The position numbers and the translations under genes were made by a program. This document shows, piece after piece, positions 1 to 55,782 of a stretch of DNA of 55,782 bases. The number at the start of each line of letters is the position of its first letter. Within the stretch, counting starts at the first letter, position 1. Source of the DNA: a virus. The notes under the pieces are model-generated. The model ran no database searches, was not told the DNA's origin, and saw only the letters and a list, made by a program, of their open reading frames with translations. Where the stretch lies: IMG/VR virus record IMGVR_UViG_3300031788_000021, positions 1-55,782 of that record. The stretch is one strand, 5' to 3'.

Positions 1-167
1 GACCCCAGTCTCCTGGAGGTGTGGGGAGACAATGCATGATTGGGCCAATGACGGGAACAGAGGAAATCCATATGTGGTCAGAGGGGATAGTTGCCTTGGA
101 CAAGTCCGCTCCGAGAAGCGTGTGGGGGCCGGAGCGTTCCAGACGGGGCCGGGATCGCGCGCGGGGC

Positions 168-196
168 TTGACAGGATAATGATCCTGAGCTATATT
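168..196 (+). promoter_or_regulatory. Sigma70-type promoter
   Basis: TTGACA (168-173) and TATATT (191-196) are separated by exactly 17 bases, which is nearly the bacterial housekeeping consensus. The surrounding DNA is AT-rich compared with the rest of the window. Transcription would start near 203 and run into a hairpin-rich leader, and then perhaps into the structural operon. It is the best promoter I can see in the window. Confidence 0.7.
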
Positions 197-213
197 TTAA
201 TCATGTACATATT

Positions 214-277
214 GGGACCGCGCTCGCGCACGGTCCCAGTGGTCAGCCCCTGACCAGCGGCATCGGCAGGGGCTCGC
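214..277 (+). other. Structured leader just after the promoter
   Basis: Directly downstream of the predicted transcription start, GGGACCG (214-220) pairs with CGGTCCC (231-237). GGTCA (241-245) can pair with TGACC (251-255). A competing 7-bp stem is possible between AGCCCCT (245-251) and AGGGGCT (268-274). The mutually exclusive pairings are what a regulatory leader or small RNA would show, but no known riboswitch family is recognised. Confidence 0.35.
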
Positions 278-285
278 TCTTTGAA

Positions 286-326
286 GGTGGTGGTGATGGT
301 GGTGATGGTGATGGTGATGGTGATGA
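286..326. repeat. GGTGGTGAT / GGTGAT simple repeat
   Basis: Tandem GGTGGTGAT and GGTGAT units. It is non-coding on the plus strand; on the minus strand it would encode poly-His in a frame I do not consider a gene. Confidence 0.8.
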
Positions 327-420
327 TCACCAGCGATCGGGGGAAGGTGCCCGCGCGGCCAGGATCGGCGCGGAGCCACCGCCCTCGGCCCCGGCGAATG
401 CTCAGCTGATGGTGTAGGAG

Positions 421-522
421 CTGATGCTGATGCTGATGCTGATGCTGACGCTGATGCTGATGCTGACGCTGATGCTGACGCTGACGCTGACGCTGACGCT
501 GACGCTGACGCTGACGCTGATG
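421..522. repeat. 17-unit CTGATG/CTGACG hexanucleotide repeat
   Basis: Seventeen tandem 6-bp units alternate between CTGATG (mostly left half) and CTGACG (mostly right half). The same repeat (as GCTGAC) recurs inside a coding sequence at 2795-2854, where it encodes alternating Ala-Asp. Here it sits in DNA without a plus-strand start codon, so the two arrays share sequence but apparently not coding role. Confidence 0.9.
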
Positions 523-820
523 CCCGCAGAGGTAGAGCAGTAGCAGGGCATAGGCAGCGCAGACTCCATGAGACTGCGCAGGGGGCCAGGGAGGAGACGC
601 AGGCGCCAGAGCGACTCCTCCCCCGATCGGTGGTGATCATGATGGTGATCACGACCACGGCAGCTACTGGGTGCTCCCCGGCCCCTGGCCGGTGGCAGGC
701 CCAGGATGCTTCCAGGGGCGGGGGTTGATCCCCAGGGATTGGCTCTAGCCCCAAACTTTTGGGATAGTTGGTCCGGTGATGGTGGCAGGTGTAGAGGGCG
801 GGTTTGGGATGGGAGAACGG

Positions 821-843
821 CAGAGCCCACGGCTTGGGCTCTG
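821..843. repeat. 23-bp hairpin repeat, copy 1
   Basis: CAGAGCCC, a 7-base loop (ACGGCTT), then GGGCTCTG: a perfect 8-bp stem. Two further copies with identical arms lie at 1010-1032 and 1318-1340. There is no T-run after it, so it is not a simple terminator. It could be an operator, a repeated RNA element or a DNA-packaging recognition site. Confidence 0.75.
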
Positions 844-951
844 TGAAAAGTAGGCGGTCTGATGGCCTGAGCCTGAAGGGCTTCAGGGTCTGTCCGTGCG
901 GGCCCGGTGGGTTCGATGGCACGGTGGGTGTGATGGCGCGGGGGCGGTGAA

Positions 952-2130
952 ATGATCAATTTAAGCGACTTTGGCGAAGTCCCGGAAGACCCTGACTCGC
1001 TGGAAATCTCAGAGCCCACGGCGAGGGCTCTGCCAGACAGCGCGCCAGTGGCTGATCCTGGTTCGGTAGAGTCCAAGGACCAGCAAAATAGTGGTTATAA
1101 TCGAGATGATGGGTCTCATGGCCCTGGCGGGGTATGTGGCGAGCCGCCGGTCGATCCCTTCGTTTCCCTGACACCTTCTGACACTCATCCCCTCCCGCCC
1201 CTGCCGCTGTCCCCGGACCAGCCGACCCCACCCGGAACTCCCGAACCGCTGGCATCCCCTGAATCCTCGATCCCTAAGCCCGATGACACCAAAAAAAGCG
1301 ATAAAACCCACTTAACACAGAGCCCACGTCAAGGGCTCTGCTCGGACTCGGCACCGCTACCGCCAAAAAAGAATGGCCTGGTCAGCCCTTTTAAGCCTCA
1401 GACCCCGGAGCAGATAGCGGCGTTCGTCAGGCTCTGGCACGACCCCACTCTCACCAACCCCGAGATCGCGAAGCGCTACCACGTTGCGCGCAAGTCCATC
1501 ACGACATGGTCCAAGGAGTTCGGGCTCATGGACAGGATCGAGGCCATCCGGACAAAGGCCGGTCTAGCCGGGGCCTTGGGAGAGGTCGCGGACGTGAGCA
1601 GGGCCATGCTCAGGGCCCAGGGCAACCCCCCGCAGGCCTCGGCGGTCACTGGTACGTTGATGCCCCCTGGCTTCGACAAGCGCTGGGACCCGATGCAAGA
1701 CCAGGACATCGCCTTAGGCTTCACCGAGGTCATGGAAGAAGCCAAGAAGATGACAGCGCACTCCGCGATCAGGCCGCTGAGGCGCAAGGTCCTGCGCCTG
1801 GCACTGGTAATAGCGATGAAGTCACCGGCCTACACCTACCAGACGGCGGGTGTGACCCTTGAGACCATGGCCTCCGCCCTCCTCGCGGTCGAGCGCGTCG
1901 AGGGCGACCTCCCCCAGGGCGGCGCCGACCCCATGACGCTGCGGAGGGAGGCCGGGACCCAGCTCATGAACGAGCTGAAGTCCGTCCTCAACCACGAGGA
2001 TCAGCAGACCCTGGCCAGGCTCATTACCGTTGGCGCGGCCAAGCTCATGGAGCAGAGGCGGGCGAAGGACAAGCCCGGCGAGCAGGCGGCGCCGGGGCAG
2101 GCTCCGGAGAACCCGGGGGAGGCCGCGTGA
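952..2130 (+). CDS. HTH DNA-binding protein, possible small terminase or regulator
   Basis: This 392-residue protein has a long Pro/Ser/Asp-rich, low-complexity N-terminus (about residues 1-140). A helix-turn-helix of the homeodomain or terminase-small-subunit kind follows, around residues 149-190: PEQIAAFVRLWHD, then LTNPEIAKRYHV, then SITTWSKEFG. The remainder is helical and Ala/Arg/Glu-rich. The HTH suggests sequence-specific DNA binding, either as packaging small subunit or as regulator; I cannot separate these. Two of three identical-stem hairpins (1010-1032, 1318-1340) lie inside its N-terminal coding part, in different reading frames, so DNA-level constraint or a later real start is possible. 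The ATG at 952 has only a weak ribosome binding site. The following gene starts within its stop codon (GTGA). Confidence 0.6.
   Translation: MINLSDFGEVPEDPDSLEISEPTARALPDSAPVADPGSVESKDQQNSGYNRDDGSHGPGGVCGEPPVDPFVSLTPSDTHPLPPLPLSPDQPTPPGTPEPLASPESSIPKPDDTKKSDKTHLTQSPRQGLCSDSAPLPPKKNGLVSPFKPQTPEQIAAFVRLWHDPTLTNPEIAKRYHVARKSITTWSKEFGLMDRIEAIRTKAGLAGALGEVADVSRAMLRAQGNPPQASAVTGTLMPPGFDKRWDPMQDQDIALGFTEVMEEAKKMTAHSAIRPLRRKVLRLALVIAMKSPAYTYQTAGVTLETMASALLAVERVEGDLPQGGADPMTLRREAGTQLMNELKSVLNHEDQQTLARLITVGAAKLMEQRRAKDKPGEQAAPGQAPENPGEAA
1010..1032. repeat. 23-bp hairpin repeat, copy 2
   Basis: Same 8-bp arms as copy 1 (CAGAGCCC / GGGCTCTG) with loop ACGGCGA. It lies within the 5' part of the HTH gene. 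Confidence 0.75.
1318..1340. repeat. 23-bp hairpin repeat, copy 3
   Basis: Same 8-bp arms with loop ACGTCAA. It is read in a different codon frame from copy 2, so the conservation is of the DNA or RNA and not of a peptide. It lies upstream of the HTH-encoding part of the gene. Confidence 0.75.
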
Positions 2131-2543
2131 TCCGACTGGCTTCCTCGGCGCTTATGGCCCTGCTCGCGGTCGCGGGACTGGTGGTGCTGGCTGAGGTCGC
2201 GGGCCCGGCGGGATCGGCGGGGGTGGTAGGCGTCGGGGGTTCTGAGGGCCCGGGACCGGCTGGGAACTGGGCGAGAAAGGTAGGGCCCCCCCTCCCCCAG
2301 GCGGACACTATGGGGCCACAGAAATTGGAATTTTTTTCAACCCATTCCCTCCAGGGATCGCGGACAACTCCCAGGACAATATTGGCCTCCGCTATCGGCG
2401 CCTCTGTTAAATTTTCCAGAAAATTTCTGCACAATTCCAGGGCCTGGTTCTGGACAAGTCTAGGGACAACTCACGCCGCCCCCTCGCCCCTGAACCCACC
2501 GGCCCCTCGACCATCGACCCCTCTCTTCCCGGAGGATCAGTGA
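2127..2543 (+). CDS. Small membrane or secreted protein of unknown function
   Basis: A GTG start overlaps the stop of the HTH gene (GTGA). The 138-residue product begins with a hydrophobic stretch (residues 5-24, SALMALLAVAGLVVLAEVAG) that looks like a signal peptide or a single membrane segment, followed by a Gly-rich linker. The distal half (from about residue 65) has less biased base composition and an unremarkable sequence, so the true protein may be shorter or the reading frame may be decaying. The next gene again overlaps by GTGA, which supports translational coupling. No family is recognised. Confidence 0.4.
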   Translation: MIRLASSALMALLAVAGLVVLAEVAGPAGSAGVVGVGGSEGPGPAGNWARKVGPPLPQADTMGPQKLEFFSTHSLQGSRTTPRTILASAIGASVKFSRKFLHNSRAWFWTSLGTTHAAPSPLNPPAPRPSTPLFPEDQ

Positions 2544-2935
2544 CCGCGACCTTCCCCGTCACCATCCTCGTCACGGACCTGCCATCCATCCCCACCGGCA
2601 TCGTGATCCCACATACTGAGGGACTTTGGGCCGTGAAGCCCGTAAGAGCCACGCCCGAGGCCGTGGCCTTCATCGAGTCCTACGAGTCCGGCCTCTTCCC
2701 AGGAGCAGCCTCCCCGATAGTGAGGGAGGTCGACGCCCGAGTGATCCTGACCGGAGTCGAGCGCCTGCCCCGACCAGCGCCGGAGATTTTGTTCGCTGAC
2801 GCTGACGCTGACGCTGACGCTGACGCTGACGCTGACGCTGACGCTGACGCCGACGACTTCGTCGGATACGAGTACTTGGGATACGATCCATACTTTGAGT
2901 GGTCGCGGAACCAGATCGCGGGGAAGCTAGGATGA
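2540..2935 (+). CDS. Hypothetical protein with Asp-Ala repeat tract
   Basis: The 131-residue product starts at GTG 2540, with a good ribosome binding site (GGAGG) a few bases upstream and a 4-bp overlap with the previous gene. Residues 1-85 form a compact, unrecognised domain. Residues about 86-106 are an almost perfect alternation of Ala and Asp, encoded by nine exact copies of GCTGAC. The short tail is rich in Tyr and Trp. The acidic repeat is probably a flexible, length-variable linker. The same hexanucleotide occurs in the non-coding DNA 2.3 kb upstream. Confidence 0.65.
   Translation: MTATFPVTILVTDLPSIPTGIVIPHTEGLWAVKPVRATPEAVAFIESYESGLFPGAASPIVREVDARVILTGVERLPRPAPEILFADADADADADADADADADADDFVGYEYLGYDPYFEWSRNQIAGKLG
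2795..2854. repeat. GCTGAC hexanucleotide array, coding
   Basis: Nine exact GCTGAC units followed by one GCCGAC. It is in frame with the host gene and gives alternating Ala-Asp. Arrays like this expand and contract by slippage in steps of two residues without breaking the frame. Confidence 0.9.
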
Positions 2936-3378
2936 GACCGGTGGATCAGCGGATAGTGGAGCGCGGTCGCGGCGACTGCCTCAGGGCTTGCCTGGCCTCG
3001 ATCCTGGAGCTGACCCCGGATCAGGTCCCGAATTTTTCCGACTTCGCGAGGTATGCCGAGGACGAGAGCTGGGCGAAGCCGATGTGGAACTTCCTCAGGG
3101 AGAGGGGCTTGGAGTTCTACTCGGTGTACCCGCCGCTGAAGCCCCACGGCTACTGCATCGCCGTGGGCAAGAGCCCGAACATCGTAGGCTGCACCCACGC
3201 TGTGGTCTGGCGCTACGACCGCCTGGTCCACGACCCGAATCCGAGCAGGAAGGGCCTGGCCGGAGAGCCCACTAATTTTCTGGTGCTGAGCAAGATCAGA
3301 GAGGAGCAAGAAGACGCACAGGGCCGCGCTGACGCGCCGCCGAACAATGTAACCACAAAGGAGAACCACCGATGCTGA
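2932..3378 (+). CDS. C39-like / papain-like cysteine peptidase-fold protein
   Basis: The product has 148 residues, and the ATG overlaps the previous stop (ATGA). The N-terminus reads MRPVDQ, then GDCLRACLASIL, with a candidate nucleophile Cys at residue 16 or 20. A CTHAVVW segment supplies a His, and VHDPNPSRKG supplies an Asp. This Cys-His-Asp arrangement and spacing is the pattern of small phage and bacterial proteins related to the C39/papain-like peptidase fold ('GDCLRAC...H..V...HDPNP'). The substrate is unknown; peptide processing or peptidoglycan-related roles are possible, and inactive members exist. The distal tail (after about residue 125) is charged and probably flexible. Confidence 0.6.
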   Translation: MRPVDQRIVERGRGDCLRACLASILELTPDQVPNFSDFARYAEDESWAKPMWNFLRERGLEFYSVYPPLKPHGYCIAVGKSPNIVGCTHAVVWRYDRLVHDPNPSRKGLAGEPTNFLVLSKIREEQEDAQGRADAPPNNVTTKENHRC

Positions 3379-4940
3379 TCAAGAATACCCTGAACGCGAC
3401 CGTCACGATCTCGGACCTGCTCCCGAGCCCCCTGGGTCCTGGCCTGATCATGGGACCCCGTTCCGAAATCATGATCTTCGACGCGGCGGCCAAGTCCTCC
3501 CGCGAACTCCAGCAGCTGCTCGCCTCCGGCGTCGTCGAGTGCATCGGTCGCCAGGAGCCTGCGGCGGCGGCTGGGGTCACCGTCAGCGGCTGCGCTTGCC
3601 CCGGTCAGGTCCTGACCGCGACCTCGAAATTATCGGCGACGTGGCAGGACCCGGACATGGCCCTGCCCCAGCGCGTGTGCCAGAGCTTCGGCGACGGCTC
3701 CGACGGCTCCATCCTGATCTCGACCGTGCCCGTGATCTTGTCCCGGGACATGTACTACGAGAACCTGTCCATAAGCGGGACCGGGTCCCTGGTCACCAAC
3801 GGCTACCGCGTCTTCGTCTCCGGGACCCTGGACCTGACCTCGGCTCCGGCGCGGGCGATCGTGGGCGGCTCCGCTCCGGGGATGGCCGCGCTCGGTAATG
3901 TCGGCGGACTCGTGCAGAGCCCAGCGATGCCGAACACCATCGGCACCAACACCCCGGGGTCGGAGGGGGCCAACGGCACAGTGGGGGCGGGGGCCGTCGG
4001 TTTTCCCGGCTCCGAGACCTCCCCCGGCAACGGCGGGGCCTCGGGAGCGTCGGGGGCTGGCGGGCTCGGCGCCTCCGGTGTCGGCGGCGCGGGGTCGCCT
4101 TCGGTGGCACCGGCGCTGGTCCTGCCGATCCGGCGCTGGTCCACGGACATGCTCCGGGGCACGCAGCTGATCCAGGGTGGGTGCTCGGGAGCTGGCGGCG
4201 GCTCCGGGGCCGGTGACGGTACCAATGCGGGAGGCGGCGGTGGCGGCGGCGCCACGGGCGGGACCGTGCTCGCTATATATGCGCGGACCATCCGCTACAG
4301 CCGGATGACGGCGGCGTCCGCCATCTGCGGAGACGGCGGGGCCGGGGGCGCGGGCGGGAGCGTCGTCGCCGGGAACTGCGGGGGCGGCGGCGGTGGCGCG
4401 GGCGCGGGCGGGGGCTGGGTCTACGTCGCCTACGAGCGCCTGTGCGGTGAGACGGCGCGGGCCGCGATCAGCGCCAACGGCGGAGTCGGAGGGGTCGGCG
4501 GCTCCGGATTCGGGACTGGTCTGGGCGGGGCCGGTGGCAGCGGCGGCTACGGTGGCAGGATCACGCTGTTGCAGGTCACGACCTCCGTAGGCGAAGAAGT
4601 CGACAAGACCGCAGTGGCGGGCGCCCCCGGGATCATCCCCGCGACCGGCGTCGGAGGCGCGGGAGGGCTGGGGACACTCGCTGTCGCCGACCTCTCCGAG
4701 TGCGGTAACCACGATCGGTTCCGTCACCACGAAGATTACGATCACGATGACCGCGATCACCACCACGACTACGACCGCGACCGCGACAGGCGCGGCGACG
4801 ACGGTAGAGGCGGTGACGACCGGGACGGAGACGGTCGCGGCGGTGATGGGGACAGTGACCGTGGCCGTGGCCGTGGCCGTGGCCGTGGCCGTGGCCGCGA
4901 CGGTGATTGCGACCGGGGCCGGGACGGTCGCCTGTACTAG
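3372..4940 (+). CDS. Glycine-rich virion/tail protein
   Basis: The 522-residue product starts at ATG 3372, just downstream of AAAGGAGA. Residues 1-58 (MLIKNTLNATVTISDL to LLASGVVECI) form a domain shared with the proteins at 6989 and 51884, so probably a common virion-attachment module. Residues about 85-180 include beta-rich sequence (DMYYENLSISGTGSLVTNG), like tail-fibre or pectate-lyase-like folds. A very Gly-rich segment follows (roughly 185-430; GGAGGAGG-type blocks), as in phage adhesins. The last about 75 residues in this frame are His/Asp/Arg-rich. The +1 frame there reads smoothly as Thr/Val/Ala-rich sequence with higher third-position GC, so a frameshift near 4700 is suspected. Confidence 0.65.
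   Translation: MLIKNTLNATVTISDLLPSPLGPGLIMGPRSEIMIFDAAAKSSRELQQLLASGVVECIGRQEPAAAAGVTVSGCACPGQVLTATSKLSATWQDPDMALPQRVCQSFGDGSDGSILISTVPVILSRDMYYENLSISGTGSLVTNGYRVFVSGTLDLTSAPARAIVGGSAPGMAALGNVGGLVQSPAMPNTIGTNTPGSEGANGTVGAGAVGFPGSETSPGNGGASGASGAGGLGASGVGGAGSPSVAPALVLPIRRWSTDMLRGTQLIQGGCSGAGGGSGAGDGTNAGGGGGGGATGGTVLAIYARTIRYSRMTAASAICGDGGAGGAGGSVVAGNCGGGGGGAGAGGGWVYVAYERLCGETARAAISANGGVGGVGGSGFGTGLGGAGGSGGYGGRITLLQVTTSVGEEVDKTAVAGAPGIIPATGVGGAGGLGTLAVADLSECGNHDRFRHHEDYDHDDRDHHHDYDRDRDRRGDDGRGGDDRDGDGRGGDGDSDRGRGRGRGRGRGRDGDCDRGRDGRLY
4861..4896. repeat. GTGGCC tandem repeat
   Basis: Six exact GTGGCC units near the 3' end of the Gly-rich gene. In the annotated frame they encode Arg-Gly; in the +1 frame they encode Val-Ala. 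It lies in the stretch where the reading frame is in doubt. Confidence 0.85.
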
Positions 4941-4952
4941 GGGGTGGCCAGA

Positions 4953-5150
4953 GTGACTACTAAGGATTCCGAGGTCCTCTTCGTCGGAGACGGTCCGCTG
5001 GCCCAGGTCAAGCGCCTGTGGAACAAGCTGGAGCTGGTGGACCGGCGTCTGTTCATCGACCACGCCCTCAGGCCTCACCTCACCAAGGCCTTCTCCGAGT
5101 CTGGTGGGAACCTTGAGGCGGCGATGGAGTCGTTGGCGGTAAGGGGTTAG
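4953..5150 (+). CDS. Small hypothetical protein
   Basis: The product has 65 residues. I prefer the GTG at 4953 because an AGGGGGTGG ribosome binding site ends about 6 bases before it; a GTG at 4944 would add three residues. The sequence is soluble and mostly helical, with a Leu/Arg-rich centre (VKRLWNKLELVDRRLFIDHA). It lies between the Gly-rich virion gene and another small gene, in the same transcription unit. No family is recognised. Confidence 0.55.
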   Translation: MTTKDSEVLFVGDGPLAQVKRLWNKLELVDRRLFIDHALRPHLTKAFSESGGNLEAAMESLAVRG

Positions 5151-5161
5151 GGAGGAATAAC

Positions 5162-5359
5162 ATGGCTAAGGTCTTGATCTCGTTCGACACCAAGAAGAGC
5201 GCGGCGGAGTCGGTGGTGACCGTGGACGGAGTAATGCAGTCATACGTCAAGAAGCTGTACCTGTCCCTGAACTCGTCCTCGAACAAGCCCCCGCACCTGA
5301 AGCTGACCAGGCTCAGCATCGAGGGCGGGGTCGCGAAGAGGATCGAGGAGACGGTCTGA
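5162..5359 (+). CDS. Small hypothetical protein
   Basis: The product has 65 residues, with an ATG preceded by GGGAGGAATAAC, one of the clearest ribosome binding sites in the area. It is a small mixed alpha/beta protein (MAKVLISFDTKKSAAES at the N-terminus). Two bases separate its stop from the next start. Function unknown. Confidence 0.65.
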   Translation: MAKVLISFDTKKSAAESVVTVDGVMQSYVKKLYLSLNSSSNKPPHLKLTRLSIEGGVAKRIEETV

Positions 5360-5361
5360 CC

Positions 5362-5535
5362 ATGTGCTTGGTCTGCGCCGAGGGCGTGGCCGTCGTGATC
5401 GCGACCGTCCCGTGGTGGAAAAAAATCTGGCGGCGCGCCAAAGGGCTCCGGGAGAGCGGGGTCTCGGCGCCCCGGTACGTGGTCCCGGGGCTGGTCGTCA
5501 GGGAGGTTGGGCATGTGCAACGTCTGCGTCGCTGA
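5362..5535 (+). CDS. Small MCxxC protein
   Basis: This 57-residue gene opens with MCLVCAEGVAVVIATVPWW: a Cys-x-x-Cys pair, a short hydrophobic stretch, then a Lys/Arg/Trp-rich segment (WWKKIWRRAKGL). It overlaps the next gene, which also starts with M-C-x-V-C. Codon use is strongly GC-rich at third positions, as in neighbours. The hydrophobic-then-basic pattern could be a membrane-associated peptide. No family is recognised. Confidence 0.6.
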   Translation: MCLVCAEGVAVVIATVPWWKKIWRRAKGLRESGVSAPRYVVPGLVVREVGHVQRLRR

Positions 5536-5983
5536 GTCAGCGCTGAAGGCGGAGGGGTTCTCCAGGGAGGATATCGGCTACGAGGTCAGGGCCCAGGGCG
5601 CGACCGAGTTCGGGATCGCCAAGTACCAGATACGCGGGATCGGCCACCCCTGGCCCAGGGGCTGGGTCGCGACCTGCGACCTCGCTGGCTCCCTGGGGAC
5701 GCTGGGCTTCGACCTGAGGTTCAGCGACATCAACCACCGGAGGTTCCGCCTCATCGCCGAGATCGCCCGGGGCCTAGAGCGCGGGGACCTTCACTGCACG
5801 TATCCGTCATTGGCCTACGTGCACTCTCGGGTGATCTGGCCGTCGGCGCTGATCACGAAGTTGGGTCAGATAGCGCGCTGGGTCAAGAGCCTGGGAGTAA
5901 GCGCCGCTTGCGACCGCGAGTACCCGGTTGCCGAGGCCAGGGTCAGGTCCGAGGCCAGGGCCAAGGGCGCGAGGATCGCATGA
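5513..5983 (+). CDS. Hypothetical protein with N-terminal MCxVC
   Basis: The product has 156 residues. The ATG at 5513 has AGGGAGGTT just upstream and overlaps the end of the previous small gene by 23 bases. It begins MCNVCVAESALKAEGFSRED and continues as a mixed globular protein with a basic, Ala/Arg-rich C-terminal helix. The paired Cys resemble half of a zinc knuckle. The next gene starts within its stop (ATGA). No family is recognised. Confidence 0.65.
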   Translation: MCNVCVAESALKAEGFSREDIGYEVRAQGATEFGIAKYQIRGIGHPWPRGWVATCDLAGSLGTLGFDLRFSDINHRRFRLIAEIARGLERGDLHCTYPSLAYVHSRVIWPSALITKLGQIARWVKSLGVSAACDREYPVAEARVRSEARAKGARIA

Positions 5984-6150
5984 GCAGTCATAGCCCCAAG
6001 CCCGTGGAATTCGAGAAGCTGTTCATATCGGATGCGGACTCGGCGAGGGCTCTTGGCGGGACGAAGTTCGAGCGCGAGGTCTTCGCCCCGCTCCAGGCCC
6101 TGGCTCGGACTCTGGCCCGCATCGATAGAGGGCAGGAGGTTCCGCAGTGA
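5980..6150 (+). CDS. Small hypothetical protein
   Basis: The product has 56 residues. It is translationally coupled to both neighbours: ATGA at its start and GTGA at its end. The C-terminal half is an amphipathic helix (FAPLQALARTLARIDRGQ). Nothing further can be inferred. Confidence 0.5.
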   Translation: MSSHSPKPVEFEKLFISDADSARALGGTKFEREVFAPLQALARTLARIDRGQEVPQ

Positions 6151-6647
6151 GAACCCTGATAGCCGCCGCGATCTTGGTCGCAGCCGTCGCCGTTTCCGCC
6201 GCCGCTCCTCCGGTGATGCCCGACCTCAAGAAGACGCCGGGTATGATCGACCAGAAGTTGACGGCGGCCATGCTCTGCAACCCCCGCTTCCGCACGGGGG
6301 CGATCCGCAACGTCACGCTCGCGATGAAGAGGCAGGTCTTCGCCGAGTACGGGATCACGAGGGACTTCGGCTCCTACGAGATCGATCACCTGATCTCGCT
6401 TGAGATCGGTGGAGCCAACGACGTCAGGAATCTTTGGCCGCAGCCGTACTGCCCCCTGGACGGATCGGGTGGAAAAACCTGCTTCGGCGCGCGCGAGAAG
6501 GACCACGCCGAGAACTGGCTGCACCGCCAGGTCTGCTCCGGGAGCTTGACTCTATCCCAGGCCCAGGCTATGATCGTTAAGGATTGGTTCGCGGTCTACC
6601 GACAGTGGGCCAAGACCCAGATTACAGAGGCGGGGTCCAAGAGATGA
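6147..6647 (+). CDS. Secreted HNH-type endonuclease-like protein
   Basis: The product has 166 residues, with a GTG start overlapping the previous stop. Residues 1-20 (MRTLIAAAILVAAVAVSAAA) are a clear signal peptide with an Ala-rich cleavage region. The core has YEIDHLISLEIGG, then NDVRNLWPQPY, with KDHAENWLH further on. This is the D-H...N...H pattern of HNH/beta-beta-alpha-metal nucleases found in phages and bacteria, and the C-terminal helix ends in DWFAVY. Export of an HNH nuclease suggests action in the periplasm or outside the cell, perhaps on competing or host DNA; that role is inference. Confidence 0.65.
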   Translation: MRTLIAAAILVAAVAVSAAAPPVMPDLKKTPGMIDQKLTAAMLCNPRFRTGAIRNVTLAMKRQVFAEYGITRDFGSYEIDHLISLEIGGANDVRNLWPQPYCPLDGSGGKTCFGAREKDHAENWLHRQVCSGSLTLSQAQAMIVKDWFAVYRQWAKTQITEAGSKR

Positions 6648-6976
6648 TCGTCTTCGTCAAGGCCGAGTACTGGAACTCGATGCTGCCGGGGCAGTGGGCC
6701 ATGGCCCCGGACGCGGTCTTCGACCCCAATCAGGGGTTGCTGCGTCGGGAGATGATCAGGTGCCCGAAGTGCGGGGGCCGCTCTCACCTCAGCTACCAGC
6801 ACACGATCTACAGTGACGGTCACGTCATGGCCTCCGTCGTTTGCCCGAGGACGAAATGCGGGGACGGGAAGTCCCGCTGCGACTTCCACGATTTCATCAC
6901 CCTCAGTGGGTGGACACCAGAACCCCGGACCCGGGGGCAGGGCGCGAGCGCGCCGCGAACTCAGCCGGAACCATAG
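6644..6976 (+). CDS. Zinc-ribbon-like small protein
   Basis: The product has 110 residues, with an ATGA overlap with the nuclease gene. A CPKCGG knuckle at about residue 39 is followed by CPRTKCGDGKSRCDFHDF about 30 residues later. This gives enough Cys/His for one treble-clef or zinc-ribbon site. The C-terminal 20 residues are Pro/Arg/Gly-rich and probably disordered. Role unknown; a nucleic-acid or virion-assembly contact is plausible. Confidence 0.6.
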   Translation: MIVFVKAEYWNSMLPGQWAMAPDAVFDPNQGLLRREMIRCPKCGGRSHLSYQHTIYSDGHVMASVVCPRTKCGDGKSRCDFHDFITLSGWTPEPRTRGQGASAPRTQPEP

Positions 6977-6988
6977 GAGACAAGGAAA

Positions 6989-7558
6989 ATGATCATCAAG
7001 AACGTATCGACGGGGGTCGTCACCATCGGAGACATCGCGGGACCGCAGTCGGGAGAAGGCCTGGAGATTCAGCCCGGGGCCTCGGTCACGGTCTTCAACG
7101 AGCAGGCACACGAGAGCCTGCAACTCGGCGAGTTCCTCACTAGCGGGCAGTTGCTCAACATGGGCTGGGCCGAGCCCTCAGCCGGGACCCCGGTCGACTT
7201 CGGGGCGGCGCCGATCGCGGCTAAGGCTGACGCCCTGGCCGTGTCCGCCAACATCGGTCCGGTTTCCCTGATCGCGTCCGTGCCCGCCGCCGGGCTCTAC
7301 CGGATCAACGCCTACGTGGTCTGCACCGTGACCGGCACCGGTGACACGGTCCCGAACTTCATCGTCAACTACGTCGACGAGACTGGCTCGAACGCCGCGT
7401 ACCTCAACGCGCCGTCGGCCCCGAACGCGACGCTGCTGGGAGCGACCGTGACCTGCGCCTACCTCGCGGCGGGCTCGGCGGTGACCTACAGCGTGGGCGG
7501 GGGCTCGTTCGCCAACGGCAGCAAATACGACATCCACCTCGCGATCGAGGCCATCTAG
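6989..7558 (+). CDS. Virion protein with shared N-terminal domain and beta-sandwich
   Basis: The product has 189 residues, with an ATG preceded by AGGAGACAAGG. Residues 1-60 (MIIKNVSTGVVTIGDI ... LTSGQLLNMG) match the N-terminal domain of the Gly-rich gene at 3372 and resemble the one at 51884. Residues about 75-189 are a beta-rich domain (VPAAGLYRINAYVVCTVTG) typical of phage tail or decoration jelly-roll folds. It immediately precedes the giant gene. A minor tail or decoration role is likely. Confidence 0.6.
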   Translation: MIIKNVSTGVVTIGDIAGPQSGEGLEIQPGASVTVFNEQAHESLQLGEFLTSGQLLNMGWAEPSAGTPVDFGAAPIAAKADALAVSANIGPVSLIASVPAAGLYRINAYVVCTVTGTGDTVPNFIVNYVDETGSNAAYLNAPSAPNATLLGATVTCAYLAAGSAVTYSVGGGSFANGSKYDIHLAIEAI

Positions 7559-7567
7559 GGATCGATC

Positions 7568-10500
7568 GTGGCGGACCTGTTCGGACGCTGGCGCGCGCGC
7601 CTGGCCCTCGGGGGAGACCCCGGGGGTCAGGCCGCGCCGTTGCCCAGCGCCACAAATAATCCTGATGGGTTAGCCGAACCAGAGTCTCCGAGCGCATGGA
7701 GCGGGTATGGAGACATAGGGTGGATCGGCCCGAGCGGGAATTACTACCACATCAATTACTTGACGGAGCACATGGTGTGGCTCCGCTCCCAGGGAATAAA
7801 AAAACCGGATGGTTGGGTCCGCGTCGTCTCCGCTCCGGGGGTGTCCGAACTCGGACTTGACGTAAAGGGAGAAGGTGAGCCCAATGCCAACCAATGGGCG
7901 ACGATGGAGGAGTCGGTCAGGGAGTGCGGTGAAGACGCGGAGGTCTGGGTCGAGTATCCCAGCCGGTTCGCAAAATTTGTGGCCGGAGATTTTACGGACT
8001 CGGGAAAGACCCTGAAGGATTTCTGCTCTGGCGCTGTCAAATCGGACAAGGGTCTGGGCATATTGGAGCGCTTGGCCGCGCCGTCGTTTGAGGACGGCCT
8101 AACCGCCGCGACCCGCGAACTCGTGGTCCAAGTTCTTATGGAGAACGGCGACCAGATGCTCCAGGGCGCTCTTTACGACAAGGTCGCTGCCGACCTCGTT
8201 CGGGTCTGGTCCTCCACGGGGCGTCCCCCGATAAGTTTCGAGAGCGCCAAAATCTACGCCCAGTCCGCAGTCGACATGCTATTCGAGGTCCACCGCATCG
8301 ACCGAGAGGGAGAACCCGGGACCGAGGGCATGGTCTACCTCCAGTCTGATTTGCAGATGCTCGCGGATCAGATATACGGCATGATCTATTGGAACAAGGA
8401 CCCGATGACGCTGGAGCAGATCACCGCCGCGATGAAGGACTCCGTGAGGCGGGGCCGGACTCCGCAGGCGTACGATAACCAGCAGATAGACGGCGCCATA
8501 AACTCGGCCCTGAACTACCTGATAGACGACGAGCACCGGGTGAAGGTCACGGAGCACGGCTTCGTGGCCGCAGATGCACCGAAGATCACGGTCGACGAGG
8601 CCCAGAAGGGAGAGTTCCAGCCGAAGCCAGGATCGACGCCGGTTCAGGACGTGCTCCGGAAGACGAAGTTCGTCGACCCCGAGAAGGAAAAAAATCGGCT
8701 GCTCGACGAGTTCTCGCAGGGCAAGATCACGAGAGAGGTCCTCGACCAGAAGATGCGGCAGCTTCAGGCGTCTTTCCGCGATCGCTGGCTGCGCCGCGCC
8801 GAGAACCCGTTCCAGAGCCTGGACGACCTGAAGACGATGAAGCAGATGCAGCAGGCTGGCTGGGGCCTGTTCGTATCTGGCGGCGCCTACTTCGTCATCG
8901 AGCCCGGGCAGTCGCAGCCCCGCCGGGTCTCGGTCAAGGAACTGCGGAGCATCATGCAGAGCTTCCGCTCCGCGCCCTCGGGTCCGGCGGGCGACGACTA
9001 CGCCACGGGCTACGCCCTGGGCAAGGCCTACACCGACGGCTGGTCGATGAGTGACATCTTCAACCTCGACCCGATGGAGACCCTAGAGATGGCGGGCCAC
9101 ATGTTCGCCGTCTGCGAGAAGGGTGAGCCGGGCGCGAGGCTGATGCCAGCCGAAGGCGAGGGCGGCAAGGTCGTCAAGCAGTGGTTGAAACCGCACCCCA
9201 TCGGCGTGTCCTACTCCCAGGCCAAGGACAAGAAGTCGTTCGAGCGCGGGTTCCGCGCGGGCTGGGCTGCCGGAGAGACCAAAGAGGACAAGGCCTACCG
9301 TAAGCACCAGAAGCAGCCTAAGACCAAGAAGCCAGCGCCCGCTCCGCAGCCCAAGGAGAAGGTCAACCCCGAAGACCCCTTCTGCGCTGGCTTCAACCCG
9401 ACCAAGGAGTACGTCGACGTAGACGAGGGCGTCGAGGAGGGCCAGCCCGGTTACCGGAAGCCCGTCTCCTACTGCATCTGCGGCCACGCCCCATCCAGCC
9501 ACGAGGGCTGGACTCCGGAGTGGAAGCCGGGGATGCCCCTGGGCGGCTGCCAGTCCTGCGGCACGATCGGGGATGAGGAGGGCGACGACGGCTTCAGCGA
9601 GGCCTCGCTCAAGTCCCGCTGGTTCCGCCGCGCTTCTTCCAACAGCAATCTTGGGAAGTGGTTCAAGATCACCGGAGAACTCCGGGTCTGGGCGCGGGTC
9701 CCCAAGGACCGGGATGAGAAGGTCCCGACCATCGTCCTCCCCGTGGGTACGGAAGTTATGGTCATGCTGAAGGCCGAGATGCAACTTGGCCACCTCATGG
9801 CCATGTGGATTAGTTGGCCGAATCAAAAGGTTGAAGGAGTCGACCCAGGAGACGGCGAGGGCGTCGTCCGCTGCGAGGATTTCTACCGCGCTGCGGTGCC
9901 CATAGACAACTCTGCCAATTACCAGGGCCTGGTGGTCAAGAGCATCGAGTGGAAGAACTCGGACAAGACCCTGGGCTACGCCAGGTGGGGGACGAAGCGC
10001 GTCAGTGGTGGCGTGGCCTTCGCCATCGACGCCGGTGGCTCAGTCGTTTTCCTTGAAAGTCTGGACGATCCCGAGTCGGTGATCGCCGACTTCCAGCCTG
10101 AGGAGCTGCGCGCTCCCCTGACCGAGGCGATTCAGGCCGAGACGTTGCCCAAGGGCGAGCGCCCGGGCCAGATGAGGACCACGGACGTCCCCGTCGTCGA
10201 CCCCGAGCGGGAGAAGAACCGGCTGCTCGACGAATTCTCGACGGGGAAGATCACGCGCGAGGACCTCGACCGGAAGATCAGGATGCTGGAGGCGTCGTTC
10301 AGAGCCCGGTGGTTCCGGCGCGCTGTGAAGAAGATGGATCGATCGCCATCGGTATTCGTCTTCGGCGACAATGGCTGGATCATGCCAGATGGAAAGTTTT
10401 ATGCCCTCATGGAAGAGGAGGTTCATGAAGATTTCCTTGTAAAAAATAAGCTGAAGCCAGAGGGGCTGGTTCGGGTGTCGACCTTGGCGATTCAGAATAT

Positions 10501-13500
10501 CATGCTGAATGCCGAGGATCAGCTTAACCTAAATTTCAAGGGTGAGGGCACGGTTGAACAGTGGTCAGCGGCAACGAACATGGTTATGTCCGTTGGAGAA
10601 AAAGATGGGGTGGTCGTGGAGGGCCCTGGGTTCGGAGACGTATTCTACAGAAAAGAATTTGAGGAGTCGGGCCAGACTCTTCGAGACCAAGTAACCGGCA
10701 GAGATCGATCCGCTTCGTTTAAGTCCAAGTGGTTCGAGCGCCGGGCCGACATCGAGACCCGGATTCCGATCCTGATAAAGCAGTTCTTCCCCGACGCCGA
10801 TCCGAAGCGGGCCGAGGCCCGCATCCGCGAACTCGCGGCCATCGACCCCACCGGGAAGCAGGGCAAGTACTTGACCTGGCTCCTGAAGAACGAGGTCGAT
10901 CCCGGGACCGGGACCGCCGAGGACCTGCGCGACCTCCTCGCCGTCTACGACAAGGCCAAGTCCAAGGCCAAGTTCCCGGCTCAGTACCGGGACATCAACA
11001 GGATTCTCCCCCAGGACCTGAAGAAGATCGTGGACGAGCACGGGGCGGTTTTGTCCCAGCGCGAACTCGAACTCGCGGGTCAGAAGGTCGTCCGCGACGA
11101 TCACGACTGGAAGATCACGGAGATCACGAGCCCGGCCTCGGCCTCGGCGCTGCTCAAGGGCCGGGACTGGTGCGTCAAGGACCCCAGGTTCTCGGAGCAA
11201 TACCTGGCCGACGGGCCCCTCTACCTCGTCGAGGACAAGTCCGATGGCGAGGATTACCTGATCCACCCCGGACGCGGGGAGGTCAAGGACGAGGAGAACA
11301 ATACCCCGGTCTTGCAGGCTCCGAGGCTCAAGCTGAGCCTAGGTGACGACCCGCACGTGGGCCGCGCGATCGAGCATATGGAGGTCGACGTCGAGGACAT
11401 CCTGCGCGGTATGGGCGACGGCGACTACGAGGCCTCGGACATACCGACGAACGAACTGGACACCGCGCTCGGCCTCTGCATGGAAGAATACGAGTCATAT
11501 GGATACCTCATCTGGAATGTCGTTAGCGAGATGAAGGAGCGCGACATCTCAAGTCTGATCTCGCAGTATATGTGGGCGCGCGGCACCGCTCCAGGGCAGA
11601 AACGTAAAGGGGAACCGAATCAAGCCCAAGAGGACCTGATCCAGGCTCTGCCCATTGAAGAATTCAGCGAGGCCGTCCTGGCCTCGGGCAACGCCAAGCT
11701 CATGGCGGAATTCGCGGTCAAAATCCTGAACAGCCGCTGGCCCCAGGCCGAGCCCAAGATTATGGCCAACGAAGACGCCCGGATAGCGTACACGGACAGG
11801 TTCCCAGAGGAAGAGGCCCTGGTCCCCATGTACCGGCAGCCTCCTCCGGGGGCGCCGAAGCCGGAGCCGACGGAACCCGCAGCCCGCGAGACCGAGGAAC
11901 AGACAGAGGAGTTGCCCTTGGTCGACGCCCCGAAGCCTGGGCCCGGCGAGCCCGGGCACGTGTGGGAGCGGTCGATGCAGGTGCTCAAGGACGACCTGGA
12001 GCAGGGTCAGACCGACCCCGAGAGATACGAGACCAAGCGCCGCCAGATCATGTTCAGGCCCTGGAAGCTGCGGATGAAGGACTACGTCGACCCCGCTTCC
12101 CTGAGCCGGGAGAAGCTGGAGAACACCGAGCCCGAGGCCCTGGAGGAGTACCTGAAGCAGAACAAGGACGACCTCGCGCCCTGGTACAAGAACCTCCCCT
12201 ACGGGTCCAAGTCCGAGTTCACGGCCAGGCTCTTCGGGCGCTGGCTCCGCCGCGCCGCCGCCGACGAGCCCGAGGACGCCCCGGAGTTGACGACCGAGCA
12301 GAAGGTCCAGGCCCTGCTCTACGAGATCGCGCGCGACAACGAGGTCGCGGGCTGGATTCCCGACCCGGACGAACTGATCCGCGAGGTCACGAACTTCCTA
12401 GCCAATGAGGCTGGGGTCGACTACGATCAGGTTGACCGCAAGTGGGTCGAGGGCATGGTCGCCAAACTGGAGTACCCCGGTTGGCGCGCCTACCCCGACC
12501 CCAAGGCCGACCTGCCGCCCGGGATCAAGCTCAACTCCTTCCGAGACCGTTGGCTCCGTCGCGCCAGTGTCACTCCTGAAGGCAAGTGCCCCGCGTGCCA
12601 CAAGGCTCCCGGGCCCGGACGCTGCGAGCAGTGCACTGCCGAGAACAGGTTCCCGCACAATAGCGATGGTCGGATCGAGGTTGTCGAAGATGAGGGTATG
12701 GGCACTGTCAAGGCCATAGTCTGCGACTGGTGCGGGAAGAACTTAGCCTACTTCGACAAGGATACCCCGGACAGGGAGTGCGTTGGCTACTGCACTGAGT
12801 GCAATGATAACCCAGAGGTCCAGGCTGCCTGTGATGCGCTCCTCGCCGGACTCGGTATGGAGATGACTCCGGAGGGTCTCATGCAGGGAGAGCCCGTGGA
12901 GGACACGAGGATGATGGTGTCCGACGTCCCTTCCATGTCATCGGCGGATAAAAACAATGCCCTTAACAAACTCTTGGACCAGCATGAGAAGGCGGACCCC
13001 GAGACGAAGAAGATGCTGGAAGTGAAGATGCGGGAGTTGATGGGGAGTCGCTCTTGCTGGCTCCGCCGGTCCGCTCGGGCCAAGGCCCTGGTCCTCGACC
13101 CCCAGGTCTCGGTGGATCAGGAATTGATGGACCAGTACCTGGCCGTGGTCAAGAAGATGATCGATCATCCGGAGTCGGCGCAGGTCATCGAGAGTCAGAG
13201 GGTGGACCTCCACAACCGCCTGCGCGAGGACGCGCGGGTGCGGTTGCTGCGCAGGACCAGGGCCGAGGACACGGACCCGGGGTGGGACGACGACGTCTTC
13301 TTCCCCGTGGTGGAGAAGTTCGTGGAGGGCGTGCTCGGCTCTGAGGACTTCAACCGCTTCCTACAGGTATGGGATACGGCGAGCGAGCTGCGCGAGACCC
13401 GTCGCGCCTCCGACGCTTCGGTGCCCACCCCCTCCTCCAACCCCGATCACGATATAGCGCTCTACAACCTCCAGGACTCCGAGATTGAGCCGCTGCCCAA

Positions 13501-16500
13501 GCAGATTTGGGACGGGTACGAGCAGGCCAACTACCTCGGGATCGCGCTTGAGTGCTCCGGCGACATCTTCCGCGAACTCGTGGGCTGGAACGTCTGCGAG
13601 GGCTACGTCGGGGAGAAGACGCGGCGGATCAGGGTCTACTGGGACCGGCTGTTCCGACCGATAGAGCCCGAGGCTGAGGCCCTCTGCAAGCAGCTGGTCG
13701 CGCTGTGGTCGGGGATGGACTTGAACGGGAAGAGCCCGAGGCTGCTGGCGGTTCGGGCCCTGAACGTCGCGCTCGCGGCCCACGACAAGGCCGGGGCTGA
13801 AGCGGCGCTGAGTCAGGTCGAGGCCGGGAAGAAGAAGGCCTACTTCCGTAATCGCTGGCTCCGGTGCTTGGCCAAGGTATCTGATAATATCGGGGACGGG
13901 CTCGAATGGAGGCCCTCGAAAAAATGGCCCCCCAAGCCAGGTGACAGATACTTCTTCGAGTACCACTGCGAGGAGAGCGAGGGGTCGGCTGACGCTGAGT
14001 TGTGGCACCGCACACACCAGCCAGTTGAGGTCCTGGCAGTAGACGAGCCCAGTACCCCCGAGGGTGAGGCAGACGGAATCTTTGGCGCCTACACGATCAA
14101 GTTCCTGGATGGTTTTGAGGGATGCGCTGTCGGGGACGAACTCCTTGACTCCCCTGAACAATACGTCCGGCCCGATTATCGATCATCCCGCCGCGCCTCC
14201 TCGTCCAAGCGCAAGAAGTCCAAGAAGGGCACCGAGACCTTCAATGGCTTGGAGATCGCGATCGAGTTCTACCCCGGAGACCAGAAGACCTGCGACAGCG
14301 GCGACGTCGTGGACTATGATGACTTCTACGGCGAGGTCAAGGGCACGCAGACGATAGCCGACGGCGAGCCCGTCGACGTCTACCTGGCCGAGGACGCCCA
14401 CGGCAACGACGATCGCCCGGTCTTCGTCATCCACCAGCTGAAGAAGGACAAGTCCTACGACGAGGACAAGGTCATGCTCGGCTTCGTTGATGAGGCTGCG
14501 GCCATGAAGTGCTACGAGACCTCGGGTCCGCCCTGGGGCTTCGGGAGCCTCGATACCATGACCTGGGACCAGTTCCTCAACGGCTACCTCAAGAGTCACC
14601 AGTCCGCAGAGGACATGGGCGCCAAGTCCATGCCCGAGATCAAGGCCAGGTGGATGGCGCGCCGCGCCAGCAACAACGAGCAGAAACTGCTCAGGGAACT
14701 CGTCTGCACCGTGATCGGCTCCGACTCCATGACGGTCAACGAAGCCGTGCTCCCGGCGGGAACCGTCGTCGGCGTGCAGCCCCAGAGCAACGACCACACC
14801 ATCTTCTTCTACAGCCCACTCTACTCTCGGATGATCGAGCACGGAAAGACGTGGCGCAGCAACCAGTATGCCGCAAGCGTCGAGGATTTCCGCGCGGCCA
14901 CGGACATCGGGTACGGCGAGGGCACGGGCTACGAGCATGGCCCCGAGTGCTTCTGCGACGAGTGCATGGCGAAGGACGACCTCTTCACCCATCGCTGCCC
15001 GAGCTGCGGCAGCCGGGAGTGCCCAGGGGACGGCGACACCATCGACTGCCGCAAGCCCGGGACGATGACCCCGGAGGACGTCCCGGTGGAGACCCGCGAC
15101 AGCCTGCTCGACCGCTTCAACCGTGGTGAGATCGACGAGAAGGAGCTGCGCCGCCGCATGAAGCAGATTTCCATCCTTGTTCGGTGGATGCGGCGGCGCG
15201 CCAATGGCGAAACCTGGCGCTGCACTAGCTGCGATTTTGAGACTAATTCAGACGGATGGGCACAAGAGCACGCGGAGGAAACTGGTCACAGTATAGTTAG
15301 TCAGGGCAGGAAAGAGGAGACCCAACAAGATCATCTGGCGGGCCAGATATTATTTGCAGTCGAGCGCGACCTATCCCGTAACGGTCCCATGAAAGAGAGC
15401 GTCCTCAAGGCGGAGATGATGCGCCCCTGGGATGGTGTCGATAAAGAATTTTTTGATCTAGTTTTCAATAAGGCTCTGGCGATCCTTAATAAGTCTGGGA
15501 AGATTGAATTTAATCCATCGACCGACTCCTGGCAGATCAAGGGGGAGGTCCCGATCGCGAGTCTCCCTGAGTCCCCATCTGAGGTCCCGACTTTTAAGGG
15601 GCGTCAGCGGGAGATCGTGATCGACAAGCTGCTCGACCGCTGGAGCAAGGAACCCGGCGCACGCCCGCAGATCGAAGAGCAGTTGAGATCGTTGCGGGCG
15701 TTTAAGGCCTTATTCATGATGCGGCGCCGGGCCGTCGCCGACTACGAACTCCGGGTTGAACTCTGGTGCGGTCACAACGAGAATCTGCCCGTGGCGCGCG
15801 AGCGCTACCGTAAGGCCAAGGCCGTGGCTGACCAGTTTGGAGTTAGGTTCTGGTCCGAGGAGCACGATGAGGACAGGGACAACGTCTACGCCGACGGCTA
15901 CATCTACCCGACGACCAGGAATATCTTGGACGTCCTGTCCGCCTTGGATGCGGTTGGGGTCGAGTACGACAATGTCGATCTCCCGCAGGAACTTGAAGGG
16001 TCGACGATATACCGGGCGGTACGGGGCGCGATGCCCCGGAGTGTCGACGTCAACATCGGTACGATTCCAGCACGGATGGCGTCCTCCCGCGATCGGTGGA
16101 TGCGGCGCCGCGCTTCCCCCCTGGACGACCCCTCCAAGGACGTCAACGTCGACGGCTACATGCTGCGCCCCGAGGAGATGTCCGAGCCCTACTGGATCAA
16201 CGCCTGGATCAGCCCCAGTGGGAAGTTCTGCCCTATGGTCGGCATCAACCACGAGGACTTCATCGTCGAGCGCACAATCAGCGAGTTGATCGCCGAGGGC
16301 TGGATCAGGTTCGTGGCCGCAGAGTCCGGGACCGCGATCATCGACACGATCGCGGAGCCGACGTCGGCGCAGATGCCGGTGGTCGAGGCCCTGTTCTTCA
16401 TGTCCCCGGTCAAGACCCTAGAGATGGGGGTCGGCGATGACGAGGACTGGGGCTCGTTCTCGACCGTGTCCAAGATCACGGAGAACGATTTGAATGGCGG

Positions 16501-18685
16501 GTCACTGGCTGATGAAATCCACCGCGTGTTTCAGGATCAGGGCCAGAGGTTCACGGACCTGGGCAGGGACTGGTCGAAGCCGGAGGCTTCGTTCCGTGGC
16601 CGCTGGATCGCGGCCAAGAAGAAGTCCCGCCGCGAGCGCCAGGAGGCCAAGAACCCGGACCTCAAGCGCGAGAGCGACCTCATCCGCGAGAACAAGGAGA
16701 AGCCCGAGGCCAAGGCCCCCGAGAAGCGGCCCCAGATCGAGCAGCAGATCAAGTCCCTGGGCGCGCTGCGGGCGCTGTGGCGCGTTCGCGTCGCCGCCCG
16801 TAAGGACTGGAGCGCGTCCTTCCTCTTCGACCCAGTGGAGAATCCCGTCCCCTTCCCCAAGCCCGGCCAGAAGTCGGGGCTCTGGCGCGCCGGGGTCTGG
16901 AACGAGGGTGAGGACGACCTGGACCAGCTCTGGAAGCTGACCGTGGACAACGACTCCAAGTATTACGAGGCTGCGAAGCGCTCTCTCCCTGAATTATTCG
17001 GGAAGAATGACGGGTTCCTTGAGGGGATGCCGCTGCCGGTCAGGAACTACCCCAGGGCCGTGGCCTTCCTCAAGCGCATCTTCCCCCAAGCGTGCGAGGA
17101 GCACATCTACCCGACGTGGGGCAAGGCCGAGCCCGAGCCCGGCCACGAGGGAGACCCTTTCTATCAGGGCAGCAACCAGTGGAAGGATCAGGCGAAGGAC
17201 GTAATCGGGATCATCAAGGGCCTCTACGGCGAGGAGCAGGGCGCGGTGGAGCTGGAGAAGTTTTTGGGTCGCCTCAAGCCCGGCGAGCGTGAGGACTTCC
17301 TGGAGGAGGCCGCCGAGGACCCGCTTGCGGGCATGATCCGGGGCTTCCAGGATATCATCGACAAGCAGAGGGGCGTGGCCCCCAAGGCCAAGCCCAGCCC
17401 CAAGTCCGAGCTATTCGAGGAGCACGTTAAGGAGATGCCGATGCTGGACGAGCAGGAGCGCCAGGAGAGAATAGACGCGTTGCTGGATCAGCTTCCACAA
17501 ACAACCAGTGATGAGGAGAAGCGCCAGATCGAGCAACGCATCCGTTCCCTTCGGGCGTCGCTAAAGTCCGCGTGGCTGCGGAGCGCGGCCCGCAAGAAGA
17601 AGGTCCCGAAGCAGGAGCCCGTAGTCGACGATTCCCCGGAACCTACCGAGCCAGAAGAGGACGATATCATCATCAGCAAGTCGCGGCGCGGGTACTCCGC
17701 GCGGCAGAGCGGTAAAGAAGTCGCCAGCGCCGATAAGTACGATACCCTGCTCTGGCGCGTGAAGGAGTACATGGACAAGGCCAAGTTCTGGCCCAACGTC
17801 TGGGACCAGGGTGAGCGCGGAAACTGCAACCTCATCACGTCAACGGTCCATTCCTGGAAGCCGCCGGTGCCCCCTCCTTACGGGATCGAGGCCATGACCC
17901 TGGCCAAGAACATCTTCGCGGAGTTGTCTCCGGAAGAACTCCAGGGCGCGATGCAGGCCTACAATTCTTATCCCAATGGTTACCAGGGCGCGATGAGGCG
18001 CCTCTCTGATTGGGCCAAGAGCAACACCGGGGGCATGGAGCCGGACGTCCCCGAGTTCACCGACTCCTCTTTTTGGGAGGGCGTCGGCATCCAGGTCGTG
18101 CGCATGGTCGAGGAGGAGCAGAAGCGGGCTGAGGAGAAGAAGATCAAGAACCAGACCCCGAGTGCACCGACCGAGCGCGGACCCGATGACGTCCCGGTCA
18201 TGGACCCGGCCATGAACCAGAAGACCATCGATCGCCTCCTGGACGAGTACGTGGGGGCCGACCCCGAGAAGCGTGAGCAGATCGAGAATCGCCTGCGCAG
18301 CCTCAGGATGGGGTTCAGGTCCCTGTGGTTCCGCCGCGCCCACTGCGGCGCCTGCCACGAGATTCAGTTCGCGGCCCTGCACACGCTCGCGGACATCGCC
18401 GCCGAGCACCCGGACCTGGTGAGTAAGGACCTGATCGGCAAGCTCAGCGAGATGACGTCGGGTATGCACATCCAGGAGTTCGCCGACGAGCTGGTGGACG
18501 TCGCCCTCAAGATCGAGGGCACCGAGGGGCTGGAGGACAAGGTCAAGGAGCTGCGGAACAAGGCCAAGGTCCTGACCATGATCGAGAACGGGATCGACGA
18601 CGGCGACATCGAGGTCATCGACGAGCCCAAGGAAGGATCAACCAGATTCAAGTGGCTCAAGAGAGCCGCCAAGGAGGCCGCATGA
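7568..18685 (+). CDS. Giant multidomain polyvalent-like protein / candidate polyprotein
   Basis: The product has 3705 residues (roughly 410 kDa), with a GTG start. About 18 variants of an S-F-x-x-R-W-L-R-R-A motif punctuate it. Seven lie inside a longer module: [DE]-V-P, a spacer, LLD, a SHOCT-like helical hairpin, then the Arg/Trp motif (from residues 378, 886, 1802, 2513, 2688, 3305, 3557). Shorter copies lie near 9602, 10712, 12218, 12533, 13838, 14174, 14630, 16076, 16583, 16727 and at the C-terminus (18638). Between them are different small domains: three copies of a W-I-x-P-x-G domain (7706, 10351, 16196), two SH3-like paralogues (9644, 14680), a domain with a W-C motif near residue 1200, an inorganic-pyrophosphatase-like domain (about residues 2221-2345) and several zinc ribbons (about residues 606-665, 1674-1745, 2460-2498, 2551). 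This fits phage polyvalent proteins delivered with DNA. Cleavage at the motifs is inference. Confidence 0.75.
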   Translation: MADLFGRWRARLALGGDPGGQAAPLPSATNNPDGLAEPESPSAWSGYGDIGWIGPSGNYYHINYLTEHMVWLRSQGIKKPDGWVRVVSAPGVSELGLDVKGEGEPNANQWATMEESVRECGEDAEVWVEYPSRFAKFVAGDFTDSGKTLKDFCSGAVKSDKGLGILERLAAPSFEDGLTAATRELVVQVLMENGDQMLQGALYDKVAADLVRVWSSTGRPPISFESAKIYAQSAVDMLFEVHRIDREGEPGTEGMVYLQSDLQMLADQIYGMIYWNKDPMTLEQITAAMKDSVRRGRTPQAYDNQQIDGAINSALNYLIDDEHRVKVTEHGFVAADAPKITVDEAQKGEFQPKPGSTPVQDVLRKTKFVDPEKEKNRLLDEFSQGKITREVLDQKMRQLQASFRDRWLRRAENPFQSLDDLKTMKQMQQAGWGLFVSGGAYFVIEPGQSQPRRVSVKELRSIMQSFRSAPSGPAGDDYATGYALGKAYTDGWSMSDIFNLDPMETLEMAGHMFAVCEKGEPGARLMPAEGEGGKVVKQWLKPHPIGVSYSQAKDKKSFERGFRAGWAAGETKEDKAYRKHQKQPKTKKPAPAPQPKEKVNPEDPFCAGFNPTKEYVDVDEGVEEGQPGYRKPVSYCICGHAPSSHEGWTPEWKPGMPLGGCQSCGTIGDEEGDDGFSEASLKSRWFRRASSNSNLGKWFKITGELRVWARVPKDRDEKVPTIVLPVGTEVMVMLKAEMQLGHLMAMWISWPNQKVEGVDPGDGEGVVRCEDFYRAAVPIDNSANYQGLVVKSIEWKNSDKTLGYARWGTKRVSGGVAFAIDAGGSVVFLESLDDPESVIADFQPEELRAPLTEAIQAETLPKGERPGQMRTTDVPVVDPEREKNRLLDEFSTGKITREDLDRKIRMLEASFRARWFRRAVKKMDRSPSVFVFGDNGWIMPDGKFYALMEEEVHEDFLVKNKLKPEGLVRVSTLAIQNIMLNAEDQLNLNFKGEGTVEQWSAATNMVMSVGEKDGVVVEGPGFGDVFYRKEFEESGQTLRDQVTGRDRSASFKSKWFERRADIETRIPILIKQFFPDADPKRAEARIRELAAIDPTGKQGKYLTWLLKNEVDPGTGTAEDLRDLLAVYDKAKSKAKFPAQYRDINRILPQDLKKIVDEHGAVLSQRELELAGQKVVRDDHDWKITEITSPASASALLKGRDWCVKDPRFSEQYLADGPLYLVEDKSDGEDYLIHPGRGEVKDEENNTPVLQAPRLKLSLGDDPHVGRAIEHMEVDVEDILRGMGDGDYEASDIPTNELDTALGLCMEEYESYGYLIWNVVSEMKERDISSLISQYMWARGTAPGQKRKGEPNQAQEDLIQALPIEEFSEAVLASGNAKLMAEFAVKILNSRWPQAEPKIMANEDARIAYTDRFPEEEALVPMYRQPPPGAPKPEPTEPAARETEEQTEELPLVDAPKPGPGEPGHVWERSMQVLKDDLEQGQTDPERYETKRRQIMFRPWKLRMKDYVDPASLSREKLENTEPEALEEYLKQNKDDLAPWYKNLPYGSKSEFTARLFGRWLRRAAADEPEDAPELTTEQKVQALLYEIARDNEVAGWIPDPDELIREVTNFLANEAGVDYDQVDRKWVEGMVAKLEYPGWRAYPDPKADLPPGIKLNSFRDRWLRRASVTPEGKCPACHKAPGPGRCEQCTAENRFPHNSDGRIEVVEDEGMGTVKAIVCDWCGKNLAYFDKDTPDRECVGYCTECNDNPEVQAACDALLAGLGMEMTPEGLMQGEPVEDTRMMVSDVPSMSSADKNNALNKLLDQHEKADPETKKMLEVKMRELMGSRSCWLRRSARAKALVLDPQVSVDQELMDQYLAVVKKMIDHPESAQVIESQRVDLHNRLREDARVRLLRRTRAEDTDPGWDDDVFFPVVEKFVEGVLGSEDFNRFLQVWDTASELRETRRASDASVPTPSSNPDHDIALYNLQDSEIEPLPKQIWDGYEQANYLGIALECSGDIFRELVGWNVCEGYVGEKTRRIRVYWDRLFRPIEPEAEALCKQLVALWSGMDLNGKSPRLLAVRALNVALAAHDKAGAEAALSQVEAGKKKAYFRNRWLRCLAKVSDNIGDGLEWRPSKKWPPKPGDRYFFEYHCEESEGSADAELWHRTHQPVEVLAVDEPSTPEGEADGIFGAYTIKFLDGFEGCAVGDELLDSPEQYVRPDYRSSRRASSSKRKKSKKGTETFNGLEIAIEFYPGDQKTCDSGDVVDYDDFYGEVKGTQTIADGEPVDVYLAEDAHGNDDRPVFVIHQLKKDKSYDEDKVMLGFVDEAAAMKCYETSGPPWGFGSLDTMTWDQFLNGYLKSHQSAEDMGAKSMPEIKARWMARRASNNEQKLLRELVCTVIGSDSMTVNEAVLPAGTVVGVQPQSNDHTIFFYSPLYSRMIEHGKTWRSNQYAASVEDFRAATDIGYGEGTGYEHGPECFCDECMAKDDLFTHRCPSCGSRECPGDGDTIDCRKPGTMTPEDVPVETRDSLLDRFNRGEIDEKELRRRMKQISILVRWMRRRANGETWRCTSCDFETNSDGWAQEHAEETGHSIVSQGRKEETQQDHLAGQILFAVERDLSRNGPMKESVLKAEMMRPWDGVDKEFFDLVFNKALAILNKSGKIEFNPSTDSWQIKGEVPIASLPESPSEVPTFKGRQREIVIDKLLDRWSKEPGARPQIEEQLRSLRAFKALFMMRRRAVADYELRVELWCGHNENLPVARERYRKAKAVADQFGVRFWSEEHDEDRDNVYADGYIYPTTRNILDVLSALDAVGVEYDNVDLPQELEGSTIYRAVRGAMPRSVDVNIGTIPARMASSRDRWMRRRASPLDDPSKDVNVDGYMLRPEEMSEPYWINAWISPSGKFCPMVGINHEDFIVERTISELIAEGWIRFVAAESGTAIIDTIAEPTSAQMPVVEALFFMSPVKTLEMGVGDDEDWGSFSTVSKITENDLNGGSLADEIHRVFQDQGQRFTDLGRDWSKPEASFRGRWIAAKKKSRRERQEAKNPDLKRESDLIRENKEKPEAKAPEKRPQIEQQIKSLGALRALWRVRVAARKDWSASFLFDPVENPVPFPKPGQKSGLWRAGVWNEGEDDLDQLWKLTVDNDSKYYEAAKRSLPELFGKNDGFLEGMPLPVRNYPRAVAFLKRIFPQACEEHIYPTWGKAEPEPGHEGDPFYQGSNQWKDQAKDVIGIIKGLYGEEQGAVELEKFLGRLKPGEREDFLEEAAEDPLAGMIRGFQDIIDKQRGVAPKAKPSPKSELFEEHVKEMPMLDEQERQERIDALLDQLPQTTSDEEKRQIEQRIRSLRASLKSAWLRSAARKKKVPKQEPVVDDSPEPTEPEEDDIIISKSRRGYSARQSGKEVASADKYDTLLWRVKEYMDKAKFWPNVWDQGERGNCNLITSTVHSWKPPVPPPYGIEAMTLAKNIFAELSPEELQGAMQAYNSYPNGYQGAMRRLSDWAKSNTGGMEPDVPEFTDSSFWEGVGIQVVRMVEEEQKRAEEKKIKNQTPSAPTERGPDDVPVMDPAMNQKTIDRLLDEYVGADPEKREQIENRLRSLRMGFRSLWFRRAHCGACHEIQFAALHTLADIAAEHPDLVSKDLIGKLSEMTSGMHIQEFADELVDVALKIEGTEGLEDKVKELRNKAKVLTMIENGIDDGDIEVIDEPKEGSTRFKWLKRAAKEAA
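8699..8800 (+). repeat. SHOCT-like + RWLRRA module, copy 1
   Basis: Starts LLDEFSQGKITREVLDQK and ends SFRDRWLRRA. The first part resembles the SHOCT short helical hairpin seen at protein termini; the Arg/Trp motif follows directly. It separates the first W-I-x-P-x-G/winged-helix-like region from the next domain. Confidence 0.8.
10223..10324 (+). repeat. SHOCT-like + RWFRRA module, copy 2
   Basis: Starts LLDEFSTGKITREDLDRK and ends SFRARWFRRA; it is the closest match to copy 1. A DVPVVDPEREKN leader precedes it. It separates an SH3-like domain from the second W-I-x-P-x-G domain. Confidence 0.8.
12971..13075 (+). repeat. SHOCT-like + WLRRSA module, copy 3
   Basis: Starts LLDQHEKADPETKKMLEVK and ends SCWLRRSA, preceded by DVPSMSSADKNN. 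It follows the paired zinc ribbons. Confidence 0.75.
15104..15202 (+). repeat. SHOCT-like + RWMRRRA module, copy 4
   Basis: Starts LLDRFNRGEIDEKELRRR and ends VRWMRRRA, preceded by DVPVETRDS. It is followed by a C2H2-like zinc finger (WRCTSCDF ... H). Confidence 0.75.
15629..15733 (+). repeat. SHOCT-like + MMRRRA module, copy 5
   Basis: Starts LLDRWSKEPGARPQIEEQ and ends ALFMMRRRA, preceded by EVPTFKGRQ. The Trp is replaced by Met. Confidence 0.7.
17480..17590 (+). repeat. SHOCT-like + WLRSAA module, copy 6
   Basis: Starts LLDQLPQTTSDEEKRQIEQ and ends SAWLRSAA, preceded by EMPMLDEQERQ. Confidence 0.75.
18236..18340 (+). repeat. SHOCT-like + WFRRA module, copy 7
   Basis: Starts LLDEYVGADPEKREQIENR and ends FRSLWFRRA, preceded by DVPVMDPAMN. 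It is followed by the C-terminal helical domain, which itself ends in a WLKRAA motif. Confidence 0.75.
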
Positions 18686-18981
18686 AGAGAGACTTGATGA
18701 TGATCGGATTCTCATTGCTGGCTGGGGCTTTCGGTGGATACTGTACCTGCCTCGCGCGTTTCCGCATCGTGGGAGCGCTGCTCGTCCTCGCGGGTAAGGC
18801 CGAGGCCAGGATCGACTCCGGGATCAAGGCCGAGGAGGCCAAGATCGAGGCGGATGCCGCCAAGGTCAAGGCCGACGTCGACTCTGCCCTGGGACGGACC
18901 GCCGTTCAGGTGGCCGAAGCCGTGGCCCCGGCCCAGCCCGCGCAACCGGCCCAGCCCGTGCAACCACTGGCGGGGCACTAG
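18682..18981 (+). CDS. Small membrane-anchored protein with Ala/Lys/Glu coiled region
   Basis: The product has 99 residues, with the ATG inside the stop of the giant gene (ATGA). Residues 5-35 (MMIGFSLLAGAFGGYCTCLA, then VGALLVLAG) look like a signal or membrane anchor. They are followed by an Ala/Glu/Lys/Asp helix (EEAKIEADAAKVKADVDSA) and a Pro/Gln/Ala tail with PAQPAQPAQP repeats. The shape is that of a spanin-like or anchored coiled-coil protein, but no specific family is recognised. Confidence 0.6.
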   Translation: MKRDLMMIGFSLLAGAFGGYCTCLARFRIVGALLVLAGKAEARIDSGIKAEEAKIEADAAKVKADVDSALGRTAVQVAEAVAPAQPAQPAQPVQPLAGH

Positions 18982-18998
18982 TAACTTACATCGATAGG

Positions 18999-19032
18999 GC
19001 CCTCTCCGGGGTCATGGCTCCCCGGGGAGGGC
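18999..19032. terminator. GC-rich intergenic hairpin
   Basis: GCCCTCTCCGGGG pairs with CCCCGGGGAGGGC around a 7-base loop, with one mismatch in each arm. It occupies the gap between two coupled gene blocks. There is no T-run, so termination is uncertain; RNA stability or attenuation is equally possible. Confidence 0.4.
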
Positions 19033-19043
19033 GAGGTGCGATA

Positions 19044-19385
19044 ATGAGTGATGAGGAGCGGGAGGCCGCTGGCACGGCGCCCCAGTCGTCGGAGGACTTC
19101 GTTGCCGGGGCCGTGGACGCGGTCCGGCGCGGGCTGGCTATGGGCCTCGACCAGGAGCGCGCGGTTGAGCACGCCCTGGTCAACTGGAACATGATGTCCC
19201 AGATGCTGCGCGGCGCCGACCTAACCCCGGAGGAGGTGGCCGAGGTCAGGAGTCGGTCCTCCGTGCCCGGGTCTAGTCCGACGCCGCAACAGGCGGCGTT
19301 GTCTAGCGACCTCCTTGAGCAGTACGCCCAGGGCCAGATCACGCAGACGGAGATGGAGCAGAGGATCGCGCGGGGGGCGCCATGA
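19044..19385 (+). CDS. Small protein with C-terminal SHOCT-like hairpin
   Basis: The product has 113 residues. I chose ATG 19044 because GAGG lies a few bases upstream; an upstream in-frame start falls inside the GC hairpin. The N-terminal two thirds are helical (EDFVAGAVDAVRRGLAMGLD). The last 24 residues (from nt 19311, LLEQYAQGQITQTEMEQRI) closely resemble the SHOCT-like part of the giant protein's modules. The next gene overlaps by ATGA. A role with the giant protein or terminase is possible from position. Confidence 0.6.
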   Translation: MSDEEREAAGTAPQSSEDFVAGAVDAVRRGLAMGLDQERAVEHALVNWNMMSQMLRGADLTPEEVAEVRSRSSVPGSSPTPQQAALSSDLLEQYAQGQITQTEMEQRIARGAP

Positions 19386-19936
19386 TCGACCTCGGGGACC
19401 TGTCCAAGGGCCAGGTTTCCGCCCCGATAGCGGGGCCGACGGCGCTACCCGCGCTCGCCGCGCTCAGGGACCTGGCGCTGGTGGCCCTGGCCCCGCCGGA
19501 GCCCCCGGCAGGAGACGCTCCCAAGGACGAGGCCCCGGCCCAGAAGTCGACCCCGATCCAGACCCCTCCAGGCCTGCCGCTGGCCTACGTCGAGATGAAT
19601 CTCCAGGACCAGCCGGTGCCGCAGCCCCCGACCGAGGAGATGGCCCAAGAACAGAAGAAGCCGCTGGGTCACGAACTGACCCCTGGGGTGGCCACCATGT
19701 GCCACAGGGAGTGCATCTCCTACCGCCCCGGTACTGAAGTGCGGCTCACGCAGGAGCGGATCGACCAGGGTCCGCACGTGTTCGTCAGCAGGGCTCAAAG
19801 GGACGCGCACGATCGAGGGCAACATGAAGAGGAAGAGTCCAGGGCCCCGCAAGGCCCGACGCTCGCGCACCCGGACACGCTCCGGGCCGGTACCTACGTC
19901 AAGGGAGAATCCGTCCCCTACAGACCAGGAGCCTGA
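19382..19936 (+). CDS. Hypothetical protein upstream of terminase
   Basis: The product has 184 residues, with an ATGA overlap. Residues 1-90 are Ala/Pro-rich and probably disordered. A compact patch follows (HELTPGVATMCHRECISYRP, then DQGPHVFVSRAQRD), and the sequence ends with another R-x-G-T-Y...VPYRPG element. The Cys/His (M-C-H-R-E-C) might bind metal. Lying directly before the large terminase, it is a positional candidate for a packaging partner, but nothing in the sequence proves that. Confidence 0.5.
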   Translation: MIDLGDLSKGQVSAPIAGPTALPALAALRDLALVALAPPEPPAGDAPKDEAPAQKSTPIQTPPGLPLAYVEMNLQDQPVPQPPTEEMAQEQKKPLGHELTPGVATMCHRECISYRPGTEVRLTQERIDQGPHVFVSRAQRDAHDRGQHEEEESRAPQGPTLAHPDTLRAGTYVKGESVPYRPGA

Positions 19937-19945
19937 GGAATTCAC

Positions 19946-21634
19946 GTGGATACACCAGCACAGGGAGGAGTTCTGGACGGCGAAGAAGAACCGATAGTCT
20001 TCAGCATGGCAGACGCCTTCTCCTCGCTGATGGACGTCCCCATCCGCGAGGTTGAGGCCGACCGCCACGAGGGGGACGTCCTCGCGCCTTCTGTCTCCGC
20101 CCGCTCCTTCGTCGACCCCCAGGGATTCACCAAGTACTATTTTAATCAGACCCTGTGCTCGAACCAGGTCGACATCGTCGGGGCCCTGACCTCCGACGCC
20201 AGGACCTCGATCACGGTCGAACCTCGACAAGTAGGTAAAACCAGTTCGGTCGCGGTTGCTTGCTCGATCCTGTGCGAGACCGAGGGCTTGGAGTGGAACA
20301 AGGACCATCCCGAATCCTACCGCATCGGCATCTTCGCGCCGAAGGCGGCGCAGGCGCAGCTGGACACGGACAGGATCAAGTCCTGGGCGCGATACACGAA
20401 GCAGGGCCGGGCCCTGATCAACTGGGAGGAGTCGACGAACGATAGGATCGTCTGGCACAACGGATCAGAGATCAGGATTTACTCCGCGTCTGAGCAGGCC
20501 GAGAACGACGGCAAGACCCTGAACCGGATCATCCTGGAAGAGGCGCAGAAGATCAGCGACGTCGTCGTGAGCCAGTCGATCCTGCCCATGGGCGGAGCGG
20601 TCGCGGCGAAGATCGCCAAGATCGGGACCGTGCGCCCGATCCGCAACCACTTCTTCAACTCGTGGCACAACGACGCGAAGGCCTTGAAGACCTGGCACCA
20701 CTGGCTGATCTGCGATAACCTCCTGCGCGGCGGCTTCCGCGAGTACGGTGGCCGCAAGATCAGCCAGTACGTCCTCGATATGATGCCCCTGGCCGAGAAG
20801 GAAAAGTACATCCGCGCGGGAATCTTCCCCCAGAACCCCGACTTCTACTACCCCGGTCAGCAGGAACTCAACGACTTCCTGACCCAGTACGAACTCCGGT
20901 GGCTGGAGCAGTTCGGCCTCTTCCTGGATGGTCGGGAGAAGGCGATCCTCTTCAGCGGGTTCACCCCGTTCCAGGATTCTCAGAAGTCTATGGAGGAGGA
21001 GATATACGCGGGCATCGACTTCGCGACCGGGGTCGGGGCCGACGAGACCGCTGTTTCGGTCTGGCGCCGCCGGGGAGCGGTCCTGACCAAGATATGGGGC
21101 TGTTCCTGGTCGGACATGCCCGCGCCAGATCAGAAGCGGGAGCTGCTCAACCTCTTCTGCAAGCGGGGCCCGTTCTACGGAGTGCGACTGGGCCTCGGCG
21201 ACTTCGGCGGCAACGGTGCCGCCATCATCCCGGAGCTGGCCGAGGCCGGGCTCCCGTTCCAGAGCATCAGCTTTGGCTCCAACGACAAGAACATCGTCGG
21301 GGCCTCGATGAACATGAAGACGTCGATGTTCCTCGACTTCAAGCGCCAGCTCCAGATGGGGTGGCTGCGCTACCCCGTCATGGACTCGTCGACGCCGATC
21401 GAGTTGCAGATGGACTATCAGAAGGGCGTCCGGCAGTGGACGGCCCTGGAGCAGGAGATCATCGGCTTCGGTATCAACCGCCGCATCCAATCCCCAGACT
21501 CGGATCACGACGACCTGTGCTGTGCCGACATTTTAGCAGTGCGCGCGGCCAAGATCGGACCGCAGCCCCTGGGCCAGCGCCGGTCCACGATCGGGCCGAT
21601 GCCATACTTCATCGTCAGGAGCCAGTTCCGATGA
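19946..21634 (+). CDS. terL: Terminase large subunit (packaging ATPase/nuclease)
   Basis: The 562-residue product is the DNA-packaging motor and nuclease at the portal. Walker A: PRQVGKTS, residues 93-100. Walker B: RIILEEA, 194-200, with the catalytic Glu in LEEAQ. The RNase H-like nuclease domain has its first Asp in AGIDFATG (D357), the second in GLGDFGGNG (D418) and the third cluster in SPDSDHDD (D518-D522). Length is typical for large phages. GTG start with a GAGG-type site upstream. Unlike the three head genes downstream it has no intein. The next gene overlaps by ATGA. Confidence 0.93.
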   Translation: MDTPAQGGVLDGEEEPIVFSMADAFSSLMDVPIREVEADRHEGDVLAPSVSARSFVDPQGFTKYYFNQTLCSNQVDIVGALTSDARTSITVEPRQVGKTSSVAVACSILCETEGLEWNKDHPESYRIGIFAPKAAQAQLDTDRIKSWARYTKQGRALINWEESTNDRIVWHNGSEIRIYSASEQAENDGKTLNRIILEEAQKISDVVVSQSILPMGGAVAAKIAKIGTVRPIRNHFFNSWHNDAKALKTWHHWLICDNLLRGGFREYGGRKISQYVLDMMPLAEKEKYIRAGIFPQNPDFYYPGQQELNDFLTQYELRWLEQFGLFLDGREKAILFSGFTPFQDSQKSMEEEIYAGIDFATGVGADETAVSVWRRRGAVLTKIWGCSWSDMPAPDQKRELLNLFCKRGPFYGVRLGLGDFGGNGAAIIPELAEAGLPFQSISFGSNDKNIVGASMNMKTSMFLDFKRQLQMGWLRYPVMDSSTPIELQMDYQKGVRQWTALEQEIIGFGINRRIQSPDSDHDDLCCADILAVRAAKIGPQPLGQRRSTIGPMPYFIVRSQFR

Positions 21635-21846
21635 GCACGGCGGACTACAGCATCACGTTCGACCACCCGCTCATGGGCACCAACCAGTGGGTTCTGGGGA
21701 ACGGCACCATCGGAGTAGATCAAAGCCCTGGGCGAGGCTTCACCGTGACCTACACCTATCCCGGAGGCCATTTTTCTGTGGTCCCGGATCGGAATCGTCA
21801 TGCCCCCGCCCGCGACCCGCTGCTGACTGAGGTCTGGGCCGACTAA
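21631..21846 (+). CDS. Small hypothetical protein
   Basis: The product has 71 residues, with the ATG inside the terminase stop (ATGA). It is beta-rich (YSITFDHPLMG, GFTVTYTYPGGHFSVV). It probably belongs to the terminase transcription unit. No family is recognised. Confidence 0.6.
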   Translation: MSTADYSITFDHPLMGTNQWVLGNGTIGVDQSPGRGFTVTYTYPGGHFSVVPDRNRHAPARDPLLTEVWAD

Positions 21847-21852
21847 GAATAT

Positions 21853-21954
21853 ATGGTTATACCTGGTAAAACAAACTACCTAACGACCCTAGTCAACACC
21901 AGGACCATCGCTGGCGAGTATTGCAATTTCACGAGAATCCTGCTATTAATATGA
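21853..21954 (+). CDS. Very short possible ORF
   Basis: A 33-codon frame (MVIPGKTNYLTTLVNTRT ...) whose stop overlaps the start of the next gene (ATATGAC). It lies in an AT-rich patch unlike the surroundings and has no clear ribosome binding site. It may be a translational leader or may be spurious. Confidence 0.25.
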   Translation: MVIPGKTNYLTTLVNTRTIAGEYCNFTRILLLI

Positions 21955-22148
21955 CAAGGCCATGGGACTCAATCGAGAAGGTTGAGCGCGCGTTCTATGA
22001 ATTCAATAGAGGTCAGGACGCCCGGAAGGCCAACGCCAAACTCCCTGCCAAGGGTTTTTTTGATAAGTGCATGACCGAGTTGACCAAGATCACTCCGACG
22101 GAGAAGGCGGCCCTGGCCCGGTGGCTGTGTTCCAGGATGAGGGGATAG
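21951..22148 (+). CDS. Small hypothetical protein
   Basis: The product has 65 residues, starting MTRPWDSIEKVERAFYEFNR. It is basic and helical, ending WLCSRMRG. The 5' part is noticeably AT-richer than the window. It lies between the terminase block and the membrane-anchored coiled-coil gene. No family is recognised. Confidence 0.5.
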   Translation: MTRPWDSIEKVERAFYEFNRGQDARKANAKLPAKGFFDKCMTELTKITPTEKAALARWLCSRMRG

Positions 22149-22151
22149 CCC

Positions 22152-22553
22152 ATGGGCCCACACGGTCAGCCGGAAGAACCGTCGGGGTTCCAGAGGGAGG
22201 TCCTGGTATTCATGGGAGAGATCAAGGGCCGCCTCACCAGCGTCGAGAAGGGCGTCGTCGACATCGGCGAGGAGAACTCGGTCCAGACCAAAGCCCTAGG
22301 GAAGCTCGAAGAGCAGTTCCATGGGAGGATGCGCAAGATCGAGCACACGGTCTTCGGCAACGAGGAGACGGGGAAGATCGGCCTGGCCGAGAAGGTGCGC
22401 TTCCTCGAAAGCGGCTGGGTCAAGCTCACGACCGGGGCCGTCCTCATCCTCACGATCTTGGTAGAAATTCTGAAGGCGGGGGGATCGTGGGCAGCGCATT
22501 ATGTGGCCTCCCTGCTGAGCAAAGGGGCGATCAACCCGCCCGTACATCCGTAA
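22152..22553 (+). CDS. Coiled-coil protein with C-terminal membrane segment (holin-like/XhlA-like)
   Basis: The product has 133 residues. Residues about 20-95 are a heptad-like coiled coil (GEIKGRLTSVEKGVVDIGEE, then EEQFHGRMRKIEHTVFGNEE). A membrane helix follows at about 98-112 (TGAVLILTILVEILK), then a short tail. This order (coiled coil, 'VFGN..GKIGL', then a single membrane helix) is common among small phage proteins annotated as holin accessories or haemolysin XhlA-like. A lysis role is plausible, though it lies among structural genes. ATG is 3 bases after the previous stop. Confidence 0.6.
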   Translation: MGPHGQPEEPSGFQREVLVFMGEIKGRLTSVEKGVVDIGEENSVQTKALGKLEEQFHGRMRKIEHTVFGNEETGKIGLAEKVRFLESGWVKLTTGAVLILTILVEILKAGGSWAAHYVASLLSKGAINPPVHP

Positions 22554-22569
22554 CGGAGGTATAGAAAAA

Positions 22570-22908
22570 ATGACAGACCCGACAACCACGGCCCCTCAAG
22601 GAGCCGCCACGACCCCGGCTGAAGCCCCGGTCCAGACCCAAGCCGACCCGGCGATCACCGCAGCCCCTGCGGCTGTGACCCCGGCCCCGGTGGCGCCCCC
22701 GGCAGCGGCCCCGGCGGCGGCCCCGACTCCAGAGGACCAGGCCATGGCCAAGCAGCAGGAGGCCCAGCAGGCCCTGCTCAAGGTCCGCAAGGACAAAGAG
22801 GACGCCTGCGCCAGGGAGATTCAGCAGGTGTGTGCCAAGCACGGCTGCGAGCTGATCGTCGGCCATCAGGTGAAGGTCAGCCTCGTGGGCGCGAACGGGA
22901 ACAGATGA
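22570..22908 (+). CDS. Ala/Pro-rich protein with C-terminal helical domain
   Basis: The product has 112 residues, with a good ribosome binding site (ACGGAGGT). Residues 1-57 are Ala/Pro/Thr low-complexity. Residues 58-112 are a helix plus short beta unit (KVRKDKEDACAREIQQVCAK, then CELIVGHQVKVSLVG) with three Cys. It is followed by a strong GC hairpin that probably ends the unit. Function unknown. Confidence 0.6.
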   Translation: MTDPTTTAPQGAATTPAEAPVQTQADPAITAAPAAVTPAPVAPPAAAPAAAPTPEDQAMAKQQEAQQALLKVRKDKEDACAREIQQVCAKHGCELIVGHQVKVSLVGANGNR

Positions 22909-22916
22909 TCTGCATC

Positions 22917-22943
22917 CCCCGGGGGCGCTCGGCGCCCCCGGGG
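22917..22943. terminator. 12-bp perfect GC hairpin
   Basis: CCCCGGGGGCGC and GCGCCCCCGGGG flank a TCG loop. It lies in the gap after the Ala/Pro-rich gene. No T-run follows on the plus strand, so intrinsic termination is not certain, but the stem is among the strongest in the window. Confidence 0.5.
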
Positions 22944-22965
22944 AATCTGCGAGGAGGAGGAACCG

Positions 22966-23394
22966 GTGGCAGGAAAGGATGATCTCGGGGAAGCATTTGC
23001 GAGGCTCGCCTCCGTCCCCACCCAGCCCCCGATGACCAGGGGCGAGTGGGTCGACAACTTCCAGACCATCTCCCTGCACGGCCTCACGGTCGCGACCCCA
23101 GGAGTCGACGCCGAGTCCTTGGACCTGCGAGTTCGAGTCGCCAGGATCGGCAGCTTCTGGTTCCGGGACGAGGAGTGCCACGTCTACGCCATGGAGCAGG
23201 CCCTGCTGGAGATGATCAAGACCAGGGAGCGCTTGCAGGACCGCGACTTCTCGGTCGTGACCCCGATCTGGGTGTTCTACCGGTGCGGGAACAGGGCCAA
23301 GATCATGGCGAACCCCGAGGCCCTGGCCGTGGCGAATCGGAACTTCCTCCGCTTCTTCGACGAGGCGTACGCGAGGCATAAAACCAATGGCTGA
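22966..23394 (+). CDS. Hypothetical virion-operon protein
   Basis: The product has 142 residues; GTG start with GGAGGAGGA upstream. It is a mixed alpha/beta protein (GEWVDNFQTISLHGLTVATP, then WFRDEECHVYAMEQALLEMI). Its stop overlaps the next gene. No family is recognised; position suggests a minor structural or assembly role. Confidence 0.6.
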   Translation: MAGKDDLGEAFARLASVPTQPPMTRGEWVDNFQTISLHGLTVATPGVDAESLDLRVRVARIGSFWFRDEECHVYAMEQALLEMIKTRERLQDRDFSVVTPIWVFYRCGNRAKIMANPEALAVANRNFLRFFDEAYARHKTNG

Positions 23395-23854
23395 AATAAC
23401 CCCCAGCGGGATCATCGTCACCGGAGCCCCGACCGACGTCAAGGCCTCCGCCGTCGTGCCTGGGACCCGAGAGGTCCTGGAGAACATCTACAACGACTTC
23501 CTCGACGCCAAGCAGAAGGGCGATCTTTCCCTGGAGTGCACGTTCGACACCTGGATCAGGAACTCGATCGACATGCTCAAGAATCACCGGGCCCGGGAGA
23601 TTCAGGAGCAGCACGTCATGGGCCAGATCGGCAGGGCCGAATTCGAGGCCCTCGACGAGTACCGGAAGAAGCTGGTGGCGGTGCTGGAGAAGTGCGATCC
23701 CCGAACCTGGGGCTTCGACCAGTACGGAATCCAGTACATCCAGCAGAGCGAGCGCTACCTCTTCAAGGAGAAGGTGGGGCGCAACGACGTGGTCGTGCCC
23801 GACAACCGGCCAGTCCACATCAGCACCGGCAACGAGCGCGGGATCATCAGGTGA
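23387..23854 (+). CDS. Hypothetical helical protein
   Basis: The product has 155 residues and overlaps the previous gene by 8 bases. Mostly helical (SAVVPGTREVLENIYNDFLD, then LKNHRAREIQEQHVMGQIG), with a C-terminal basic patch. Three bases separate it from the next gene. No family is recognised. Confidence 0.6.
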   Translation: MAEITPSGIIVTGAPTDVKASAVVPGTREVLENIYNDFLDAKQKGDLSLECTFDTWIRNSIDMLKNHRAREIQEQHVMGQIGRAEFEALDEYRKKLVAVLEKCDPRTWGFDQYGIQYIQQSERYLFKEKVGRNDVVVPDNRPVHISTGNERGIIR

Positions 23855-23857
23855 CCG

Positions 23858-26800
23858 ATGCCGACCGATTTCTCGTTCGTCAAGCCCGAGGGTTGGGAGA
23901 TGATGAAGCCCGACTTCGAGAAGGCGGAGAAGAAGTGGCTGGAGAAGGTCAAGAAGAAGGAGATCGATCAGGCGACGGCGGACAAGATCGTGAAGCTGAT
24001 GTGGGACAAGTACGACCGATGGTCAAAGGGTAAGGGCCTGAAGAAGAAAGAGGACCAGACAATGATACAGAGGCACGAGAAGCCTAAGCACAAGGAAGAG
24101 CGCCAGGCCATGGTCCGTGAGGCCAGGATAGGCCGGACTCAACTGGTGGACATCCTCAATGCGATCACTAATGGGACGGTAGACAATCCCAATGCCTTCG
24201 CTTATACCCTGCAACTCAATCAGATTGCCGATGCCGAGTTTTTCGACATGTTCTCCAGCGATGTCCAGACTTACCCCCAACTTTACCCAGATTCCTTGGT
24301 AAGCTATTTCCAGAATTTATTCAAGGAATGGGGTTTTGGCCCTGGCCTTGACAACTTGAAGAAGACGGCCATGAACAGGCAAGCTCGGGTCAACAGGCAG
24401 CAACTGGTTGAAATTCTGAACATGATAACCGGAGGCAATGGTCCGATATGGAATTCGGAAGATTTCCCTCGGGTTCTGGAGCAGAAGAGAATAAGCGAGG
24501 ACGAGTTCTTCAACATTTTCGCCGAGGACGTAAAATCATTTCCCAATCTGTATCCCCGCCATTTCATTAACTATTTTCAGGACTTGTTCGAGGATTGGGG
24601 TTACGGTCCTGAAATGGAGCGCGTGAGAAAAGCCTATCGAGGGAACAACGGACCGAAACCTAACCCAATACCTTCCGGTGGTCCTGGGCGGGCCCCAGCT
24701 CAGGCCCCAGCTCAGGCCCCAGCTCAGGCCCCAGCTCAGGCCCCAGCTCAGGCCCCAGCCGCCGGTCCCGGGCAGGTCCCCGAGGCCCCGGCCCCCGGGC
24801 AGTACCCGACCGAGCCCCAGCCGTGGCCGCAGGGGATGGAGCCTCCGCGCAGCGCCCAGGGCCCGGTCTTCCGCTACTACGTCCTGTTCCGGATGCCGGG
24901 TGAGCAGCAGCAGCGCGCGGCGATCGCCGAGGGCGTGAGCCAGGCCGACATGGGCGCGTGGCTGAACAAGCAGCAGGCGGCCAAGGTCCAGTTCTTCCAG
25001 GCCAAGCAACTGAGCGGGGGCCAGGCGACCCCGGTTCCCGGACCGGGCGTCGCCGCCAAGGTCCCGATCAAGGTTCCGGTATCGATTCCTGCTGGAGGTG
25101 AGTCCGAGACTTCAAGTGGTATGATCGAGACTTCAAGTGGTATGATCGAGACTCCAAACCCAATGGACCCCAAGAGATATCTTTGGGGTATGAAGTTTAA
25201 GACGAAATCGGGGCATATCGGCGTGATCCCAAACCCGGCACGTCCAGATGTAAGGGCCCCGAATATGACCGGAACCGAGATGATACATCTCATGGAATGG
25301 TATGAGAAGGCGGGTTTGCCCATCATCGAGCTACACAAGACTGGTCCGGGTGTCGAGGCCAGGATAGGGGATGACATTATGGTTCGCATGGCTCAATCGG
25401 AGACTCCTGAAGACAAGTTCAAGTCCGGGACCCCCGTGATCTTCACCGACGACGTCAACCTTGAGTTCTCGTCCCTCTCCGCTCGGGGGCCGGTCAAGAA
25501 GAACATGACCGGGCGCGTCAAGAAGGTCGACGACCAGAACTACACCATCGACATCGCCGGGCAGATGTACCTCGTCCCCAAGATCGTGGCGGAGTCGGTC
25601 ATGTCCGAGTTCAAGCCCGAGGTCGTGGTCGACGAGGGCGACTTGGAGGGCGGGCAGCAGGAAGCACCCGCACCTTCGCCCGAGGCCGCCGCCGCCGCTC
25701 CCGAAGCTGCTCCGGAGCCCCAGGATCAGGTGGAGATCGAGGAGCAGCCCCAGGCCCCGCAGGCCCCGGCGCCGGTGGGCGGCGCCCCCAAGACCGACCT
25801 GTCCAAGGCCCCGAAGCCGCAGGCCAAGCCCCAGCCAGTGGCGAGCGTGGATGACGGGAGTATCGTGGTTCTGGCCTCCGAGCTAGAGGACGGATCGATC
25901 ACCAGCTTCGCCAGCACCTACGAGGAGCGCCCCGACCTCGGCGACATCACAGGCGCCCTCAGGGGCATGGTCGTCGTCGCAGCGTCGATGACCAACCGCG
26001 ACGTCGCCAAAGCCTTCGCTAGGGGCGGGGAAAAGGCCAGGTCCAAGCACATGTTCATCGACGGAGACACCGTCTACTCCTACGGCACGCACTTCCCGAT
26101 CGCGACCAGAGCCGATGACGGCACCATCTACTTCACGAGCAAGAGCTACAGTGCCTCGACTTCGGTGCACAAGAGCCTGGTCCGGAAGGAGCTGTCGATC
26201 AAGGGACTCACCATTCAGGAGTCCTCCGTGACCCTGGGCGACAAGGTCGGGCCGCCGAACCCCGAGGACAAGGCCATGCAGGACAAGCGCGACGCCTCGG
26301 AGCAGCGCCGCCAGGAGCGCCGCCAGAAGCGGCAGGTCGGCAGGCCCTCGGAACCGGTGGCGGAGGAGTCCTACGCCCCGGGTCCGACCGCGCCCCAGAC
26401 CGGCAAGGACGCGATCCCGGGTATGGGCCCGCTCATGAAGAGGCACACGGTCCCGGCGCCGCGCAAGGAGGAACCCTCCTACTTCAACATGGAGAAGGAG
26501 GTCCCGACGATGAAGCCCGGTCAGCAGCAGATCGTCCTGGATCGCCTGCTTGATCAGCTCTCCCAGGAGTCCGACCCCGAGAAGCGGAAGCAGATCGAGG
26601 AGAGGATCAGGTCGGTGCAAGCCTCGATCAGGGCGATGATGCTCCGGCGCGCCGAACTCATCGGGATCGATGGGCTTGAGCAGGAGGTCGCGGACAGGAC
26701 CAAGGAGAAGTTCCATATCAAGGACGACGACGGCCCCATCAAGAACTTGCCGGTGAGCGAACCCTTCTCGCGGCAGAACACGAAGCCGCTCAACACCGCC

Positions 26801-26923
26801 TCGAAGTCCGAGGCCTTCGCCGACCTCCTGATGCTGATCGAGCGCGAGGCCCCGGGCGTCCCGTCCGAGATCGGGAGGAGACTCTACCGTGCAGACGGTG
26901 CTGTCACGCCCCACAACAGATAA
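23858..26923 (+). CDS. Large modular virion protein carrying the RRA module
   Basis: The product has 1021 residues. The N-terminus (EKKWLEKVKKKEIDQATADK) is SHOCT-like. A duplicated ~85-residue domain follows (nt ~24110-24366 and ~24370-24642; both contain a V-[DE]-I-L-N-x-I-T-x-G segment and a Y-F-Q-[ND]-L-F-x-[ED]-W-G segment). Then come a 12-bp-repeat Pro/Ala/Gln linker (24691-24762), an insert-like AT-richer segment (25106-25400), an acidic Pro-rich linker, and an alpha/beta domain near 25900-26200. Near the C-terminus lies a complete SHOCT-like + MLRRA module (26546-26653), the same as in the giant protein. It is probably an internal or injected virion protein. Pieces look assembled from cassettes of differing base composition. 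Confidence 0.65.
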   Translation: MPTDFSFVKPEGWEMMKPDFEKAEKKWLEKVKKKEIDQATADKIVKLMWDKYDRWSKGKGLKKKEDQTMIQRHEKPKHKEERQAMVREARIGRTQLVDILNAITNGTVDNPNAFAYTLQLNQIADAEFFDMFSSDVQTYPQLYPDSLVSYFQNLFKEWGFGPGLDNLKKTAMNRQARVNRQQLVEILNMITGGNGPIWNSEDFPRVLEQKRISEDEFFNIFAEDVKSFPNLYPRHFINYFQDLFEDWGYGPEMERVRKAYRGNNGPKPNPIPSGGPGRAPAQAPAQAPAQAPAQAPAQAPAAGPGQVPEAPAPGQYPTEPQPWPQGMEPPRSAQGPVFRYYVLFRMPGEQQQRAAIAEGVSQADMGAWLNKQQAAKVQFFQAKQLSGGQATPVPGPGVAAKVPIKVPVSIPAGGESETSSGMIETSSGMIETPNPMDPKRYLWGMKFKTKSGHIGVIPNPARPDVRAPNMTGTEMIHLMEWYEKAGLPIIELHKTGPGVEARIGDDIMVRMAQSETPEDKFKSGTPVIFTDDVNLEFSSLSARGPVKKNMTGRVKKVDDQNYTIDIAGQMYLVPKIVAESVMSEFKPEVVVDEGDLEGGQQEAPAPSPEAAAAAPEAAPEPQDQVEIEEQPQAPQAPAPVGGAPKTDLSKAPKPQAKPQPVASVDDGSIVVLASELEDGSITSFASTYEERPDLGDITGALRGMVVVAASMTNRDVAKAFARGGEKARSKHMFIDGDTVYSYGTHFPIATRADDGTIYFTSKSYSASTSVHKSLVRKELSIKGLTIQESSVTLGDKVGPPNPEDKAMQDKRDASEQRRQERRQKRQVGRPSEPVAEESYAPGPTAPQTGKDAIPGMGPLMKRHTVPAPRKEEPSYFNMEKEVPTMKPGQQQIVLDRLLDQLSQESDPEKRKQIEERIRSVQASIRAMMLRRAELIGIDGLEQEVADRTKEKFHIKDDDGPIKNLPVSEPFSRQNTKPLNTASKSEAFADLLMLIEREAPGVPSEIGRRLYRADGAVTPHNR
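24691..24762. repeat. 12-bp tandem repeat (Ala-Pro-Ala-Gln linker)
   Basis: Five exact copies of GGCCCCAGCTCA plus a partial sixth. In frame they encode APAQ repeats, a flexible linker. Confidence 0.9.
25106..25147. repeat. 21-bp tandem duplication
   Basis: GAGACTTCAAGTGGTATGATC occurs twice in a row and a third GAGACT follows. It encodes ETSSGMI twice and marks the left edge of an AT-richer domain inside the 1021-residue protein. Confidence 0.9.
26546..26653 (+). repeat. SHOCT-like + MLRRA module shared with giant protein
   Basis: Starts LLDQLSQESDPEKRKQIEE, ends SIRAMMLRRA, preceded by EVPTMKPGQQQ. Order and spacing match the modules of the giant protein, especially copies 6 and 7 (17480, 18236). 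Confidence 0.8.
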
Positions 26924-26929
26924 AGGCCA

Positions 26930-26943
26930 AGGGCTCAAGCCCT
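26930..26943. promoter_or_regulatory. Hairpin just upstream of a ribosome binding site
   Basis: AGGGCT-CA-AGCCCT is a 6-bp palindrome that ends one base before GGAGGT (26945-26950), the binding site for the gene starting at 26955. It could modulate access of the ribosome. The loop is too short for a stable small hairpin, so a DNA-level role is also possible. Confidence 0.25.
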
Positions 26944-26954
26944 CGGAGGTAGTT

Positions 26955-27950
26955 ATGAAGAAGTCGGCTGAAGCCGATCCGCACGCTGAGCAGGACCGAG
27001 TCATACGAGAATGCCTAGGGAACGAAGAGAAGCTGAAGTCTCTCAACGACACGATGGCGAGGACGATCGCCACCGAGGTCTACGATTTATCCCTGGCCAG
27101 GGCCCTGCTGCTGCCGCACCTGTGCTACGGGGGCGGATACTCTCCCGTCTACCAGGAGACCGACGCCGGTCCCGTGGTGATGGTGGACCTGGTCAGGACC
27201 GAGGAGCGCGTGCTCCACTGCCGGGCTTTCAGGGACAGCCTCTGCGAGGAGGAGACGGTGAGGACCAGGCAGGATATCAGGTACCTGACGGTCAGGGGCA
27301 AGGCCAGGCCCTCTTCCTTCACCCTGTCCTGCGTCTGCACCGCGAAGAGGACGGAACTCGGGCAGCGCCCCTACGCGATCGTGGAGCGCGCCCGACAGCA
27401 CCTGCTCCGCAGCCTGGCCCAGGACGAGACCAGGGTCATGCTCAGGGCCTTGGCTTGGGTCTGCTCCAGGTTCGGGACGCTGCGGTGGTGCGTTCGTCCC
27501 CAGGCCTCGCTGCTGCGGCTCCTGGGCGAGGCCGTCCAGCGCTCGGGGATGCACCGGAGCCCCGTGATCCTCTGCTCGCCCCTGGCCTTCGCCAGGATTC
27601 TGAATTTGAGGATCGCGCGCCTGGCTTCGGACCCGTCCCAGGACAGGCCGAGCCAGCCGATCGCGGCGATCGAAGTCGAGGGGCAGACGATACCGGTCTA
27701 CGTAAACCAGTCGATCCCCAACCACCTCTTCTACGTCATCCCCAGCGGAGCCGCCCTCGGGCAGATGCCGATCTTCTCCGAGGTCAAGGTCGAGAACTAC
27801 GACCGGAGGGAGCGGTTGATCAAGGGCTGGCAGCTGTGGCAGGGACAGGGCATGGTCTTCGTCAGGCCCCGGTCCACGAACGTGGTCTACTTCGGTTGGC
27901 GCGGCCTCTTGGCCGCCGTCAAGTCGCTTCTGGGATGGGGGAATAGTTGA
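26955..27950 (+). CDS. Possible second HK97-fold capsid-like protein
   Basis: The product has 331 residues; ATG 26955 follows GGAGGT with ideal spacing. The C-terminal half follows the order seen in HK97-type capsid proteins: helix with Asp-Glu (QDETRVMLRALAWV), then HRSPVILCSPLAFARIL, a strand IPVYVNQSIPNHLFYVIPSG, ALGQMPIFSEVKVENYDRRE, and finally GWQLWQGQGMVFVRP. The major capsid protein at 50871 has the same order (VPAKFVMN, GTIWVIAEPE, GVIPIRQDVNVIPADKPE, GWVVYEELGIAVVNPRA). I infer a capsid paralogue, perhaps a vertex or minor capsid protein like T4 gp24 beside gp23. This is pattern-based and needs a profile search. Confidence 0.45.
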   Translation: MKKSAEADPHAEQDRVIRECLGNEEKLKSLNDTMARTIATEVYDLSLARALLLPHLCYGGGYSPVYQETDAGPVVMVDLVRTEERVLHCRAFRDSLCEEETVRTRQDIRYLTVRGKARPSSFTLSCVCTAKRTELGQRPYAIVERARQHLLRSLAQDETRVMLRALAWVCSRFGTLRWCVRPQASLLRLLGEAVQRSGMHRSPVILCSPLAFARILNLRIARLASDPSQDRPSQPIAAIEVEGQTIPVYVNQSIPNHLFYVIPSGAALGQMPIFSEVKVENYDRRERLIKGWQLWQGQGMVFVRPRSTNVVYFGWRGLLAAVKSLLGWGNS

Positions 27951-28129
27951 TGGACCCTAAGGACTTGATCACGACTTTGGAAAAGATTCGGGAGATTGCA
28001 ACCAGCGCGGCTCCCAAGATCGCGGACTACAGCGCCAAGGATCAGGTGGATCGAATCGCGGGCCTAGCGGACTCCGCACTCAGTCGGAACCAGGCCTCGC
28101 CTGGGTCAGACGCACCCCAAGGAGGGTAA
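27950..28129 (+). CDS. Small helical protein
   Basis: The product has 59 residues. The ATG shares one base with the previous stop (TGATG). MDPKDLITTLEKIREIATSA is an amphipathic helix. Function unknown. Confidence 0.5.
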   Translation: MDPKDLITTLEKIREIATSAAPKIADYSAKDQVDRIAGLADSALSRNQASPGSDAPQGG

Positions 28130-28130
28130 T

Positions 28131-28742
28131 ATGCCTCAGATCGGAACCCCGCAGACGAACATCCTCGAACCCATCGCCGGTGGATATCCGGCGACGACCC
28201 CGGCTGCCGCAGGCGAGTCCGCGCTTCTCCTCGGTCAGACCTTGGTCGACGACGCCAACCAAGAGACCGGGGGTCGGGACTCTTCCGACACCCAGCCGTG
28301 CCCCAAGCCCTACCGCGTGGCCGTGGTCCAACCCGACCTCCCCGCGATCAACACCGAGACCGGGACGATCGTGCCGACCCCGGCGGTAGACGCGAACGGG
28401 GACGAAATCTCCGAGTCCAACGTCGTGTTCTCGACGCTGACCACGGGCGGTCCCTACGACGTGTCCCAGCAGGGTCGCGCGCGCGCGGTAGAGGGCGGGA
28501 TCAACTCCGGCTTGGTCGAGAACGAGACCGTCCCGGCTGCGCCGAAGACCGGCGGGCCCGGAACCGGATACGGCGCCTTCAGCGGCGGGACCCCCGCAGG
28601 CGTCGGCTCCGACGGCGCTGGCGACAGCCTCAGCTCCCAGGCCTCGTTCCCGGCCATCAATCGCAGCGGTTCCCGGAACAACGCCTCGATCAACGTCATC
28701 TCCCGCCCCGGCGACAACCAGGGCCCGCTGTTCCTCTTCTAA
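28131..28742 (+). CDS. Hypothetical virion protein, extended Pro/Gly/Thr-rich
   Basis: The product has 203 residues; ATG follows AAGGAGGGTA. It is low in charged helices and rich in Gly, Pro, Thr and Asn, so an extended or beta structure is likely. Both it and the next protein begin MPQI, so the two may be related decoration or surface proteins. The C-terminus ends GPLFLF, a hydrophobic terminal peptide of the type often buried in assemblies. Confidence 0.6.
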   Translation: MPQIGTPQTNILEPIAGGYPATTPAAAGESALLLGQTLVDDANQETGGRDSSDTQPCPKPYRVAVVQPDLPAINTETGTIVPTPAVDANGDEISESNVVFSTLTTGGPYDVSQQGRARAVEGGINSGLVENETVPAAPKTGGPGTGYGAFSGGTPAGVGSDGAGDSLSSQASFPAINRSGSRNNASINVISRPGDNQGPLFLF

Positions 28743-28785
28743 GGGGAATCGTAAAAATCCGTAAAGAATTGTAAAGGAGGAGCAG

Positions 28786-29289
28786 ATGCCGCAGATAAAC
28801 CCGTTCCCCAACCCCGACACCGGGGCCTACGGACTCCAGCAGGCCGCTGAGTTCCAGGCCCAGATCGAGAGCCGGGGCGGCGAGGAATCGCCCAACCCCC
28901 CGTCCACGAACCTGCCAGCGTCAGTCAGGCTCATGTCCGACGCCCCGCCGCCGATCCCGGCCACCGGAGTCGTGCCCTTCATGAACCCGGTGAACACGCC
29001 CAGGGTCGACGAGTCGCTGCGGACGGTGAACAACCTCCCGCCGACGATGAGCGTCAACCTCAGGGAAGACTTCATCAACGAGGCCGAGGGCGGCCACACG
29101 CCCCTGACCCCGAACATCATCGCCCGCGACGGTATGCAGGTGATGACCGACGGTCGCCCCGGAGGCCCGGAGGACAAGGTCCTGTCCGGACCCAACGCAG
29201 CGGGCAGCGGTCCGATCATCAACCCGCAGCAGCCGACGGTGGTGCCGCCGGTCGTGGCGCCTCCCGCGCCCCTGGACGACCTGAGCTAG
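28786..29289 (+). CDS. Hypothetical virion protein, Pro/Asn-rich
   Basis: The product has 167 residues; AAAGGAGGAG precedes the ATG. The N-terminus MPQINPFPNPDTGAYGLQQA is followed by extended Pro/Asn-rich sequence. It begins with the same tetrapeptide as its upstream neighbour and has similar composition. The 43-bp gap upstream is AT-rich (repeated GTAAA), unusual here. No family is recognised. Confidence 0.6.
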   Translation: MPQINPFPNPDTGAYGLQQAAEFQAQIESRGGEESPNPPSTNLPASVRLMSDAPPPIPATGVVPFMNPVNTPRVDESLRTVNNLPPTMSVNLREDFINEAEGGHTPLTPNIIARDGMQVMTDGRPGGPEDKVLSGPNAAGSGPIINPQQPTVVPPVVAPPAPLDDLS

Positions 29290-29290
29290 G

Positions 29291-30598
29291 ATGCCCCGGG
29301 CAGGCGCAGACGAGAGGGACTTCATCGCCCTCGCGCACTGGTTCGTGCGCGAGGTCGGTCCGCGTCTGTCTGCCTGGGTCGACGGCGAGGGCGTCAAGGT
29401 AGAGGCCCGGGCCTTGCAGGCTCGGGCCAACCGAGCCCGGGCCATCGGTGAGGTCGACGACCACGTCCACGCCTTCCTGATCATGAGCACGGCCCAGGCC
29501 CTGCGCTGGTGCTGGGCCGAGGGTCTGGGCGTCTCTGGTCGGGCCTGGGTCAAGCCCGACGGCGAGGTCGTGCAGGCGCCGAACGGACACGTCCAGTGGG
29601 TGACCGAGAACATGGACAACCTCATCGCCCAGGGCCTGGCCCCGCAGGACCCGGCGAAGAGGACTCCGCAGGCCACGTCCATCAGCCTGATGATGGATCA
29701 GGGCTGGGTCAGGTACTCGGGCGGGCAGATCACGAGCCCGAAGGGGATGCCGAGCGCGGCGCAGGTCGCGGCCCTGGATGGCCTGATCAAGCAGGTGGGG
29801 GCCCCTGCCGGGTTCAGCATCGACCTGCTGATCGGGAAGCAGTTCCTGTCCGTCCCCGCGTCCGAGGTCGAGGCCCAGGGCCTGGAGGCCGTCCTCTCCA
29901 GGATCGGGACCGAGCACCGCGCGGACATGGGCGGGGGCACCGACGGACCCCAGCAGCAGGGCGACGGCTGCGACGTCGGCCACAACTTCATGGAGACGGT
30001 CCAGGACGGATCGACCGCGCCGTTCGAGCGCTCCTACCGCTACATGAAGCAGGACTGGCAGCCCGAGGTCTGGTGGTCGAGGCAGCTCCTGGACTACCTC
30101 AGCCACAATTTCCCGGGGAAGAAGGACGTCAGCGGTCCCGAGCCCGACGCGGGCTCGATCCCGAGCGCCACCGGCCCCGGGCAGCAGTTCGCGTCTGCGG
30201 TAAAGACCGTGCTCACGGCCATGGAGCGCGAGGCCGACGCCACCGACCCCTCGGACACCGACGGCCAGCACGATCAGCTGAACGAGGACTCAACCTCCAC
30301 CCACCTCCTGGACCCGGCTTCCGTCCTCTACAAGAAGCAGCGGGGCCTCGGCGCGCCGATGGGAGACCCCGGAGGTGGCGGCGACGGGGAGATGCGCACG
30401 CGCCTCGGCCAGCGCTGGTTCCGGCGGAAGTCGGACAAGGCCCTGGAGCAGCAGATCATCCAAATGGAGAAGGACCACCTGGAGCCCCAGCAGATCACCC
30501 GGGAACTCCGCGAGGACGGTGTCCCGACCCAAGTGATAGATGAGACGTACGATAACCGGGACAAGAACCTGGTCAAGGTAGTGGAGGTCACGATATGA
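29291..30598 (+). CDS. Virion-operon protein with W-x-P-x-G domain and RWFRR motif
   Basis: The product has 435 residues. Residues about 83-145 (GRAWVKPDGEV, then GHVQWVTENM, then MMDQGWVRYSGG) follow the same pattern as the three W-I-x-P-x-G domains of the giant protein. Near residue 370 lies RTRLGQRWFRRK (nt 30395-30430), a copy of the Arg/Trp motif. A charged helical tail follows (KALEQQIIQMEKDHLEPQQI). The shared pieces link it to the giant protein and suggest the same destination, probably inside the virion. Its stop overlaps the next start (ATGA). Confidence 0.6.
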   Translation: MPRAGADERDFIALAHWFVREVGPRLSAWVDGEGVKVEARALQARANRARAIGEVDDHVHAFLIMSTAQALRWCWAEGLGVSGRAWVKPDGEVVQAPNGHVQWVTENMDNLIAQGLAPQDPAKRTPQATSISLMMDQGWVRYSGGQITSPKGMPSAAQVAALDGLIKQVGAPAGFSIDLLIGKQFLSVPASEVEAQGLEAVLSRIGTEHRADMGGGTDGPQQQGDGCDVGHNFMETVQDGSTAPFERSYRYMKQDWQPEVWWSRQLLDYLSHNFPGKKDVSGPEPDAGSIPSATGPGQQFASAVKTVLTAMEREADATDPSDTDGQHDQLNEDSTSTHLLDPASVLYKKQRGLGAPMGDPGGGGDGEMRTRLGQRWFRRKSDKALEQQIIQMEKDHLEPQQITRELREDGVPTQVIDETYDNRDKNLVKVVEVTI

Positions 30599-31599
30599 TG
30601 GGCGACAAATTTTGGTCTGAACTCCGGGCGACGATCGCCGGTCTAAACAAGAAGCCGATGGTGAAGACTGCGTCGGCCAAGGACCCAAACCGCGTGGCCG
30701 TCGCCGAGGCCAAGGCCTCCGGGTTCTTTGTCAAGGCCAAGGCCATGGGCTGGGGCCTGTACCAGGTCGAGGAACTGGACGGCGGCCTCGGCTCGATCTG
30801 GCACGTGGAGAAGGACGCGGCGACGGGTGAGCAGTTCCTGGTGAAGCAGGTGGACCCCGTCGGCGACATCGTGCGCCGGGTCAAGACCGCTGCGGCCACG
30901 GGCAAGATCGTGGTCGCCGAGGACGAGAGCATTGACCCGAAGGGCGGGGGCGTGGACACCCCGTGCAAGGAATGCGGCAAGCCCCTGGGCATGGCCTACT
31001 TCTTGGACGCTCTAGGAATCTGCACCGACTGCGTCAAGAAAAGGCACAAGGACGTGACGAATCCTGGGTGGCGGAATAAGAAGGCATCGATCGTTGTCGC
31101 CGAGGACGAGAGCATCGTCCCCCAGGGCAAGGATGACGGGTTCGGGGATCAGGACAACCTCATCGTCGACGATCAACCCGAGCAACCCGCAGCGCCAGAG
31201 GCTCCGGCAGCCGTTCCCCCCATGAACGACATGGTCAAGTCGTACCTTGGGACCGCGCTCTGGGCCGAGACCGACAACGCCGATGAGAGAGGCGGAGAGC
31301 CCCTGGACAAGAACTACGACGTCGAGGACTTCGCGCCCGAGGCCGTGGCCAAGGCCACCGCCGACTGCGCCGCGTTCGAGGAGAAGGCGGGGCCCCTGCT
31401 CGAAGGCATCGAGCGCCAGGGTCAGGATGTTCCCGACGTCATCGGCTTCCACTTCTGGCTGACCAGGAACCACCACGGCGCCGGGTTCTGGGACGGCGAT
31501 TACCCCAAGGAGATCGGGGAGGCCCTGACCAAGCTCTCGCACGAGTTCAGAGAACAGTACGTGGATGTCGGAGACGACGGAAAACTTTACCTATCATAA
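30595..31599 (+). CDS. Two-part protein with 'FWLTRNxHGAGFWD' domain
   Basis: The product has 334 residues. Near the N-terminus lies VKTAS (nt 30661-30675), one of the recurrent [KR]-x-A-S motifs. A beta-rich segment follows, then a zinc knuckle pair (CKECGK ... CTDC). The C-terminal ~120 residues hold the phage domain recognised by [50 protein letters not shown] and a final DDGKLYL. That domain is widespread in phages as a small stand-alone protein of unknown function; here it is fused to a virion-type N-terminal region. The next gene overlaps slightly or starts 19 bases downstream. Confidence 0.65.
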
Positions 31600-31618
31600 G
31601 GGACCAGGAGAACAGACC

Positions 31619-34600
31619 ATGAGCGCAGACAAGATTTTCCCCGCAGGCTCGGGCAAGGGTCAGGAGACGGACATGGACAAGCTCGCCCAGGGCATCAGGG
31701 CGGCCAAGGCCGCCACCTCCTCCTGGATCGACGACGTTCAGGATCGGATCGCCGAGACCGGTCGCCGCATCATCGCGGCCCGGGATCACGTGAAGATGGC
31801 CTCGGCCCCGCAGCGGACGAGCCCCCTCCCCAACAACCAGATGTACGCGGTCGACAGGATCGATCAGGGCAAAGGCGGGCCCCGGGACCTGAGTCAGATC
31901 GCGGCCCAGGACAAGGACCGCCAGGTCAACAACATCGTGGCCAGGGCCCGCGAACTCCTCCAGAAGAAGATCGCGGAGGTCCCGCTCAACGGCGCCGACG
32001 TCTACCTCACGAGGACGGACATCAGCCGCTGGGATGACCACACCGGAACCCCGCAGACCGGGAGGATCGCGTTCCAGATTCCGTTCAGCACCCCGAGCGG
32101 CGGCCCCAGGACGATCTACGCCAACGTCGACATCGTCCTCGGGGACCCGATGGAGCCCCGCTACTTCAGCGACGGCCTCAACCACCACTACGCCTTCGAC
32201 AAGTCGGGCCTGAGCGAGATGCTCCAGGGCTCGATGTTCGACGTCGTCCAGACCCCGCACGTGGTCCCCGAGCAGAAGTTCACGGGGCCGGAGTTCCACT
32301 CCCCCGACGGAATCCCCGGGCAGGTCGCTGCGGTCGACGGCCCCAGGATCGTGCGCGCGAACCGGGACATGACGCGGCAGGCGGGCGTCCCAGAGAAGCC
32401 CCGCTACGTCGCCGAGGGCATGGTCAGGGCCATCTCCAAGGAAGCGATGGAGATCGCGGCGCCGCTGAGCCCGAGTCAGGTCCAGGACATCAAGACCAAG
32501 CCCGCAGCGCCACCCCCGCGCCAGCCCTCCCACGCCCTCTCCAACTACCCGACCGGCGCCGAGTCCAACACCGGCTACCCCGAGGGAGATCAGGCCCCGG
32601 GCAAGTCCACGCTCGCCTCCCGCGTCGTGGTCTCGGTCTCAGGCATGAGCCAGGTCGTGGAAGACCTGAAGCTCATGGACATGCGCATGGTCAGCTTCCG
32701 GGACCTGATCCAGCTCCTGAAGCAGCACGGGAGCATGGCCTCCGTCGACTTCGAGGGAGCGGCCAAGACCTTGGCCAAGGACGGGATCGTCCTGTACCAG
32801 GCCGCGTCCAAGGCCGACGCCTCCCTGGGCCGCCGCGTAGCCCGCGCCCACGCGCAGCGGCTCGCCGCACCCGTGGCCGAGCCCCAGGAGAAGAGCGAAC
32901 TCCCGACCAAGCCCGAGCAGGAACCCGGGGCCAAGCCCCAGGATCAGGTCCCGCCCGAGCCCCCGGCTGAGCAGCCGCAGCAGCCGCAGGCCCCCCAGCA
33001 GCCCGCGCCGCAGGGCCAAGCCGAGATCGCGCCCCCCAACGGCATGGATACGGTCGAGTTCAAGGAGTGGAACCGGCTGATGGACGAGTGGCGCAACGAG
33101 AAGGCGACGATGAACGAGCGCGAGGAGAACAACGTCAAGAACGGGCTCTCCCCCGAGACCGGCATCGACTACACCAACCTCCAACTGATCATGGACAAGA
33201 TCAGGTCGATGCAGTCCTCGGTCCAGGGCCGCGCGACCCAGGACCTTCAGGAGGCTCCTGCGGACCTCGCCGCAGCCCCGAAGACCAAGCCCATGCCCGG
33301 CGCGGGCGGGGGACCGGCGCCGAAGGACATGGCCGGGGCCCCGGCGGAGCAGACCCTGATCCCGGAGAAGGGGCAGGGCCTGGCCGCCGATAAGCGCCCG
33401 ATCAGGACCGCCCTGGATCAGGCCCTGGACATGAAGGAGCAGGGCACGACCATCCTCGACGGGGTCGAGACCGTGGCCGCGAACACCGCGAACGTCGACG
33501 CCGCGACCGGGGGTGGGACTGCGTTGCCGAAGACGGCGGACATGGCGTCCCGTCCCCCATTGGGCGGCAAGGACTTCGACCTCACGGGCATGATCATGGC
33601 CTTCGAGAGCGGAGAACTCGACGACTCGGGCATTATCGAGTTGTTCCAGCACCTGGTCGACACCGGCATGGCCTGGAAGCTCCAGGGCTCCTATGGCCGC
33701 GCGGCACAGTCCCTGATCGAGCAGGGATTGATCCATGTGCCGGTTGAGAGCCAGCCCAATGCCTACGGAGACATCGTCCCCGGGACAGACACCGGTAAAA
33801 CATGCCAGCTCTGCAACGGGGCCCCTCTGAAGAGGACCCCCGGCGGTGACTGGGCTTGTCCGAAGTGCGAGAAGGACATGTTCATGAGTGGGGACGAGAT
33901 GAGGGCTGCGGTCAAGAGCGTTATGTCTAAGTTCGCCGTCTACGAGGTTGACGACGAGGCCAAGACCCAGATGTCGGCTATGGGCAAGGACCCGGCGAAC
34001 CCCCAGCATGTCAAGGAGTTCATGGACACGTACAAGAAGACGGCGGGCGTCCGCAGCCAGAAGTTCCCGGAGGTGTGCAAGAACTGCAAGCACCTCATGG
34101 TCCCCGTGGGCTACTCCGTGCTCAAAGAGTTCAAGCACGAGCGCCTGCCGATCTGCGGCGCGGCGCAGGCAGACGGCGTCGGCTTCCGCTGGGCCCACTT
34201 CCGGGACTGCGCTGGCTACGACCCGATCGCCAAGGACGTGGAGCAGAAGGTCGACGTCAACGCCCCGGAGTCGGAGCAGAAACCCGCCGATGAGAAGAAG
34301 GTGGTCAAGCCCATCAACGAGAGGCGCGCGGACGGCAAGCGCGTCGCGGTGGCACCCCCGGGCCTGGAGCACGTCGTCAAGGAACTGAAGAAGGACCCCA
34401 AGGTGGAGAACCCCTTCGCCGTCGCCTGGTCGATCAAGGACAAGCAGGAGGGCAAGCAACCGGAGAAGAAAGCGGCGGCCCTACCCTCCGCCGACCCCAA
34501 GTCCGTGAAGGAGAAGGTCAGCCCCACCGGCTACGGCCTGGACATCCGGGAGTGGTGCAAGTCCCACGGCCACTACGCCCCGGCGGGTGAGCACCACCCC

Positions 34601-34759
34601 ACGCACGACTGGTGCACGCTCTGGAACACGGCGGTGGAGAACCTGGTGATGCTGCCGAGCGGGGCCGTCGTCCCCAAGAGCATGGCGGGGATGTCCTCCG
34701 AGCCCCACGGCGAGGGCGGACCCCGGCAGTTCGGTCGGGACATGGATCAGAGCGGGTGA
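31619..34759 (+). CDS. Large modular virion protein with zinc ribbons
   Basis: The product has 1046 residues; I prefer ATG 31619, preceded by CCAGGAGAAC, over an upstream in-frame ATG at 31565 inside the previous gene. VKMAS lies near residue 58. Further on: beta-rich domain (~110-210), long Pro/Gln/Ala linkers, a zinc ribbon (CQLCNG ... CPKCEK), then a four-Cys element (CKNCKHLMV ... PICGAA ... CAGY). [21 protein letters not shown] segment followed by AVAWSIKDK matches a short conserved element common in structural proteins of large phages ('PGWE..VK.MKK...I.NPFA.AW.MK'). Overlaps the next gene. Likely an internal or tail-associated protein; no enzymatic motif seen. Confidence 0.6.
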
Positions 34760-36177
34760 AGATGGACGAGAACTACCGGACGCGGATCAGCCACCAGCCC
34801 GACTGGCTCATAGACGGGCTGGTGAAGTCCGCCGTCTTCGCCGACGAGTCCAGGGACGAACCCATGTTCAAGACCGAGGTCTCCTGGAACCAGCTGAAGA
34901 CCCAGGTCCAGAGCCTCCTGGTCCGCAGCGGCCTCAACCTCACCAAGCGCGAAATCGGGGTCGCCACCTACTGGCTCACGGAGAGGATCGCGGGCTACGT
35001 AAGCGAGCAAGACACGAAGGAGACGTTGACTGAGACCATGCAGAACCTGGTCTCGCAGTACATCGTCGATAAGTCCCTCCAGCGCACCACCGGCGTGAGC
35101 GAGCGCGGTCCCATCCACACCCGGGAGTGGTATGACAAGAACTACGGCCAGGCTCCGGGCATGGACAAGGACGCGGCGGCGGACGACGACGATTCCGGGC
35201 CCGAACTCTCCGACGACTCCGAGCCCCAGGTCTTCGTCGGCATCGACGGCGACAACATCGGGAGCCTGGTCGAGGAGACGCTGCTCACCGACGACCCCGA
35301 GGCCGCATCCGCGATCTCGCGCTCGATCCACGACGCCCACGACGAGATCGGGGACGTGGTCAAGGAGCGCGGCGGTCGCCTGATCTTCGATGGCGGCGAC
35401 AACATGCTCTTCACCCTGCCCCTGGACATTGACACGATCGAGGGAATCCGTAGAATATATAGGGACAAGACGGGGCACAGCGCCACGGTTGGGATCGGCA
35501 AGCGGCCCATCGAGGCCCACTTCGCCCTGGTCGTGGGCAAGAACACGGGCAAGGACAAGATCGTTGTCTTCGGTCAGGAAGTGCTGGACGAGTACGAGGC
35601 CATCCACGAAGAGCAAGAGGAGGCGGCGCCCCTGTTCCAGAAGCTGAAGTACCGGGCCAGTGTCAGCGCCGGAGCCAGCGGGGTCGAGGGCGTGGTCGAC
35701 CGCGCGTTCTGGGACCTCGGCGTCGCCCGCGTCCTCCGCGCGGTCCTGGGCAAGCTCGGTCTCCCGGTCGACGACGAGTCCGTGTACGACACCTTCATAC
35801 GCCTGGTCCACGCCCACGGCCTGGACAGCGTCGTCTCCATCCACCGCTTCTTCACCATGGGCTTCGACGCCCTGGAGAACGCCGTCCGCACCGTGCGCGG
35901 CGGTCCCGAGCCCACGGTCACTGCCGGGGTCAAGTTCATGGCTCTGGCCGCCGTCCCGACCTCGGAGCCCCAGCACTTCCCGGGGCAGTCGGTGCCCCCC
36001 TTCGGCCAGACCCGGAAGTCGCCGCACCCGAGGAAGGACTGGCTCACTATCGAGGATTACAACAAGGACCAGGTCGACGTCTCGAAGACGGACGTGAGCT
36101 ACGTCGGCGGAAACGTGCCCAAGGACAGCCAGATGATGTGCGGCGGAGACCAGGGCGACCCGATATACGTTCCATAG
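34756..36177 (+). CDS. Protein with mCpol/GGDEF-type palm (nucleotidyl cyclase-like) domain
   Basis: The product is 473 residues from GTG 34756 (GTGA overlap), or 471 from ATG 34762. Numbering from the ATG: residues 1-155 are helical and end in an acidic run. Residues ~157-280 form a palm domain: [11 protein letters not shown] (161-167 is IDGDNIG), a long helix, [14 protein letters not shown] (GGDN at 211-214), then [17 protein letters not shown] and VGKNTGKDK. This is the order of motifs in minimal CRISPR polymerase (mCpol) and GGDEF/Cas10 palms: D-x-D metal site, GGD[DN], then S-x-G-I-G...E-A..A-L..-K..G-K. The usual GGDD is GGDN, so metal binding may be altered. The C-terminal ~190 residues have no recognised family. 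Known relatives make cyclic nucleotides; here the location is a virion operon. Confidence 0.7.
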
Positions 36178-36191
36178 AGAGGAGAACCAAG

Positions 36192-38831
36192 ATGATCACC
36201 CCCTACCAAAACCCCGAAGGCCGCGACGACAAGGCCAGCAGCTTCTGGCACACCCTCGCCAACAAGCTGGGGCTCCGGGCTCCGAACCTCAAGCAGGCCT
36301 CCGCCGACGACCTCCGGGTCCAGCGCCTCTCCGACGGTATCCAGACTCAGGGCAGGGCCCCGATCCGGCAGGGCATGGTCAAGGTCGCGGGACTGACCAA
36401 GGTCTCGGCGCCGCAGCACCTGGCCGAGTCCGTGTTCGACCGCATCATCGACATGCACCGCCGCGCCGAGGCCCAGCTGAGCCAGGCCGAGCGCGTCAAG
36501 GCCGTGGACTTCCTCAGCCGGATCGCGGACCAGGCCGAGGGCGTCAAGGGCTCGGTCGGCGCCTGCGGAGGCGACCAGAAGGTCGCGGACCTCTGCGGCG
36601 AGATCACGGCCAAGGCCGACGCCGTGATCGGTGCCGTGACGCAGCTGAGGGATAAGGCCTCGGACATGTCCGTGGCCCAGGCCGAGGCCATCTCCAACGC
36701 CTTCCTCCTGATCAACGACGCCGCCAACTACCTCGGGAAGAAGGGGGCGGTCGAGCCCGCCTCGTCCCCGACCATGCCCGAGATCGAACTCATGGACGGC
36801 GGCCTCCCGGAGATGCCGCCCTCGGAGGAGACCCCGAGCCCGGCGTCGGCGATCGCGGGGCACATCCCGGCCATGGTCCGCAAGGCCATGGACGAGGCCT
36901 ACGACGACATGCGCTGCGTCCACACGAAGATGCTCCTGATCGAGTCCATGCTCAACGAGATCATCGCCGACCTCAACGTCAACACGATGATGACCCCGGG
37001 GATGCCCGGGGACGGGATGCCCCCGACCACGGAGCTTCCGGGTCCGGACACCCCCGAGGCCATGCGCGAGGAGTCGGAGGAGCAGGCGGCGGCGAAGGGC
37101 GCCGAGGCCGGTCTGGAGGGAGTGGTAGTGGTGGCCAGAACCGATGTCCACCCTATCGAGGAAATGAACGAAGAGTACCATGGTCAGCAAGACGTCTCGG
37201 ACCACAGAAGTCCGCCGTGGGAGAGGAAGCGGAGAAAGAATCTCCAGGAGACCAAGAAGACCGCCGCCTCCGGCGACCCCGGCGACTCCGAGCCCGGCAA
37301 CTCGATCTACAAGGACATCAACAAGTGCCGGGACTGCGTCTGGTTCGAGTCCGACGTCACGCACGAGACCTACCGCGACAAGTGCAGGGGCTGCGAGCAC
37401 GCCAAGCTCGGCGGCATCGCCAACCACTGGTGGCCCAAGGCCCAGCAGATGGTGATCTGGGCGCCCCAGTACGAGGGCGAGTCCGAGCACGTCCGGCTCT
37501 CGGTCAGAGACACGCTGACCCTGCGCCAGGCCCAGCCGGACCAAGCGCAGTCAGTCGCGAGGGAGATCGTGGCCGCCGCCGACCACCACGCGGTGGACCT
37601 CGGCGAGGTCATGGTCGACACGTTCCGCAACCCGCTGATCGCCAGCCAGATGGGGACGCTGGCGCGCGGGATCGTCGCCGAGGTCGCGAGCCTGACCGGC
37701 GTGACCATGGCCCGGGACGCCAAGGACGGCAACCTGATCATCGCGTATCCCGTGATCGAGCAGGAGGCCAAGGGCGAGAAGGCGAGGATCAGGGAACTCC
37801 GGACCCAACTCGAAGGCGAGAAGGACCCGGTGAAGATCAAGCAACTCCACGACGCGATCGAGGCCCTGCACGACCGGATCAGCAAGGACAAGGAGCGCAA
37901 GGAGCAGCGGCGCAAGGACCGGGCGGAGCGGAAGGAGAAGCAGCAGGCGGAGTTCGACAAGCAGCACGCGAACATCCCGGCGAAGACCGCATCGAAGTGG
38001 AAGGAGCGTGGGAACTGCTCTCATTGCGGGCATCCCATGTCTATGCACGGGGATACCACTTCGGCGTGCATGGACTGCGTCGAGTCCGGTGGTCCGTGCG
38101 CCAATGGGATTCCAAGTGGTTCCGAGGCGGCGGCGTCCCTGACCGGCAGCCTCTGCCTCGCCGACGCCCTCCAGTGGCCGTCGGACAGCCCCGAGCTGGG
38201 GGCTGGCGAGGCGTTCTCGGTCTGCCATAAGTGCGGCCAGGAGCACGCCCTGGACACCCCTTGCACTCCCGAGACCCCGGAGGAGCGCGTCAAGCGCATC
38301 GTCGGCCCCGGGCCGGGGAAGCAGGTGGCGACCATGGACGTGCCCCCCGGAGGGGCGGACGTCGCGGTCACCAGCGTCAACGGGATGCCCCAGGCGAGCG
38401 CTGGCGTCATCGGAACCCTCACCTCCAGGGGGTCGCTTCGTCTAGGGGAGATCGAGCAAGAGGCGTCTCCGGCCTGGGTCAAGGTCATCGCCATTATCGC
38501 CAATATGATGGGGACCAATTGCCAGGAAGTGGTTAATAATCCTGATCAGGGGAAGCAGGCTTACGAGTGGGTCGATCAGCATCGGGAAGCCGTGGACAAG
38601 ATCAGGCAGGAGCTGCTGGATGACCCCGATATCAGCCCCCAGGAAATAGACACGGACATGGTCGCCGCCTTCAAGTATTTAAAGGGCAAGGATAGGCCCC
38701 AGGACAAGCACCATCCCGCGAAGACATCCCCGGTGAAAGCCCCGACTCAGAAGGTGCAGGCGCCAGCGCCAACGCAGCCGCAGACTCAGGTTAGTGTCGC
38801 TGGAACCCTCACCTCCAGGGGGTCGCTTTGA
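36192..38831 (+). CDS. Large modular virion protein with zinc-binding domains
   Basis: The product has 879 residues; ATG follows GAGAGGAGAACC. An LKQAS motif lies at about residue 35. A helical bundle spans ~60-290 (SQAERVKAVDFLSRIADQAE). Next is CRDCVWFE with CRGCEHAK, a charged helical region, a zinc element (CSHCGHPM, then CMDC) and VCHKCGQEH. The 3' end carries a 390-bp insertion bracketed by exact 27-bp repeats, each encoding G-T-L-T-S-R-G-S-L; without it the protein would end at the first copy. The inserted part is AT-richer and encodes a helical domain. Role inferred as internal or assembly protein from position before the portal. Confidence 0.6.
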   Translation: MITPYQNPEGRDDKASSFWHTLANKLGLRAPNLKQASADDLRVQRLSDGIQTQGRAPIRQGMVKVAGLTKVSAPQHLAESVFDRIIDMHRRAEAQLSQAERVKAVDFLSRIADQAEGVKGSVGACGGDQKVADLCGEITAKADAVIGAVTQLRDKASDMSVAQAEAISNAFLLINDAANYLGKKGAVEPASSPTMPEIELMDGGLPEMPPSEETPSPASAIAGHIPAMVRKAMDEAYDDMRCVHTKMLLIESMLNEIIADLNVNTMMTPGMPGDGMPPTTELPGPDTPEAMREESEEQAAAKGAEAGLEGVVVVARTDVHPIEEMNEEYHGQQDVSDHRSPPWERKRRKNLQETKKTAASGDPGDSEPGNSIYKDINKCRDCVWFESDVTHETYRDKCRGCEHAKLGGIANHWWPKAQQMVIWAPQYEGESEHVRLSVRDTLTLRQAQPDQAQSVAREIVAAADHHAVDLGEVMVDTFRNPLIASQMGTLARGIVAEVASLTGVTMARDAKDGNLIIAYPVIEQEAKGEKARIRELRTQLEGEKDPVKIKQLHDAIEALHDRISKDKERKEQRRKDRAERKEKQQAEFDKQHANIPAKTASKWKERGNCSHCGHPMSMHGDTTSACMDCVESGGPCANGIPSGSEAAASLTGSLCLADALQWPSDSPELGAGEAFSVCHKCGQEHALDTPCTPETPEERVKRIVGPGPGKQVATMDVPPGGADVAVTSVNGMPQASAGVIGTLTSRGSLRLGEIEQEASPAWVKVIAIIANMMGTNCQEVVNNPDQGKQAYEWVDQHREAVDKIRQELLDDPDISPQEIDTDMVAAFKYLKGKDRPQDKHHPAKTSPVKAPTQKVQAPAPTQPQTQVSVAGTLTSRGSL
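38412..38438. repeat. 27-bp direct repeat, left copy
   Basis: GGAACCCTCACCTCCAGGGG followed by GTCGCTT, identical to 38802-38828. The copies are 390 bp apart (130 codons), so the reading frame is kept. Confidence 0.95.
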
Positions 38832-39246
38832 CCACGTCGCCGATGTCCGGGGCCCGGACAGCGGCATCGGCGGCCAGGGTCCGGAGAACCTCAACCTCGT
38901 CGAGGTCGACCAGCCTCTTGATCAGAAAAATCCTGGCCCTAAACTCCGCCCTCGTCAGCGCGTGCGCTTCCGCCCTCCGCAGGGCCTCGAAGGTCAAGAG
39001 CCCGAGTTCTTCGAGGGCCCGGCGGGCTACCGCAACGTCGAGAAGGGGTACGGGACCGAGAATCAGCCGGACACCGGTTCCCCGTCCTCGATCATGCTCG
39101 CGACCTGGAAGAGACGTCGAACGCTGGTAGAGGAGACGATGCCTAACGCGGTGAAGGAGGGGGACCCCCAGGAAGAGGGACAGACCACGACGGGGAACCC
39201 CGGAGACGCGATACAGCAGAGTTTTTACGACATGCAGGCGAGGTAA
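38794..39246 (+). CDS. Hypothetical protein upstream of portal
   Basis: The product has 150 residues, from a GTG at 38794 overlapping the end of the previous gene by 38 bases. I chose this frame over a TTG-started frame at 38828 because it stays open to just before the portal and keeps high third-position GC to the end. It contains EFFEGPAGYRNVEKGYGTEN and SSIMLATWKRRRTLVEETMP. The start is uncertain; the protein may begin further in. The overlap region is the right copy of the 27-bp repeat. No family is recognised. Confidence 0.5.
   Translation: MSLEPSPPGGRFDHVADVRGPDSGIGGQGPENLNLVEVDQPLDQKNPGPKLRPRQRVRFRPPQGLEGQEPEFFEGPAGYRNVEKGYGTENQPDTGSPSSIMLATWKRRRTLVEETMPNAVKEGDPQEEGQTTTGNPGDAIQQSFYDMQAR
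38802..38828. repeat. 27-bp direct repeat, right copy
   Basis: Identical to 38412-38438. It forms the last codons of the 879-residue protein and also the first codons of the overlapping next gene. Confidence 0.95.
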
Positions 39247-39255
39247 AATATCTCT

Positions 39256-42200
39256 ATGGCTGACGCCAACGACAAGACCGCGAGCGTGCCCGCCCCTGAA
39301 GGGTCGGGTCTCGTCACGTCCAACTTGGACGCCGAGTTCAAGATGATCAAGAACGCGGTGAGCCCGGGGCTGACCGGCAGCGCCCTCGTGGACATTCCCC
39401 GCGCGCGCATGAAGAAGATGGCGTCGCAGTTCGGGAACATGAGGCCGGGGCTGCACCGGCAGGCGCCGTCGTTCTACCACCCTCTGTTCGAGGCGCTGAA
39501 CCTACAGCTTCCGACGAAATCCTTCTATCCCGGGACGCTGATCACCATGGCGGACGGGACACAGAAGATTATCGAGAATTTCATGCCCGGTGACGAGGTT
39601 GTTTCTCACGACGGGTCGATAGAGGTCGTGGAGTTCACCGAGCACCATCCTGCGACCGGATCATCCGTCGAGATCAAGGCCCAGGGCATGGACCTGCCTC
39701 TGCGCGTGACCTCTGGGCACAAGGTCCTGGCTCTGCGTGCCGAGGACGTGGGGTGCGATAAGGAAGATAAGCCCGGGTTCTGCATTTTCGGGAAGAATAC
39801 CCACTGCGAGCGGTACACGAATGGGCCCAGGGGCAGCGTGGATCGCTGCAAGTCGAGGAGGAACGAAATCCCTGCCCCTCGACCGATCGAGGCATTCAAG
39901 CTCAGGAAGGGCGACTACGTGTTCGTCCCGATCGTGGGCGGCGTGGAGAAAATGAGTCCGTACAGGGAAGAGCGCTATAACCCGGCGACGAACTCGTTCA
40001 TCCACGTCAGGGACGTCGAGGTGGACGAGAAGATGATGAGGCTCTTGGGCTACTACGCCTCGGAGGGCTCCGTAGGCAAGCGCGCTGACGGGGAAATCCA
40101 CTCGACCACTTTCAGCCTGAATATAAATGAGAAGGACACCCTGGCAGCCGAGATCGTGGCCTTGATCAAGGATGTGTTCGGGAAGAAGGCTTGGAGTAAC
40201 CCGGGGCAGAACAATACCTACATTGTGGTGGTCAACGGCAAGAAGATAGGGAAGTGGTTCATCCGCCACTGTGGCAAACTGGCCAAGGAGAAGGTCCTGT
40301 CCCGGGAAGTTATGTTCGCGGACCCCGGTCTCCAAGTTCACTTCCTGGCTGCGTACGCCAACGGAGACGGGTCCCAGATTACCGGGGGCTCCAGCGCGGG
40401 TAAGGTCGTGATCACCACCGCGTCGGAGAACATGGCCAACCAGCTTGCTATCCTGGCTAGGCGTTGCGGCATGGCCCCGACCAAGCGCTACGAGTACAGG
40501 AAGGACGGGTTCTCGGGCGAGGGACACCCGACGTGGAATTGGCAGGTCGGAATCGCCAATGGCTTCGTGGCCCCTTTCGTGGGGATAAGCAAATTCGTCC
40601 AGCACAGAAAATCATTTTTCATGAACAAGATGGTGATCCATAAGAAGTGGATCGCGCATAAGATCATCTCTGTCAAGGAAATCGATTATCGAGGAGAGGT
40701 CTGGAATATCGGAGTCCGGAAGCCGGTCAGAATCCTCGTTCCGTACAAGGAAAAACACCTTTTGCTCCATGGTCGCTTCGTCGGAGGGAAGCCGTTTGAG
40801 CACCATATCGAAATCACTGGGGTGAGCACGGCGGGCAATCATACAGTGATCGCCAATGGGTATGCTTGCTGTCAAAGCCGCGAAATCAATCAGTGGGCGC
40901 GCCATTTCATGAAAACAGATGGTTACGTTGGGACCACTATTTCTATGCACGCCGACCTCCCGATGACCGGAGCCCACCTGGTCTGCGACGACGAGAAGGT
41001 GAAACTCTTCTTCGAGATTCTGTTCTTCGACGTGATCAAGGGCCTCAACCTTATCGGCGACATTAGTTTGGAATACTGGAAATTAGGAAATGTTTTTCCG
41101 TTTGGCGAGTGGGACGACGACCGTGGCATCTGGACGGGCTTCAACCTGCTGAACCCCGACTTCGTCGAGGTCGAGAAGGCCAGCCTCGTCGGTGAGCCGA
41201 TCCTCAAGCTGGACCCGGACGACAACCTCAAGCGGATCGTCGCCAGCCGCCAGCCCAAGGAACTGTACGAGGCGTTGGCCAAGATCGAGAACGGGCAGTT
41301 GGTCAACCTCGTGGCCCGTGGCGAGAAGATTCCGCTCAACAAGTTCCGCGTCAGCCACCTCGCGTACAAGATGAGCCCGTACGAGAGCGTGGGCACCCCG
41401 ATCATGTTCCGCGCCTTCAAGCCCCTGATCTTCAAGGACTTGGTCCGCCGGGTCCAGCAGGCGGTGTACGAGCGCCACATCACCCCGATCAAGCTCGTGA
41501 AGGTCGGCACCGACACCATGCCCGCGAACCCGCAGGCCGTGACTCAGGTGCGCGAGGCCTTCGACGAATTGAGCCAGGACCTGAGCGCCTGGTTCGTCTA
41601 CCACCACGCGATCTCGGTCGAGTACGTGTCCAGCGCCGGGAAGATTCACCCCTTCGACCAGGAGTCGAAGTGGATCAGGGAAGAGATCATGGCCGCTCTC
41701 ATGGGCTCCGAGGCCATGATCGGCGGCACCGGCCCGAACTTCGCCGCTGGTTCGATCGGCCTCCAGGTCCTGATCAACCGGTACATGCGGGTCCAAGAGA
41801 TGCTGGCGCGCTGGATCAAGGATACGATCTTCCGGCCCGTGGCCATAGCCCAGGACTTCCGGCGCCGCAACGAACTCGGGGAGGACGAGTACATCGTCCC
41901 CGACATCGAGTTCGAGTTCATGAAGCTCAAGGACGACGTCCAGATGAAGGGTCTGATGAAGGAGATGGCCAAGACCGGCCTGATCTCGAAGCAAACCTTC
42001 TACACGTACTTGGGCCTGGACTACCGCAAGGAGAAGCGCCAGATCGAGCGGGAGCGGGCCGAGGAGAAGAAGGCCGCGATGCAGGGGATGAAGCCCGGAG
42101 GCAAGCCCGGGGCGGGCGGCGCCGGGGCCCCTCCGCCCATGGGCGGTGGTGGCGGCGGGGACAGCGGCGGCGGTGAGGGACCGGTCCCCGGCGAGGGCGA

Positions 42201-42297
42201 GACTGCGGCCACGGTCCCGACCCCGGGCACGCCCATGCCTGCGGCGGAGACCATACCTGGCGCGGGCGCCGGTCAGGGACTCCCGGAGGCGGCATGA
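39256..42297 (+). CDS. Portal protein interrupted by an intein
   Basis: The precursor has 1013 residues; removing residues 89-540 leaves a 561-residue portal. The portal forms the dodecameric DNA channel at one capsid vertex. The extein joins as LQLPTK + SREINQWARHFMKTDGYVG, the conserved N-terminal element of large-phage/T4-like portals, followed by LEYWKLGNVFPFGEWDD and a C-terminal helical crown. The C-terminus is Gly/Pro/Ala-rich. A KKMAS motif lies at residues 53-57 (nt 39412-39426). The ribosome binding site is weak. The next gene overlaps by ATGA. It is the first of three intein-bearing head genes in a row. Confidence 0.88.
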   Translation: MADANDKTASVPAPEGSGLVTSNLDAEFKMIKNAVSPGLTGSALVDIPRARMKKMASQFGNMRPGLHRQAPSFYHPLFEALNLQLPTKSFYPGTLITMADGTQKIIENFMPGDEVVSHDGSIEVVEFTEHHPATGSSVEIKAQGMDLPLRVTSGHKVLALRAEDVGCDKEDKPGFCIFGKNTHCERYTNGPRGSVDRCKSRRNEIPAPRPIEAFKLRKGDYVFVPIVGGVEKMSPYREERYNPATNSFIHVRDVEVDEKMMRLLGYYASEGSVGKRADGEIHSTTFSLNINEKDTLAAEIVALIKDVFGKKAWSNPGQNNTYIVVVNGKKIGKWFIRHCGKLAKEKVLSREVMFADPGLQVHFLAAYANGDGSQITGGSSAGKVVITTASENMANQLAILARRCGMAPTKRYEYRKDGFSGEGHPTWNWQVGIANGFVAPFVGISKFVQHRKSFFMNKMVIHKKWIAHKIISVKEIDYRGEVWNIGVRKPVRILVPYKEKHLLLHGRFVGGKPFEHHIEITGVSTAGNHTVIANGYACCQSREINQWARHFMKTDGYVGTTISMHADLPMTGAHLVCDDEKVKLFFEILFFDVIKGLNLIGDISLEYWKLGNVFPFGEWDDDRGIWTGFNLLNPDFVEVEKASLVGEPILKLDPDDNLKRIVASRQPKELYEALAKIENGQLVNLVARGEKIPLNKFRVSHLAYKMSPYESVGTPIMFRAFKPLIFKDLVRRVQQAVYERHITPIKLVKVGTDTMPANPQAVTQVREAFDELSQDLSAWFVYHHAISVEYVSSAGKIHPFDQESKWIREEIMAALMGSEAMIGGTGPNFAAGSIGLQVLINRYMRVQEMLARWIKDTIFRPVAIAQDFRRRNELGEDEYIVPDIEFEFMKLKDDVQMKGLMKEMAKTGLISKQTFYTYLGLDYRKEKRQIERERAEEKKAAMQGMKPGGKPGAGGAGAPPPMGGGGGGDSGGGEGPVPGEGETAATVPTPGTPMPAAETIPGAGAGQGLPEAA
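39520..40875 (+). other. Intein with LAGLIDADG endonuclease in portal
   Basis: The intein has 452 residues (S89-Q540). Block A-like start SFYPGTLITMADGTQ, with Ser as residue 1. The block B-like region contains VTSGHKV. LAGLIDADG motifs: RLLGYYASEGSV and FLAAYANGDGSQ. C-terminal block: HTVIANGYACCQ followed by Ser +1. Most inteins end His-Asn with Cys first; here the first residue is Ser, the penultimate is Cys and the last is Gln. Gln-ending inteins are known and can splice, but this set of replacements is unusual. The insertion point is a conserved portal element. Confidence 0.85.
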
Positions 42298-42734
42298 GCT
42301 TCGACCCCAAGAACTACCGTGGCGCGGGAGACCGCAAGGACGTGCGCACCGGCTCCCCGGAGGACGTGGCCCTGCGCCCCGGCCTCATGTCGGAGAAGAC
42401 CCACCTCCCCGACCTCGACTACCGCAAGCTCCAGATGGCGTCCCTGGGCCGCATGGCCAAGGCCAAGACCGCCAAGGCCCCGGCGGACCACGCCGCAGGA
42501 CAGCGGTATCAGGCCCTGGTCAACTACCTGAGCCAGCGCGGGTCCCAGGTCGACGCCGCAGAGGTTGACCGCAGGATGCGGACCTGGTTCGAGGACCTGA
42601 TCAACCGCGTGCTCCAGGACCCGGCGGCCTGGGACGTGGAGAAGATTCTGGACGGCAAGGCCCTGATGGACTACCTCTCCGGGGTCAAGGGCGGGCAGGA
42701 GCAGCCCCCGCAGCAGGAACCCCCAGCCAAATGA
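42294..42734 (+). CDS. Small head-operon protein
   Basis: The product has 146 residues, coupled to both neighbours by ATGA. It starts MSFDPKNYRGAGDRKDVRTG; an LQMAS element lies near residue 46 (nt 42429-42443), similar to the [KR]-x-A-S motifs. The C-terminal half is helical (AAEVDRRMRTWFEDLINRVL), with a Gln/Pro tail. Lying between portal and head-morphogenesis genes, it is probably a minor head or assembly protein. Confidence 0.55.
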   Translation: MSFDPKNYRGAGDRKDVRTGSPEDVALRPGLMSEKTHLPDLDYRKLQMASLGRMAKAKTAKAPADHAAGQRYQALVNYLSQRGSQVDAAEVDRRMRTWFEDLINRVLQDPAAWDVEKILDGKALMDYLSGVKGGQEQPPQQEPPAK

Positions 42735-44494
42735 ACCCGATCATCTACCCGCACAGGGCAGTAGAGCGCGCGCCGATCAGGCTCGCGCTCCCCGAATCCG
42801 TGCTGGTCCGGAAGCTGGCGACCGCCCGCGACGACATGAGCGCGTTCGTGCTCCAGGACTTCCTCAAGGCCGGTTTCCGCGAGGTGGAGTGGCGCTACGG
42901 CTTCGAGCCCTGGCAGAATGAGAAGCTCTGGCAGGAGATGGGTAGCGTCTGCCCCGCGTGCTTCGCCCTGGACGGCCAGCGCTTCAAGATCGACTGGCTC
43001 CTCCAGAACATGCGGCACAACGCCCCGAAGTACACGATGAGTCACGTCAACTGTTTGCCCCCGGGGACGGAGATCATGATGTCGGATGGTTCTGTTCGCT
43101 TGATAGAGAGCATCAGGAAAGGGGACGCGGTCCTTGGGCATGACGGAGAGGCCCACCTCGTGACGGGGACGACGAAGAGGAAATACGTGGGCGACCTGGT
43201 CAGCCTATTGTCGTGGGGCGGAAAGGAACTATTGCTGACACCGAACCATCGCGTCTACGCTCAGAAGGGCCACTTGAAGTACGCTAATTCCGGCGGGACT
43301 GTGTTCTCGGATTGGGATTTTGTCCCAGCCGATGACCTCGAAGCAGGCGTTCGGAGAAAAAGGGGTGTATCCGACAAGGTCTATTTCCCAACGGTGTCAG
43401 GAAATTCTGGGTGCGATCTAACGGACGAGCAGGTGGAACTATTTGGGTACTGGATGGCCGAGGGTTGCACGAGGCTCAACAGGGGCACCGGAGAGAGGAT
43501 AGCCCTGATCTTCACCATAGGCCAGCATGAGATGGATTTCGCGAATAGGATAGGGGCTCTGTGTTCCCGCCTGGAGCAAGATAGCCATCTCTCGATCAGG
43601 AAGAACGGGCACGCCACGGTGGTCTACTGGTCATCTAAAAAATGGACCAAGATATTCATGGGACTGGGCGGGCTCGGCGCGCGTGAAAAGAAGATGGCAC
43701 CCGAGGCCATGAGGTGGCCCATCGATAAACAGAGAATTTTTCTCAACGCCTTCATTCGGGGAGACGGGCACATATCCAACCGGAATTTCTCGGACAAATA
43801 TCTCGGGAGGACCCAGAGGATATACATCACCACTCACTCCAAGCAGTTGGCGAACCAACTGTACGTGATGCTGGATCGCCTGCACGTCCCGGTGTTAATG
43901 AACGAGACCATGACCCCCACCGGACCTCAGGATCGCTTGGCCGGATCAACTAAAAAGTTCCCCCACTATCTGATCCACTTCAACAGGTGGTCGTGGGACC
44001 GGGTCGGTAAGCCCCCGCACACCAACTCCAGAGTCCTGGTCGCGGCCAACAGCGTGGTCTCAATGCTTAGGTCAGTGGGCAGGGTTCCGTATTCTGGCAT
44101 GGTCCACAATATCTCCGTCGCGGGGTCGCAGAGTTACATCGCCAACAGGATCGCGGTGCACAACTGCGAGTGCCGCCTCTTCAAGATCAACCGCACGGAC
44201 GAGATGCTGGACTTCTCCGAGCAGGTGACGGTAGTCCCCGGGGACATCGACCCGAGCCTGACCGAGGCCCCGGTCGACCTCGGGGACGTGCCCGAGGATC
44301 AGCGCCAGGAACTGGGCCTGCCCGAGCAGGAGAACCAGTGGACGGACATCGAGTGGAAGTGGGACCCGAAGCGCAACGAGTTCGTCCCGCTCAAGACCTT
44401 CATGGAGGGAGAGACCAGCCCCTGGCTCCTGGACCAGGACACCGGCGAGTTCGTGCCCCACGAGGAGTGGGTTAAGCGCCACGGTCTGCAATGA
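42731..44494 (+). CDS. SPP1 gp7 / Mu F-type head morphogenesis protein with intein
   Basis: The precursor has 587 residues; removing 108-478 leaves 216. The extein ends SHVN + CECRLFKINRTDEM, recreating the H-x-N-C-x-C-R-x motif that defines the C-terminal part of SPP1 gp7/Mu F-like minor head proteins; a CPACFALDGQ segment lies upstream. These proteins assist procapsid assembly and DNA exit. The intein sits exactly in this motif. The spliced protein is shorter than typical SPP1 gp7 (about 300 residues) and lacks the usual long N-terminal part. ATGA overlap with previous gene. Confidence 0.8.
   Translation: MNPIIYPHRAVERAPIRLALPESVLVRKLATARDDMSAFVLQDFLKAGFREVEWRYGFEPWQNEKLWQEMGSVCPACFALDGQRFKIDWLLQNMRHNAPKYTMSHVNCLPPGTEIMMSDGSVRLIESIRKGDAVLGHDGEAHLVTGTTKRKYVGDLVSLLSWGGKELLLTPNHRVYAQKGHLKYANSGGTVFSDWDFVPADDLEAGVRRKRGVSDKVYFPTVSGNSGCDLTDEQVELFGYWMAEGCTRLNRGTGERIALIFTIGQHEMDFANRIGALCSRLEQDSHLSIRKNGHATVVYWSSKKWTKIFMGLGGLGAREKKMAPEAMRWPIDKQRIFLNAFIRGDGHISNRNFSDKYLGRTQRIYITTHSKQLANQLYVMLDRLHVPVLMNETMTPTGPQDRLAGSTKKFPHYLIHFNRWSWDRVGKPPHTNSRVLVAANSVVSMLRSVGRVPYSGMVHNISVAGSQSYIANRIAVHNCECRLFKINRTDEMLDFSEQVTVVPGDIDPSLTEAPVDLGDVPEDQRQELGLPEQENQWTDIEWKWDPKRNEFVPLKTFMEGETSPWLLDQDTGEFVPHEEWVKRHGLQ
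43052..44164 (+). other. Intein with LAGLIDADG endonuclease in head morphogenesis gene
   Basis: The intein has 371 residues (C108-N478) with canonical ends: CLPPGTEIMMSDG at the start and YIANRIAVHN at the end, followed by Cys +1. Block B: LLLTPNHRVYA. LAGLIDADG motifs: ELFGYWMAEGCT and FLNAFIRGDGHI. It should splice normally. The local DNA is AT-richer than the flanking extein, consistent with acquisition. Confidence 0.92.
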
Positions 44495-44495
44495 T

Positions 44496-44726
44496 ATGAG
44501 CATGATCAAGCAAGGAGCACCGAAGGAGTCAAAGGTACTGGGCTTCGATCCGGCGGCGGGCTGGGTCGACCCCAAGTCCAAGGCCCAGCCTATGATCCCA
44601 GAACTGAACGTCTCGTGCCCGAACTGCCGCGTCCTGGCCCAGGCCAGCGCCGACGGCACCGTCTTCTGCCCGAAGTGCGGGATGATCATAAATCCCAGCA
44701 GCACCAACGAGAGGAAACCCCTATGA
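44496..44726 (+). CDS. Small zinc-ribbon protein
   Basis: The product has 76 residues. CPNCRVL and CPKCGMI are spaced 15 residues apart, a classic zinc ribbon. The stop overlaps the protease start (ATGA), so the two are co-translated. It probably acts in head assembly; no further evidence. Confidence 0.65.
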   Translation: MSMIKQGAPKESKVLGFDPAAGWVDPKSKAQPMIPELNVSCPNCRVLAQASADGTVFCPKCGMIINPSSTNERKPL

Positions 44727-46858
44727 ACCAGATCGCGCTCCCCAGCGGCGGTTGGCTGAAGTACGCGTCCTTCGGCGGCAAGGTCGTGGAGCGCGCCGAC
44801 GGCTCCTGCCCCGAGTGCGCCCTCTTCCGGACGGCGGGCGTTGTCCGGCCCCGGTGCGAGCACCACTTCGTGGAGCGCACCGCTTTCGGTCTGAAGATCG
44901 CCGAGGCCCCGCAGAAGTACGCGGCGCTCCTCGACGACTACAAGAAGGCGATCAACGTCCAGCGCGTGGCCCCGATGAACCCCGAGTTCAGCTTCTACCG
45001 GGTCATGGGCCTGCACGGGGACTGGCCGAACACGAACGGCGACCTCTTCCGCTGGGGCTCCAAGGACGACGCCAACGAGCCCGAACTCCTGCGCCTGATC
45101 CGAGAGGGCAGTATGGTGGGGAAGAGCGTGTACCAGACCTTCGTCGGGAAAGGCAACTATAAGGACCACAACAACTCCAAGGTCGCTGACGCCGTCGGCA
45201 TCATCCTCGACGCGGTACCGAACCATCGGGTTAAGGGCGTCGAACTCCTGCTCGCCGTGGACCGGACCAAGGACCCGATGCTGGTCCGGGGCATCGACAG
45301 CGGATACATCACAGACGTATCGATGGGCGCCGTCCACCCCGAATCCCTCGTTCTCTTGGCCTCCGGGGAGACCGTGATGGCCGGGCACATGATCCCCGGG
45401 GTCGAGGTCGTCACCCACTGCGGTCGCCCCAAGATCGTCAAGGCGGTGCAGGTCTCCCAGATCGAGGGCACCGTCGTCTCGATCAAGGCCGAGGGCCTCA
45501 CCGCCACGGTCTTCACGGGGGACCACCCCATCTGGTCCATCTCGGCCCAGAGAAGGAAAGAGCAGAACATGTGGCGCTCCCGCATGAGCCACCAGCGCCA
45601 CTTGAAGCGGATGGAGGAATCGGGGTACGAGCGCCAAAGGAATAGGACCGCTCTCTTGGAGCCCCGCGAAGTTTCCCCGAATTTCGTCTCTGCCGCAGAC
45701 ATAAAGGTGGGCGACTACGTGGGCATCCCCTTCCCCACCGAGGTGAAGCCCAGCACCTTCTCCAACAAGGATTTCGCGCGCCTCCTGGGCTACTACATCT
45801 CCGAGGGCTGGATCATCACCCAGGACGGGAAGATGTCCGGGGTGGGGTTCGCCCTCAACATCAATGAGGGGAAGATCGCCGAGGAGATCGCCAACCTCTG
45901 CAAGAAGGTCATGGGCAAAGAGGCCCACGCCAGAGTCTGCGAGGAACGGAACGGCCTCTACCTGGAGGTCCACGATCGCGTTTGGCCCAAGGTCTTCACG
46001 GACCATGCGGGCCGGGGCGCCAAGACCAAGTCACTGTCCAACGAGGTCACCCTCTGGGACCCCTCCGTCCAGATGGAGATGCTCGGAGCCATGATCAATG
46101 GCGACGGCTTCCAGACCAAGACGGGGATGGTCTATTACTCAACCTCCTCCGAGGTCCTAGCGCGTCAGGCCCAGTCCATCTTCGCGCGCTGCGGGATCAT
46201 CGCGAACATCCAGGTCTTGAAGCACAAGCCCTCCAAGAACTCCGTCGTGAGGAAGGACACCGTGGAGTTCCAGGTCGCCGTGGGATGCACCTATTCCCAG
46301 AAGCTCTCTTCGGTCTCTAAGGTTTCCATAGTGGAGCCCAAGAGGCCGCACCACAACAAATTCATCCAGGACGGGTGCATCTGGACACCGATCAAGTCCA
46401 AAGAGATCGTCAAGTACTACGGACCAGTCGTCGACCTTCAAGTGGAAGGCGACGAGTCCTTCGTGGCCAACGGCATGGCCGTCCACAACTGCCGCGTCGC
46501 CTACTCCATCTGCACGATCTGCGCGAACGTCGCCCACAACGAGGCCGAGTACTGCCCCCATGTCAAGAACTGGAAGGGGCAGCAGTACAGCGGCCCCGAG
46601 ACCGGGTGGAAGAACGTGCTCGCCGCCGAGGACAATCGCGGCGTCGAGTTCATCGAGGAGTCGTGGGTCACCGTCGGCGCCGACACCAAGGCCAAGCACC
46701 TGGAGAAGATCGCGGCGCTGCGCAAGGTCAAGGGCCAGGCGCGCATGGCCGAGATATTGGCCGAGGCCGAGTCCGAGCTGAACAAGAACTGCCTCTGCGA
46801 CTGGCAGAAGGTGAGCAACCTCCTGGACATGGGGATCGCGCAGGCCATCCTGGCGTAG
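44723..46858 (+). CDS. Prohead protease with intein
   Basis: The precursor has 711 residues; removing 203-589 leaves 324. Extein motifs: YKDHNNSKVADAVG (candidate catalytic His), then ITDVSMG + CRVAYSICTICANVAHN, and EYCPHVKNWKG. The S-M-G-C...C-S/T-x-C...C-x-H arrangement is typical of T4 gp21/S21-like prohead proteases of large phages, which mature the capsid and internal proteins. The likely catalytic Ser is two residues before the intein, so the unspliced form should be inactive. An LKYAS element lies at residues 12-16. ATG 44723 overlaps the zinc-ribbon gene. Confidence 0.82.
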   Translation: MNQIALPSGGWLKYASFGGKVVERADGSCPECALFRTAGVVRPRCEHHFVERTAFGLKIAEAPQKYAALLDDYKKAINVQRVAPMNPEFSFYRVMGLHGDWPNTNGDLFRWGSKDDANEPELLRLIREGSMVGKSVYQTFVGKGNYKDHNNSKVADAVGIILDAVPNHRVKGVELLLAVDRTKDPMLVRGIDSGYITDVSMGAVHPESLVLLASGETVMAGHMIPGVEVVTHCGRPKIVKAVQVSQIEGTVVSIKAEGLTATVFTGDHPIWSISAQRRKEQNMWRSRMSHQRHLKRMEESGYERQRNRTALLEPREVSPNFVSAADIKVGDYVGIPFPTEVKPSTFSNKDFARLLGYYISEGWIITQDGKMSGVGFALNINEGKIAEEIANLCKKVMGKEAHARVCEERNGLYLEVHDRVWPKVFTDHAGRGAKTKSLSNEVTLWDPSVQMEMLGAMINGDGFQTKTGMVYYSTSSEVLARQAQSIFARCGIIANIQVLKHKPSKNSVVRKDTVEFQVAVGCTYSQKLSSVSKVSIVEPKRPHHNKFIQDGCIWTPIKSKEIVKYYGPVVDLQVEGDESFVANGMAVHNCRVAYSICTICANVAHNEAEYCPHVKNWKGQQYSGPETGWKNVLAAEDNRGVEFIEESWVTVGADTKAKHLEKIAALRKVKGQARMAEILAEAESELNKNCLCDWQKVSNLLDMGIAQAILA
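45329..46489 (+). other. Intein with LAGLIDADG endonuclease in prohead protease
   Basis: The intein has 387 residues (A203-N589). Start AVHPESLVLLASGETV has Ala at position 1; end SFVANGMAVHN, then Cys +1. Ala-1 inteins (KlbA-type) bypass the first acyl shift and rely on the +1 Cys, which is present. Block B: FTGDHPIW. LAGLIDADG motifs: RLLGYYISEGWI and MLGAMINGDGFQ. Confidence 0.88.
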
Positions 46859-46859
46859 C

Positions 46860-46888
46860 TTGACTAAATTGAGGACTTGATACATAAT
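46860..46888 (+). promoter_or_regulatory. Possible promoter before scaffold gene
   Basis: TTGACT (46860-46865) and CATAAT (46883-46888) are 17 bases apart in an AT-rich gap. The -10 abuts the ATG of the next small gene, so it would instead serve transcripts starting inside that gene, or produce a short RNA ending at the terminator near 47180. Confidence 0.35.
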
Positions 46889-47050
46889 ATGGCAGAGGAA
46901 GTGGCCAAGGACCAAAATACCGAGATCGTGCTCAACATCTACGATCTGCCGAAGACGATAACGCTGCGGCTCCCCAACGGGGAGTCCAAGGTCTACACCA
47001 TGAATTTTGCGCCGAAGACCAGCGGTCTATACCTGAACAAAGCTATGTAA
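46889..47050 (+). CDS. Small 53-residue protein
   Basis: MAEEVAKDQNTEIVLNIYDL at the start, ending LYLNKAM. Codon use is like the neighbours (high third-position GC), which favours a real gene despite a weak ribosome binding site. Beta-strand-rich. It sits between the protease and an intrinsic terminator. Function unknown. Confidence 0.5.
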   Translation: MAEEVAKDQNTEIVLNIYDLPKTITLRLPNGESKVYTMNFAPKTSGLYLNKAM

Positions 47051-47125
47051 GATGACACCGCCGTCGTAGCCCCTTAGGCAAGGGCGCCCGCGAGCGAGTC
47101 AGCGAGCGCGCGAGACCGAAAGGTC

Positions 47126-47180
47126 AAGCCAGCAAGCCAGCAAGCCAGCAACCACGCAAGGTTGCTGGCTTTTTGTTTTG
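47126..47180 (+). terminator. Intrinsic terminator with triplicated left arm
   Basis: AGCCAGCAACC (47143-47153) pairs with GGTTGCTGGCT (47160-47170), followed by TTTTTGTTTT: a textbook rho-independent terminator. Immediately before it, AAGCCAGC occurs three times in tandem (47126-47149), so the right arm could pair in more than one register. It separates the protease block from the scaffold/capsid block. Confidence 0.85.
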
Positions 47181-47192
47181 AGGGAGGAGCAG

Positions 47193-50147
47193 ATGAAGGA
47201 CGAGAAGCCGCTGCACCAGGTCATCGCCGAAAAGTCCGGGATGCTCAACAAGATCATCCAGGCCAAATTTGGGGGCAACCCCGATGCGACCGCAGCCAGC
47301 GGCCAAGAAAATACTGTGGGGGACAACACCATGAAAGTGACGCGAAGCCAGGCCTCGAACGCTCCCGGAGAAGTCCGGGATGGGAAGCTCGTGGACGTGA
47401 AGGCGATGGCCGCCGCTGCGGCCCGGCAGGACGTGCCCGCAACCGATCTCGTGGCGTTGGCCCGCGCCAACGACCCCTACAACGAGAACTCCGCGATCCC
47501 CGCGACAATCGCCGGGGCCGTGACCGCTGCCGTCGAGGGCCTCCCCGGACAGGAAGTCTCCCAGGACAAGTCCAATGATGGAGCCCTGGGCAGCGTCGAG
47601 AAGACCCAGGCCGAGATGCTGAGCAATAAGCAGCACCCCGCCATCGAGAAGGCGGTCGAGACCCAGGTCGAGTCCCAGGTCGGGACCACCGACCCCTACA
47701 AGTCCCTGCACGCCAGCGCCGAGGTCGACCAGATCGTGGCCCGGGCCCAGGCCGTGCTCTCCGGAGCCGAGAAGATCAGGAAGGCCGCGACCGAAGTCGG
47801 CGAGCACCCCGGTGCGGGCAAGACCGAGGACGGCGGCCAGGGCAAGGTCTCCGGAGACCCGGCCAAGAACCCCCAGCAGTCGGCCAAGACCCTGGGCGAC
47901 GGCGGCGCCGAGAAGGGCGCGTCCCTCTCCGGCAGGACCTCGCGCAGGGACGTGGTCGCCGCGATCAAGGCCGAAATGGCCCGTCGCGCCAAAGTCGAGG
48001 GCGCCTTGATCGACCCCGCTGGCGACGGCGCGTCCCAGGACCCCAAGGAAGGCGCAGCGTCCATGGGTGACGGCGGCACGGAGAAGGCCGCCGCCGTCAC
48101 CGCCGAGAAGAAGGATCGGCCCGTGGCGCCGATGCCCGAGAACAAGCAGCGCTACAAGCGCGACGAGGACAACCGCGACGAGGAGGCCGAGTCCTACTGG
48201 AAGAAGAACAAGGCCGACGAGCGCCGCTTCGAGAGGGAGCCCGCGACGAATCGCCCCATCAATAAGGAACTCCAGGAGAAGCTGCCGACGCTCGCGCTGA
48301 TGAAGCGCGAACTCATTACCCGCGTGGCCGCGCTCCAGGACGTCATTGCCTCCGACGACGTCGCGCTGCGGCTGCACCTGAAGCGCCGCCACTACAACAA
48401 GGACGAGGCCAGCGACATGGACTTCGCGGGCGCGGCGGGGAAGACCAAGGGCGAGATCAGCACCGAGCACGCCCAGCGTAAGAACGATACGCACCCGTTC
48501 AGCCCGATGATGAGCCGCCTCTGGGCCGCGTACGGTCCCGTCAAGACCGCCGCCGACACCGGCTACGAGGGCAAGCTCCAGAAGGCCGAGGGCCGGGACG
48601 AACTCCGGAAGCAGGTCAACGAGTGGAAGACCGCGCTAAAAGGCATCACCTCCGAGGACAAGGGCTCCGAGGAGAAGCTGAACAACCTCAACTCCCAGAT
48701 CGAGAAGGGGGAGAAGGAGCTGGCCAAGGCCTCCGGCGTCCGCACGGGCCTGCCCTTCGCCGAGGCCATGGCCAATACCCTGGACCGCCTCGCCGTCATC
48801 GCCGCCGTCCTCCCCGACATCAATGAGATGGCCGAGGACTCCCACGAGGAGGTGAAGTCGTCCAAGGACAAGCCCCACGGCACCGGCGCCGCCGATCAGA
48901 CCCTGGACCTCCTTGAGGCCCTGGGCGAGACCGTCGAAGACATGGAGCAGACCATCATCAAGCTCCTCAAGGAGATGGGCCACCCCGAACTCGCGAAGAA
49001 GAAGGAGAAGGGCGAGAAGGCGGAGGAGAAGGCCGAGGGCGGGGCCGAAGCCGAGGACAAGAAGGGCCCGCCCAAGCCCGAGGCCGGAGAGGGTCTGCCC
49101 GGGGCCAAGGGCCCGATGGACTTCGGGGCCGAGGACGAGGCCGTGGAGATGATCGCGAGCAACACCAAGCTCGACGCCGGGACCCGGCGCGCCCAGATCA
49201 ACGAACTCCGCAAGGGCTCCGAGTGGAAGGCCCAGCTCCTCAAGGTCGCATCCAAGGCCGACGCCGCCAAGGCCGACGTCCTGGCCTCCTACTGGGAGGT
49301 CCTGCGCAACGGCGAGACCGTGCTCAAGCTCTGCGCTGCGGACGCGTACCCGGTAAAGACCGCCCAGAAGCAGGCGGAAGCCTTCGCCTGGTTCGCGACC
49401 CGGGATTACGGCAAGAAGCTGCTGGCCTCGGTCAAGTACGAGGGCCTGGCCAAGACCGCGAGGCTCCTCGGGGTCTCGCCCATGGTCCGGCAGGCTGCCG
49501 GTTCCTCCGGCGCCTTCAACGAGTACCAGACCTCGCGCCCCGCTGCCCCGGATAAGGCCCTGACCTCGGGACCGGCGGACAACCCCGGTCTGGAGGGCAA
49601 GGACCTACTGGCCTTCTACACCAAGGCCTACGGCAGCGCCGAGTTCGCCCGGGAGCTGGTGAAGCAGTACGAGCAGCGGCAGGCGATGGCCAAGGAGTTG
49701 GCCGCGCTCAAGAAGACCGTGGCCGCCCAGGAGCACCGCAGCGACGCGCTCCAGAAGGACATGGAGATGCGGGCGAAGGCGACCAGGGCCCTGGCCCTGG
49801 CCGACGTCGCCATCGACAAGGGCCTGCTCAACGAGGACAAGAAGGCCTCGTTCATCGACAAGCTCATGGTCGGGGACGAGACCTCGTTCTCGGCCACGGC
49901 GGAGATCGTGCAGAACATGAACAAGATCGCGGCGCCCAAGCCCGAGGACAAGAAGGAGGAGGGCAAGGACGGCGAGAAGAAGGAGGCGGGCAAGACCACG
50001 GCCCGGGACTTGATCCGCATTGCCGCCGCCAGTGGCGGCCTCAAGACCGCGACCGTGCTCCCCGCCAGCAGCGTCAGCACCGGCGGGTTGCAGGAGCAGC
50101 TGGGATCGCTGTGGCGCGTGCCCCCGACTCCTAAGGCAGAGGCGTAA
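47193..50147 (+). CDS. Large scaffold/core-like protein
   Basis: The product has 984 residues; ATG 47193 follows GAGGGAGGAGC. Very rich in Lys, Glu and Ala, with long predicted coiled coils and disordered linkers; the C-terminal helix (KQYEQRQAMAKELAALKKTV, then DEKASF-like segment) resembles scaffolding proteins. Several [VL]-K-[TV]-A-[SA] elements occur (VKTAAD, LLKVASKAD, LKTATVL). Its place between prohead protease and major capsid genes is where scaffolds lie. It is longer than most scaffolds, so it may also include internal-core or delivered domains. No enzyme motif seen. Confidence 0.6.
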   Translation: MKDEKPLHQVIAEKSGMLNKIIQAKFGGNPDATAASGQENTVGDNTMKVTRSQASNAPGEVRDGKLVDVKAMAAAAARQDVPATDLVALARANDPYNENSAIPATIAGAVTAAVEGLPGQEVSQDKSNDGALGSVEKTQAEMLSNKQHPAIEKAVETQVESQVGTTDPYKSLHASAEVDQIVARAQAVLSGAEKIRKAATEVGEHPGAGKTEDGGQGKVSGDPAKNPQQSAKTLGDGGAEKGASLSGRTSRRDVVAAIKAEMARRAKVEGALIDPAGDGASQDPKEGAASMGDGGTEKAAAVTAEKKDRPVAPMPENKQRYKRDEDNRDEEAESYWKKNKADERRFEREPATNRPINKELQEKLPTLALMKRELITRVAALQDVIASDDVALRLHLKRRHYNKDEASDMDFAGAAGKTKGEISTEHAQRKNDTHPFSPMMSRLWAAYGPVKTAADTGYEGKLQKAEGRDELRKQVNEWKTALKGITSEDKGSEEKLNNLNSQIEKGEKELAKASGVRTGLPFAEAMANTLDRLAVIAAVLPDINEMAEDSHEEVKSSKDKPHGTGAADQTLDLLEALGETVEDMEQTIIKLLKEMGHPELAKKKEKGEKAEEKAEGGAEAEDKKGPPKPEAGEGLPGAKGPMDFGAEDEAVEMIASNTKLDAGTRRAQINELRKGSEWKAQLLKVASKADAAKADVLASYWEVLRNGETVLKLCAADAYPVKTAQKQAEAFAWFATRDYGKKLLASVKYEGLAKTARLLGVSPMVRQAAGSSGAFNEYQTSRPAAPDKALTSGPADNPGLEGKDLLAFYTKAYGSAEFARELVKQYEQRQAMAKELAALKKTVAAQEHRSDALQKDMEMRAKATRALALADVAIDKGLLNEDKKASFIDKLMVGDETSFSATAEIVQNMNKIAAPKPEDKKEEGKDGEKKEAGKTTARDLIRIAAASGGLKTATVLPASSVSTGGLQEQLGSLWRVPPTPKAEA

Positions 50148-50216
50148 GCGAGAGATATAGGGCGGAAGCCGCCGACGGCACAGTGCGCGGCAACGCCTGA
50201 GTAAGGAGGAACGGAA

Positions 50217-50774
50217 ATGCTCAGAACGCAAGGGATGTATGAGGGCGTTCCGATCGGTGACAAGAAGCTGTTCTCCGGAGTGGAAGCTGCGTTCGGCGGC
50301 GTGACCGCTGAACTGCTCGGGGCCTCGGCCTTGGGCTTGCAGAAGCCCTACGGCGAGCAGGAACTCGGCTTCGCGGCGGGCAAGATCGCCCAGCTCGTGT
50401 CCGAGACCGACGGGACTTTGGCTGTGACCATCTCCGATGGCACGCAGCCCGAGGGAATCTTCGCGGATTCCTTCATCGACACGCTGAAGTCCGGGAAGGC
50501 GACGTACTACGCCTTCTTCGGGGACTACTTCACGGACCAGTTCGACCTGACTCCGGCCAACGCTCCGTACCTCGTGGGCTTGGACCTCTACGTCGTGGCT
50601 GGCACCGGCGTCGCCGATCCGGTGCGGGGGCTGCTGACCATCGACCGGACCAAGGCCGCAGGCTACAGCGCCGGACCCCCGGTCACCAGCACGGGGAAGA
50701 GGGTCGGACACGTCTTCCAGGTCCCGGACCTGGCCAACGGAGTGCTCCTGGGCTTCCACTGGCAGGTCAGCTAG
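50217..50774 (+). CDS. Head decoration-like protein
   Basis: The product has 185 residues; TAAGGAGGA precedes the ATG. Gly-rich beta protein (MYEGVPIGDKKLFSGVEAAF, then TVTISDGTQPEGIFADSF). Position directly before the major capsid gene and the fold-like pattern suggest a capsid-stabilising or decoration protein. No firm family assignment. Confidence 0.5.
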   Translation: MLRTQGMYEGVPIGDKKLFSGVEAAFGGVTAELLGASALGLQKPYGEQELGFAAGKIAQLVSETDGTLAVTISDGTQPEGIFADSFIDTLKSGKATYYAFFGDYFTDQFDLTPANAPYLVGLDLYVVAGTGVADPVRGLLTIDRTKAAGYSAGPPVTSTGKRVGHVFQVPDLANGVLLGFHWQVS

Positions 50775-50796
50775 AGCTGACCTGAGACGAGTCTCA
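50764..50796. terminator. Two adjacent perfect palindromes
   Basis: AGGTCAGCT-AG-AGCTGACCT (50764-50783) contains the stop codon of the decoration-like gene. It is followed at once by TGAGAC-GA-GTCTCA (50783-50796). Both are perfect. No T-run, so likely RNA processing, attenuation or protein binding between decoration and capsid genes. Confidence 0.4.
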
Positions 50797-50870
50797 CGCC
50801 GCAGACGCAGACGTCGCACCGCGACGGGCCCGGACGGCCAGTGGCCCGCGCATCGAAGGAGGAGGTCAGC

Positions 50871-51752
50871 ATGAACGCACAAGCAACGATGACCCCCGAG
50901 CAGAAGGAGTTCCTGATCGAGGAAGCGCTGAAGACCGAAGCCGGTCGCATGGCGCTGGCCAGCAGCATGGCCAACCCGATCCGCTTGACCTTGGACTATC
51001 AAGGCATCGGACGGAAGCTCCTCGTCGTGGACCCCCTGCCTCAGGGCGCCTTGCCGGTTTACGACAAGGACGTGAAAATCCCCGTGATCGTGGTCTCCAA
51101 GCGCGGCTCCGCGCCGGACTCGATCGTGGAGGGCGAGCGCATCACCGTCGGGACCTGGGAGATCGTGTCTTACCCCCAGGTGCGGTTCAGTCAGGTCAAG
51201 GAGCGCCGCTACAACCTGATCGACCGCGCCCAGCAGCGCGCGAAGCTCGATCTGATGGCCGAGGAAGACCGGAACGTCTTCAACGCCATCGATCGGTCCA
51301 GCAACCTGCTGAACCCCGAGACGACCGTGGCCAACCAGTTGACCCGAGACGCTCTGGTCAGCGGCCTCGCTGAGATCGGGAAATGGGACCTCGTGCCCGC
51401 GAAGTTCGTCATGAACTTCTCCGAGTACTCCGACCTCATGAAGTTCGGGCGGGATCAGTTCGATCCCGTGACCCAGCGGGAAGTCCTCCAGACCGGCCTC
51501 GTCGGCCACCTCTGGACCCTGGATATCCTGGTCTCCAAGATCGTGCCGCGCGGGACCATCTGGGTCATCGCCGAGCCCGAGTTCACGGGCGTGATCCCGA
51601 TCCGCCAGGACGTCAACGTCATCCCTGCGGACAAGCCCGAGCGCCTGCGCCTGGGCTGGGTCGTGTACGAGGAACTGGGAATCGCGGTGGTCAACCCCCG
51701 CGCCTGCTCCCGGATCAACGTCACGGGCAAACCCACCTTCGTTCCGTTCTAA
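50871..51752 (+). CDS. Major capsid protein, HK97 fold
   Basis: The product has 293 residues; ATG 50871 preceded by GAAGGAGGAGGT, one of the strongest binding sites in the window. Pattern of HK97-type shells: RRYNLIDRAQQRAKLDLMAE, EIGKWDLVPAKFVMNFSEY, SKIVPRGTIWVIAEPEFTG, VIPIRQDVNVIPADKPERLR and GWVVYEELGIAVVNPRACSR. It lies after protease and decoration-like genes and is followed by a strong hairpin. Expected to be the most abundant virion protein. Little sign of a long N-terminal delta domain; scaffolding is probably from the 984-residue neighbour. Confidence 0.82.
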   Translation: MNAQATMTPEQKEFLIEEALKTEAGRMALASSMANPIRLTLDYQGIGRKLLVVDPLPQGALPVYDKDVKIPVIVVSKRGSAPDSIVEGERITVGTWEIVSYPQVRFSQVKERRYNLIDRAQQRAKLDLMAEEDRNVFNAIDRSSNLLNPETTVANQLTRDALVSGLAEIGKWDLVPAKFVMNFSEYSDLMKFGRDQFDPVTQREVLQTGLVGHLWTLDILVSKIVPRGTIWVIAEPEFTGVIPIRQDVNVIPADKPERLRLGWVVYEELGIAVVNPRACSRINVTGKPTFVPF

Positions 51753-51769
51753 ACGAGGGCGGTTGAAAA

Positions 51770-51797
51770 GCCCGGGGCCCCGCGAGGGGCCCCGGGC
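51770..51797. terminator. 12-bp GC hairpin with GCGA tetraloop after capsid gene
   Basis: GCCCGGGGCCCC and GGGGCCCCGGGC around a GNRA-type loop (GCGA). AAAA precedes it, which on the minus strand would read as a T-run; on the plus strand there is only CAAAG. It may limit read-through or protect the capsid mRNA end. Confidence 0.6.
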
Positions 51798-51883
51798 AAA
51801 GTCCGCAAACGTGAGGCAGTGGATAGGGGAGACACCCCGGCGAAAGTCAACTTACAACAAAAAAATTCAAGGAGGGCATGAAC

Positions 51884-52480
51884 ATGCCGACATCAGCGGG
51901 ATCGGACGGTTGGGACAACGAGGGCCGGGTCTATACGGTGATCAAGAACGCGACGAGGAACTCGAAGATCGTTCTGTCGATGCTCAACGGCATCGAGATA
52001 GGACCCGGGCAGGTTCTGGATTTGAGGACGGCTTTCCGCAAATCCCAGGTCGTGGACGCTGCGCACGAGATCGCGTCCCTGATCAGGACGGGCCATCTCC
52101 TGGACATCGGGGAAGGAGCGGCCAAGGGCCCGGCGCCGGTGAACACCGGTATGCCGACCCAGGCCGAGATGCAGGACCGGATCAGGCAGAACCTGATCCG
52201 CGACATCAGCGACTCATCGAGCATGAGCGCTCTGGAAGACTGGATGGCCAACAAGGACCCGGAGATCGCGAAGGCGGCCAAGCTCCGCGCCGACATCCTC
52301 CTGGGAAACCGCACGGACTCCGGGGAGCTGATCCCTGGTTCCGAGGAGACCTCGGCGAAGCCGACGGAGCTGATCCGCAGCGGCAGTGTCAACGGCGCGC
52401 CTGAGGCGGCCACGGCCACAGCCACAGTCGGGGCCGGGATCATCCGCAGGGCCGGAGTCGAGTCCGGGATCATCGAATAG
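51884..52480 (+). CDS. Virion protein with shared N-terminal domain
   Basis: The product has 198 residues. I chose ATG 51884 because GGAGGG ends 7 bases before it; an ATG at 51878 is too close. Residues ~15-75 (VYTVIKNATRNSKIVLSM ... LIRTGHLLDIGEG) resemble the N-terminal domains at 3372 and 6989. The remainder is helical (SSMSALEDWMANKDPEIAKA). Probably a tail or head-tail protein. Confidence 0.6.
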   Translation: MPTSAGSDGWDNEGRVYTVIKNATRNSKIVLSMLNGIEIGPGQVLDLRTAFRKSQVVDAAHEIASLIRTGHLLDIGEGAAKGPAPVNTGMPTQAEMQDRIRQNLIRDISDSSSMSALEDWMANKDPEIAKAAKLRADILLGNRTDSGELIPGSEETSAKPTELIRSGSVNGAPEAATATATVGAGIIRRAGVESGIIE

Positions 52481-52499
52481 ACGCATAGGGGGTGTTCAC

Positions 52500-55016
52500 A
52501 TGCCTACGGATTCGCTGCCAGCACCGTTCTTCGCACCCGGGGACTACGACGGCGTTCCCAAACAGGTGCCGACGCAGTTCACCCCGACGGCCCCGTCCAA
52601 TGTGAACACCCCCAACGTGCCCCTGCCCCTGCCTGAGGGCTCAGACAACCCCAAGCACGTGCAGGTCTTCGCCTACGACCCCCTGAGCAGCCAGTTCAAG
52701 CCCGTAAACTGGGTCGACGGTCAGCTCTCGGTCGACGCCACATTCAGCGGCTCGATCTCGGTCGGGGCCGTCACCCTGAAGGACGGGGCGAGCGGAACCC
52801 TGGGATCGATCATCCCCGTGGGCGCCGTGAACGCCCAGGTCGTGACCGTCAGCGCGACGCAGGCCGCGATCCCGGTCACGATCGCCGGAGGCTCGTTCGA
52901 CGTCAGCGAGAACCTGGCAGAGGTCGGTGGCGCTCCCATAGCCCTGGGCCAGGCCGCGATGGCCGCGTCCCTGCCCGTGGTTATTGCCTCTAATCAGACG
53001 GCACTGCCCGTGTCTGGGACCGTGGCAGTCTCTAATTTCCCGGCCAGTCAGCCGGTCTCGGGGACGATCACAGCAAATCAGGGCGGAGCCCCCTGGTCTC
53101 AGAATATAACGGAAATTGGCGGTTCTTCAGTTGCCTTGGGCCAGGCTCTCATGGCCGCGTCCCTGCCCGTGGTCATGGCCTCGGACTACGTCCAGTCACC
53201 CTCCGCAGACCTCAGCGCGTCGGGTACGATCACCGCCCTCAATGGCTCGGTCACCCTCCCGATCCACGGCTGCGGCTCCGCGATCTTCACCGTCACCGGG
53301 ACCTGGGCCGGGACCCTGGCGTTGCAGGGCCTGGCCGCAGACGGAGCCACCTGGCTGTCCTTGGTCGGGAACACGGGCTCCACCGGGACCTACGCGGTCC
53401 AGAACGCGATCTCAGCCAACGGCTCGTACAAGGTCATCAACATCGCGTCGTTCATGCAGATCAGGGCCACGGCCACGGCCTTCACCTCGGGTCCGATCAG
53501 CGTCGGGATCGTCGCCGCGTCCCCGGTCCAGCGCAACGAGGTCGTGCAGCTCAATGCCGCGAACCTGAACGCCACCGTCAGCGGCTCCGTCTCGGTCTCT
53601 AATTTCCCGGCCAGTCAGCCGGTCTCGGGGACGGTGACAGCGAATACCCAGGCCGACGTCGCCCTGGCTTCGCAGACTATAACGGTCCAGGACACGGGGT
53701 CGACCTCGACCGTAGTCGCGGACGGCCAGACCTGGTACTCCGGGACCCCAACTGCGGGGAGCGCGGCCACATTCGCGATGCCCTCGTGCGAAACCGCTCA
53801 ATTGGAGATCACGGGGACCTGGACCGGGACCCTGCAAGTGGAAGTCTCAGGGGATGGCACGACCTGGGTCACCCGATCCCTCCACGTCGGTGGGACCGCG
53901 ATACTCGCGTCCTCGTTCACGGCCAACATCTTCGGTGCGGCCAATGTCGGGGGCAAGTCCTATATCCGAGTCAGGGCCATCGCCGCCATAACCGGGACCG
54001 CGACCGTATCCTGCCTGGTCTCGAACAACCCCACGCTCTTCTACATCGCCAACTCCCTGAGGTTGTGCGACACCTCGAACCCGCTGGCGGTCCAGACCAT
54101 GGTCATCAAGCCCGCGAGCACGCCAGCGGCGGCAGCGGACGCGTCCATGGTCGTGGCCATGAGCCCGAACAGCCCCTTGCCTGCTGGCACCAACGCCCTG
54201 GGGACGGTCGCGGCTCAGACGGTGGATGTCCCGGTATCCGCCCCCGTGAACATAACCGCGCAGGATACGGCTACGACCGCTACGGTCGTGGCCATAACAA
54301 GCTCGTTAAACCAGACGATGTACTCAGGGACTCCGACCACGGGCTCTGCGGCGATCTTCCCCGTTGGGACATACTCCTACGATACGGCTCAGGTCAACGT
54401 CTCCGGTACGTGGACGGGGACGATCCAGGTCGAGACCTCGGACGACGGAGGCGTGACCTACGTTTCGCACTCGCTCCACATAATAAGTTCGTCCCTGTTC
54501 TTGTCGTCGTTCACGACCAACGTCATTGGCTCGGCGAACATGGGCGGGAAGACCCATATCAGGGTCCGTGCCATCGCGGCCTGGACCGGGACCGCTGCGG
54601 TCAGGGTCGTGTTCTCCAACAACCCCACCAGCATCTATGTGGCCAATGCCCTGAGGATCACTGATGGCGCCACATCCGTCACGTCCATGGCGGTCAAGCC
54701 CGCGTCGACCCCGGCGGCGGCGACGGACCCGGCTGCGGTCGTGACGACGCAGCGGGCCTCGACTCTGAACACGAACCAGGTCTCGGTCGGGAACACGCCG
54801 ACGCTTATCATCGCCGCGAACACCAGCCGCAAGCGCATCGTCATCACCAACCTCGGGACCACCAATGTCTTCATCGGGGGCAGCGCCGTCACCACGACCA
54901 CGGGCCAGCTCCTACAGGGCCTGGCTGGGTACCCACTCGCCCTCTACTGCACGGGCGCGATCTACGGTGTCGCGACCCCGAACCAGAGCGTCGCCTACTC
55001 AGAGGAGGCCATCTGA
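52500..55016 (+). CDS. Beta-repeat tail/fibre-type structural protein
   Basis: The product has 838 residues. Start ATG 52500. It contains the recurrent phage element MAASLPVVIASNQTALPVSG, and two copies of VSNFPASQPVSGT (near nt 53020-53060 and 53600-53640). Two beta-sandwich-like units follow (ITGTWTGTLQVEVSGDGTTW and VSGTWTGTIQVETSDDGGVT), each ending with a conserved I-R-V-R-A-I-A-A element. The final ~70 residues are a separate beta domain. Typical of phage fibre, baseplate or decoration proteins. The next gene starts inside its stop. Confidence 0.7.
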   Translation: MPTDSLPAPFFAPGDYDGVPKQVPTQFTPTAPSNVNTPNVPLPLPEGSDNPKHVQVFAYDPLSSQFKPVNWVDGQLSVDATFSGSISVGAVTLKDGASGTLGSIIPVGAVNAQVVTVSATQAAIPVTIAGGSFDVSENLAEVGGAPIALGQAAMAASLPVVIASNQTALPVSGTVAVSNFPASQPVSGTITANQGGAPWSQNITEIGGSSVALGQALMAASLPVVMASDYVQSPSADLSASGTITALNGSVTLPIHGCGSAIFTVTGTWAGTLALQGLAADGATWLSLVGNTGSTGTYAVQNAISANGSYKVINIASFMQIRATATAFTSGPISVGIVAASPVQRNEVVQLNAANLNATVSGSVSVSNFPASQPVSGTVTANTQADVALASQTITVQDTGSTSTVVADGQTWYSGTPTAGSAATFAMPSCETAQLEITGTWTGTLQVEVSGDGTTWVTRSLHVGGTAILASSFTANIFGAANVGGKSYIRVRAIAAITGTATVSCLVSNNPTLFYIANSLRLCDTSNPLAVQTMVIKPASTPAAAADASMVVAMSPNSPLPAGTNALGTVAAQTVDVPVSAPVNITAQDTATTATVVAITSSLNQTMYSGTPTTGSAAIFPVGTYSYDTAQVNVSGTWTGTIQVETSDDGGVTYVSHSLHIISSSLFLSSFTTNVIGSANMGGKTHIRVRAIAAWTGTAAVRVVFSNNPTSIYVANALRITDGATSVTSMAVKPASTPAAATDPAAVVTTQRASTLNTNQVSVGNTPTLIIAANTSRKRIVITNLGTTNVFIGGSAVTTTTGQLLQGLAGYPLALYCTGAIYGVATPNQSVAYSEEAI

Positions 55017-55183
55017 TGATCCAGTACAAGGTCATCGCCGACCCGGGCCAGGACGGGGTATCCGTCGGAGACGCGTTGCAGGGAGACGGCGTCGCCCCGT
55101 TCCAGGACATGAGCAATCTCGGCGTCTACGTCGCCTGCAACTTCGTGACCGGAAATCCCCAATTCTTCCAACCGGTGAACTGA
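55016..55183 (+). CDS. Small hypothetical protein
   Basis: The product has 55 residues: MIQYKVIADPGQDGVSVGDA at the start, NPQFFQPVN at the end. The ATG shares a base with the previous stop; the next gene begins one base after its stop. Position suggests a small tail accessory protein. Confidence 0.55.
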   Translation: MIQYKVIADPGQDGVSVGDALQGDGVAPFQDMSNLGVYVACNFVTGNPQFFQPVN

Positions 55184-55184
55184 G

Positions 55185-55782
55185 ATGGCACTCACCAGCG
55201 CGGTGGCGTGGGAGGTCAGGACCGGGGGCAGCGACTCCAACGGTGGCGGATACACCGTCGGTGCCGGGGGCACTGACTACAGCCAGCAGAATGCCGCCCA
55301 AGTCGTCTTTAACGGCTCGACCATCACCGCCACCTACAAGACAGGCTCATCCTTCACGGTCACGGGCTACACCGTGGCCGCAACCGACGTCGGGAACATC
55401 GTCAATATCACGGGCGGCACTGGCTTTACCCCCGGGAGATACGAGGTCACGACCGTCAACACGTCCGTCAATACATGGAGCGTGAACGCCATCTGCTGCA
55501 CCACCGGGGCCACGGGCATGACCGGGAGGATGGGCGGCGGGTTCCTGACCATAGCCCAGGGGATAGCCGCCATGACTGTTGCCGATCAGACCATCTACGT
55601 CGCGTCCGGTACCTACAACATAACCTCAGCGCTGGCCCCCTCGGTGACCGCCGGTTACTACCAGAGCAGCCTCATAGGCTATGTCACCAACCACAGCACG
55701 ATCCCTACGGGCTCGAATCGGCCCCTGATCTCGACCGGGTCCAACGCCATAAACGGGATCACGTTTTCGGCGGCCACCGGCT
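55185..55782 (+). CDS. Beta-helix type structural protein (5' part)
   Basis: The frame is open to the window edge (199 codons). It begins MALTSAVAWEVRTGGSDSNG, followed by TDYSQQNAAQVVFNG, GNIVNITGGTGFTPGRYEVT and TIYVASGTYNI. This series is well known at the start of phage structural proteins that continue into right-handed beta-helix or pectate-lyase-like domains. Probably a tail-spike or surface protein; the end is not seen. Confidence 0.7.
   Translation, partial: MALTSAVAWEVRTGGSDSNGGGYTVGAGGTDYSQQNAAQVVFNGSTITATYKTGSSFTVTGYTVAATDVGNIVNITGGTGFTPGRYEVTTVNTSVNTWSVNAICCTTGATGMTGRMGGGFLTIAQGIAAMTVADQTIYVASGTYNITSALAPSVTAGYYQSSLIGYVTNHSTIPTGSNRPLISTGSNAINGITFSAATG

Follow-up and report, generated by a model that had tools for sequence, protein, structure and literature searches.

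A giant phage polyvalent protein punctuated by Arg/Trp tags that border exchanged cassettes: a candidate polyprotein substrate of the prohead protease

Polyvalent proteins are very large, carry InPase, ART and nucleotidyltransferase domains and are encoded with portal and terminase genes nearby, and their description already likens them to the polyproteins of RNA viruses (Iyer et al. 2017, PMC5512222). Release of their domains is proposed there to occur mainly through embedded zincin peptidases or through C-terminal assemblin-like peptidases. The Dar proteins of phage P1 (DarB, DdrB), which are likewise large, act in anti-restriction and are packaged in the head, with processing reported or presumed for some, are products of separate genes, and DarB bears a single N-terminal packaging signal (PMC9024508, PMC5512222). 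In phage T4, internal proteins are loaded as effectors by a short capsid targeting sequence, one protein per gene with the signal at its N-terminus, and the prohead protease gp21 cuts after Glu at L/I-x-E sites throughout the head proteins. In the phiKZ-like giant phage SPN3US, ejected head proteins are cut at several motifs by the prohead protease gp245, which cuts after A-x-E with Ser favoured after the cut and strips N-terminal propeptides; no string of separate effectors is made there (PMC10052503).

The locus considered here resembles these systems in part. The window, by which we mean the whole stretch of DNA that was analysed, makes up one complete IMG/VR record (55,782 bases) and carries a tailed-phage head gene cluster with terminase, portal, MuF-like protein, prohead protease, putative scaffold and major capsid protein genes. 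Relatives of its capsid protein reach contigs of 379 kb, which places it in a giant-phage family. The capsid and the giant protein, scanned against a genome collection, gave nothing, so that no host is assigned, and Rfam and tRNA scans of the window returned nothing. Beside the portal and terminase packaging genes, as expected of a polyvalent protein, lies a single very long gene whose product, hereafter the giant, is similarly built of polyvalent-type domains. Unlike the polyvalent proteins in the consulted parts of PMC5512222, its chain is punctuated by a repeated inter-domain tag that delimits exchanged cassettes; those parts make no mention of a tag that delimits cassettes and carries a protease-like signature, and a limited search of the open-licence literature found no report of such a repeated tag. 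Where DarB has its single N-terminal signal, the giant has repeated internal tags; where T4-type targeting uses one N-terminal signal per protein, the giant has 18 tags per chain, internal and C-terminal; and where gp21 cuts after Glu, the giant would be cut after Ala.

A sequence-only reading had described one 3,705-codon gene in which about 18 variants of an Arg/Trp motif recur, the last at the very C-terminus, and this description holds. The reading frame is open throughout, and a scoring search for S-F-x-x-R-W-[LFM]-R-R-A finds 18 motifs, compared with an average of 0.81 and never more than 4 in 200 residue shuffles (Table 1). Synonymous codons vary among the copies, so they have been kept as protein and are not recent DNA repeats. 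The same reading placed a larger module at seven of the motifs, and seven full copies were indeed found, plus a degenerate one near residues 3050-3071. The module spans about 50 residues and comprises [DE]-V-P, LLD, a hairpin and the Arg/Trp motif. The 'SHOCT-like' label given to the hairpin survives as a weak resemblance: Pfam SHOCT (PF09851) matches 2 of 13 module copies, with a best E of 0.03, and the gathering score is not reached.

Table 1. Positions of the giant gene, its motifs, modules and cassettes, and of neighbouring head genes in the window
Feature	Position	Strand	Basis or remark
Giant multi-cassette protein	7568..18685	+	GTG start, 3,705 aa, no internal stop
N-terminal degenerate motif LFGRWRARLALG	7574..7609	+	scored motif search
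Motif SFRDRWLRRAEN	8771..8806	+	G002 homology breaks here, window aa 403
Motif SLKSRWFRRASS	9605..9640	+	G002 homology restarts directly after, aa 695
Motif SFRARWFRRAVK	10295..10330	+	scored motif search
Motif SFKSKWFERRAD	10715..10750	+	scored motif search
Motif RLFGRWLRRAAA	12227..12262	+	end of G002 homology block, aa 1563
Motif SFRDRWLRRASV	12536..12571	+	scored motif search
Motif GSRSCWLRRSAR	13043..13078	+	start of G002 homology block, aa 1829
Motif YFRNRWLRCLAK	13841..13876	+	scored motif search
Motif EIKARWMARRAS	14636..14671	+	scored motif search
Motif SILVRWMRRRAN	15170..15205	+	end of G002 homology block, aa 2543
Motif AFKALFMMRRRA	15698..15733	+	scored motif search
Motif SSRDRWMRRRAS	16082..16117	+	start of G002 homology block, aa 2842
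Motif SFRGRWIAAKKK, without RRA	16589..16624	+	scored motif search
Motif ALRALWRVRVAA	16763..16798	+	scored motif search
Motif SLKSAWLRSAAR	17558..17593	+	scored motif search
Motif GFRSLWFRRAHC	18311..18346	+	scored motif search
C-terminal motif STRFKWLKRAAK	18638..18673	+	very end of the giant reads GSTRFKWLKRAAKEAA, then stop
Full module 1	8645..8800 (residues 360-411)	+	module profile
Full module 2	10181..10324 (residues 872-919)	+	module profile
Full module 3	12917..13072 (residues 1784-1835)	+	module profile
Full module 4	15071..15199 (residues 2502-2544)	+	module profile
Full module 5	15575..15730 (residues 2670-2721)	+	module profile
Full module 6	17426..17587 (residues 3287-3340)	+	module profile
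Full module 7	18182..18340 (residues 3539-3591)	+	module profile
InPase domain cassette, PF18823	14219..14575	+	Pfam E 8.8e-20
W-I-x-P-x-G cassette	10343..10747; again 7700-8137 and 16109-16603	+	alignment
Small gene	19014..19385	+	matches domain inside G001 multi-cassette protein: 42% over 48 aa, 63% over 27 aa
Terminase large subunit	19946..21634	+	
Head-cluster protein with one full module at 26495-26653	23858..26923	+	module profile (eighth full copy)
Portal protein, with intein	39256..42297	+	KTA near N-terminus
Prohead (head maturation) protease, intein-like insert; candidate acting protease	44615..46858	+	phrog_18299 E 1.9e-11
K-I-A just behind protease domain	46706..46714	+	relatives there have KIA, KVA, KKA or RRA
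Major capsid protein	50841..51752	+	

A protein search of IMG/VR recovered two further giants, one of 3,902 aa in G002 (IMGVR_UViG_3300046698_000306, at L004:4976-16681) and one of 2,324 aa in G001 (IMGVR_UViG_3300038829_000269, at L005:8039-15010). They contain 17 and 10 Arg/Trp motifs, respectively, against shuffle means of 0.7 and 0.5, and the presence of the architecture in three independent contigs rules out an assembly artefact. A profile built from the window copies of the module alone recovers G001 modules outside the profile with domain E values of 1e-11 to 2e-15; run against 32 related records, the module profile found the module in the close relatives G001 and G002 only, with no match accepted in the remaining records and a weak one in G020 (E 0.08) disregarded. 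Ten stretches outside G002 that carry the exact DNA pattern for S-F-x-x-R-W-x-R-R-A across IMG/VR, in short or unrelated frames, were judged to be chance occurrences.

When the window protein and its homologues are considered together, one chain is seen to unite several unrelated effector domains known from the polyvalent repertoire. The segment that had been read as pyrophosphatase-like is an InPase domain by Pfam (E 9e-20), the G001 giant has InPase plus NTP_transf_2 (Pfam E 1.5e-4), and the G002 giant has InPase plus ART-PolyVal (PF18760, Pfam E 5.6e-13). These domains and the head-gene context uphold the description of the giant as polyvalent-like, and judged by domain content and context it is a polyvalent protein, a known kind. 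Other labels fared less well, in that Pfam gave no confirmation of the 'SH3-like' and 'winged-helix-like' segments and the zinc-finger matches to the proposed zinc ribbons fall under the Pfam cut-offs. Segments of G001 read by eye as ART-, GNAT- and ParB-like likewise received no confirmation from a PDB sequence search. For most cassettes no recognisable relative was found, and NCBIfam had no match to the window protein. By alignment, the W-I-x-P-x-G domain is present in three copies in the giant and one in the gene at 29291-30598; its AlphaFold model (pLDDT 73) matched nothing below E 0.001 in a Foldseek search of the PDB and viral models. A model of two adjacent cassettes (pLDDT 53) was too poor for judging accessibility. 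Neither HExxH nor HExxxH zincin motifs were found in the three giants, which therefore give no sign of the self-cleavage suggested for many polyvalent proteins. An embedded zincin peptidase is present in about 36% of the polyvalent family according to PMC5512222, and hence is not strictly a defining feature.

The comparison with G002 gives the cassettes their borders. DNA blocks common to the window and G002 are mostly 97-98% identical (one is 79%) and are separated by unrelated sequence, and between the blocks whole domains have been swapped, inserted or deleted. Six of the eight block ends lie no more than 5 residues from a motif (Table 1), and the vicinity of motifs covers 10.6% of the protein (binomial p 3e-5). 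The two other ends, at window residues 174 and 3048, are not at a motif; at residue 174, G002 has an inserted ART-PolyVal domain closing in ASFRDRWLRRAA, so the right border of the insert is also a motif. The ends at residues 2543 and 2842 enclose extra motif-bounded units of the window that are exactly absent from G002. In the G001 giant the window's cassettes are reordered, with InPase, for example, after rather than before its neighbour, and one cassette of the G002 giant recurs in a different, multi-domain gene of G001 (66% over 105 columns). Cassette borders thus mostly fall at motifs, and the exchange strongly supports the earlier proposal that the stretches between motifs are separate units whose ends the motifs mark. 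The check that came with it, whether single domains with one motif also occur alone, has a largely positive answer in the module of a second head-cluster protein and in the giant-protein cassette in the multi-domain gene of G001. A lack of equal motif spacing in homologues, which the same reading named as counter-evidence, does not count against it in that form: the spacing does differ, through the exchange of entire cassettes, and the motifs stay at the cassette ends.

In a more distant relative, G018, large proteins encoded between terminase and portal are punctuated by A-S-L-x-x-K-A (e.g. A-S-L-N-K-K-A-[DE]). The class [KR][TIVKR]A was chosen from the relatives after this lead, and head-cluster proteins were tested for it against shuffles. 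It is enriched in the head-cluster proteins of six relatives (z 9.6, 8.8, 6.9, 6.9, 6.3 and 4.5) and, with the giant left out, in the head proteins of the window (z 5.6). Reversed and substituted patterns are mostly near zero in head-cluster proteins, and non-structural proteins of the same contigs lie between z -0.5 and 2.5 apart from a single value of 4.9. When every residue pair at gaps of 0-3 is scanned without preselection in the head-cluster proteins of five divergent relatives, [KR].A comes first of about 900 pairs in four of them and second in G018. Pooled over the relatives it has z 12.0 and ranks first of 1,264, followed by the dipeptide A-S; its rank is 441 in the relatives' non-structural proteins, and the head proteins of the window itself show no enrichment of this broad pair (rank 235). 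As a control, the same scan of known T4 gp21 substrates puts L.E first, which is the known consensus, and T4 non-substrates have no L.E excess. The gp21 substrates also have a mild excess of [KR][TIVKR]A (z 2.7), and some of the signal may accordingly be a common property of scaffold-like proteins.

The signature also recurs directly behind the catalytic domain of the prohead protease in the window (LEKIAAL) and in most relatives (e.g. LEKIAHL, LEKKANE, TERRANS, ISKVANN and AIKTARS), and close to several portal N-termini. Bacillus phage G, the nearest cultured phage by terminase (32%), resembles the window family in both respects, with [KR][TIVKR]A favoured in its head proteins (z 4.2) and LEKVASK behind the protease domain of gp19; it differs in that a search of cultured phages with the giant matched the InPase domain alone and found no other relative of the protein. 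Within the giant, 13 of the 21 occurrences of [KR][TIVKR]A sit inside Arg/Trp motifs and 8 outside. Thirteen of the 18 motifs end in the [KR]xA signature, a consensus derived statistically, and the remaining five read RRSA, RCLA, IAAK, RSAA and RARLA. The S-F-x-x-R-W half is missing from most [KR]xA sites; it is therefore not part of the general site and probably adds docking to the scaffold, or loading. The simplest reading is that [KR]-x-A represents the prohead protease consensus before the cut, with Ala at P1 and Ser favoured after it. Herpesvirus assemblin likewise has Ala at P1. The earlier suggestion that the motifs are cleavage signals thereby gains independent statistical support from the head proteins, while the cleavage itself is a prediction from sequence.

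On balance we favour, with somewhat more confidence than doubt, the reading that the giant, a polyvalent protein, is a polyprotein whose cassettes are effectors cut apart by the prohead protease and delivered by the virion. That the chain is cut, by which protease, and that its parts are packaged and delivered are steps that we infer: exchange units, end tags, a protease-like signature, a head maturation protease gene within the cluster, as expected for a polyprotein processed in this way, and the lack of a zincin together favour cutting in trans by the prohead protease. Unrelated small domains, several from enzyme families thought to be injected against host responses, are strung together, each ending in a short, basic and amphipathic Arg/Trp tag that in seven cases follows a helical hairpin and that usually ends in R-R-A, a form of what appears to be a family-wide head-protein signature. 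The giant chain would enter the prohead together with the scaffold, the prohead protease from the same cluster would cut it behind the tags during maturation, and the released domains, most with a C-terminal S-F-x-x-R-W tag, would remain in the head and exit with the DNA. Several tags read A-S-F...R-R-A, and in these, cuts on either side may remove the tag altogether. Because each unit set off by tags is self-contained, recombination can exchange one effector, insert a new one or delete one and leave the others intact. The more specific version, in which one gene yields about fifteen injected effectors through a capsid maturation protease that cuts at tags doubling as exchange borders, is advanced more tentatively, as a possibility whose chances we put at not quite even.

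Such an arrangement bears on how polyvalent domains are freed and how new domains join them, and it can be approached through two kinds of evidence: the units are marked out by the exchange of cassettes in nature among nearly identical phages, and the positions of head-protease cutting are predicted from a statistical signature common to the family. If true, the favoured reading would yield an inventory of small injected effectors whose borders are exact, predict the capsid-protease specificity of a large giant-phage group, and offer a candidate tag to load proteins into phage heads.

The main rival, which we consider unlikely but serious, is that the polyvalent protein is packaged and injected uncut, as is N4 vRNAP, the motifs being structural inter-domain helices that bind DNA or scaffold or assist unfolding or threading through the portal. 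PMC5512222 describes transfer at full length for N4 vRNAP and for two plasmid proteins, ArdC and TraC1; the motif is basic, with a helix predicted at low confidence, and its cleavage-like ending is found in only 13 of the 18 copies. Set against injection of an intact chain are the identity of the final tripeptide with the top signature of the family's head proteins and the position of the motif at exact exchange boundaries. Less probable still, and doubtful on present evidence, is that the tags are packaging signals only and that the gene is a fusion of once-separate tagged genes, whose repeats would raise avidity for the scaffold. Short signals do load internal proteins in T4 and P1 (PMC9024508), and single-module proteins are encoded in the window and G001; however, the known signals are N-terminal and one per protein, whereas the giant has its tags internally and at the C-terminus, and a tag used purely for packaging needs no protease-like final tripeptide. 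We regard it as very improbable that the giant is absent from the virion and acts as a multi-domain enzyme or assembly scaffold in the infected cell: its position among the head genes bears on virion presence indirectly, but its domains belong to the set known from injected polyvalent proteins, and the gene adjoins terminase and has a second module-bearing protein in its head cluster. That the motif has no role in the protein and is a recombination-prone repeat left by cassette shuffling would account for exchange boundaries at the motif but is scarcely credible given the amino acids kept while codons differ among copies, the purifying selection on the giant (pN/pS 0.34 against its nearest homologue, in G002, counted inside shared blocks) and the related but different spacer of G018.

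The neighbouring head genes of this family have further features of their own. In G016, G020, G024 and G027 the prohead protease domain continues into a large C-terminal extension rich in [KR]xA, the fusion measuring about 1,400 aa in all; in the window, protease and scaffold-like genes are separate. Inteins with LAGLIDADG or Hint domains are present in the portal gene and the MuF-like gene (42731-44494) of the window, and the prohead protease gene has a comparable insert, which brings the number to three in neighbouring head genes. The major capsid gene is split in different frames into two pieces in G005 (L085) and three in G018 (L073-L074) by inserts, perhaps introns or inteins, each about 0.5 to 1 kb long. 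Between terminase and portal, the window gene at 34759-36177 encodes an mCpol (minimal CRISPR polymerase) domain (PF18182, E 1e-20; PADLOC CARF_HEPN_mCpol, E 5e-13) with homologues in G005 and G010; encoded within a phage head cluster, such a Cas10-like cyclase might serve in signalling or as a decoy. In the adjoining region at 30595-34759, the small phage families phrog_1915 and phrog_3908/DUF7417 occur as domains within large head-cluster proteins, which may be taken as a second sign of fused accessory proteins. A stand-alone InPase protein of 186 aa is encoded on a 494 kb viral contig (L090, IMGVR_UViG_3300005681_000225). Finally, the first 5 kb of the window contain several low-complexity coding repeats, among them a long Asp-Ala repeat in a small ORF at 2540-2935.
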